Made by a program: the position numbers and the translations under genes. A stretch of DNA of 41,998 nucleotides, taken from the NCBI GenBank assembly GCA_903821465.1, contig CAIJLK010000039.1, positions 1-41,998 on the forward strand, read 5' to 3'. Below are positions 1 through 41,998 of the stretch, one piece after another (the stretch's first letter is position 1; each line of letters begins with the position of its first letter). Below the pieces are notes generated by a model. It was not told the DNA's origin. It saw only the letters and a program-made list of their open reading frames with translations, and searched no databases. This stretch comes from an uncultured Bacteroidota bacterium (GTDB lineage Bacteria > Bacteroidota > Bacteroidia > Chitinophagales > Chitinophagaceae).

Positions 1-30
1 ATAATTGTTTTTAGTAAAACAGTGGGTTAC

Positions 31-1320
31 TTATTTCTGGAATTTCAACAACAAATTTGGTTGAATACCATGCTGATAGTTTGATGTGTTGAAGATCGCA
101 ACACCAAATGGCTGATCAACTAAACTGCTGAAATCGATATCCTGTTTCAATACATCTGGAGTTTTCAACAAACGCTTAAATTCTAAGATCCAACCAGATC
201 CAGTATAAGTAGCTTGAGCAGAAATATCTGAACGGCCCATTGTTAAAGGAGCTGAGATAAATGAAGGAATACATTTTGAACCAACTGCAACACCAGTTGT
301 AGCATCATCTGTGTATTCTGTTTTACCTGTTGGATCTAAAGTTCCACCAGCATAAGTCAAAACACCTGTACTACTAACACCTGTAACTTTTAAAGCCTTT
401 CCACCTGGTAAAGTATCGGTAGCTAAATAATATTTTGCACCAACTGCATCAGGAACGATCCATTTTGGAACTGTAACTGCTGCTCCAGTACCATCCAATT
501 TTAAACTCTGAGAGTTATTGAAAGCACCATTACTTAAATTGGTGTTGGTATTAACATAAGAAGTTGTAAAAGGAGATGGAGGAACCAAATCATCTGCGTG
601 ACGACCGTTTCCAGATCCACCTACTGTATCAGTTACTGAAGGACCACCAGCCCAATCTTGATATTGGTCATCCATTTGTCCTTGAGGAAGATCTTTATTT
701 AAATGACACCACCACATGTCAATTTTTTCATTTGCACCATTAGTATAGTGGTTTGCACTTTTGTTAGCAACCATTACACCAGCATAGTTTCTATAAGGAG
801 TGAAAAGGTGGCAACTAGCATAACATGTTTGTGTAACAAATTTTGGAGTAGAGCCAGCAATATTCCATAACATCGCTAATTGGTCGCTGCCCATTCCTTC
901 TTTAATTAAGTTACCGTTTACATCATAAGTTCTACCATTACCTCTTTGAGCCCATAATTTGGTAGTGGGGTTAAAATACCAAGGTTGAACCTGATAGTTA
1001 GAAGCATCAGCCCATTCTGCTAAGAAATAAATACTTGTTCCATCATACATAGAACGAAGGGTAGCGGGATATTGAATTCCTTGATATCCTGCAAACAAAC
1101 CGTTTCCTGGATCTGGAACTGTAGGGGTAATTGACAGTTTAGTTGCATTATCCCAAATACCATCGATAACGCCATCGATTGTTGGAGCTACTGAAGTTTT
1201 GTAAGAAAGTAACTCATTAGTACTTGTAGTTGTTGGAGCAACAATCTGGGCATTTTTTGTGCAATACACAAAAAATACAGTCACTGCGATGAAGAAAGAG
1301 AGAACGAAAGTGGTTTTCAT
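31..1320 (-). CDS. Ethylbenzene-dehydrogenase-like (EB_dh/DOMON-type) haem-binding lipoprotein with a CX3CH motif
   Basis: ORF 31..1365; internal Met (MKTTFVLSFF...VYCTKN lipobox-like) is the likelier start. 'PTIDGVIDGIWDNA...LRSMYDGTSIYFLAEWAD' resembles EB_dh/DOMON domains; contains TQTCYASCH. Confidence 0.7.
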   Translation of the reverse strand: MKTTFVLSFFIAVTVFFVYCTKNAQIVAPTTTSTNELLSYKTSVAPTIDGVIDGIWDNATKLSITPTVPDPGNGLFAGYQGIQYPATLRSMYDGTSIYFLAEWADASNYQVQPWYFNPTTKLWAQRGNGRTYDVNGNLIKEGMGSDQLAMLWNIAGSTPKFVTQTCYASCHLFTPYRNYAGVMVANKSANHYTNGANEKIDMWWCHLNKDLPQGQMDDQYQDWAGGPSVTDTVGGSGNGRHADDLVPPSPFTTSYVNTNTNLSNGAFNNSQSLKLDGTGAAVTVPKWIVPDAVGAKYYLATDTLPGGKALKVTGVSSTGVLTYAGGTLDPTGKTEYTDDATTGVAVGSKCIPSFISAPLTMGRSDISAQATYTGSGWILEFKRLLKTPDVLKQDIDFSSLVDQPFGVAIFNTSNYQHGIQPNLLLKFQK

Positions 1321-1386
1321 ATATGTCTGTTTAGTTTTTAAATTTAAAGACCAACAAATGTTCAAACTTTAAGCAATGGTCTCAAA

Positions 1387-1398
1387 TGATTGTTATCA
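1387..1398. promoter_or_regulatory. Crp/Fnr-like dyad TGATTGTTATCA
   Basis: TGA-N6-TCA (TGAT-N4-ATCA) upstream of the EB_dh gene; 22 bp from a second dyad. Confidence 0.5.
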
Positions 1399-1408
1399 GA
1401 CAGTTTTA

Positions 1409-1420
1409 TGACATAAATCA
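1409..1420. promoter_or_regulatory. Crp/Fnr-like dyad TGACATAAATCA
   Basis: TGA-N6-TCA; its reverse complement TGATTTATGTCA matches 11/12 positions of TGATTTATATCA at 5191. Confidence 0.5.
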
Positions 1421-1592
1421 TATTAAAAACAATCATTTATCAATTTATTGTCAGATTTTTTTAGACAAATCGTCTGAAACCCGCGTGAATACTAGATAAA
1501 TGTTCAAACATTTAAATTTAAGACAAAAACGTCCTTTGTTAAAAAAAAGTGTTTAAACAATAAAATATTTATTTATTTTTTGGGTCCATACA

Positions 1593-1620
1593 TAAAAAAG
1601 CCTCCGAATAATCGGAGGCC
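1593..1620 (-). terminator. Rho-independent terminator of the DUF5777/YceI/cytochrome operon
   Basis: GCCTCCGA-ataa-TCGGAGGC stem (1600-1619), followed by TTTTTTATG on the minus strand, just downstream of the 1649 stop. Confidence 0.85.
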
Positions 1621-1648
1621 TGTCCTTAAATATAAAACACAAATGAAA

Positions 1649-2590
1649 TTAATGGGTCTGAACTACTTTTTTAATACCGTAGCTTCTATTCAAATTAAAA
1701 CCAAGTGAAAAATTTCCTAGTTTCATTTGATTCAAATTAGCACTCAACTGAGTAATATTAGATGAAGTTGATGCACTTGAAATAAAGAATTGAAAAATGT
1801 GTCCGCCAGTATCCCAATCGTATCCTAATGATAATACATCGGGTTTATAATTTAGTGCAGAAGCAGTTTCGTCTAACAAATCTTTATATCCATTCAACTG
1901 ACGTGTATATTCCAAAGTGATGGCAGTTTTGTGAGATAATTTCATTCTACCTCCAATACCCAGAGAGAAAATGTTATTGGTATTGTTAATGCCATAAGGA
2001 ACATAGTTGTAGTGGATATAGGAAGGAATCAATTGTAAAGAAAAGTTTTCACTGAATTTCCTTGCGATCAAAATCTGATGTATAAAAGATAATCTATTCC
2101 AGGCTAGATCATCAGGACTAGGACCTTCTGAGGCATCCCAGTGCATCATTGAAAACCAGGAAATAGTAATAGGAATATTTTTCTTCCCAGATTGTTGTCT
2201 AACCAATTTTAATTTTGCCCAAGTCTCGAATTGCGCATTCCCGGTTGCAGCAACTCCTGTATTCAACCAGTCTGTAAATGAATAGTCGAAAGACATATAG
2301 GTATTCGCGAACCCAGAATTCAACCCGAATAACTGTGCAACGTTTGTTAATCCTTTACCTTCTTTCCAAAGATATCCAAAGCGGTGACTGATCATGAACT
2401 GCAAGTTGCCTTTTCCTGTCATTTCAACACTTTGTAAATTGATAATGCGTGTTGATTTAAAAGTAGCCGTTGCAATATTCGTTTTAACTTTCAAAGAGTC
2501 TTCCTTAGCCAGGTCTCCTAACAAGTCCTGCGCATTTGCTTTAATAATAAAGCAAAATGCTAGCATAAAATATAATAATGTTTTTTTCAT
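1649..2590 (-). CDS. DUF5777-like outer-membrane beta-barrel protein
   Basis: Signal peptide (MKKTLLYFMLAFCFIIKANAQ) and amphipathic beta-strands; 'TFKSTRIINLQSVEMTGKGNLQFMISHRFG' is typical of DUF5777. Internal MKK start preferred over the ORF start at 2614. Confidence 0.7.
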   Translation of the reverse strand: MKKTLLYFMLAFCFIIKANAQDLLGDLAKEDSLKVKTNIATATFKSTRIINLQSVEMTGKGNLQFMISHRFGYLWKEGKGLTNVAQLFGLNSGFANTYMSFDYSFTDWLNTGVAATGNAQFETWAKLKLVRQQSGKKNIPITISWFSMMHWDASEGPSPDDLAWNRLSFIHQILIARKFSENFSLQLIPSYIHYNYVPYGINNTNNIFSLGIGGRMKLSHKTAITLEYTRQLNGYKDLLDETASALNYKPDVLSLGYDWDTGGHIFQFFISSASTSSNITQLSANLNQMKLGNFSLGFNLNRSYGIKKVVQTH

Positions 2591-2614
2591 GTTAATGTTT
2601 TTATCCTGACTCAA

Positions 2615-3169
2615 TTAGTTTAATTGAAATACAATAGCAGCATCGATTGGAGTATAATCAGCCAATTTAGGCTTAACCAATCCTGGGATGTCAATTGCAT
2701 AATCTTCTGCTTTGATTTTGAAAGAACAATCAAATGTTACTGCTTTACCTTTTACAGTCATTTTAACTGGTGCTTTAAAATCATGTGTAACTCCATGTAA
2801 AGTAACCTGACCTTCAGATGACATATTGTAAACACCATCTTTAGTTAATTGGTCTTTATTAAATCCAGTCAATTTTCCTTTAAAAGTCGCATTCGGATAT
2901 TTATTGCTATGCAAATAGTTCTCGTTAAAATGCTCTTCTAATAATGCGTTATTAAAGTGAAAGGTTTTCATTGGAACTAATAAAGCAACTTCACTAGTTT
3001 CTACTTTAAGCACTGCAGTTCCTTCTTTACTCAATGAAGCATAATCTTTGTGACTTAAATCTTTATTAGGATTGAAGTAGATATTAGCATCTCTAGTTTT
3101 ATATGTTTGCGCATTAATCAGGTTAGCAACTAGAATAAAGAAAAATGCGAATAAGGTGAGTTTTTTCAT
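2615..3169 (-). CDS. YceI family protein
   Basis: Signal peptide; YceI-like fold signatures 'FHFNNALLEEHFNENYLHSNKYPNATFKGKL' and 'VTLHGVTHDFKAPVKMTVKG'. Confidence 0.85.
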   Translation of the reverse strand: MKKLTLFAFFFILVANLINAQTYKTRDANIYFNPNKDLSHKDYASLSKEGTAVLKVETSEVALLVPMKTFHFNNALLEEHFNENYLHSNKYPNATFKGKLTGFNKDQLTKDGVYNMSSEGQVTLHGVTHDFKAPVKMTVKGKAVTFDCSFKIKAEDYAIDIPGLVKPKLADYTPIDAAIVFQLN

Positions 3170-3206
3170 AAAATGTTTTTTAAATTTTGTGGGTAATAAT
3201 TAAATA

Positions 3207-3830
3207 TTAAAGTGGCAGACCTTGTGTGATCCAAGCCAAAAATGTTGATGTGGTAGTAGCGTCTAAACTTAATGTTCCACCTTTATGTCCGGTTGCTCCA
3301 GAACTTGCCATCATAGTAGATAGCTGATCTTTGTCTGCAAGCATTTTGGCATAATCCATATTTGGTCCGAGACCGCCGTGACAAGCAGCTCCTTTACATA
3401 CTTGTTTGTAGATAGGAACAATATTGATGGTATAAGTAACAGGGCCTGTAATTGGTGGTGGTACATAGTTATCTTTTGCTCCTTGTGAAACCCAAGTGTT
3501 AATAATGGCTGCTTGAGCTGGAGTAAAGAAAATACCTCCCTCACCAGGGTGATCACCACCATTCGCCATTTTACTAAATAAAGATGACCTAGACTGAATG
3601 GCGCCAAAATAAATAGTGTCCTTGATAGCAAAAGCTACCGCATTTGCAACTTTCCCATTAATATGACAACCACATGCACCTGAAGTTACAATTGGTACGA
3701 TATCATCACGGAATGAAATAGATTCAAGTCCGTCTGCTGTAGGTTTGGTAATATCCTTATTGTTATTATAACAAGAGAAGAATAGCAGAACTCCGCCTAT
3801 CACTCCCAGATATATTAATAATTTATTCAT
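3207..3830 (-). CDS. c-type cytochrome-like lipoprotein (two haem-like motifs, CGCH and CKGAACH)
   Basis: Lipobox FFSCYNN; two repeated modules ending in 'IINTWVSQGAKDN' and 'FLAWITQGLPL', typical of planctomycete/Bacteroidota cytochrome c domains. Confidence 0.7.
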   Translation of the reverse strand: MNKLLIYLGVIGGVLLFFSCYNNNKDITKPTADGLESISFRDDIVPIVTSGACGCHINGKVANAVAFAIKDTIYFGAIQSRSSLFSKMANGGDHPGEGGIFFTPAQAAIINTWVSQGAKDNYVPPPITGPVTYTINIVPIYKQVCKGAACHGGLGPNMDYAKMLADKDQLSTMMASSGATGHKGGTLSLDATTTSTFLAWITQGLPL

Positions 3831-3852
3831 AAAATTTATTTTCTAGTTAGTA

Positions 3853-5043
3853 TTATTTTACAATGATTTTTCCTGAATAAGTGTATTTGAAGATACCCGC
3901 ACCATCTAATCCGTATTTCCAATTTGCAGGAATATTAGGATCGCTGAAATACCAACCTTTAATGATTGCTACATCAGATGGTTTTAAACCACCATCACTA
4001 TAAGCCATATCACCCTGATTTTTAGCTGACCATACTTTAGTGCGAGGATTCGCTACCAAAATAGTAGTATCTACTCTAGATAATAAAGTACTAGCTGCGT
4101 TGTAATTATCGCCTTTCACATAGAAACTCTTTCCAGCTCCATTTACAAACACCACTGAACTATTAGAACGAATTGATTTAGGTGCCAAAATATCTAATAA
4201 CTGATCGTCGTAACTATTCAATGGACCGCGTCCACTAATTGCTGAAACAGGAGTAGCAAAGGTTGCATAAGGTCTGAAACTTGCATTTGCTAAAGTATCG
4301 GCATAGAATTTACGCACGCTATCCTTATAACTATTCCATACAGAAGTTAGCTTAGGATCTTTTAACTGAGGATAAGTTGTAATTGCACCAGAAGTTTGGT
4401 TTTGGAAATAGAAAGTAGCAGAATCAGCCGTAGTTAATGCGCCTAATAATCCTTTTCTAGCCCATCCACCAGTTGCTGTTGCAGCGTTATGACAGTTGCC
4501 AGAAGAACATCCAATACCTATTAATGCAACTGCTGCAGGACGATAGTCTTCCACACCAGGATAATCTTTAGCGCCATTTTTAATCCAGTTATAAATAATT
4601 GATTTTTCTGTAACAGTTAAATCAACACCATAATTAATTGGAGGCATTGCTTTATTTAAATCGCTTGTGGTAACTAATTGGAATAACTGACTTGCTTCGG
4701 GATTTCCAACTACTACCATACTTTTTACACTCTCATAAGTATCTAAAGTTGGTAACACTCCACCAGTACCATGACAACCTGCAGAAACACAGTTGTTTTT
4801 AATAATACTCCTTACGCTTTTTGTAACAATGATATCATTGATGCCTGGCTTCGTATCAGCATAAGCAACAATAGTACTATCATAATAAGGTGAGAAAATT
4901 GTTGAATCTGGTTGATTCACTAGTGATCTTGAAACACCACTAGCATTGCTGCCATCTTTTTTACACTGTACCAAAAACAGTGAGATAAAAACCATACTGA
5001 TAAGGCACAAGATGCCCTTTTGGTTGTAAACCGTTTTTTTCAT
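3853..5043 (-). CDS. c-type cytochrome-like lipoprotein (two CX4CH motifs)
   Basis: Lipobox FLVQCKKDG; 'IIKNNCVSAGCHGTGG...AMPPINYG...IIYNWIKNGAKDY' (PSCyt1-like) plus 'GIGCSSGNCHNAA'. Confidence 0.75.
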   Translation of the reverse strand: MKKTVYNQKGILCLISMVFISLFLVQCKKDGSNASGVSRSLVNQPDSTIFSPYYDSTIVAYADTKPGINDIIVTKSVRSIIKNNCVSAGCHGTGGVLPTLDTYESVKSMVVVGNPEASQLFQLVTTSDLNKAMPPINYGVDLTVTEKSIIYNWIKNGAKDYPGVEDYRPAAVALIGIGCSSGNCHNAATATGGWARKGLLGALTTADSATFYFQNQTSGAITTYPQLKDPKLTSVWNSYKDSVRKFYADTLANASFRPYATFATPVSAISGRGPLNSYDDQLLDILAPKSIRSNSSVVFVNGAGKSFYVKGDNYNAASTLLSRVDTTILVANPRTKVWSAKNQGDMAYSDGGLKPSDVAIIKGWYFSDPNIPANWKYGLDGAGIFKYTYSGKIIVK

Positions 5044-5137
5044 ACACTTAATTTTAATTTAATGATCTGGAGTAGTCGCGAATTGGTTTTTCATTTATGC
5101 TCCAATAATTACTTAGGTGGGATCTAAGTTTCGACAC

Positions 5138-5145
5138 CAAAATTA
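5138..5145 (-). promoter_or_regulatory. Bacteroidota -7 element (TAATTTTG on minus) for the cytochrome operon
   Basis: Matches TAnnTTTG exactly, about 95 bp upstream of the 5043 ATG. Confidence 0.5.
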
Positions 5146-5190
5146 TTCGTGTTGAAATGACATTTAAATGATAAACGACACGATTTTTTA

Positions 5191-5202
5191 TGATTTATAT
5201 CA
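5191..5202. promoter_or_regulatory. Crp/Fnr-like dyad TGATTTATATCA between divergent promoters
   Basis: Symmetric TGAT-N4-ATCA between -7 elements at 5138-5145 (-) and 5254-5261 (+). Confidence 0.55.
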
Positions 5203-5253
5203 GGAATTTTTGTGTTGATTGTCATTCTTTTCAAAACCTGTTATTGTCAATTT

Positions 5254-5261
5254 TACATTTG
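5254..5261 (+). promoter_or_regulatory. Bacteroidota -7 element TACATTTG for the OB-fold gene
   Basis: Exact TAnnTTTG, 33 nt before the ATG at 5294. Confidence 0.5.
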
Positions 5262-5293
5262 ATATAATTTATGTCACAACATTAATACAAAAA

Positions 5294-5731
5294 ATGAAAA
5301 AGAAAATTATTTACACAATCGTCGCAATTGTAGTGATAGCAGGTATTTGGGTAGCATTAAACAGAGAGAAAGCTACACAGATGGTTGTTGATCTTGGAAT
5401 GGCAATGACATCATCGGTTAAACATCGAAATCCATCTACTGAAAAAGCAAAATTTGAAATGACTGTTGATGCATTTTCAAAAGCATTTAAAGACAATGCC
5501 GTTGAAGCAAATAAACAATATATTAATCAAGCTGTTTTATTAGAAGGAGATATCACAACTATTTCTGGCGTTACAGTTACATTAAATAATGTTGCTTGTA
5601 ATATCGACTCTACTGAAGTTGGTAAAATAAAAGATTTGAAAGTTGGATCAAAAGTAAAAATTCAAGGACTAGTAGTTGGCTATAACGACCTAATGGAAGA
5701 AATAGCATTGGCTCAGTGTACTATAAAATAA
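5294..5731 (+). CDS. tRNA_anti-like OB-fold membrane/exported protein
   Basis: MKKKIIYTIVAIVVIAGIWVAL membrane anchor; 'YINQAVLLEGDITTISGVTVTLNNVACNIDS...VGSKVKIQGLVVGYNDLMEEIALAQC' resembles PF12869-type OB domains. ORF-track start 5219 is likely too early. Confidence 0.7.
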   Translation: MKKKIIYTIVAIVVIAGIWVALNREKATQMVVDLGMAMTSSVKHRNPSTEKAKFEMTVDAFSKAFKDNAVEANKQYINQAVLLEGDITTISGVTVTLNNVACNIDSTEVGKIKDLKVGSKVKIQGLVVGYNDLMEEIALAQCTIK

Positions 5732-5756
5732 GTTTTAGTAATTCACAATCAATTGT

Positions 5757-5808
5757 CTGACCTTCCTAAACAAAGTTGAAACGTTGTTTAGGTAAGGTCA
5801 GCTTTTTT
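5757..5808 (+). terminator. Rho-independent terminator
   Basis: CTGACCTTcCTAAACAA...TTGTTTAGgtAAGGTCAG stem followed by CTTTTTT. Confidence 0.9.
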
Positions 5809-5819
5809 ATATACAACTG

Positions 5820-8234
5820 CTAATACCCATTAGAGTGCAGAATAGATTGCTGGGTAGCCGTCCATTGTTGAGATGCTATATAAGTATTGATCGTATTTTT
5901 ATACTGATTTTGCGCATAGAAAAATCTGAGCAATTCGTTTGATGGACCACTTAATCTTGGGTTTGCACTCATCAATCCATCCACCAAATTAGCAGTTAGC
6001 TGATCATTAAAATAGGCCATTCTTTTTAATGCAGCAAATGCATTCCCCCTGGCTCGAAATTCATACGAGCTACTAGTTAGGCTCACTATTTCATCTGCGA
6101 ATTGTTTTTTACCTGTTGACATATAGGCAGTTTCTAACCAACGGATCTTTACATGTTTGCCAAGGTTCCCTTCTACGTTTTTTGTAAGACTGAGATAGGT
6201 CGCAGTTTTAGAAGCATTCAAAGCAGAAAGTTTTTGCAGCGCTCCTTCAATTACTTCATAAGATGAATCAGACAGTAATTTTTCAAATTCAGGAACCACC
6301 CCAGCAGTAACCGGATTCACATTTCTCAAAGCTGCCTTTCTAACATTTACATCTTTATCAACTAATGCAGTTTTGATCATCGGAACACTTTGTGCATCTT
6401 TTGCCAATTGGGCAATTACTTCCGTTCTTATAGCAAAGAATTTTTCTGTATTAAAAGCTTTTTCTAGCACAAGGCGTTTTGTATCTATATCAATTCCTCG
6501 CATAGCTACAACTGCATCGTATCGATCCAACATATTAGCTGCTTTAATAGCTTGTGATGCAAGCATCTCAAAAGACTTTTCAAAAGCACAAGACTTCATC
6601 ACTTCATTAGCAGGATCGAATAATATATAATCAATTTTCTTAGCTCCAGTATTTACAATATTTATAATTTCTGTTTGTTCTTGAATGCTGTACATTTTTT
6701 TAAAACTTGTACCGTCAGCATAATATACTTCTATCCAGATAGGCATTTTATACAATCCATTTTTATAGCCAGTAACTTCTGTCAATGCCTGTGTTTGTTT
6801 TACAACCATTGTAAGATTAGTTCCCGATTCTGTATAACTAACATGATAGGCAGGTTCTCCTCCACGATTAAGCCACTCATTCCAAAACCAATCTAATTGC
6901 ATGCCCGTTGTTTCTTCAAAAGCAATTAACAGATCATGTGTATCAACATTCTGGTAAGCATGCTTTTCTAAATAATGTTTGATGGCTTTATTATACACTT
7001 CCCTCCCTCCAACAACTTGCTTCAACATATTCAATACAAATGCACCTTTACCATATACACGGGTACCACCACCTTCACTATGCGCAACTGCAAATTTATT
7101 TTTCAACGACTCATCAATCGATGCATTTTCTGCACCACGGCGCGACCAATTAAAATAATCTTCTCCAAATACTTCACGTTCAAACATTTGATTATAATAA
7201 GTGGCAAAGCTTTCCTGCAACCACTGATGTGCATCGCTCAAAGCCGTTACACAATCACCAAACCATTGATGCGCTAATTCGTGTGCATTTACTCCTACAT
7301 AATTTCTATCAATTAAACCCCTACTATCTACTGCATAAAAATCGCCATAAATAGTAGCCGTTGTATTCTCCATTGCACCAAACATATAATCCTGTACAGG
7401 AATTTGCGAATATGATTCCCATGGATATGTAACACCAATTTCTTTCTCGAAAAAATCTACCATGGCTTCGCTGTATTGATATACCGGCTCAACACGTTCT
7501 TTCCATTCTGGATAATAATATAAATGCATGGGCACCCCTGAAGCAGCATGCGTTTCTTTAATATCATACTTTCCAATTCCCAACATGATCAGATAGGGAG
7601 AATGCGGGTGACTCATTGCATAATTCCAGGTATTGGTTCCGTCTGCATTTGCAATAACATTCACCAATTTCCCGTTCGATAAAACTTTATATTCCTTATC
7701 GAATGTTACACTCATTTCTGTTAGTAGCTTATCGTTCCGCTCATCGTACATGGGGATCCAATTTCTATTATCGATTTGCTCACCCTGACTCCAAATTTGT
7801 TTTCTACTTAAATTATTTTTATCATTCCATCCAATGAAATATAAGCCCACTCTCGGATTAGCCTCATAGGAAAGAGTCATATTATATTGTGTGTTCCAAA
7901 CTAATGGATTATCTGGCATAATAGTTATTCCATCATTATCTGTTTTGTATTTAACTGCAGTGCCATTTATAGTAATTTCTTTCACCAGCATTTTAATGCC
8001 ATCCAAGAAAAAAGAATTCACTGTAGGGCGAAGTGAGCTAAATTGATAATTTACTTTACCTATCACTAATCCTTTAGGAGCATCGAACATCAATGACACT
8101 TTTATTTTACTGAAGTCTAGCTGATGGTCTCTCGGAACCGAAGCGCCATCTTCAATAAAACTTGAGGTTCTTAACTGTGCTTGCATAGAAAAACTAGCAA
8201 CAAAAAGTAGTGTTGAAAATAGGATCTTTTTCAT
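5820..8234 (-). CDS. M1 family metallopeptidase with C-terminal HEAT-like repeats
   Basis: GAMEN motif (FGAMENTTATIY) and HEXXH zinc site (HELAHQWFGD); signal peptide at MKKILFSTLLFVASFSMQAQ. Confidence 0.95.
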   Translation of the reverse strand: MKKILFSTLLFVASFSMQAQLRTSSFIEDGASVPRDHQLDFSKIKVSLMFDAPKGLVIGKVNYQFSSLRPTVNSFFLDGIKMLVKEITINGTAVKYKTDNDGITIMPDNPLVWNTQYNMTLSYEANPRVGLYFIGWNDKNNLSRKQIWSQGEQIDNRNWIPMYDERNDKLLTEMSVTFDKEYKVLSNGKLVNVIANADGTNTWNYAMSHPHSPYLIMLGIGKYDIKETHAASGVPMHLYYYPEWKERVEPVYQYSEAMVDFFEKEIGVTYPWESYSQIPVQDYMFGAMENTTATIYGDFYAVDSRGLIDRNYVGVNAHELAHQWFGDCVTALSDAHQWLQESFATYYNQMFEREVFGEDYFNWSRRGAENASIDESLKNKFAVAHSEGGGTRVYGKGAFVLNMLKQVVGGREVYNKAIKHYLEKHAYQNVDTHDLLIAFEETTGMQLDWFWNEWLNRGGEPAYHVSYTESGTNLTMVVKQTQALTEVTGYKNGLYKMPIWIEVYYADGTSFKKMYSIQEQTEIINIVNTGAKKIDYILFDPANEVMKSCAFEKSFEMLASQAIKAANMLDRYDAVVAMRGIDIDTKRLVLEKAFNTEKFFAIRTEVIAQLAKDAQSVPMIKTALVDKDVNVRKAALRNVNPVTAGVVPEFEKLLSDSSYEVIEGALQKLSALNASKTATYLSLTKNVEGNLGKHVKIRWLETAYMSTGKKQFADEIVSLTSSSYEFRARGNAFAALKRMAYFNDQLTANLVDGLMSANPRLSGPSNELLRFFYAQNQYKNTINTYIASQQWTATQQSILHSNGY

Positions 8235-8324
8235 ATTATGGTAATTGAGAACTGCCAAGATAGGCATTAATCAATTTTTCCAAGTTCGAAAATGATTGTC
8301 GGAAATGTTCCCATTAATGGATGT

Positions 8325-8332
8325 AAGTTTGG
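8325..8332 (+). promoter_or_regulatory. -7 promoter element TAAGTTTG
   Basis: Exact TAnnTTTG just upstream of ATG 8349, favouring 8349 over 8292 as start. Confidence 0.4.
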
Positions 8333-8348
8333 CATAGAAAGTATTCAT

Positions 8349-9353
8349 ATGTCTAATAATTCTGTTGAAAAAAATAATGATACTATTAAATGGGGAATCA
8401 TTGGATGCGGGAATGTTACTGAATTCAAAAGCGGTCCGTCATTTAATAAGGTAGCTAATTCATCATTGGTTGCAGTCATGCGCCGAGATGCAGAAAAGGC
8501 AAAGGATTATGCCATTCGCCACCATGTTCCAAAATGGTATACCGATGCAAAATCCTTAATTGAAGACCCGGAAGTAAATGCCATTTACATTGCCACACCC
8601 CCAAATGTTCATGAAGCATATGCTATTGCTGCTATGCAAGCTGGCAAACCCGTATATGTTGAAAAGCCGATGGCGCTTGACCTTGCGGCTTGTATTCGTA
8701 TGAAAGAATTTTCAGAGAAATCTGGCGTGAAACTTTCTATTGCACATTATAGAAGAGCATTGCCGATGTTTTTAAAAGTCAAATCCTTGATCGATGAAAA
8801 AGCAATTGGGGACATCAAATTGGTTAATCTTAGAATGATGCAGCCAGACCAATCAGTAATGATCGCAAAAACTTCAGAAAACTGGCGAGTAGATCCGAGC
8901 ATCGCTGGAGGAGGTATTTTTTACGACCTGGCGCCGCATCAATTAGACTTGGTTCATTATTTTTTTGGGAAAGAAAAATCATCCTGTGGTATTGCAACGA
9001 ATCAGGCAGGTTTATATAAAGCAGAAGATATTGTAACTGGCAGCATGTTATTAGAGAATAATATTATTTTCAACGGACTCTGGTGCTTTACTGTTCCTGA
9101 AAATTTAGAAGAAGACTTATTTGAGATAATAGGTTCACAGGGTCGTATTTGTTTTCCGGTCTTTGGCAATACTATTGAGGTGGAAATAAAAGGAAATAAA
9201 GAACAAATAAGTTTTGCTAAAGAGCCTCATATTCAAGGACACATGATTGCAAAAATTGTTCAATATTTTTTAGGAACTGGACCTAATCCGTGTTCAGCTG
9301 CTGATGCCATTCAATCCATGGAGCTGATGGAGAAATTTGTGTATGGGAAATAA
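8349..9353 (+). CDS. Gfo/Idh/MocA family oxidoreductase
   Basis: 'IKWGIIGCGNVTEFK' Rossmann motif, 'YVEKPMAL' EKP motif, 'DLAPHQLDL'. Confidence 0.9.
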   Translation: MSNNSVEKNNDTIKWGIIGCGNVTEFKSGPSFNKVANSSLVAVMRRDAEKAKDYAIRHHVPKWYTDAKSLIEDPEVNAIYIATPPNVHEAYAIAAMQAGKPVYVEKPMALDLAACIRMKEFSEKSGVKLSIAHYRRALPMFLKVKSLIDEKAIGDIKLVNLRMMQPDQSVMIAKTSENWRVDPSIAGGGIFYDLAPHQLDLVHYFFGKEKSSCGIATNQAGLYKAEDIVTGSMLLENNIIFNGLWCFTVPENLEEDLFEIIGSQGRICFPVFGNTIEVEIKGNKEQISFAKEPHIQGHMIAKIVQYFLGTGPNPCSAADAIQSMELMEKFVYGK

Positions 9354-9362
9354 ACCAATATC

Positions 9363-9605
9363 TTGCACGAAATAGAAATGATGTCAACTAAAATAACGGT
9401 CAAGGATAATGGTTCTCTGAAGATTGATGGTGATTTTGAAATTGTAGATAAAGAAGGAAAGACTTATAACCTTCAAGGAAGAGAAGTTATAAGTCTTTGC
9501 CGTTGTGGTTTAAGTAAGAACAAACCTTTTTGCGATGGTGCTCATAATGGCCATTTTTTACATGAGGCCATTGCATTTGATCTGCCTCCTAAAAAAACAG
9601 CATAA
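9363..9605 (+). CDS. CDGSH iron-sulfur domain protein
   Basis: 'CRCGLSKNKPFCDGAH' matches C-x-C-x2-[ST]-x3-P-x-C-D-G-[SAT]-H. Confidence 0.95.
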   Translation: MHEIEMMSTKITVKDNGSLKIDGDFEIVDKEGKTYNLQGREVISLCRCGLSKNKPFCDGAHNGHFLHEAIAFDLPPKKTA

Positions 9606-9608
9606 GTT

Positions 9609-10055
9609 TTATAATATTTCAACTTTTGTCATTACATCACCACCTTTAATTTGATCGATCACTTCAACGCCATCGATCACTTTACCAAAACAGGTATGCA
9701 CTCCATCTAAATGGCGTACACCGGCGCGTTCATGGCAGATGAAAAATTGTGATCCGCCTGTGTTTCGTCCGCGGTGAGCCATTGATAGTACACCACGATC
9801 GTGGATTTGTTTTACACCCTTGGTTTCGCACTCGATGCTATAACCAGGTCCGCCTGCACCAGTTCCATCTGGGCATCCACCCTGAACCATAAAGTTGGGG
9901 ATCACACGGTGAAAAGTAAGTCCATTATAAAACCCTGCATTCACCAACTTTTTAAAGTTTGCTGCTGCAATGGGTGCATCATCATCGTATAATTCAAAAG
10001 TCATCACCCCCTTGGCTGTATGAATTTTGCCCTGTGTTAATTTTTGTTCGCTCAT
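9609..10055 (-). CDS. Cyclophilin-type peptidyl-prolyl cis-trans isomerase
   Basis: '[25 protein letters not shown]...GSQFFICH...[14 protein letters not shown]'. Confidence 0.95.
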
Positions 10056-10097
10056 GATTAAATATTTCTGCGAAACTACATTTTTATCTGCTACCCG

Positions 10098-10105
10098 TAG
10101 CTTTG
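10098..10105 (+). promoter_or_regulatory. -7 promoter element TAGCTTTG
   Basis: Exact TAnnTTTG, 24 nt before the TTG start at 10129. Confidence 0.4.
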
Positions 10106-10128
10106 CAACAGATCCTAATAATTGAATC

Positions 10129-10740
10129 TTGAAGAAACACGAGGAAATATTTCAGTTTAATGAGATTGATATTCATTTATGGATACCAGATCAAGCGGAA
10201 TTGCAATTTGCTTATCGGGAAGATGCTATGCAAACAGCATTCCCTTATTGGGCAAAGCTTTGGCCTGCTGCATTTGTGCTCACTAATTTTTTATTGGACC
10301 ATCCAGACTTAATTAAAAATAAATCTGTTGTAGAAATTGCGGGGGGCCTGGGTCTGCCTTCCTTATTTGCTTCCCGTTTAGCAAGTAATGTTATATGTAG
10401 CGATTACGATGCTAAAGCAGTTGCGTTTATTGAAGACAATATTGCTTTAAATGGTATTCGAAATATGGTTGCAGCGCAAATTGACTGGACCGATTTTCCT
10501 AGCACTCTTGAGTTTGACCTGCTGATACTGAGTGATGTCAACTATAATCCGGGCGACTTTGACATATTACTAAAGTTGATAGACAATATGCTTGCAAAAG
10601 GAGTTTCCATCATTTTAAGCACCCCTCAAAGGTTGGCTGGCCGCAGATTTGTTGAGCAGTTAATCCCTTTTTGTGTATTGAATGAAGAAATCTGGTGGAA
10701 ACAAATTGCAGTAAACGTTTTGGTACTAAAAAACCAATAA
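10129..10740 (+). CDS. Class I SAM-dependent methyltransferase (METTL21/METTL23-like)
   Basis: '[18 protein letters not shown]' motif I, 'ICSDYD', '[12 protein letters not shown]' (DVNY in place of DVVY). TTG start. Confidence 0.75.
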
Positions 10741-10776
10741 TTCGTTTGTATTTTCACGGCTTAATAAATCAGCAAT

Positions 10777-11391
10777 ATGGAGGGTGTAAAAAATATTATT
10801 TTCGATCTAGGAGGCGTTTTTCTAAATATTGATTTTTCAATCACCGAGAAGGCATTTATAGAATTGGGGGTGGACCAGTTTTCTGACATGTTCACACAAC
10901 ACCATTCCAATGATTTGTTTGTGGAATTAGAGACGGGAAACATTAGTCCCGACGCATTTTATGCTGCATTCAGGGCCAGAACTGGCACTAATTTAAGCGA
11001 TGAGGACATCAAAAATGCATGGAATGCACTCTTACTCGATTTCAGAATACCTAGTCTTGAATGGCTAAAAACCATCAAAAGCAAGTATCGGATCTTCTTA
11101 TTTTCTAATACGAATAAGATTCACCACGATGCATTTATGGAAATTTATCGGCAGCAAACCGGGGACACGGATTTCGATGCATTTTTCGAAAAAGCCTATT
11201 ATTCTCAAAATCTAGGCATGCGCAAACCAAATCCAGCACCTTTTTTACATATACTTAAAGAGCAAAATCTTAATGCTGCTGAAACTTTATTCATTGACGA
11301 TACCATCAAAAACATAGAAACAGCCAAGTTGCTTGGTATGCAAACTGTGCATCTCCAATGGCCGCAAACATTGCCAGATCTAGATTTGTAA
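10777..11391 (+). CDS. HAD-IA family hydrolase
   Basis: 'IIFDLGGVFLNID', 'LFSNTNKIH', 'MRKPNPAPF', 'TLFIDDTIKNIETA'. Confidence 0.9.
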   Translation: MEGVKNIIFDLGGVFLNIDFSITEKAFIELGVDQFSDMFTQHHSNDLFVELETGNISPDAFYAAFRARTGTNLSDEDIKNAWNALLLDFRIPSLEWLKTIKSKYRIFLFSNTNKIHHDAFMEIYRQQTGDTDFDAFFEKAYYSQNLGMRKPNPAPFLHILKEQNLNAAETLFIDDTIKNIETAKLLGMQTVHLQWPQTLPDLDL

Positions 11392-11402
11392 GTGTAAGGA
11401 AA

Positions 11403-11636
11403 CTAGGGCTTTAGCTCTTCAAATTCAATATACTCCTTGTCGGCAATAGGCTTAGGAGCTTTCTCCGGTTCAGCTTTGGGCTGAGACTGTTGCTGTTGAA
11501 AATTCTGTTGCTGCTGCTGCATTTGCTGCATTTTCTCTCTCATTTGAGAACTTGCTTTGCCAACTGGGATTATCAGTTCAAATACCAATTTATAAACTAG
11601 GTAGGTAACCAGTCCGTAAAAAATAAGCTTGATCAT
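11403..11636 (-). CDS. DUF4834-like small membrane protein with Q-rich linker
   Basis: 'MIKLIFYGLVTYLVYKLVFELIIPV...QQQQQNFQQQQSQPK...KEYIEFEELK'. Start at 11636 favoured because a TATCTTTG -7 element (minus, 11644-11651) would lie inside the longer ORF. Confidence 0.6.
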   Translation of the reverse strand: MIKLIFYGLVTYLVYKLVFELIIPVGKASSQMREKMQQMQQQQQNFQQQQSQPKAEPEKAPKPIADKEYIEFEELKP

Positions 11637-11743
11637 ATTAAAACAAAGATAAGAATCCCAGACACTAGAGATGTTAAAGAGATGAAAAACGGTATAAACC
11701 CCCTTTAAAAAGGCATAGAGCATGATATATGGCTAAAACCAGA

Positions 11744-11776
11744 TTTGGAAGTAATCGATCAATTTCCTTACATTTG
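11744..11776 (+). promoter_or_regulatory. Promoter of the rimP-nusA-infB operon (TTTG-N21-TACATTTG)
   Basis: TTTG at 11744-11747 and TACATTTG at 11769-11776; spacing fits the Bacteroidota -33/-7 consensus. Confidence 0.6.
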
Positions 11777-11795
11777 CATTAGAAATAAACAATTG

Positions 11796-11892
11796 AAGGG
11801 AACGGCTACCGTTCCCTTCTCCTTTTTACATACCCGAAGTTTAAGCAAAAAACCGGGCTTTATTCGCAGTAAAACCTGCGGAATTTTTGAAG
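11796..11892 (+). promoter_or_regulatory. Structured 5' leader of rimP-nusA-infB with two hairpins and U-rich tails
   Basis: AAGGGAACGG-cta-CCGTTCCCTT (11796-11818) then ctccttttt; TTCGCAG-taaaac-CTGCGGA (11863-11882) then attttt, ending just before ATG 11893. Confidence 0.5.
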
Positions 11893-12357
11893 ATGGAAGA
11901 AAGAATACAACAAATAGAATCACTAATTGGCCAAATACTGGCTGAAGAACCAACTTATTTTTTGGTTAGTGTACAAATTAAGCCCACCAATAATATTAAA
12001 GTGTTTTTTGATGGCGACGAGGGAATCTCTATTGAAAAATGTGTGAAGTTCAATCGTGCGCTTTATAAAATAATCGAAGAAAAAGGATGGTATCCAGAAG
12101 GCGAATTTTCTTTAGAAATTTCTTCCGCCGGAATTGGAGAGCCCTTGCTTTTACATCGTCAGTATTTGAAAAATGTAGGAAGGGATCTGGAAATTATTTT
12201 TACGGATGATTCAGTAAAAATAGGCACGCTGATGGCAGTTACCGCAGAAGATATCTTGATTCAGTCAACTGAAGGAAAAGGTAAAAAAGCAGTAACACAA
12301 CAATTGCTTATTCCTTTTAATAATATAAAATCAACAACGGTTCAAATTAAATTTTAA
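11893..12357 (+). CDS. rimP: Ribosome maturation factor RimP
   Basis: 'VFFDGDEGISIEKCVKFNRALYKIIEE...FSLEISSAGIGEPL'; syntenic with nusA-infB. Confidence 0.93.
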   Translation: MEERIQQIESLIGQILAEEPTYFLVSVQIKPTNNIKVFFDGDEGISIEKCVKFNRALYKIIEEKGWYPEGEFSLEISSAGIGEPLLLHRQYLKNVGRDLEIIFTDDSVKIGTLMAVTAEDILIQSTEGKGKKAVTQQLLIPFNNIKSTTVQIKF

Positions 12358-12398
12358 TCAGCTGCAGATAGTTTGCAGATCGAAAAAAAAATTAAGTT

Positions 12399-13649
12399 AT
12401 GGCTAGTATCAACCTGATTGAGGCATTCCAGGAATTCAAAGACGCAGAGAATATTGATCGTCCAACGATGATGAAAGTTGTAGAAGACGTTTTCAAAACG
12501 CTTTTACGCAAAAAATTTGGAAGTGATGATAACTTCGATGTTATCGTAAATGCCGAAAAAGGCGATTTGGAAATTATCCGTCGCAGAATGATCGTAGACG
12601 ATGGCGAAGTGTTGGATCCCTTGGCAGAAGTGGCTTACACGGATGCTGTAAAGATTGAACCCGACTTTGAAGTTGGTGAAGAATTATACGAAGAAATAGA
12701 TATACTTGATTTTGGCCGCAGAGCAATTCTTGCTGCTAAACAAACTTTGGCTAGCCGTATCAGCGATCTTAAAAAGAATGTGTTGATACAGAAATATGGT
12801 GCACGTGTTGGTGATATCATCAGCGCTGAAGTTTACCAGGTTTGGAAAAAAGAAGTTTTATTATTAGATGAAGAAGGCAATGAATTGATCCTTCCAAAAT
12901 CTGAGCAGATCCCTCAAGATTATTTCAAGAAAGGCGAGAACATTCGTGCTGTTGTTGCAAGAGTTGATCTAAAAAACAATAATCCAGTAATCATACTTTC
13001 TAGAACAAGTCCACTGTTCCTTTCTAAATTACTTGAGATTGAAGTACCAGAAATTTTTGATGGTTTAATCGCTATCAAGAAAATCGTTCGTGATCCGGGT
13101 GAAAGAGCAAAAGTGGCTGTTGAAAGTTATGACGATCGTATTGATCCAGTAGGTGCTTGTGTGGGTATGAAAGGAAGTCGTATTCATGGTATTGTTCGTG
13201 AATTGAAAAATGAGAATATCGACGTAATCAATTTCACAACCAATATTCAATTATTGATCCAACGTTCTTTAACTCCTGCTAAAATCAGTTATATCGAATT
13301 AGATAACGATAAAAAACATGCAGAGGTTTATTTGAAAGCCGATCAGGTTTCATTGGCTATTGGTCGCCGAGGTGTTAATATCAAATTGGCTTGCGAATTA
13401 ACAGGATATGAAATCGACGTCTTCCGTGAAGATGAAGAAGTAGTAGATGAATTTGATATTGACTTAGAAGAATTCAGCGATGAAATTGAAACATGGATCA
13501 TCGACGAATTCAAGCGTATTGGTTGTGATACTGCACGAAGCGTTCTGAAAGTATCGGCTGAAGAGTTGGAAAGAAGAACCGATTTGGAGAAAGAAACCAT
13601 TGCGGAAGTTCGTAAAGTATTGGAAGATGAATTCAATACAGAAGAATAA
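12399..13649 (+). CDS. nusA: Transcription termination/antitermination factor NusA
   Basis: NusA N-terminal domain, S1 and KH domains: 'RDPGERAKVAVESYDDRIDPVGACVGMKGSRIHGIVREL'. Confidence 0.98.
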   Translation: MASINLIEAFQEFKDAENIDRPTMMKVVEDVFKTLLRKKFGSDDNFDVIVNAEKGDLEIIRRRMIVDDGEVLDPLAEVAYTDAVKIEPDFEVGEELYEEIDILDFGRRAILAAKQTLASRISDLKKNVLIQKYGARVGDIISAEVYQVWKKEVLLLDEEGNELILPKSEQIPQDYFKKGENIRAVVARVDLKNNNPVIILSRTSPLFLSKLLEIEVPEIFDGLIAIKKIVRDPGERAKVAVESYDDRIDPVGACVGMKGSRIHGIVRELKNENIDVINFTTNIQLLIQRSLTPAKISYIELDNDKKHAEVYLKADQVSLAIGRRGVNIKLACELTGYEIDVFREDEEVVDEFDIDLEEFSDEIETWIIDEFKRIGCDTARSVLKVSAEELERRTDLEKETIAEVRKVLEDEFNTEE

Positions 13650-13665
13650 GCAGCTTAATAGAAGC

Positions 13666-13673
13666 TATCTTTG
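13666..13673 (+). promoter_or_regulatory. Possible internal promoter -7 element TATCTTTG between nusA and infB
   Basis: Exact TAnnTTTG in the 117-bp nusA-infB gap. Confidence 0.35.
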
Positions 13674-13766
13674 TCTGAATCTTGATGTGTATCAGATTCT
13701 GGGGATAGAATAAGAGATATATAAAAAATAGGGTTAGGCCCTGTTTTGTTGACTAAAAAAAACTGA

Positions 13767-16700
13767 ATGTCAGATCTGAAATTACCAAGACTGTTAGCAG
13801 CCGCCAAAGAATTCAACATTGGTCAGGATACCCTGATCGAATTCTTGGTGAAGAAAGGATTTAGTCGTGACGACCTGAAGCCTACTGCAAAGCTTACAGA
13901 AGACCATTACTATGCTTTACAGGCAGAGTTCCAAAACGATAAACAGGCTAAGAATAAGGCCGATCAAGTAGAGATACCTAAGGGAGCTCAAGGTGAAGCA
14001 AGAAAGAAAAAAGACGAAGAAGAGATCTCTTTCACAAAGAAAGAAGAAAAATCGCCTCGTACTGAACCAGCAAAACCTGTTGAAACTCCAGCTCCAGCTC
14101 CAGCCCCAGCTCCTCCAGTGGTGGTTGTTGCGCCAGTTGCCGTGGTTACAGTTGAGAAACCAGCAGAGCCGGTAATTGCACCAGTTATAGTAGTTGAACA
14201 GCCCGCTGTTGAACCCGCAGAACAAGTGGTTACGAAAATTGATGCCCCTGTAGTTGATGCACCAAAAGTGCTGAACAAGATTGATCTTTCTTCAATTGAT
14301 TCTTCTACCAGACCAAAGAAATCGGCCAAGAAAACCGAAGAGCCAACCCCAGCACCTATTGCTGAGCCTAAGGTTCCCAAACCTGCAGCCGTTGCGCCAA
14401 AGCCAAAAACCGAGACCCCTCCTCCTGCTCCTATTGTTATCTCTGAACCTGAAGCTGGTCCATTGATCGAAAACATTAGAGCAGATAAATTAGAAGGTCC
14501 TAAAATATTAGGTAAGATTGACTTACCTATCAATAGCGATACTCGTCCGAAGCCAATGGGCAGGGATGAGAAACGCAAACGTAAACGTATTCCAGTTGAC
14601 AAAAAACCAGATAATGCTGGTGGTGGTGGAAATCACCCACAACAGCATGGAACCCAAACCGGTGCAGCTAGCGTAGGTGCTCCTGCTCGTCCATCTGGAC
14701 CAAACCGTCCGATAGTTCCTGCTAATAATAGAGGCGGACAACAAGGCGGCGGCGGTGGTGGATTTAATCGTGGCGGTCAAGCTGGTGGAAACAGCCGTGG
14801 CGGGGGTCAGAGTAGAGATCGTAACGCTCCTCCTCGCAGAGATGAGAACAAAGAAATTGATCAGAAAGCAATTCAAGAAAAAATACGCGAAACACAGGCC
14901 AAATTATCTGGAACTGGTGGACGTGGTAAGAGCTTAAAAGCTAAATATCGTCGTGCAAAACGAGATGAAGCAGCTGAGCATATGGGCGAAATGACCGAAG
15001 ATAACAGACTACAGGTTACTGAGTTTGTTACCGTAAGTGAATTATCGAACTTAATGGATGTAAGCTTTGCTGATGTGATCGGAAAATGTATGGGATTAGG
15101 TATCATGGTATCTATTAACCAACGTTTGGATGCAGAAGTAATTGAGTTGGTTGCTAGCGAATTCGGATTTGAAGTGGAGTTCATTGGCCTAGAAGATGAT
15201 GAGGAAATGGAAGACGACGATGACGATGAGGCTGATATTGAAGCCGTTGAACGTGCTCCAATCGTTACAATTATGGGTCACGTGGATCATGGTAAAACTT
15301 CTTTATTGGATTATATCCGTAATGCAAACGTAGTAGCGGGTGAGGCCGGTGGTATCACACAACACATCGGTGCTTATGAGGTAACACTTCCAAACGGAAA
15401 AGCCATTACCTTCTTAGATACACCGGGTCACGAAGCCTTTACAGCAATGCGTGCTCGTGGTGCTAAAGTAACGGATATCGCAATCATCGTAGTTGCTGCA
15501 GACGATGCAGTAATGCCTCAAACCAAGGAAGCCATTAGTCACGCACAAGCTGCAGGTGTACCGATGATCTTTGCGGTGAATAAGATTGATAAAGACGGAT
15601 CCAATCCGCAAAAAATATACGAACAGCTTTCTCAAATGAATATCCTAGTAGAAGCTTGGGGTGGTAAATTCCAGAACCAAGAATTGTCTGCTAAACAGGG
15701 ATTGAATGTTGATTTGTTGCTCGAAAAAGTATTATTAGAGTCTGAAATTTTGAATCTGAAAGCTAATCCAGAAAGAGAAGCCACCGGTTCAATTATCGAA
15801 GCATCTTTAGATAAAGGTCGTGGTTATGTAGCCACCATGTTAGTTCAAAATGGTACGCTTCACCAAGGTGATCTGATCGTTTCTGGTCAGCATTACGGTC
15901 GCGTAAAAGCCATGTTCAACGAACGTAACCAACGTATCGATATCGCACCTCCATCAACTCCAGTTGTGATCTTAGGATTGAATGGTGCACCTCAGGCTGG
16001 TGAGAAATTTAAAGTATTCGAAGACGAAGCTGAAGCAAAAGAAGTTGCCACTAAACGTGCGCAAATTATGCGTGAACAAGGCTTACGTGCTAGAAAACAC
16101 ATCACATTAGATGAGATCGGTCGTCGTTTGGCGCTCGGTAACTTTAAAGAATTGAACATCATCATCAAGGGTGACGTGGACGGTTCTGTAGAGGCATTGA
16201 GCGATTCATTACAGAAATTATCTACCGAAGAAATTGCGGTGAGGGTAGTACATAAGGCAGTAGGTCAGATCTCTGAATCAGACGTATTGTTGGCAACAGC
16301 TTCCGATGCTATCGTAATTGGATTTAACGTTCGTCCGTCTATGCAGGCTAATAAACTAGCTGATACAGAAGGTGTGGAAATTAAATTATACTCTATTATC
16401 TACCAAGCGATCGACGAAGTGAAGAGTGCGATGGAAGGTATGTTGGAACCTAAATTCCAGGAGAAAATTACCGCTAACGTGGAAGTTCGTGAGGTTTACA
16501 AATTCGATAAAGCAACCGTTGCCGGATGTTTTGTATTGGAAGGTAAAATTGCCCGTAACAGTAAGATCCGTATTATTCGTGATGGTATCGTGGAGTATCC
16601 GAGAGGAGAAGGTCAGGCAGCTGAATTGGGCAGCTTGAAACGCTTTAAGGACGATGTGAAGGATGTGGCTACGAATACAGAGTGCGGATTAACTATCAAA

Positions 16701-16772
16701 AACTTCTCTGACCTACGAGTAGGTGATATTGTAGAAGCTTTCGAAGAAGAAGAAGTAAAACGTACTTTATAA
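13767..16772 (+). CDS. infB: Translation initiation factor IF-2
   Basis: '[20 protein letters not shown]', 'DTPGHEAF', 'NKIDK' GTPase motifs; P/A- and G-rich N-terminal linker. Confidence 0.99.
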
Positions 16773-16792
16773 GTTTGTTAAAAGCAGTTGTG

Positions 16793-16826
16793 AATCAGGC
16801 CGTGCGCGGCCTGATTTGCTATTTTT
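16793..16826 (+). terminator. Terminator downstream of infB
   Basis: AATCAGGCCG-tgcg-CGGCCTGATT perfect 10-bp stem followed by TGCTATTTTT. Confidence 0.75.
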
Positions 16827-16827
16827 G
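16820..16827 (+). promoter_or_regulatory. -7 element TATTTTTG overlapping the infB terminator U-tract
   Basis: Exact TAnnTTTG, 16 nt before ATG 16844. Confidence 0.4.
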
Positions 16828-16843
16828 AATGATATTGCAATCT

Positions 16844-18220
16844 ATGAAGCAGGTATTAATTGTTATTTTATTGGTCAGCAGCTTTTTCAGTGCAGATGCA
16901 CAAGCTAAAAGAATTGTGGCAGACAGGATTATTGCACAGGTAGGTGATAAAATTATCCTCCTATCGGATGTTAACAATGCCCTTTCAGATTTGAAGAGAC
17001 AGGCACAGGGTCAGGATAATGTGATACTTCCAACTGAATGTCAGATTTTGGAAGGTCAACTGATTCAAAAAGCGCTTGTGCTTCAAGCTCAAAAAGATTC
17101 ATTAACGGTAAGTGATGATGAGATTGAAAATGAAATGGAAAATCGTATCCGTAAATATGTTGCTTCCTATGGTTCTAAGGAAGTGCTTGAAGAGATCGCT
17201 GGTAAAACAATCTACCAGATGAAAGAAGATTTTAAAGAAGGCTTGAAAGATCAGAATTTGGCTGACCAAATGCGGGGCAAGATTGTCAATAATATTAAAA
17301 TGACGCCAACCGAGGTTAAGGCCTTTTATAATAAAACACCAAAAGATAGCTTACCATTCTACGAAAGTGAGTTGGAAGTGAGTCAGATTATTGTTTCGCC
17401 TAAGGCCAATAAAGATGTTGAAGAATATGTTTCAAAGCAATTATATGATTACAAGAAACAAGTAGAATCTGGTGCAAAGAAATTTGAGCAATTAGTAAAG
17501 TTTTATTCTGAAGATCCAGGTGCAAAAGAAAATGGTGGTCAGTATAATTTGAATCGTAACGATAAAAATATGTGGGACCCCGCGTTCTTATCAGGCGCAT
17601 TTCGTTTGAAAGAAGGTCAGATCTCAGGAATTATCAAATCAAAATTTGGTCTGCACATTATTCAAATGGTGAGCCGTGCAGGAGATGATGCTGTAGTTAG
17701 ACATATCCTAAGAATTCCTCCAGTAGCCGATGAAGAGATTAATGAAGCAAAAGCTCATTTAGATTCTATCAGAGCTAAACTAGTTGATGGAAGCTTAAGT
17801 TTTGGTGCAGCAGTAAGCAAATTCAGCGATGATGAAGGAAGTAAATTTAGTGCAGGCGCAGTATCAGGAAGAGATGGAAGTAGTTTCATCACATTAGATC
17901 AGGTTGATAAAGAAATGGTCATTACATTAAAAGGTATGAAACCTGGTAGCTTTTCAAAACCACAAGTATTTACCGAAGAAAGAGGTGGCAAAAAAGTACG
18001 TATCATCTATTTAAAGACCAGAACAGAACCACATCGTGAAAATCTGAAAGAAGACTATAACCGTGTTGCTTCAAGGGCTTTAGAAGGAAAGAAAAGTGAA
18101 ATCCTTGAAAAATGGTTTAAAGAGCATATTCCAACTTATTATATTTCAATCGACAAAGCGTATACCAATTGTGCTAGTTTGGATCAATGGAAGAAAGCCG
18201 CGATCGAAGAAAATAATTAG
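16844..18220 (+). CDS. SurA-like peptidylprolyl isomerase (two parvulin domains)
   Basis: SurA N-domain 'RIVADRIIAQVGDKIILLSDVNNAL'; parvulin modules 'SQIIVSPKAN...FGLHIIQMVSR' and 'RHILRIPP...'. Alternative start 16829. Confidence 0.9.
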   Translation: MKQVLIVILLVSSFFSADAQAKRIVADRIIAQVGDKIILLSDVNNALSDLKRQAQGQDNVILPTECQILEGQLIQKALVLQAQKDSLTVSDDEIENEMENRIRKYVASYGSKEVLEEIAGKTIYQMKEDFKEGLKDQNLADQMRGKIVNNIKMTPTEVKAFYNKTPKDSLPFYESELEVSQIIVSPKANKDVEEYVSKQLYDYKKQVESGAKKFEQLVKFYSEDPGAKENGGQYNLNRNDKNMWDPAFLSGAFRLKEGQISGIIKSKFGLHIIQMVSRAGDDAVVRHILRIPPVADEEINEAKAHLDSIRAKLVDGSLSFGAAVSKFSDDEGSKFSAGAVSGRDGSSFITLDQVDKEMVITLKGMKPGSFSKPQVFTEERGGKKVRIIYLKTRTEPHRENLKEDYNRVASRALEGKKSEILEKWFKEHIPTYYISIDKAYTNCASLDQWKKAAIEENN

Positions 18221-18235
18221 AAAATTATTCTATAC

Positions 18236-18276
18236 AAAAAGCCCGTCACGATTCTTCGAGACGGGCTTTTTGTTTT
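18236..18276 (+). terminator. Rho-independent terminator
   Basis: GCCCGTC...GACGGGC stem with CTTTTTGTTTT tail. Confidence 0.9.
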
Positions 18277-18329
18277 ATGAGGCCCGAGTGCTCGGGGCTA
18301 GGGTTATCGTACTCTCTTTCATGTTCTTC

Positions 18330-18360
18330 CACTCTTCACTCTTCACTCTTCACTCTTCAC
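18330..18360. repeat. Heptanucleotide tandem repeat (CACTCTT)4 plus CAC
   Basis: Read directly: cactctt x4 then cac. Confidence 0.95.
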
Positions 18361-18402
18361 TTTTATCTTTTATCTTTTATCTTTTATCTTTTATCTTTTA
18401 TC
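18361..18402. repeat. Heptanucleotide tandem repeat (TTTTATC)6
   Basis: Six uninterrupted ttttatc units; another CACTCTTCAC copy follows at 18412. Confidence 0.97.
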
Positions 18403-18427
18403 TTCTTCCTTCACTCTTCACTTTCTT

Positions 18428-19009
18428 CTATCCCTGCTTACGCACAAACTTTGTAAGAATAACTATCGTCTGACCTTCAATTTTTCCTTCAATTTGTTCG
18501 GTGTTTTCTTCTACTAAACGAATGTTCTTAACAACTGTTCCCATTTTAGCACTCATGCTGGTTCCTTTTACATCAAGAGATTTTGTAAGCACAATCGTAT
18601 CGCCCTGTAATAAAACTGTTCCATTTGAATCTCTATGCAAATCAACGCTAGCATCATTCTCATGATCACCTGTTGCCTTTGCCCAGGCAAGATTATCATC
18701 ATCTAAATAAAGCATGTCTATTTGATCAGCAGCCCAACTTTCTGTGCTTAACCGATTCAACATACGCCACGCAACCACTTGCACACCTGCAACTTCACTC
18801 CACATTGAACTAGTTAAACACTTCCAATGCTCCTGATCTAATTCAGCTTTTTTGTCGATTTGATTTTGACAAACCGCACATACCGCTATACAATTTGCTT
18901 CACTAGTTTTATCCTGTGGAGGCACTTCATATACTTTCACTGATTGATCCGAACCACAGAGCTCGCATTTGTTCTCGCTTCTATTTAGTATGATCTCTTC
19001 GAATTTCAT
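18428..19009 (-). CDS. PhnA/YjdM-family zinc-ribbon protein
   Basis: 'CELCGSDQSVKVYEV...CAVCQNQI' zinc ribbon and C-terminal 'DTIVLTKSLDVKGTSMSAKMGTVVKNIRLVE...IEGKIEGQTIVILTKFVRK'. Confidence 0.85.
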   Translation of the reverse strand: MKFEEIILNRSENKCELCGSDQSVKVYEVPPQDKTSEANCIAVCAVCQNQIDKKAELDQEHWKCLTSSMWSEVAGVQVVAWRMLNRLSTESWAADQIDMLYLDDDNLAWAKATGDHENDASVDLHRDSNGTVLLQGDTIVLTKSLDVKGTSMSAKMGTVVKNIRLVEENTEQIEGKIEGQTIVILTKFVRKQG

Positions 19010-19065
19010 TTCGTTAATTGAGGCCGCAAGTTAAATAAAGTATTTGTGAATTCAAGAGATTAAGA

Positions 19066-19428
19066 TTAGTCTAAACTTGCTTTTATTGATGCTACTTCTC
19101 TTTCCATTTGGTTAATCAATACAGCATATTTTTCAATAAACATATTGGTTAAGTTTTGCGCTCTTTCGAAATCTTGTTCACTCTCTGAAGCAATTTCTAA
19201 TTGCTCTAATATTTCCACAAGTTTGTTTGCATGCAACATTCCCAAAGAGCCTTTTAGTTTATGTGCCTTCATGTTAAGACCTAACAAATCATTTTCCTTA
19301 AGTGATTTTTCCAATTCACTGATGTCTTTTGTAGCGCCATTTAGAAAAAAACCCAGTATAACTATTGTGCTCTTGTTATTGCCTAATTCCGCAATCAGTT
19401 TAGTATTAAATAAAATTTCTTCTTCCAT
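19066..19428 (-). CDS. Hpt (histidine phosphotransfer) domain protein
   Basis: 'LNMKAHKLKGSLGMLHANKLVEILEQLE' Hpt signature AHKLKGS. Confidence 0.8.
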   Translation of the reverse strand: MEEEILFNTKLIAELGNNKSTIVILGFFLNGATKDISELEKSLKENDLLGLNMKAHKLKGSLGMLHANKLVEILEQLEIASESEQDFERAQNLTNMFIEKYAVLINQMEREVASIKASLD

Positions 19429-19494
19429 ATTGTATCCGTGGAGATGGATTTCCTACTACAATATAGTCAATAAATATAAAAATATAGTTGAAAG

Positions 19495-20835
19495 CTATTT
19501 ATCAAGAAACTGTCCAAACCATTTTCCTGAACTTTTTATAATCCTTTTCTGTGTATCAAAATCAACATGAACTAATCCAAATCTTGGGCTATATCCTTCT
19601 GCCCATTCAAAATTGTCCATTAATGTCCAAACGAAATAACCCTTTACATTTACTCCTTCATTTTTGGCTTTTAAAACTTGAGCAATATGGTCTTGTAAGT
19701 ATTGAAGTCGCTCTTCATCATCCACTTCCTCATTAACAACAGCATCTGGGAAGGCTGCTCCATTTTCTGTTACAAGTATTTCTTTGATCGAGGGATATTT
19801 CTGAAGTCTTTTTAAAGCATTATAAATACAGGGAGGATATACTTCCCAATTCATAAGTGTATGCTGAACATTACGCTTTTTTGCTTTCACAATCTTTGCA
19901 TGCAGAAAAGGCATGAAAGCTGAGTAGCTAACAAGTTCTCTGGTATAATTCTGAAGTCCAATAAAATCCATTTGAAATGCCAGTTTCTGTTCATCTCCGG
20001 GCTTAATAAACCTTTCGATTTTTTGGAGAATCTTAAGATCCCTAATCGGATACCCTAATCCTAACAAGGGTTCTAAAAAAAGTCTATTTAACAACGCATC
20101 TACTCTTATCACGGCTTTTGCATCGCGTTCATGATCTTCTCTTAATGGCGCAAGATCAGAATAGGAAAAAGTTGTTCCAATTTTAAAATTTGACTCAAAA
20201 GAACGAATGATTCTTCCTCCTTCTGCCTGGCACATCGCTGCATGGTGTGCGGCCGCTAAAAAATTACTCAAGCCTTTTTTACCCGGTGCGTGAACCCCTA
20301 AAAAATATCCTGCCCCAGTAAAAACCATGGGCTCATTTAAAACCATCCAATGCTTAACACGATCTCCGAAATGATTTAAGCAACAATTCACAAACTCACT
20401 AAACCAATTAATAATTTCTCGATTGGTCCACCCCCCTTTCTTTTGCAACGCTTCAGGCAAGTCCCAATGATACAATGTGATCCATGGTTCAATTCCTAGT
20501 TCCAAACAAAAATCAATCACGCGGTTATAATAGGCGATCCCCTTATAATTAATAGTACCTATCCCATTGGGTAAAACGCGACTCCATGCTATCGAGAAGC
20601 GATAATTGGGGATATTCATTTTTTTAATAAGGGCAAGATCTGAAGTATACTGATGATAAAAATCACAAGCAATATTTGCGTGTTCCCCATTTGCAATTTT
20701 TCTTCTCTTCTGAGAAAAACTATCCCAGATCGACATTCCCTTACCATCTGTATCATGAGCCCCCTCTATTTGATATGCCGCTGTAGAAATGCCCCAGCTA
20801 AAGTCGTTCCCAAATTCTTCTTTAGAAAAATGCAT
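19495..20835 (-). CDS. GH1 beta-glucosidase
   Basis: 'FSWGISTAAYQIEGAHDTDGKGMSIWDSF', acid/base 'VLNEP', nucleophile 'VTENG'. Confidence 0.97.
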   Translation of the reverse strand: MHFSKEEFGNDFSWGISTAAYQIEGAHDTDGKGMSIWDSFSQKRRKIANGEHANIACDFYHQYTSDLALIKKMNIPNYRFSIAWSRVLPNGIGTINYKGIAYYNRVIDFCLELGIEPWITLYHWDLPEALQKKGGWTNREIINWFSEFVNCCLNHFGDRVKHWMVLNEPMVFTGAGYFLGVHAPGKKGLSNFLAAAHHAAMCQAEGGRIIRSFESNFKIGTTFSYSDLAPLREDHERDAKAVIRVDALLNRLFLEPLLGLGYPIRDLKILQKIERFIKPGDEQKLAFQMDFIGLQNYTRELVSYSAFMPFLHAKIVKAKKRNVQHTLMNWEVYPPCIYNALKRLQKYPSIKEILVTENGAAFPDAVVNEEVDDEERLQYLQDHIAQVLKAKNEGVNVKGYFVWTLMDNFEWAEGYSPRFGLVHVDFDTQKRIIKSSGKWFGQFLDK

Positions 20836-20838
20836 CGA

Positions 20839-21927
20839 TTATTCGGCTAATTGCGTGAGGATTTTGCCAAAAGTTTTGGCCTTTAATTTTTTCAGAGTTG
20901 GAATTCCATCACCCAAAATGGCAGTCTGCTGTGAAGTTTTTGTGCCATACTCTTTGAGAATATTATTGATTATTTTTTCTGTTTCATCAGGATAATTAAC
21001 CAATATTTTTTGACTACTATCTAACCAATTTTGAATAGTTGAGATATGTTTTTTCTTTAGGCTTTTAATAACTGGTACACCCATCTTTTTTAGAGCTGCT
21101 GCATTACATTGTTGCTCGTACTGCCCCTTCATAGGAATCACCAATAATTTTTTCTTTAAGTAAAGTGCTTCTGCCGGAGTTTCAAAACCAGCCCCAGACA
21201 GTATCCCAGTACAATTAATGAAGCTATCTATGAAGGCTTCATTATTAATTGGTTGAATGCGAACATTTTTAACCCGATAGGTTTTCTTACTATGTTTACT
21301 AAATACTTCCCACTCAATGCCATTACAAATACTCAGGACCTGAATGATCTTCTCATCGCTATATGCTGGAAGATAAACGGTGTAATGGGACTTTTTTTGT
21401 GGCTTAGCTTCACGGATCTGTTGCCTAATAACAGGTGTAAAAATTTGTTCATCATATTTTTCAAAATGAAATCCATAAGATGCGGTTACAGGCGCATAGT
21501 TACGCAATACAGCCTTCCCAATTACATCCGTTTTCTTTGGCTTGGGAGATTTTTTATTGATCACGGCCGACTGGTGACTTAGCCCAATACAGACCTTGTG
21601 TTTTTTCTTACAAGCCCAAGAACTAACTGGCTCAAAATCGCTGATCACTAAGTCATAGTCTTCAACAGGCAAACTATTAATTTCATTAAATAGTTGTTTC
21701 AAATTGGCTTTCTGATAAGTATCAACTATATCAATACCCCCTTTTTTACCGAAGATAAAACTCAGTCCCTTGAATCTATATTTAATAGGATATGGCAAAT
21801 CAACGTCTGCCTGAATGCCACTAATTAAAATGTCGAGCTCTCCCTTCTGTTGTAGAATTGGAATAATATCTCTGGCTCTACTAAGGTGCCCATTGCCTGT
21901 ACCCTGAATGGCATATAAAATTTTCAT
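20839..21927 (-). CDS. Glycosyltransferase family protein (MurG-like/Glyco_trans_1_3 type)
   Basis: 'MKILYAIQGTGNGHLSRARDIIPIL...DYDLVISDFEP...SGAGFETPAEALYLKKKLLVIPMKGQYEQQCNAAALKKMG'. Confidence 0.85.
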   Translation of the reverse strand: MKILYAIQGTGNGHLSRARDIIPILQQKGELDILISGIQADVDLPYPIKYRFKGLSFIFGKKGGIDIVDTYQKANLKQLFNEINSLPVEDYDLVISDFEPVSSWACKKKHKVCIGLSHQSAVINKKSPKPKKTDVIGKAVLRNYAPVTASYGFHFEKYDEQIFTPVIRQQIREAKPQKKSHYTVYLPAYSDEKIIQVLSICNGIEWEVFSKHSKKTYRVKNVRIQPINNEAFIDSFINCTGILSGAGFETPAEALYLKKKLLVIPMKGQYEQQCNAAALKKMGVPVIKSLKKKHISTIQNWLDSSQKILVNYPDETEKIINNILKEYGTKTSQQTAILGDGIPTLKKLKAKTFGKILTQLAE

Positions 21928-22778
21928 TAATGCTTCATTAAATTAAACTCTTCTAAAAGATTGTCGAAAATTTGATTGTTATTCAGCTCTTCCTCTTCTA
22001 TAACATTTGATTCCTTTAGTTCTGCAGGATCAAATCGATAGATCTTCCACTCACCATTATTATATTCTAATGAAGTTAGATTTTCTATCCAATCCCCGCT
22101 ATTCAAATACATGATCTTACCATCCGCATTTACAATTTCGCGCATTTCAGGTTGATGAATATGTCCGCACACTACATATTGGTAATTATTACTGATCCCG
22201 ATATCTGCTGCAGTATTTTCGAAACTATTAATAAATTTTACAGCAGATTTTACGCTATTCTTAATCTTCTTTGATAAGGAGATTTTTCCTTTATGAAAAA
22301 TCTTTTCTGAAACAAAATTTACAACTCGGTTAATTAGGATCAATGTATCATACCCAACGGCTCCAAGCTTTGCTAACCATTTGCTATGTTGCATTGTTAT
22401 ATCAAAAACATCCCCATGAAAGAACCAAGCTTTTTCATCATTCTCCAATTCTAACACTACTTTGTTTACGATACGCAAGCTTCCCATTTTCCATCCCGAA
22501 AATCTGCGTAACATTTCATCATGGTTACCTGGGATATAATAAATTTTAATGCCTTTACTCATCCAGCCCATCAAATGTTTCACCACTTTCATATGGCTCT
22601 TAGGCCAATACCTTTTGCTGAACTGCCAGATATCAATGATGTCGCCATTGAGAATTACGGTCTTTGGCTTTACTGATTTTAAGTAATGAAGTAGCTCTTT
22701 AGCGTGACAACCGTATGTTCCCAAATGAATATCGGAAAGAACTAGGACATCAATTTTACGCCTGAGTGATTTATCCAT
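21927..22778 (-). CDS. UDP-2,3-diacylglucosamine diphosphatase-like (LpxH-type) metallophosphoesterase
   Basis: 'VLSDIHLGTYG', 'LNGDIIDIW', 'IPGNHDE', 'VCGHIHQPE'. Start/stop overlap (TAATG) with the glycosyltransferase gene. Confidence 0.85.
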   Translation of the reverse strand: MDKSLRRKIDVLVLSDIHLGTYGCHAKELLHYLKSVKPKTVILNGDIIDIWQFSKRYWPKSHMKVVKHLMGWMSKGIKIYYIPGNHDEMLRRFSGWKMGSLRIVNKVVLELENDEKAWFFHGDVFDITMQHSKWLAKLGAVGYDTLILINRVVNFVSEKIFHKGKISLSKKIKNSVKSAVKFINSFENTAADIGISNNYQYVVCGHIHQPEMREIVNADGKIMYLNSGDWIENLTSLEYNNGEWKIYRFDPAELKESNVIEEEELNNNQIFDNLLEEFNLMKH

Positions 22779-22920
22779 TAATGGATTTTATGAATTTTAA
22801 GAGCAGGTGAGAATATGCTCAAAAATGGTAAAAGGATCCTTACAGATAATTGAAGAAAGAAGTATTTAATGTCTTTCATTTTGCAAGAGTTTTATTCAGT
22901 ACAAAATAAAGAAAGAAGTT

Positions 22921-22958
22921 TAACCAAAAGGTTACCGAATTGTTACCAGAATGTTACC
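22921..22958. promoter_or_regulatory. Phased GTTACC repeat array upstream of GH5
   Basis: GTTACC at 22931, 22942 and 22953 (11-bp period), preceded by TAACC-aaaa-GGTTA. Confidence 0.5.
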
Positions 22959-23008
22959 GATCGAAATTTACTAGTGGTATTTTTAGTCTATAATTCTTAT
23001 TTTTAAGA

Positions 23009-24232
23009 ATGAAAAAACAATTCCTGCCTTGCCTATTAGCATTATTGCTAAGCCAAAACCTATTTTCTCAAAAATTCGTTTCAGTAAAAGGAAAAGAGAT
23101 TATTGGAACTGATGGAAAGCCAATGATCATCAAAGGCACTAACCTTGGGAACTGGCTTGTTCCTGAAGGGTATATGTTTAAATTCAATCAGACATCCTCA
23201 GCGAGATTAATTAATGAGGCTTTTTCTGAATTATTCGGACCTGCAGAAACCAAAAATTTTTGGAAACAATATCTCGCAAACTATATCACAAAAGCTGACA
23301 TCAGATACTTACGCGTTCTCGGAATGAATTCTATTCGTGTGCCTTTTAACTATCGGCTATTTACTGATGAATACTATATGGGTGGGAATGGAATTCAAAG
23401 GGGATTTGCTTTGCTAGATTCTGTAGTGAATTGGTGTGAGGAAGAAAACTTGACAGTTCTTTTAGATATGCATGCTGCTCCCGGGGGACAAACTGGAGAT
23501 AATATCGACGATAGTTATGGCTATCCCTTTTTATTTGAAAGCAAGGATGATCAGGATTTGCTTTGCAGTATATGGACAAAAATTGCTGCTCATTATAAGA
23601 ACAATACCACTATCATGGGTTATGACCTATTCAATGAGCCCATACCTCATTTCATGGATACTGCTCATTTGAATCCTTTACTGGAACCTTTATTTAAAAA
23701 AGTAACAGCGGCAGTTAGAAAGGTTGATAAAAACCATTTGATCTTTTTAGAAGGAGCACAATGGGCTTCCAATTTTTCTTCATTTACAAAACCTTTCGAT
23801 GATAAGCTGGTTTATCAGTTTCACAAATATTGGACACCTACCACTATCGATGTAATACAGTCTTATATTGACTTTCGCGACAAATACAATGTGCCTATTT
23901 ATTGCGGTGAAACCGGAGAAAATGACGATATATGGATTGAAAGTTTTCGAAAACTATTAGAGCAAAATAATATTGGCTGGCATTTTTGGCCTTACAAAAA
24001 AATGAACAATACCCGTGGCATTGTAAGTTTTGCGCAACCCGCCAATTACGATTTGATCAGCAAGTATGCAGATACAACAAGAAGTAATTTTGATCTGGTG
24101 AGAAAAAATAAACCTGCTCAAATAGAGCAGGCTAAAAAAGCTTGGTATCAATTTCTTGAAAATTGCAAGTACGAACATATCATCCCAAATAAAGGATATA
24201 TTAAGGCACTGGGTTTGAAATCAGATTTTTAA
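23009..24232 (+). CDS. GH5 family cellulase-like glycoside hydrolase
   Basis: Signal peptide; 'LRVLGMNSIRVPFNYR', 'VLLDMHAAPGGQ', 'GYDLFNEP' acid/base, 'IYCGETGEND' nucleophile region. Confidence 0.93.
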   Translation: MKKQFLPCLLALLLSQNLFSQKFVSVKGKEIIGTDGKPMIIKGTNLGNWLVPEGYMFKFNQTSSARLINEAFSELFGPAETKNFWKQYLANYITKADIRYLRVLGMNSIRVPFNYRLFTDEYYMGGNGIQRGFALLDSVVNWCEEENLTVLLDMHAAPGGQTGDNIDDSYGYPFLFESKDDQDLLCSIWTKIAAHYKNNTTIMGYDLFNEPIPHFMDTAHLNPLLEPLFKKVTAAVRKVDKNHLIFLEGAQWASNFSSFTKPFDDKLVYQFHKYWTPTTIDVIQSYIDFRDKYNVPIYCGETGENDDIWIESFRKLLEQNNIGWHFWPYKKMNNTRGIVSFAQPANYDLISKYADTTRSNFDLVRKNKPAQIEQAKKAWYQFLENCKYEHIIPNKGYIKALGLKSDF

Positions 24233-24275
24233 TTGCCCCTTTTCCTGCTTTTTTCAAGTCATGTATTTAGTGTTG

Positions 24276-25607
24276 CTAAATTTTGGGAAGCTTATATCCG
24301 TTATGATATTGTTTTAATAAATAAGCATCATTGACTGACTGATCAGTGAATTGTGATTTGGTTTTATCCCAATACAATTTCTGTCCAGAACGATAAGAAA
24401 TATTTCCCATCTGTGCAACAGTTGCCACATGCGCGCCTGCTTGTATAGAACAATGCAAATCAGCAACATTTCTAGACTTCACTGTGTCTACAAAATTTAC
24501 CCAATGTTTTTCAAGTCCATTATCAGATGATTTTTGATATGGCTTACTAACTTTGTTTTTACCCTGACGTTCTTCAATCACTTCCCAACCACCACGAGTT
24601 AAAATAAGGGTGCCATTATTCCCAATAAAAGCAATACCATGATCGCGATTATAAGAACCATTATCGATACCCATGGCTGAATCCCAAACTAAATTGAATC
24701 CATCAAACTCATATAAAGTAGTAAGCGTATCAGGGGTTTCTTCGGCTAATTCTGGATAGGCAAATTTTCCTCCCAAGCCAACAATTGATTTTGGTAATTC
24801 TGCTTTCATGCCTAATAATGCATAATCCAACAAGTGTACTCCCCAATCTGTCATTAATCCACCCGCATAATCCCAGAACCAGCGGAAATGGAAATGAAAG
24901 CGACTTGCATTGAAAGGCATTGTTGTAGCGGGTCCTAGCCATTGTTTGTAATCTACTCCAGCAGGTGGCAAGCTATCAGCAACTACTGGTTGAGGACGCA
25001 TCCAACCCTGATAGCACCATACTTTAACGGTGCGAATATTTCCTAACTGACCAGAATGAACAAAGTCAATTGCATCTTTAAAATGCTGCTGACTTCTTTG
25101 CCACTGACCTGCCTGTACCACTTTGTTATAGCGTTGTTGGGCAGCCACCATCGTTCTGCATTCTACAATAGAATTCCCTACAGGTTTCTCAACATATACA
25201 TCTTTACCTGCTTCACAGGCGTGAATCATAATCAGTGCATGCCAATGGTCTGGCGTTCCAATGATCACAGCGTCGATATCTTTTTGGTCTAATAATTTTC
25301 GGTAATCTGAATAGATTTTTATCCTAGAAACATCATATTTATTATCAGATAATTCTTTGAGTCTATCGTTAATAACAGTGCTATCAATATCACAAACTGC
25401 TATCAGATTTACTCCGGATATTTTCAATGCAGCCTTCGTGTTTGCCCATCCCATCCCATTTATTCCAATGGCCCCTATATTAAGCTGATTACTTGGAAGA
25501 ATTCGATTTTTGATAATAGTAAAAGCCTTGCTATCAAATGCAGATGCAAGTAAGCCTCCGCCAATCAGCAGTGAGGACTGCTGAAGGAACTTTTTTCTAG
25601 ATGACAT
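24276..25607 (-). CDS. Gfo/Idh/MocA family oxidoreductase (exported, secretion-signal type)
   Basis: 'NIGAIGINGMGW', 'VYVEKPVGNSI', 'MTDWGVHLLD'; N-terminal MSSRKKFLQQSSLLIGGGLLASAF signal. Confidence 0.92.
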   Translation of the reverse strand: MSSRKKFLQQSSLLIGGGLLASAFDSKAFTIIKNRILPSNQLNIGAIGINGMGWANTKAALKISGVNLIAVCDIDSTVINDRLKELSDNKYDVSRIKIYSDYRKLLDQKDIDAVIIGTPDHWHALIMIHACEAGKDVYVEKPVGNSIVECRTMVAAQQRYNKVVQAGQWQRSQQHFKDAIDFVHSGQLGNIRTVKVWCYQGWMRPQPVVADSLPPAGVDYKQWLGPATTMPFNASRFHFHFRWFWDYAGGLMTDWGVHLLDYALLGMKAELPKSIVGLGGKFAYPELAEETPDTLTTLYEFDGFNLVWDSAMGIDNGSYNRDHGIAFIGNNGTLILTRGGWEVIEERQGKNKVSKPYQKSSDNGLEKHWVNFVDTVKSRNVADLHCSIQAGAHVATVAQMGNISYRSGQKLYWDKTKSQFTDQSVNDAYLLKQYHNGYKLPKI

Positions 25608-25684
25608 AACAATCGTTTTGTTGGTATTGTAATTAATAAATCAACATTAAGATAAACAAAATAATGAATGTACAATCTCAAAAT

Positions 25685-26284
25685 CTAACTAAGATCAATT
25701 ATCGGTGATTCATCCCAAAGCATCATAGCATTAATAAATTTCAATCTTTTATGATCCTTAAGTTGATCAATCGTAATTGGTTTTTCGATGATCTTCTTTT
25801 CGTTTAAAAGCAAAGCGCGATAAGTTCCGAGTAATAATGGATTAGAGGGTGTAACCCAGTTATACCCGTCAAATAATACGATGTTCGCATAGCTGGCATC
25901 TTTAAGAAATCCATCTTTAACAAAAATCACTTCATCAGTTGTAACCGATTTTAGAGCATTATTGATCCAAACACGATCAGTAAACTTGATAGAGTAATCA
26001 TTGCTGCCAATATCAAATAGGGTGAATGTGTTGATTGTTCTGATTGAATAGGGTTCAAAGGAAATATGGTAATTCCCTAATAAATCATAGCTGACCTTGG
26101 TTTTATAAACACAATCCCTAAGAGCACCATTTTTTTCGGCTTCCTTTTTAAAATCTATACGCATCAGATCTAATACAGGAACCCTACCGAAATGCAGAAA
26201 AGTGTTTTCCAGTCTGTGTTGGTGCAACTGCAATTTATCTGCTACTGCATTTTGATATCTTATTGTTTCAAAAAATGGGTACAT
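25685..26284 (-). CDS. Aminotransferase class IV (aminodeoxychorismate lyase-like)
   Basis: 'FFETIRYQNAVADKLQLHQHRLENT', 'SYANIVLFDGYNWVTPSNPLLLGTYR'; overlaps pabB. Confidence 0.85.
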   Translation of the reverse strand: MYPFFETIRYQNAVADKLQLHQHRLENTFLHFGRVPVLDLMRIDFKKEAEKNGALRDCVYKTKVSYDLLGNYHISFEPYSIRTINTFTLFDIGSNDYSIKFTDRVWINNALKSVTTDEVIFVKDGFLKDASYANIVLFDGYNWVTPSNPLLLGTYRALLLNEKKIIEKPITIDQLKDHKRLKFINAMMLWDESPIIDLS

Positions 26285-27218
26285 ATATTTTGTTGATCAT
26301 TTCTTTGTATTCATCAGCAAGATTGCTTTGAAAAGTAATTCCGCCGCCACTGCGATATCTACCACTCTCTTCAATATATCTAATAAGCACACAACTATCT
26401 AGGTTCTCTCCATCAAAATATCCAGCAACACCAGTATAATAACCTCTTTCATCCTGTTCTATCTTTTTAATGATATCAACAGTTTTTTGTTTGGGCGCAC
26501 CCGAAATAGATCCCGCCGGTAAAAGCTTAAAAAGGATATCTCCTATTTGTTCTTGATAATTAGTTGGAAGTGTTCCAGTTATTTCAGAGCTGATCTGACC
26601 AATCATTCCAGTCTGTGTTTTGAGCTCTTCGTAATATCTAAACTTGGTAACCCTAACATTTTCTGCTATTAGACTTAAGTCGTTTCTGATCAAATCAACA
26701 ATGGTGGCATGTTCTGCAATTTCCTTGCAATCGTTTAATAAAATATCTCTGGCATTCTTAATAGAAGCATCAATGGTACCTTTCATCGGATAGGAATGAA
26801 TATGTCCATCTCTAATGCTGATAAATGTTTCAGGAGAAAAACAAACAAACTCATTTTGTAACCAGCAGCTATATTTTGAATGAACACCATAAAATATTTC
26901 TTCTAAACTAAGGCCTGTTTCAATTGGTGTTGAACAAGTAAGATTTACAAGAAAACTATTCCCATAAGATAAATTCGACATCACTTCATCGAATTGTAAT
27001 TTATATGCTTCAAAACTAATGGGATGCTTTATCAGTTGAACTTTTGAAGTAGTTGGAACATGAGATTGTGTAGGATAATTTTTAACGCCCTGGAAATTAA
27101 TTTTAAAAGCTGAGTTAGGATCATCGAGTTTCCAACACAAGGGTTTTTTGCATTCAAAGTCGATCAGGAAAATAAAAGGAATTTTTTCCTTCCCCCAATT
27201 ATTTAAAACTTCTCTCAT
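26268..27218 (-). CDS. pabB: Aminodeoxychorismate synthase component I (PabB-like)
   Basis: 'LSYGNSFLVNLTC', 'SPETFISIRDGHIHSYPMKGTID', 'AGSISGAPKQKTVDIIKKIE' chorismate-binding motifs. Confidence 0.9.
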   Translation of the reverse strand: MREVLNNWGKEKIPFIFLIDFECKKPLCWKLDDPNSAFKINFQGVKNYPTQSHVPTTSKVQLIKHPISFEAYKLQFDEVMSNLSYGNSFLVNLTCSTPIETGLSLEEIFYGVHSKYSCWLQNEFVCFSPETFISIRDGHIHSYPMKGTIDASIKNARDILLNDCKEIAEHATIVDLIRNDLSLIAENVRVTKFRYYEELKTQTGMIGQISSEITGTLPTNYQEQIGDILFKLLPAGSISGAPKQKTVDIIKKIEQDERGYYTGVAGYFDGENLDSCVLIRYIEESGRYRSGGGITFQSNLADEYKEMINKIYVPIF

Positions 27219-27241
27219 TTGTTATTGTTTCGAACTGCAAG

Positions 27242-27249
27242 CAAAGATA
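27242..27249 (-). promoter_or_regulatory. -7 element TATCTTTG (minus) for pabB-pabC
   Basis: CAAAGATA on plus; about 20 nt leader to ATG 27218. Confidence 0.4.
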
Positions 27250-27314
27250 TTGGTTGCAATGAAAGTAAAACTATTCGATAAAATATTATATTTAGTAAAC
27301 TAACTATATAAGTC

Positions 27315-27992
27315 ATGAAAGAAAAAATACCAAACACAAGAAGAAATTTCATCAGTGCAATGGCTATGGGTGTAACTGCAAGTAGTCTATCTATTTTAAC
27401 CAACCCCCTTTACGCCAATGACAATCGTTTTTTTCCTACGCAATTAGACGATGCAGATGATTGGTTTAAAAATATCAAGGGCAAGCATCGTATTGTGTAT
27501 GATGGAGCAATGCCCAACAACGGACTGCCCGTAATTTGGAACTGGGCCTATTATGAAACTAACAATCAAACTGGGAGTAAGGACAAAGATATTACGGCCT
27601 TGACTGTTTTTAGACATGGATCAATCGGCTTGGCATTTGACGATAGTATTTGGGAGAAGTACCAATTAGGTGCTGTTTTGAAAATTACCGACACGCTTAC
27701 CCAAAAACCTAGTATTCGAAATTTATACTACGAACCAAAGCCGGGAGATTTCCCGCTGCCAGGCATTCAAGGTGTAAAGCAACTACAAGCAAGAGGGGCC
27801 TTATTTTGTGTATGTGATTTAGCCACTAAAAAACTAACCAGAACGCTTGCAGAAAAAATGAACCAAAATCCTGCTGATGTTTATACCGAATGGATCAATC
27901 ATTTGCTTCCGGGCATTCAACTAGTACCCTCAGGGGTATGGGCACTGGGCCGGGCTCAAGAACATGGTTGTGGGTATATTTATGCGGGCTAA
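27315..27992 (+). CDS. Twin-arginine-signal exported protein of unknown function
   Basis: '[28 protein letters not shown]' Tat-like signal; no family recognised with certainty. Confidence 0.75.
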
Positions 27993-28032
27993 TCAAATAC
28001 TAACTAATTGCATTGCAAAGAGTACTACCAAT

Positions 28033-28040
28033 TATCTTTG
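28033..28040 (+). promoter_or_regulatory. -7 element TATCTTTG immediately upstream of the VF530 gene
   Basis: Exact TAnnTTTG, 4 nt before ATG 28045. Confidence 0.4.
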
Positions 28041-28044
28041 GTTT

Positions 28045-28278
28045 ATGGAAAAAATAAAAAATCCGGATCCATTGCATGGAAAGACCTTAGAAATGATTGT
28101 AACATTTCTTGTGAACCATTATGGATTTGAGGAATTAGGTAGGCGAATCTCCATTAATTGTTTTTTAGACAACCCCAGTATTCAATCGAGCTTAAAATTT
28201 CTGCGTAAGACAGATTGGGCTAGAACAAAAGTGGAACAACTCTATATCGATAGTTACAAAAACATCACGACCATTTAG
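28045..28278 (+). CDS. VF530-like small DNA-binding protein
   Basis: '[62 protein letters not shown]' is the VF530 (PF09905) family pattern. Confidence 0.88.
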
Positions 28279-28285
28279 ATTTATT

Positions 28286-30724
28286 ATGAATAAATTTTTA
28301 TTAGCAATCATTGTCATTGCGTTACCTGTAGGTTTATGCGCTCAAAAAAAACAGCCAAAAAAAACAAAGCCTGTTCAAACTGCTGCTCCAGTAGTTCCTA
28401 TAACCCAAATACAAGCACCGCTTAAACTATGGTACGAAAGTCCGGCAAACTATTTTGAAGAGACAATGGTGTTGGGCAATGGAATGCAGGGTGCTACTGT
28501 ATTTGGTGGCATTTCAACCGATAAAATTTATCTGAATGATCTAACGCTTTGGTCAGGCGAACCGGTCAATGCAAACATGAATCCTCAGGCATTCAAAAAT
28601 TTACCAGCAGTAAGAAAAGCTTTGGAGGATAAAAATTATAAGAAAGCTGAGCAACTCATTAAAAAATTACAAGGAAAGTTTTCAGAATCCTATGCCCCCC
28701 TGGGTACTTTATATATTAAGATGAACGACGATCCATTTATCAATGATTATTATCGCGAATTAGATATTGATCAAGCTATTGCAAAAGTAAAAACCACGTC
28801 AAATAGCAATATCATTGAACGAGAATATTTGGTTTCGAACCCCGATAAAATATTTGCGATTCATCTTACCAGTAAAAAAGCAGGCGCTCTAGGTTTTACT
28901 GTTCGATTTGAATCACTATTGAAATTTCAAAAATCTACGAATAATAATGGCATTACCATCCAGGGTGTAGCGCCTGTCAAAGCAGATCCTAGCTATGTTC
29001 AAAAAACAGAAAAAGCAATTGCTTACGATCTTAAGAGAGGTACCCGCTTTTCAACTAATATTAAAATTCAATCAGCTACAGGAAAAATCACAACTACAGA
29101 TTCAACTGTGAGTTTAGTTGATGCTACAGAGGCAACCATATATATTTCTATGGCAACCAGTTTTAATGGTTTCGATAAAGACCCTGCCACCAAGGGTTTA
29201 GATAATGTTGCAATGGCAACTAGTCAATTAAACAATGCCTACCAAACTGGATGGAATGAGATCAAGAAACACCATGTAAAAGATTATCAAACCTTTTTTA
29301 ATCGGGTTCAATTAAAACTAGCAAATAAAGACACCGTAAACTTACCTACCGATAAGCGCTTGAAAAGGTATGCGACTGGTGCAGCCGATCCATATTTAGA
29401 AACCCTGTATTTCCAATACGGGCGTTATTTGTTAATCAGTAGTTCACGTACAAATGCTGTTCCTGCTAATTTACAGGGTTTATGGAACCCTTATTTGCAG
29501 CCGCCATGGTCAAGTAACTATACTATGAATATAAATGCAGAAGAGAATTATTGGTTAGCAGAAAACACCAACCTCTCTGAAATGCATCTGCCCTTTTTAC
29601 AGTTCATAGGAAACTTGGCAACAACAGGAAAGATCACTGCTAAGACTTTCTACAATATGCCGGGTTGGGTAACTCATCATAATTCAGATATCTGGGCCAT
29701 GTCGAACCCTGTTGGCAATTTTGGAAATGGAGACCCTAGTTGGGCAAACTGGGCAATGGGTGGAACTTGGGCCTCGGCGCATTTGTGGGAACATTATCTG
29801 TATACGCAGGACAAAGAATTCTTAGAACATAAAGCTTATCCCTTAATGCGTGGCGCTGCAGAGTTTTGTTTGGCTTGGCTGGTAAAAGATAGCAGTGGCA
29901 ACTATATTACTTCACCATCAACATCGCCAGAGAACACCTTTAAAACGCCTACCGGTTTTGTTGGAGCAACGATGTATGGCGGTACTGCAGATCTAGCAAT
30001 GATCAGAGAATTATTCTTAGATATTGTAGCAGCCCAATTGGTATTAAAAAACGACAATGAGTTTGCATCAAAAATCAATGCAGCCTTAAATAATTTGCAT
30101 CCTTATCAAGTGGGCAGGAAGGGTAATTTACAAGAGTGGTATTACGATTGGGAAGATTCAGATCCCAAGCACCGACACCAAAGTCATCTATATGGATTAT
30201 ATCCTGGCACACATATCACAACAGATAAAACACCTCTAATTGCAGCGGCAGCAAAAAGAACCCTTGAAATAAAAGGAGATGAAACAACGGGCTGGTCGAA
30301 GGGATGGCGGATTAATTTATGGGCACGATTAAAAGATGGCGACCATGCTTATAAAATGTATCGCGAGTTATTAAAATATGTAGCACCCGATGAGATCAGA
30401 GAGAATTATTCAAATGGAGGGGGTACCTATCCGAATTTATTAGATGCACATCCGCCATTTCAGATCGATGGAAATTTTGGTGGTGCAGCCGCAGTTGCAG
30501 AAATGTTGGTGCAATCAAACTCCGACTTTATTGAACTATTACCAGCCCTACCCAAAGCTTGGGCTTCGGGTGAAGTGAGGGGATTGAAGGCAAGAGGTAA
30601 TTATGAAATTGATATGGTTTGGAATGCAGGGAAAGTAACTAATGTAAAAATTAAATCGACTACACAATCATCGGCAAAAGTATTGATGAATGGAAAGTTC
30701 GAAACTATCAAAACAAGCAAGTAA
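28286..30724 (+). CDS. GH95 family glycoside hydrolase (alpha-L-fucosidase-like)
   Basis: 'LKLWYESPANYFEETMVLGNGMQGATVFGGISTDKIYLNDLTLWSGEP', 'NLQGLWN', 'WSSNYTMNINAEENYW', 'HRHQSHLYGLYPG'. Confidence 0.95.
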   Translation: MNKFLLAIIVIALPVGLCAQKKQPKKTKPVQTAAPVVPITQIQAPLKLWYESPANYFEETMVLGNGMQGATVFGGISTDKIYLNDLTLWSGEPVNANMNPQAFKNLPAVRKALEDKNYKKAEQLIKKLQGKFSESYAPLGTLYIKMNDDPFINDYYRELDIDQAIAKVKTTSNSNIIEREYLVSNPDKIFAIHLTSKKAGALGFTVRFESLLKFQKSTNNNGITIQGVAPVKADPSYVQKTEKAIAYDLKRGTRFSTNIKIQSATGKITTTDSTVSLVDATEATIYISMATSFNGFDKDPATKGLDNVAMATSQLNNAYQTGWNEIKKHHVKDYQTFFNRVQLKLANKDTVNLPTDKRLKRYATGAADPYLETLYFQYGRYLLISSSRTNAVPANLQGLWNPYLQPPWSSNYTMNINAEENYWLAENTNLSEMHLPFLQFIGNLATTGKITAKTFYNMPGWVTHHNSDIWAMSNPVGNFGNGDPSWANWAMGGTWASAHLWEHYLYTQDKEFLEHKAYPLMRGAAEFCLAWLVKDSSGNYITSPSTSPENTFKTPTGFVGATMYGGTADLAMIRELFLDIVAAQLVLKNDNEFASKINAALNNLHPYQVGRKGNLQEWYYDWEDSDPKHRHQSHLYGLYPGTHITTDKTPLIAAAAKRTLEIKGDETTGWSKGWRINLWARLKDGDHAYKMYRELLKYVAPDEIRENYSNGGGTYPNLLDAHPPFQIDGNFGGAAAVAEMLVQSNSDFIELLPALPKAWASGEVRGLKARGNYEIDMVWNAGKVTNVKIKSTTQSSAKVLMNGKFETIKTSK

Positions 30725-30788
30725 TTCAAAGTATAACTGCAAACCTGAAAAAAACTAGATAACTTAGAAAGACCTCATTCATTGCTTT

Positions 30789-31784
30789 ATGAAAAAGTCT
30801 GCCTTATTAATTTATGCATCTGTAACTATTTTGTTGAGCTTGGGATTTCAAGATTCAGTTCATAAGGATCAAAAAGCCCAAAAAAGAGTGGCTGTAATTT
30901 TTGATACTGATGCCAATAATGAATTAGATGACCAACAAGCATTGGCTTACTTGTTTTTCAATAGCAATTTGTTTGATACAAAAGCCGTGACAGTTAATGC
31001 AACTTATAATGGAGGTAATATTGATAGCCAATTTGTAGAAGCAGAACGCATCATGAAGCTGTGTAAGGTGGCAGATAAAATTCCATTATTGAAAGGAGCA
31101 AATGGATCCTTTACTGAAATTGAAAAGGATTTACACAATAAACAATTTGATGGATATAAGGCGGTAAATTTTATTATTTCAGAGGCCAAGAAACATAAAA
31201 AAGACAAATTGATAGTCATAGCCGTTGGTAAACTTACCAACATGGCATTAGCATTAAAAAAGGACCCTACAATTGCTAGTAGTATTAGATTAGTCTGGCT
31301 GGGCAGTAACTATCCTGATCCAGGGGAATATAATTTAGAGAACGATATCCCTTCAATGAATTATATTTTACAAACGAATATTGATTTTGAAATGGTAACT
31401 GTTAGATATGGAAAAAAAACAGGTACCGATGCAGTTAATGTAACGAAAAACGAAGCCATCAATCATTTAAAAGGTGCAGGTCCAACGATTACGATTCCCA
31501 TTATTGGGCGTCATGGCGGTGAATTTTATTCATTTGGAGCGTATTCAATCAATCTTTTTGAACATGTGGATTATTATGGAAATCCTCCATCAAGAGCCTT
31601 ATTCGATATGGCCGCAGTGGCAATTGTAAAAAATGCGAATTGGGCGAAATCTTCTTTAATAAATTGCCCTGCTATGATAAATAAAAAATGGATTGAACAA
31701 ACAGATAATCATCGCAAAATCATCATCTGGGAAAATTTCGATAAAGAGAAAATTATCAATGATTTTTTTCTCTCGTTGCATTAA
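30789..31784 (+). CDS. Nucleoside hydrolase (IUNH-like)
   Basis: 'VIFDTDANNELDDQQALAYLFF' DxDxxxDD calcium motif; 'ALFDMAAVAIV'. Confidence 0.88.
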   Translation: MKKSALLIYASVTILLSLGFQDSVHKDQKAQKRVAVIFDTDANNELDDQQALAYLFFNSNLFDTKAVTVNATYNGGNIDSQFVEAERIMKLCKVADKIPLLKGANGSFTEIEKDLHNKQFDGYKAVNFIISEAKKHKKDKLIVIAVGKLTNMALALKKDPTIASSIRLVWLGSNYPDPGEYNLENDIPSMNYILQTNIDFEMVTVRYGKKTGTDAVNVTKNEAINHLKGAGPTITIPIIGRHGGEFYSFGAYSINLFEHVDYYGNPPSRALFDMAAVAIVKNANWAKSSLINCPAMINKKWIEQTDNHRKIIIWENFDKEKIINDFFLSLH

Positions 31785-31845
31785 TTTTTAAGTTTAAATT
31801 TAGTATATTTATAAGGAGATACTTAAAATTATTAAAACATTTGCA

Positions 31846-32640
31846 ATGCCTACAAAGTCTATTTTGTTGTATATGCTAATTGTTACGCTTTCATTTAGTA
31901 GTATTAATTTAAAAGCCCAATCAAAGCAGAATCAAATTACGGTAGATGGATTTGAAGATGATTGGAAAACCAATGTTTTTAATGTTGATTCGGCCAATGG
32001 ATTCGAGTATTCCATTTCAAAGACCGATGATCGATTATTTCTTATTATAAAGTTTGTCAATAAATTAAGTCAAATCAAATCGCTCACAACGGGCATGCAG
32101 ATTGGTTTAGACATGTATAACAAAAACAAGCCACAACAGTTTATCAATTTCCCCTTAGACAATAGTTCAAAAGTAAATCCGGCCGAACTTTTTGCTGACC
32201 TCAATATGATGCAATATTCTTTATTATTAATGAATACTGAATATGAATTGAGAAAATTTGTAGACGGAAATGGCACCTATAAATACGATGCGGAAAATAC
32301 AAATGGAATTAAACTGGCTTTTGCAACAAATAAGGATGATCAGTTAGTGTATGAATACTCGATACCTTTTGAATCTTTACGAAATAAAAAAGATCCGCCA
32401 GGATTAACTTCTACAGCAATTGATATAGAAATTAATATCCCGGCATTAAGAATAAATACTTCACCCCCATCTACTGGCAATCAAACAGGTTCGTTTAATT
32501 CCAGAATGGGCGTAACTACTTCTGCAAAACAAAATAAAGCACCCACTCGTTCACCTTCTGGGAATCCTATGGATGGACTGAAAGAGCAATACAAAGAGAT
32601 GTTTGAAAACACTAAGAAGAAGATTAGGATCACATTGTAA
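31846..32640 (+). CDS. Exported protein, CBM9/DOMON-like beta domain
   Basis: Signal peptide; 'QITVDGFEDDWKTNVFNVDSANGFEYSISKTDDRLFLIIKFVN' pattern. Confidence 0.6.
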   Translation: MPTKSILLYMLIVTLSFSSINLKAQSKQNQITVDGFEDDWKTNVFNVDSANGFEYSISKTDDRLFLIIKFVNKLSQIKSLTTGMQIGLDMYNKNKPQQFINFPLDNSSKVNPAELFADLNMMQYSLLLMNTEYELRKFVDGNGTYKYDAENTNGIKLAFATNKDDQLVYEYSIPFESLRNKKDPPGLTSTAIDIEINIPALRINTSPPSTGNQTGSFNSRMGVTTSAKQNKAPTRSPSGNPMDGLKEQYKEMFENTKKKIRITL

Positions 32641-32664
32641 AAATATTAATCTTTTTGTGTTCTT

Positions 32665-32748
32665 GTGGCGTTTCAGGATGCATTTGTTGGAGCAGTAATG
32701 GGAATGGTTTTAATCGGTACTATCTGGCGATTTTATAGAAAGAATTAA
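32665..32748 (+). CDS. Possible 27-aa single-TM microprotein
   Basis: GTG-start frame VAFQDAFVGAVMGMVLIGTIWRFYRKN*; hydrophobic core with basic C-terminus; not in the supplied ORF track. Confidence 0.3.
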   Translation: MAFQDAFVGAVMGMVLIGTIWRFYRKN

Positions 32749-32768
32749 TACCCCCGATCAAATTAGTC

Positions 32769-32776
32769 TACTTTTG
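32769..32776 (+). promoter_or_regulatory. -7 element TACTTTTG upstream of the ThrE genes
   Basis: Exact TAnnTTTG, about 30 nt before ATG 32806. Confidence 0.4.
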
Positions 32777-32805
32777 CATTATTCTTATATTACCAACATT
32801 TATTG

Positions 32806-33579
32806 ATGGAACAGAATAAAAAAACTGAAGCTAAAGATTTAGGATCACTTTTATTAGATGTGGGTGTTTCCTTATTAAGCTCAGGTGCAAGTTGCAGTAG
32901 AATTAGAATTACCATGAGAAGGCTATCATCTGCCTATCATTACGAAGCACATATTTCAATTGCACCAAAATCAATCACATTAACATTAAATGATTTTGAA
33001 GATAATGCATCATTTAATGGAATGCGAAGTACGCCTTCACAAGGTGTAAATTTTAAAACTATTTCCGGCATTAGCCGTTTAAGTTGGGAAGCAGTTGAAA
33101 ATAAGTTATCTATTCAACAGGTTCGGGAAAAGCTGACTGCATTATTAGCATTGCCACATTATCCACGAATCATTATTCTGCTTTTTGTAAGTCTTGCGGG
33201 TGCAGGATTCTGTTATTCTTTCGGAGGAAAATTACCAGAAATGTTTATTGCATTTGGTGCAACTTTTTGCGGATTGTTTATCAGACAAGAAGCCATCAAA
33301 AGAAAATTTAATCCCTATTTCTGTGTATTCTTTGGTTCATTAGTTGCATCATTATTTGCTGGTGCATTTATAAAGGCAGGGTTAAATATTAGTTTTGAAC
33401 ACGCTTTTGCAACTTCTGTTTTATTTTTAATTCCAGGTGTTCCTTTAATCAATTCGTTTACAGATTTAATTGATGGCAATATATTAAACGGAATTGTAAG
33501 AGGCGTAAATGCGTTGATGTTTTCAATGGCAATTGCATTTGGATTATTGATAGCTATGATCATTTTCAATTTGAACTAA
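32806..33579 (+). CDS. Threonine/serine exporter, ThrE N-terminal (DUF1212) subunit
   Basis: 'LLLDVGVSLLSSGASCSRIRITMRRLSSAY' and multiple TM helices ending 'FLIPGVPLINSFTDLIDGNILNGI'. Confidence 0.92.
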   Translation: MEQNKKTEAKDLGSLLLDVGVSLLSSGASCSRIRITMRRLSSAYHYEAHISIAPKSITLTLNDFEDNASFNGMRSTPSQGVNFKTISGISRLSWEAVENKLSIQQVREKLTALLALPHYPRIIILLFVSLAGAGFCYSFGGKLPEMFIAFGATFCGLFIRQEAIKRKFNPYFCVFFGSLVASLFAGAFIKAGLNISFEHAFATSVLFLIPGVPLINSFTDLIDGNILNGIVRGVNALMFSMAIAFGLLIAMIIFNLN

Positions 33580-34061
33580 TGACTATGGAATGGATTATAA
33601 TTCTTAGTAAGGCTTTTTGGAGTGGTTGGGCCGCACTCGGTTTTGGTATTTTATTTAATGTGCCTCCACGCACTTTATTAGCTCTGTGGATTGGAGGTGC
33701 CATTGGAGTTTTTATAAAATTTAGTTTGTTACAAATGTCTGTAAGCGTTGTGCTTGCTTCATTTATTGGGGCATCTGCAGTAGGTTTTTTGAGTATTCCA
33801 ATTGCACATATCAGGCATGTGCCACCAATGATCTTTGCTATCCCTTCTGTAATTCCTCTAATTCCCGGGGTATTTGCCTATCGCACCATGTTAGGTTTAA
33901 TTAAGTTAACTGGTAGTATCGGTGCAGATTATAATACCATCATATCCGAAACCATCAATAACGGTGCAAAAACACTATTCATTATTATGTCTCTAGCAAT
34001 TGGCGTAGCGATCCCCATGCATGTCATGCGTAAAGAATCAGCAAAAAATATCAGATTGTAA
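33579..34061 (+). CDS. Threonine/serine exporter, ThrE_2 (DUF3815) subunit
   Basis: TM protein with 'PPMIFAIPSVIPLIPGVFAYRTMLGLI'; TAATG overlap with upstream gene. Confidence 0.9.
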   Translation: MTMEWIIILSKAFWSGWAALGFGILFNVPPRTLLALWIGGAIGVFIKFSLLQMSVSVVLASFIGASAVGFLSIPIAHIRHVPPMIFAIPSVIPLIPGVFAYRTMLGLIKLTGSIGADYNTIISETINNGAKTLFIIMSLAIGVAIPMHVMRKESAKNIRL

Positions 34062-34197
34062 CTGCTAAAGAAGGTTTTGAATTTTCATATTTATATATTA
34101 AATTTAAATAAATCATGTCTTTTGTTAATTAGCTTATAACAAAGTCAGTATCATTAATATACCAGTAAAATATAATCAAAGTATCAGGTTTAAGCTA

Positions 34198-34833
34198 TTG
34201 CTTTTCCTTCCCTTTTTTATAGTCCTAGGTATTATTATGCTTGGATATAATTCGGTTTGTAATGTAGGAGGTAAATTCATAAACCCCGTTTCCCTAAAAA
34301 TATTTTTAGATGATTGGATCCCATTTAATTTTTATATCATTTTCCCTTATGTGATCTGTTTAGGTTTTGTTCTGTTTGCAGGTATCTTCTTCGCTTTTTA
34401 CCGAAATATTAACCCGCTTCAGATCACTGCATTCTATAGTTCAGTGATTCTAATGTATTTCATATGCTATATTATCTATTTTATTTTTCCAACAACAGCC
34501 AAGGAAGTGATGATCACCTCTTTCAATCCAACAGTATTGGATCGGGGCACATATAAAATAGTAAAGGGTTTATATAGCTTGAGTACTCCACTCGGAGATT
34601 TTCCTAGTTTGCATGTGGCACCAATGGTGTTCATGTCTTTTTTTTTATTTAAAAATTGGCGTTCATTCTTTTGGATCTTATTACCGTTTGCTTTTTTGGG
34701 GGCTCTGGGAACTATTCTATTAAAGTTTCATGTATTTCTAGGTTTCTTTGGTGGCGTGTTAATGGGGATATTCGGGTATTTTATTTTGTATGAAAGATTT
34801 GTCATTAAAAAACTTTCAAGGTTTTTAAATTGA
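34198..34833 (+). CDS. PAP2_3/inositolphosphotransferase-like membrane protein
   Basis: Multiple TM segments; 'LGDFPSLHVAPMVFMSFF' PAP2-like motif. Start codon uncertain. Confidence 0.65.
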   Translation: MLFLPFFIVLGIIMLGYNSVCNVGGKFINPVSLKIFLDDWIPFNFYIIFPYVICLGFVLFAGIFFAFYRNINPLQITAFYSSVILMYFICYIIYFIFPTTAKEVMITSFNPTVLDRGTYKIVKGLYSLSTPLGDFPSLHVAPMVFMSFFLFKNWRSFFWILLPFAFLGALGTILLKFHVFLGFFGGVLMGIFGYFILYERFVIKKLSRFLN

Positions 34834-34860
34834 TACATAAAAAGACTAAAAAATACATAA

Positions 34861-35868
34861 ATGGAAAATAAGCAAAAAATAGTTGTTACGGGTGCTGCGG
34901 GATTTTTAGGCGGGCGAACAGCTAAATTTTTAGCATCACATTTTCCCGATTATCAAATCATGGCAACTTCAAGAAGAAGTATTAGGGCCGATGAGTTGAG
35001 TGCTCATAATTGTAACTTTCAAGCAGGAGATTTATGCAATACCAATTTTTGCGAAGCAATAACTGAACGAACCGAAATAGTTATTCATTGTGCTGCACTG
35101 TCCTCCCCTTTTGGCAGTTACGACTCTTTTTATCAATCTAATTTTATAGCTACACAAACATTATTAAATGCCAGTATAAAAAACGGAGTGAAAAAATTTA
35201 TATTCATCTCAACTCCAAGTATTTATTTTACCTATACAGATAGATTCAATGTAGGTGAGGCAGACGAGTTGCCAATGAAAATGGTAAATCATTACGCCCA
35301 AACAAAATTGCTTGCAGAAAAATTAGTTTTAGAAAAAAATAATTTTGGTATTGAGACAATCGCATTAAGACCACGTGCGATAATTGGAGCAGAAGACACT
35401 GTGATTTTTCCAAGGGTTTTAGAAGCATATCATAAGGGAAAATTAAAGATCGTAGGTAATGGTAAAAATATATGTGATTTTACCTGTGTACGAAATGTTA
35501 TTGAAGCCATTGTTTGCGCAATTGATGCCCCTAAAAAAGCATACGGGGAAGCCTACAATATAACAGATGGTGAGTCCGTAAATTTTTGGGAAGCTTTAAC
35601 CTATGCCTTAAATGCATTAGAATTAAAAGCGCCTACTCAAAGAGTTCCCAAAAAGCTAGCCCTATTTGTAGCAAGCTTATTAGAATTTAAAGCAAAATTA
35701 TTACATGAAAAAAAAGAGCCGCCATTAACGAAATATGGAGTGGGTATTTTAGCTAACAACTTTACATTGGATATAACAAAAGCTAAAAAACTACTTAACT
35801 ATCAACCTGTAATGAAATCATTTGAGGGAATTAACGAGTATATATTATGGCACAAGAATCAATTGTAA
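34861..35868 (+). CDS. NAD(P)-dependent epimerase/3beta-HSD-like extended SDR (OleD-like)
   Basis: 'VTGAAGFLGGRTAKFLA' GxxGxxG, catalytic YAQTK, 'TDGESVNFWEAL'. Confidence 0.9.
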   Translation: MENKQKIVVTGAAGFLGGRTAKFLASHFPDYQIMATSRRSIRADELSAHNCNFQAGDLCNTNFCEAITERTEIVIHCAALSSPFGSYDSFYQSNFIATQTLLNASIKNGVKKFIFISTPSIYFTYTDRFNVGEADELPMKMVNHYAQTKLLAEKLVLEKNNFGIETIALRPRAIIGAEDTVIFPRVLEAYHKGKLKIVGNGKNICDFTCVRNVIEAIVCAIDAPKKAYGEAYNITDGESVNFWEALTYALNALELKAPTQRVPKKLALFVASLLEFKAKLLHEKKEPPLTKYGVGILANNFTLDITKAKKLLNYQPVMKSFEGINEYILWHKNQL

Positions 35869-36695
35869 GTTTAAAGCTATTTGCCTCTGGCTATTGTGAG
35901 TCACACGCCAATATTGTGAATCCTTTGGAGGGGAAGGGCAAAACAAAATTCTATGCAGTATGGGCATTACTTGATATTCCAAATCTGGGTTATATACTTT
36001 TTGATACGGGCTATAGTAAGCAATTCAACAAGGCAACACAATCATTCCCCGAACGGCTTTATCGTTGGGCAACCCCAGTAACTCTACCAGAAAATAATAC
36101 AGCAAAAGCCTTACTTGAAGCAGAGGGCATTCATGCAAATCAAGTTAAATATATTATCATATCGCATTTTCATGCAGATCATATAGCGGGTTTAACCGAC
36201 TTCAACAATGCACAATTTATTTGCCATAAAAGTGCTTACGAAGAAGTGCAAAAATTATCAGGGTTTCGTGCTGTTAGCAAAGGAATTTTACAAAAGCTTT
36301 TACCTGATAATTTTAAAAGCAAAGTATTAGTTCTTGAAGATATGGCAGATCAAATAGCTGTAAACCAATTCGGAATTACAGAATATCAAATATTTGGTAT
36401 AAATATAAATCAGTTTAAATTAATCTATCTACCAGGCCATGCCAGAGGAATGTTAGGGTTCATCTATACTCGTAATGATCAATCAATCTTTTATGCTACT
36501 GATGCCTCCTGGAGTTACGAAACTTATGCTCGGGGTATTTTACCAAGGAAAATAGTAAAATTATTTTTCGATTCTTGGGATGATTTTGTAGAAACCCAAG
36601 AAAAAATTAAAGCATTTGAGCTGTCCAACAAACAATATAAAATTTTATTCACTCATTGTGAGCAAACTTTAAAGTATATCAGCAATGAGATTTAA
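35847..36695 (+). CDS. MBL-fold metallo-hydrolase (lactonase/AHL-lactonase-like subfamily)
   Basis: 'IIISHFHADHIAGL' HxHxDH motif, 'YLPGHARGMLGF', 'YATDASW'. Confidence 0.9.
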   Translation: MAQESIVSLKLFASGYCESHANIVNPLEGKGKTKFYAVWALLDIPNLGYILFDTGYSKQFNKATQSFPERLYRWATPVTLPENNTAKALLEAEGIHANQVKYIIISHFHADHIAGLTDFNNAQFICHKSAYEEVQKLSGFRAVSKGILQKLLPDNFKSKVLVLEDMADQIAVNQFGITEYQIFGININQFKLIYLPGHARGMLGFIYTRNDQSIFYATDASWSYETYARGILPRKIVKLFFDSWDDFVETQEKIKAFELSNKQYKILFTHCEQTLKYISNEI

Positions 36696-37977
36696 AATCA
36701 AAATAATTTACTATTGGTTACAAATACATTTTGCTCCCAAACTACAATCTCGTAAAGCAATAGAGGCTTTTCAAGTTAAACGGATGAATCGATTTGCATT
36801 TAAAACACTGATCAGATCTGTTTTTTATCAACCCTATTTTAAAGCGAACAAATTCAATTGGAATGAAGTACCACAAATTTCAAAACCAGTGTTTATGGCC
36901 GAGTTTAATCTTATAAATACCAAGGGGATTAAATTGAATGATGCCATGCAAGTGGCAATTGAATCAGAAAAGTCTAGGAATTTTAAAAACAATTTAAATG
37001 GAATAACTGTTGGTTTATCTACGGGCACAAGTGGTAAACGTGGATTGTTTTTGGTATCAGAAAACGAAAAAGCTCATTGGGTAGCTTTAGTTATCAGTAG
37101 AGTAATTAGGCCTAAATTATTTAAAAAACAAAAAATTGCGTTTTTCCTTCGAGCCAACAGTAATTTATATTCATCAATTGAGTCTTCTTTATTTGAGTTT
37201 AAATACTTCGACATATTTAAACCACTTGAGGAATTACTTGAAGAGTTAAACGCTTATCAACCAGGGATCTTAGCATCTCAGCCTTCTATTTTGATGGATC
37301 TAGCATTAGCCCAGAAAAATGGCGTTATACATATTTCTCCGATTCAAATCATTTCATTTGCGGAAGTATTACATGATAACGATAAAGAAATTATCAGTTC
37401 AATCTTTAATACGGAAATCACAGAAGTATATCAATGTACCGAAGGATTCTTAGGAGTAAGTTGCAAATATGGCAGCATTCATTTGAATGAAGATTTCATT
37501 CGATTCGATAAAGAATGGATCGATGAAAATAAATTCTATCCGATCATTACCGATTTTTCTAGAAGTAGTCAGCCTGTAGTAAAATATAAATTGAATGATG
37601 TATTAGAAATAAAAAAGGAGGCTTGCGGTTGTGGTTCAAAATTTATCGCCATCGAGAAAATAATAGGCCGAGATGATGACATTCTTAATTTCAATGGTAT
37701 AAAGGTGTATCCCGATTTAATAGCGAGAAAGATAGCAATGCATACCGATAGTTTTCAGCAATATGAAATAGAGCAGACAGGGGCAAAAGAATTATGTATA
37801 AACATCGCTTGCGATAGTACGGATTTTGAATCTAACAAAACTATTTTCACATCTATTTTAAATGAATTATTTAAAGGATTTGGGATCACAGAAATTCATT
37901 ACCAATTTGAAAGTAAAATAGCAACTAATAAAGGAAACAAAACAAGAAAAATAAAATGTCTTTATCATGAAAATTAA
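36685..37977 (+). CDS. F390-synthetase/PaaK-like adenylate-forming enzyme
   Basis: 'GLSTGTSGKRGLFLVS' P-loop, 'EVYQCTEGFLG', 'IIGRDDDILNFNGIKVYPDLI' (CoF synthetase-type C-terminus). Confidence 0.85.
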   Translation: MRFKIKIIYYWLQIHFAPKLQSRKAIEAFQVKRMNRFAFKTLIRSVFYQPYFKANKFNWNEVPQISKPVFMAEFNLINTKGIKLNDAMQVAIESEKSRNFKNNLNGITVGLSTGTSGKRGLFLVSENEKAHWVALVISRVIRPKLFKKQKIAFFLRANSNLYSSIESSLFEFKYFDIFKPLEELLEELNAYQPGILASQPSILMDLALAQKNGVIHISPIQIISFAEVLHDNDKEIISSIFNTEITEVYQCTEGFLGVSCKYGSIHLNEDFIRFDKEWIDENKFYPIITDFSRSSQPVVKYKLNDVLEIKKEACGCGSKFIAIEKIIGRDDDILNFNGIKVYPDLIARKIAMHTDSFQQYEIEQTGAKELCINIACDSTDFESNKTIFTSILNELFKGFGITEIHYQFESKIATNKGNKTRKIKCLYHEN

Positions 37978-38956
37978 TATTCTGTCGATTGAAAAGCATC
38001 TCTCAGAAAACAAAATTTCATCTGAAACCCTTGACATATTAGCTAATGGAACGAAAGGAAGAATTGAAAAGAATACCGGGGTAAAATTTCGCCACCGTTT
38101 TTCAGAAAGCGCAACAGTAGCTGAAATTGGATCCATTGTTTTAAAGAAAGCATTAGCCAAAGCAAATTTACATCCATCGGATATCGACTTATTAATTTTC
38201 GCAGGAGCTTCCTATGATTATCCGGTTCCACATAATTCTGTGATCATTAAATCGAAGATCACTGACGATAGCGTAAATTTTGCTTGCATGGATATTGACA
38301 CAACCTGCCTTAGTTTTTTAAACGCATTAGATGTTGCTCATCTTTATCTTCAAGCTGGCAGGTATAAAAGAATAGCGATCGTAAGTGTAGAAATTTCTTC
38401 AAAGACTTTAAAACCCCATGATGAAAAGGTCTTTGGTTTATTTGGGGATGCTTCGGTAGCTATGATCATCGAGGCTTCTAATACAAAAGGCTATTCCTGC
38501 TCCTATGTTGATTTCGAAAACTATCCATCTGGTGCTTTACTCGCGCATATACCTATTGGTGGATTAGTTAACCAAGGGATTTATGCATCTCCATCTGATA
38601 TAGGCTATTGCTTTAAAATGGATGGAAAAAAATTGATCCGATTAACCTTAGAACATTTAGATCCTTTTGTCGATAAAATTGAACAGCAAACCAAGACCAA
38701 ACTAATTGATTTTGATTTTATCCTTACCCATCAAACAAGCAAGTTTGGCAACGAATACTTTTTGAAAACATTTAATTTAAACAAGGAGAAAGTGATAGAA
38801 ACATTATCTGTTTATGGCAATTGTATTTCAGTATCCATACCGCTAGGACTAGAAAAATTATTAGAAAACAATACTAATATTACTAATAAAAAAGTGTTAA
38901 TACTTGGAACCGCCGCTGGCTTAAGTTTAGGGGCAATGGTACTTGAGTTTGAATAG
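37967..38956 (+). CDS. 3-oxoacyl-ACP synthase III (FabH/OleA-like) condensing enzyme
   Basis: Catalytic Cys (Cys114) in 'DIDTTCLSFLNALDVA', His in 'THQTS', Asn in 'YGNCISVSIPLGLEKLL'. Confidence 0.9.
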   Translation: MKINILSIEKHLSENKISSETLDILANGTKGRIEKNTGVKFRHRFSESATVAEIGSIVLKKALAKANLHPSDIDLLIFAGASYDYPVPHNSVIIKSKITDDSVNFACMDIDTTCLSFLNALDVAHLYLQAGRYKRIAIVSVEISSKTLKPHDEKVFGLFGDASVAMIIEASNTKGYSCSYVDFENYPSGALLAHIPIGGLVNQGIYASPSDIGYCFKMDGKKLIRLTLEHLDPFVDKIEQQTKTKLIDFDFILTHQTSKFGNEYFLKTFNLNKEKVIETLSVYGNCISVSIPLGLEKLLENNTNITNKKVLILGTAAGLSLGAMVLEFE

Positions 38957-39040
38957 TTGATAAGTTTTGTAAAAAACAAAGCACTGATTTTGATAAACAA
39001 TTCTTTGAATATTCCATACAACGGAAGTATTTGGGTAAGC

Positions 39041-39418
39041 TTAAATAGAAATACTACTAAATAATTCTACTGTTAATGGCTTATCGAGCCAGCCGGATAA
39101 ATTACTATATTCATTTGCTTTTTTCAAATCCAGTTCATTTAAAGTGGAAGAATGCAAATAGATCTTAGTAGTTGATAGAGGATTCTTATCCATTAGTAAC
39201 AATTCATCTAAAAATTCAAACCCATTCATTTCAGGCATCCAAACATCTAATAACAAGATTTCAGGAGCAACAAAATCATTTCCACTTTGCTTTATGAAAT
39301 TCAACATTTCAACTCCAGATAAAAATGATCTGATTTGAATTTCATTAGAAAAACGATTAATAACTGCAGTATTTAGCGTATTAAATATAAAGTCATCGTC
39401 TACAAGAAAAACAAGCAT
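39041..39418 (-). CDS. Single-domain response regulator (CheY-like)
   Basis: 'LVDDD', phosphoacceptor 'LLLDVWMPEMNGFEFL', 'DKPLT'. Confidence 0.9.
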   Translation of the reverse strand: MLVFLVDDDFIFNTLNTAVINRFSNEIQIRSFLSGVEMLNFIKQSGNDFVAPEILLLDVWMPEMNGFEFLDELLLMDKNPLSTTKIYLHSSTLNELDLKKANEYSNLSGWLDKPLTVELFSSISI

Positions 39419-39423
39419 GTATT

Positions 39424-40776
39424 TTAATTTAAGTTTGAAATTCGAAGAGTCATAGTAGTACCAACTCCAGGTTCTGATTCTATGCCTATTTCACCTCCCA
39501 ATTTTTTAATAATATCTTTACAAATATACAATCCTAATCCGGTTCCAACACTTTTTGTAGTTGCCCTATAAAACATATCAAAAACATGATCAAGATGTTT
39601 TTTTGCAATTCCCTCCCCATTATCTTGAATTGTAATTTTATAATTATTTTGTTCACTCTCAAGATTTACTTTGACCCAAGATGTAGTGAGTTTACTGCTG
39701 TATTTAATACTATTTCCAATTAAGTTTTTTAACAACATATTTATTCTTAATTGATCTGAGTTAATTACAGTTTTTGCAGCAGGATAAATGAATAATTCAG
39801 TTTCACATTCAGTCGAAAACTTAAGATCATCAAAAATAGTTTGCACCATTTCTGTAAAATCGAATTCAGTATTACTTACTGTTACCCTTGAATTTCTAGC
39901 GTATTCAAGAATTTCCTGAATAGTATTATCCTGCCTAGAAGCAGAAGTCATAATCATATCAATAAAATGTCTATTTTCTAAGTTTAAATCTTTAGATTCT
40001 AACACCAATTTTGCAAGTCCTTTTATTGAAAGAATAGGAGATCGAAGATCGTGTGAAATACTATACACAAAATTGTCTAACTCTAAATTTATTTTCTCAA
40101 GTTCTTCATTTTTTTGGAGAATTTCTTTTCTCTGATTGAATTCCTCAGTTATATCTAATATGATTGAAAAAATCATGCCCTTGCCAGAATTTTTAATTCT
40201 AGATGTATGAACGTTTACATTTCTAAATTCTCCTGATGAAAGTTTATGTATGAATTCATTTTCGCCATCTATACTTTTTCTAAAGTTGTTCATTTGATAT
40301 TCAAACAATTCATTTGAAAGGGAATTGATCTCAGAAATTTTAATCTTTGTCATCTCGTCTATGCTGTACCCGTAAAAATCTAATGCTGTCTGATTGGCAT
40401 CTGTAATAAAATAGGTTTCGGGGTCAATCAATAACATATTAGCCGAACTTTTTGCAAAAATCATTTTGAACTTACTTTCACTTTCTCTAAGCAAATTTTC
40501 AGACCGTTCTAATTTATTAATTTTAGATTTTAAAGGTAAATAACTATAGAAATATATCAAAGGCAGAATAAAACTTAACAGCAAAATCATATCCAGAAAA
40601 TTCGTTTGCCAGTTTTGCATAGTATGCACAACATTCAACATCGGCATAATCAAACATTCAACCAAACATATTGAAAGCAGGAGTAAAAAGGAAAGACGTT
40701 TAGTTTTGATGATTTTTATAATAGAATTGATAAAATCTGTTTTGGCCTTGCTGGTATTTGTGATAGTTGTTTCCAT
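39424..40776 (-). CDS. PAS-domain membrane sensor histidine kinase
   Basis: Two N-terminal TM helices, PAS, 'SISHDLRSPILSIKGLAKLV' HisKA, 'NLIGNSIKYSS' and 'GTGLGLYICKDIIKKLGGEI' HATPase. Confidence 0.95.
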   Translation of the reverse strand: METTITNTSKAKTDFINSIIKIIKTKRLSFLLLLSICLVECLIMPMLNVVHTMQNWQTNFLDMILLLSFILPLIYFYSYLPLKSKINKLERSENLLRESESKFKMIFAKSSANMLLIDPETYFITDANQTALDFYGYSIDEMTKIKISEINSLSNELFEYQMNNFRKSIDGENEFIHKLSSGEFRNVNVHTSRIKNSGKGMIFSIILDITEEFNQRKEILQKNEELEKINLELDNFVYSISHDLRSPILSIKGLAKLVLESKDLNLENRHFIDMIMTSASRQDNTIQEILEYARNSRVTVSNTEFDFTEMVQTIFDDLKFSTECETELFIYPAAKTVINSDQLRINMLLKNLIGNSIKYSSKLTTSWVKVNLESEQNNYKITIQDNGEGIAKKHLDHVFDMFYRATTKSVGTGLGLYICKDIIKKLGGEIGIESEPGVGTTMTLRISNLN

Positions 40777-41012
40777 AGTATTTCCGTTAATTAATATTTA
40801 TTATTTAAAGAACAGAACATTGAGTAATAAAGAGATTGCTATTCACCAGATTATAACGAATAGGAAACTCTTATAAATTATAAAATAATCAATGCACTTT
40901 TATATAATGACCAATAATTTATACAGAACGACGAAATGATATATGTTCTTTTAGGGATATTTTCATAATTTATTATTAGTTACCATTAACGCATTTTTTA
41001 ATTCAACAACAA

Positions 41013-41405
41013 ATGATAAACGATATTTTTTTGATTGATGATGACATTCTGGTTAATTTTTTAAATAAAGAAGTTATAAAGAATGCTTACATCGGAAAAA
41101 ATATTAGCGCATTTGATAGTGCAACTATAGCGTTAGATACACTTAAGCAAATTTCAACTAATCCAAATTCAAAATTACCACTCCTCATTTTACTCGATAT
41201 CAATATGCCGGAAATGGATGGATGGGAATTTTTAGAAGAGTTCAATCAACTTCCAAAAAGTGTTATTGAAGAATGTAAAGTTGTGATGCATTCTTCATCA
41301 ATTGATCCAAGAGATATGGAAAAAGCAAAAACATTTTCTTCAGTAAAAGATTTTATCTCTAAGCCATTAACGGCTGAGTCGCTTACTAAATTTTTCTATT
41401 CTTGA
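41013..41405 (+). CDS. Single-domain response regulator (CheY-like)
   Basis: 'FLIDDD', 'LLDINMPEMDGWEFLEEF', 'SKPLTAESL'. Confidence 0.9.
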   Translation: MINDIFLIDDDILVNFLNKEVIKNAYIGKNISAFDSATIALDTLKQISTNPNSKLPLLILLDINMPEMDGWEFLEEFNQLPKSVIEECKVVMHSSSIDPRDMEKAKTFSSVKDFISKPLTAESLTKFFYS

Positions 41406-41410
41406 AAAAC

Positions 41411-41448
41411 AATTTTGGATAATAACAATATTGCCATTATCCAAAATT
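41411..41448. terminator. Bidirectional hairpin between convergent genes
   Basis: Perfect 13-bp inverted repeat AATTTTGGATAAT / ATTATCCAAAATT with 12-nt loop. Confidence 0.55.
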
Positions 41449-41466
41449 GATCTATTACATTCTCAA

Positions 41467-41898
41467 CTATTTTTTTGCGATTTTAAATGTTTTACTTGAT
41501 GTGTTAGTTGAAGTTGTTAATGATACTATTTTAATAGTTCCAGAACAAACAACCCCACTTGCAAGATTTTGAAAACTTGCCGTTACATTTTGAAGTGTTG
41601 AATTTAATGATTGACTAAATACAGTACTCCCATCTAAATCCTTAGTAAGGCTCAAATCTATTTTAACACCAGCTGCCGGTAATTTTGATGTGATTGATAT
41701 TGAGAAATCTTGCGTAGCTCCCAATGCAGCATATATTGTTGAACCTGGATCTGGATTAATAGTAAATGTTATTGCCTCTTCTACTGGAGTAGGATCACTT
41801 TTTGTACAGGAGCTTAATCCCAGTGTCAATAGAATAAAGACAAAACATTTAATTAAAAAGATGGATCTGCTTAGATTTCTATGTTTATTAATTTTCAT
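41467..41898 (-). CDS. Hypothetical lipoprotein
   Basis: Signal peptide with lipobox 'LGLSSCTKSD'; Ig/FN3-like beta-rich remainder; no family recognised. Confidence 0.7.
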   Translation of the reverse strand: MKINKHRNLSRSIFLIKCFVFILLTLGLSSCTKSDPTPVEEAITFTINPDPGSTIYAALGATQDFSISITSKLPAAGVKIDLSLTKDLDGSTVFSQSLNSTLQNVTASFQNLASGVVCSGTIKIVSLTTSTNTSSKTFKIAKK

Positions 41899-41998
41899 TA
41901 TTTAAAGATTATGGTCTATTAATTATCTTGGTTTTAAAACTTGACAACTATATTGGAAATAACGCTTAAACTGACCACCCCATCGCGTTTCAAACTGA

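Follow-up and report, generated by a model that had tools for sequence, protein, structure and literature searches.

A conserved four-gene core with exchangeable neighbours, a candidate pathway to a hydroxylated acyl product

What is made by five closely packed bacterial genes that combine a condensing enzyme, a reductase, a hydrolase, an adenylate-forming enzyme and a PAP2-like membrane protein? The genes lie in a stretch of 41,998 nucleotides from an uncultured member of the Chitinophagaceae, here called the window. A preliminary description had read them as an alternative to the Ole pathway, and the five open reading frames and overlaps that it gave are exact in all coordinates:

34198-34833, + strand: PAP2_3-like membrane protein, 211 aa, TTG start; the variable tailoring gene of the window locus
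34861-35868, + strand: extended SDR, OleD/3beta-HSD-like, 335 aa, with YxxxK (Y145, K149); core gene
35847-36695, + strand: MBL-fold hydrolase, AHL-lactonase-like, 282 aa, with a complete two-metal set and Trp222; core gene
36685-37977, + strand: F390-synthetase-related adenylate-forming enzyme, 430 aa, with a TIGR02304 match; core gene
37967-38956, + strand: KAS III, MxnB/CorB-like, 329 aa, with Cys114-His255-Asn285 and Val87 replacing the OleA base Glu; core gene

The last four genes overlap by 22, 11 and 11 nt, and a gap of 27 nt separates the PAP2 gene from the SDR gene. Identical 22/11/11-nt overlaps are found in seven further loci (L014-L017, L021, L023 and L024), even at only about 60% identity; protein identities to the window mostly fall between 50 and 75% (82-87% in L014); because the same pattern has been kept in these diverged loci, the overlaps reflect more than chance. 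A simple promoter and terminator scan gave no signal, with 23 and 2 sites compared to 26.9 and 3.1 in shuffled sequences. Profile searches upheld the earlier domain calls, with matches to PAP2_3 (just under the cut-off), SDR, MBL, F390-type and KAS III families. Contamination is not favoured as the origin of the locus, because L014, a Bacteroidetes MAG, holds a close copy together with the same nearby ThrE gene (91% identical).

The last four genes are a real unit. Together they occur in Bacteroidota, Bacillota, Alpha-, Beta- and Gammaproteobacteria and Fusobacteriota, as sampled across phyla from plasmid and E. coli collections; the order SDR-MBL-F390 is fixed across these loci, and the KAS gene is either first or last. 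When 38 loci are compared in pairs, the distances for the four proteins rise and fall together (Mantel rho 0.67-0.87, reached by 0 of 500 permutations), and the catalytic motifs, previously described as intact, are invariant in 38-40 homologues. Specifically, these are C114/H255/N285 of the KAS (38 of 38), S117/Y145/K149 of the SDR, H107/H109/D111/H112/H198/D219/H270 of the MBL enzyme (40 of 40), and the loop G110/S112/G114/T115/G117 with D305/R329/K419 of the F390-type enzyme. The proposal of an operon conserved across phyla is thus borne out for these four genes. Their distribution is patchy: the core is present in 10 of 395 genomes of the class and 6 of 199 of the phylum, a version of it is carried by 674 of 5426 complete E. 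coli genomes (about 12%, or roughly one in eight), including CFT073, and further copies are plasmid-borne. The core has probably spread horizontally. The cluster contains no acyl carrier protein gene, no PKS or ACP is linked to the window KAS, and the core clusters examined contain no alpha/beta hydrolase of the type of OleB, the beta-lactone decarboxylase.

The KAS III had been described as FabH/OleA-like, OleA being a non-decarboxylative thiolase. The Cys-His-Asn triad of the window enzyme is not specific to OleA, since it is also shared with FabH and MxnB. OleA and PpyS require a catalytic Glu (E117 and E105, respectively; PMC4578411, PMC7064751), and Glu-Pro is present in nearly all OleAs (PMC7064751). 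In the window KAS this position is Val87, which aligns with MxnB V94 and OleA E117; it is Ile, Leu, Val or Thr in 38 of 38 homologues and never Glu, and the Pro88 that follows is invariant in the same 38. This speaks against an OleA-like condensation. By sequence, the window KAS scores 114 and 110 bits with MxnB and CorB, 105 with the best FabH (a margin of just 5-9 bits) and 51 with OleA, and the KAS of the E. coli core scores 171 and 157, 150 and 30 bits, respectively. Among solved structures the nearest folds are also those of MxnB and CorB, by a small margin, and the E117A mutant chain of OleA scores slightly above the wild type against the window KAS. In a tree with few outgroups and no OleA, the operon KASs and MxnB/CorB fall on one side and FabH on the other (SH-aLRT 100). 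The enzyme is below the FabH cut-offs (PRK09352, 166 compared to 249 bits; TIGR00747, 150 compared to 292 bits), whereas the genome encodes two other, genuine FabH-family members (L002 and L003) that pass both. These results place the window KAS in the MxnB/CorB type as judged by sequence, fold and tree, away from the genome's own FabH, and agree with the earlier view that it is distinct from the housekeeping enzyme. The OleA family NF006720 had no match in 99 Bacteroidota genomes, a search in which no control matched either.

For the SDR, the best NCBIfam family is OleD (NF042422), in line with the OleD-like label given earlier, although its 190.4 bits are under the cut-off of 580. The MBL enzyme and the PaaK/F390-type ligase are both present at the positions named for them. 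The former reaches 60 bits with the AHL-lactonase family, whose curated cut-off is 390. The latter belongs to NCBIfam TIGR02304 (418.8 bits over residues 4-424; cut-off 251.9), with no match in Pfam, PF00501 included, and PaaK/F390 enzymes as its nearest relatives. Because its AlphaFold model is poor (pLDDT 50), its mechanism is proposed from motifs alone. F390 synthesis, that is, adenylylation of F420, is not favoured as its role, because its operon partners act on acyl chains. In the literature searched we found no functional paper on TIGR02304, the 'F390 synthetase-related protein', no description of the operon with its swappable neighbours and no reported activity for any product or enzyme of the gene set.

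The window PAP2 protein scores 26.1 bits with PAP2_3, just below the Pfam cut-off of 27, and its 5′ end (TTG start) is uncertain. It has the PSLH motif and H178, but in motif 3 (H178-VFL-G182) the Asp of H-x3-D is replaced by Gly182, and the enzyme is therefore only putatively catalytic; this Asp is kept in the E. coli, Ralstonia and Burkholderia homologues and is also Gly in L014, where the gene in the corresponding position encodes an ortholog of 77% identity. Beside the core in other loci are exchangeable tailoring genes, which the preliminary description had missed. The families adjoining it are PAP2, FA_hydroxylase, FA_desaturase, ATP-grasp, GNAT, sulfotransferase, Rieske, carbamoyltransferase and DUF3419, and on the core tree these types reappear in different phyla. 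The E. coli and Ralstonia loci combine PAP2 with a fatty-acid hydroxylase and a desaturase; another set comprises ATP-grasp and GNAT with or without a Rieske oxygenase; and in L052 a sulfotransferase lies near the core with an APS kinase next to it. PDB searches gave no useful relatives of DUF3419 or of the GNAT-like protein. Several Bacteroidota loci (L023, L038-L041) have the core without an obvious tailoring neighbour, so a gene for decoration need not lie close to the core.

We give a probability of roughly 45% to the reading that this patchy core makes a hydroxylated acyl scaffold that swappable tailoring or head-group enzymes finish. We predict that the KAS III would load an acyl chain on Cys114 and join it to a nucleophile that is already acidic. 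This would be a beta-ketoacyl thioester if the enzyme works like MxnB/CorB, or a malonyl thioester if it works like FabH; an ordinary second acyl chain, which OleA uses, is not expected. The OleD/3beta-HSD-like SDR would reduce the beta-ketone so formed, giving a beta-hydroxyl, and the MBL enzyme would set the hydroxy acid free by hydrolysing a thioester or lactone. With ATP, the PaaK/F390-type enzyme would activate the carboxylate of this acid, from which a thioester, an amide or an ester could form. The hydroxylated lipid would then be decorated by an enzyme specific to the locus: the PAP2-family protein at the window locus and, elsewhere, PAP2 with the hydroxylase and desaturase, ATP-grasp and GNAT with or without Rieske, DUF3419 or the sulfotransferase. 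Every one of these reactions, the sequence in which they occur and the view that the product is a lipid are inferences. More tentatively, the loci may specify an undescribed class of bacterial acyl conjugates in Bacteroidota, Bacillota, Fusobacteriota and Proteobacteria, the E. coli carriers included, in which the head group that completes the product of an interconnecting-type ketosynthase core can be swapped and differs by lineage (sulfate, an aminocarboxypropyl unit, an amino acid or a phospho-group). If the reading of a core with tailoring enzymes is right, it would indicate a lipid or lipid-like class of natural products, apparently unstudied, in bacteria that include the easily handled E. 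coli; TIGR02304, a named family without a function, would gain one; and the MxnB/CorB ketosynthase type, so far linked to two myxobacterial antibiotics, would be extended to a pathway found in many bacteria. The exchangeable genes beside the core are a natural set for assigning which enzyme adds which group.

A small diffusible signal or antibiotic is a rather unlikely alternative, in which the KAS would make or join beta-keto chains to give a lactone or pyrone, the MBL enzyme would tune or open the ring and the neighbours would tailor it. The grouping of the KAS with the pyrone-forming MxnB/CorB, an MBL enzyme nearest to AHL lactonases, and the patchy, partly plasmid-borne distribution suit such a secondary metabolite. 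However, the catalytic Tyr of AHL lactonases is Trp222 here, the DUF3419, PAP2 and fatty-acid hydroxylase and desaturase neighbours fit lipids better, and neither a receptor nor an exporter is consistently linked to the core.

The alternative Ole pathway now appears improbable. The KAS would join two acyl-CoAs head to head, the SDR would take the role of OleD, the F390-type enzyme would close a beta-lactone and the MBL enzyme would open or decarboxylate it. The same four reaction types are represented, OleD is the best family of the SDR, and oleACD clusters without oleB do make beta-lactones (PMC7064751). Against this, the SDR is far beneath the OleD cut-off, OleA scores far under MxnB/CorB and FabH for the KAS, and the families that the ligase matches are PaaK/F390 rather than PF00501; because the OleA Glu is missing and the closest solved relatives are MxnB/CorB, Ole-type beta-lactone or olefin formation is not indicated. 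The conserved set, the OleD-like SDR and the placement of the F390-type and MBL enzymes thus stand, and OleA-type condensation is not supported; the neighbourhood is conserved, the KAS is apart from FabH and not the only copy, and no characterised product was found. Equally improbable is an unusual starter or a branched or hydroxy fatty acid for ordinary membrane lipids, in which the KAS would prime by decarboxylation as FabH does, the SDR would reduce, the MBL enzyme would act as the releasing thioesterase, the F390-type enzyme would reactivate the acid to CoA and the lipid genes alongside would be coincidental: the KAS retains 150-166 bits to FabH families and their Cys-His-Asn, and some loci lack a tailoring gene, but it is under the FabH cut-offs in a genome with two genuine copies, and the same tailoring families adjoin the core in different phyla.

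Like OleABCD, the core co-encodes a thiolase-fold condensing enzyme, an extended SDR with OleD as its best family and an adenylate-forming enzyme; in contrast, its KAS is without the OleA base Glu, its ligase is of the PaaK/F390 type with no Pfam AMP-binding match, unlike OleC, and an MBL-fold enzyme replaces the alpha/beta hydrolase OleB. The MBL enzyme has the two-metal H-x-H-x-D-H, H, D, H site of the AHL lactonases AiiA and AttM, but Trp222, three residues past the bridging Asp219, is in the place of the catalytic Tyr that GcL has. Copies on plasmids and in E. coli that bear the TIGR02304 name in their annotation share the same neighbours, although that name has no tested function behind it. 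Finally, the window KAS shares with MxnB and CorB (myxopyronin and corallopyronin) the Cys-His-Asn triad, the GNCI loop and an aliphatic residue at the OleA-Glu site, at about 25% identity. MxnB and CorB are interconnecting ketosynthases that join two beta-ketoacyl chains, to which the window KAS is likened by sequence, fold and tree only; they have two substrate tunnels, FabH having one, and they work where PKS assembly lines end, served by carrier proteins of their own, whereas the window KAS adjoins an SDR, an MBL enzyme and a ligase.

The five ORFs of the operon are present in the window at the coordinates claimed in the preliminary description:

34198-38956, + strand, genes for a PAP2-family protein, an SDR, an MBL-fold hydrolase (MBL), an F390-synthetase-like adenylating enzyme (F390) and a KAS III condensing enzyme (KAS), the last four forming the core

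The overlaps that it described measure 22, 11 and 11 nt and are identical to the base in seven related loci (L014, L015, L016, L017, L021, L023 and L024). Because the proteins of these loci are mostly only 50-75% identical to those of the window (82-87% for L014), this exactness is strong evidence that the layout is selected and not due to chance. Directly upstream lies a split threonine/serine exporter (a ThrE-like pair, 32803-34061), and farther upstream a gene for a GH95 family enzyme precedes one for an inosine-uridine-type nucleoside hydrolase (28286-31784). In L014 the second ThrE half is 91% identical, and three opposite-strand genes separate it from the PAP2 gene; with this spacing differing, the upstream edge of the operon has moved. 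Directly downstream, a PAS-type histidine kinase gene is flanked by two single-domain response-regulator-like genes (39041-41405; assignments as read from the translations).

The preliminary description had raised the question of conservation across phyla, and the SDR-MBL-F390-KAS core proved to be together in nearly all relatives sampled from species genomes, plasmids and E. coli genomes. It occurs in many Bacteroidota loci and, in a cross-phylum sample that is biased because it is plasmid-derived, in Bacillota (Bacillus, Pontibacillus, Paenibacillus), Alphaproteobacteria (Ketogulonicigenium, Paracoccus, Rhizobium, Shinella), Betaproteobacteria (Ralstonia, Burkholderia, Paraburkholderia), Gammaproteobacteria (E. 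coli, Pseudomonas) and Fusobacterium. Among the relatives compared, the order SDR-MBL-F390 is invariant and KAS stands at either the front or the back. Across 38 loci, pairwise identities of the four proteins are correlated (rho 0.67-0.87; as high in 0 of 500 permutations). The core is patchily held, since the F390 family occurs in just 10 of 395 genomes of the class and 6 of 199 of the phylum. The cluster is found in 674 of 5426 complete E. coli genomes, nearly whole in 673 of them; strain CFT073 (L064) carries a seven-gene version flanked by narI and tRNA-Tyr genes:

5001-11882, KAS, SDR, MBL, F390, PAP2, FA_hydroxylase, desaturase

Exceptions to the complete core are L030 (MBL and F390, without KAS), L060 (F390 alone) and L042 (a distant paralogue). 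L030 and L060 are Pseudomonas megaplasmids; most genes around their F390 gene are hypothetical, an ATP-grasp-like protein is encoded nearby, and no KAS is present. Judged from sequence, the operon is a real, widespread biosynthetic unit, uncharacterised in the open-access literature searched.

The genes adjoining the core are exchangeable. PAP2 stands alone in the window and L014, and is joined by FA_hydroxylase and a desaturase in E. coli, Ralstonia and Burkholderia; the top family for this hydroxylase is the ornithine-lipid hydroxylase OlsE (67 bits, below cut-off). FA_hydroxylase occurs without PAP2 in L051, L052, L054 and L057. ATP-grasp and GNAT genes adjoin the core in Paenibacillus, L018, L019 and L037, with an added Rieske gene in L015 (which also has a carbamoyltransferase), L020-L022, Rhizobium, Shinella and Paraburkholderia; Bacillus mycoides has ATP-grasp plus a protein without an assigned family in the GNAT position. 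Other neighbours are DUF3419, to which the betaine-lipid enzyme BtaA belongs (in L016, L017 and one Rhizobium), a sulfotransferase (three Alphaproteobacteria, L052 and L055) and an APS kinase (L052). Several loci (L023, L038-L041) have no obvious tailoring neighbour. In the core tree the Bacteroidota cluster together, yet neighbour types switch among the window's close relatives and reappear in other phyla. From their enzyme families, we infer that these neighbours encode head-group enzymes.

All four core enzymes are expected to be active because their catalytic residues are invariant over 38-40 homologues per protein: Cys114, His255 and Asn285 in KAS; Ser117, Tyr145 and Lys149 in the SDR; His107, His109, Asp111, His112, His198, Asp219 and His270 in MBL; and Gly110, Ser112, Gly114, Thr115, Gly117, Asp305, Arg329 and Lys419 in F390. 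Activity of the window PAP2 is less sure than theirs: PSLH and His178 are present, but the Asp of H-x3-D, kept in the PAP2s of E. coli, Ralstonia and Burkholderia, is Gly, likewise in L014. The SDR has OleD as its top NCBIfam family (190 bits against a cut-off of 580) and sterol-4-alpha-carboxylate 3-dehydrogenase as its top PDB match; since both use beta-keto/beta-hydroxy acids, a beta-keto reductase role is reasonable. F390 belongs to NCBIfam TIGR02304 (418.8 bits, cut-off 251.9), and a Pfam domain search gave no match. Its relatives include PaaK, and carboxylate activation is the norm of PaaK-type families. A second, distant TIGR02304-like copy (~30% identical) occurs in three genomes of one genus (L042, G013:C8; L013 and L012, G034/G132); at L042, the locus examined, no other core genes were found beside it.

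The operon KAS is not the genome's sole KAS III: there are three other KAS III genes, and L002 and L003 among them pass the FabH cut-offs, whereas the operon KAS falls below. Against solved structures, the window KAS scores highest with MxnB (114 bits) and CorB (110), then FabH (at most 105) and OleA (51); for the E. coli KAS the values are 171, 157, 150 and 30, a wider margin of MxnB over FabH. Foldseek on a predicted model of fair quality (pLDDT 78) also placed CorB and MxnB on top, by a small margin. In a tree with few outgroups and OleA left out, all operon KASs group with MxnB and CorB, apart from FabH (SH-aLRT 100), which addresses the FabH side of the phylogeny that the preliminary description had proposed.

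In the OleA/PpyS mechanism the adjacent subunit supplies an essential Glu (E117/E105); MxnB/CorB have V94 at that position (PMC4578411), and nearly all OleAs have Glu-Pro there (PMC7064751). The catalytic Cys of MxnB is residue 121 in published numbering and 137 in the PDB chain; with this offset of 16, V94 is chain residue 110, which aligns opposite Val87 of the window KAS. Across all 38 homologues the residue at position 87 varies among Ile, Leu, Val and Thr, and the Pro after it never changes. The window KAS also matches the E117A chain of OleA with a slightly higher score than the wild-type chain, an independent hint pointing the same way. Lacking the catalytic Glu, KAS is not expected to abstract a proton from a plain acyl chain in the manner of OleA, and its nucleophile would more likely be malonyl or beta-ketoacyl. 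The Ole analogy holds in part for the division of labour and fails at the first, OleA-like condensation. MBL resembles AHL lactonases but carries Trp222 where they have Tyr, which points to a different lactone, or a thioester, as its likely substrate. Most informative among the new findings are the exchangeable neighbours and a ketosynthase whose nearest solved relatives are MxnB and CorB.
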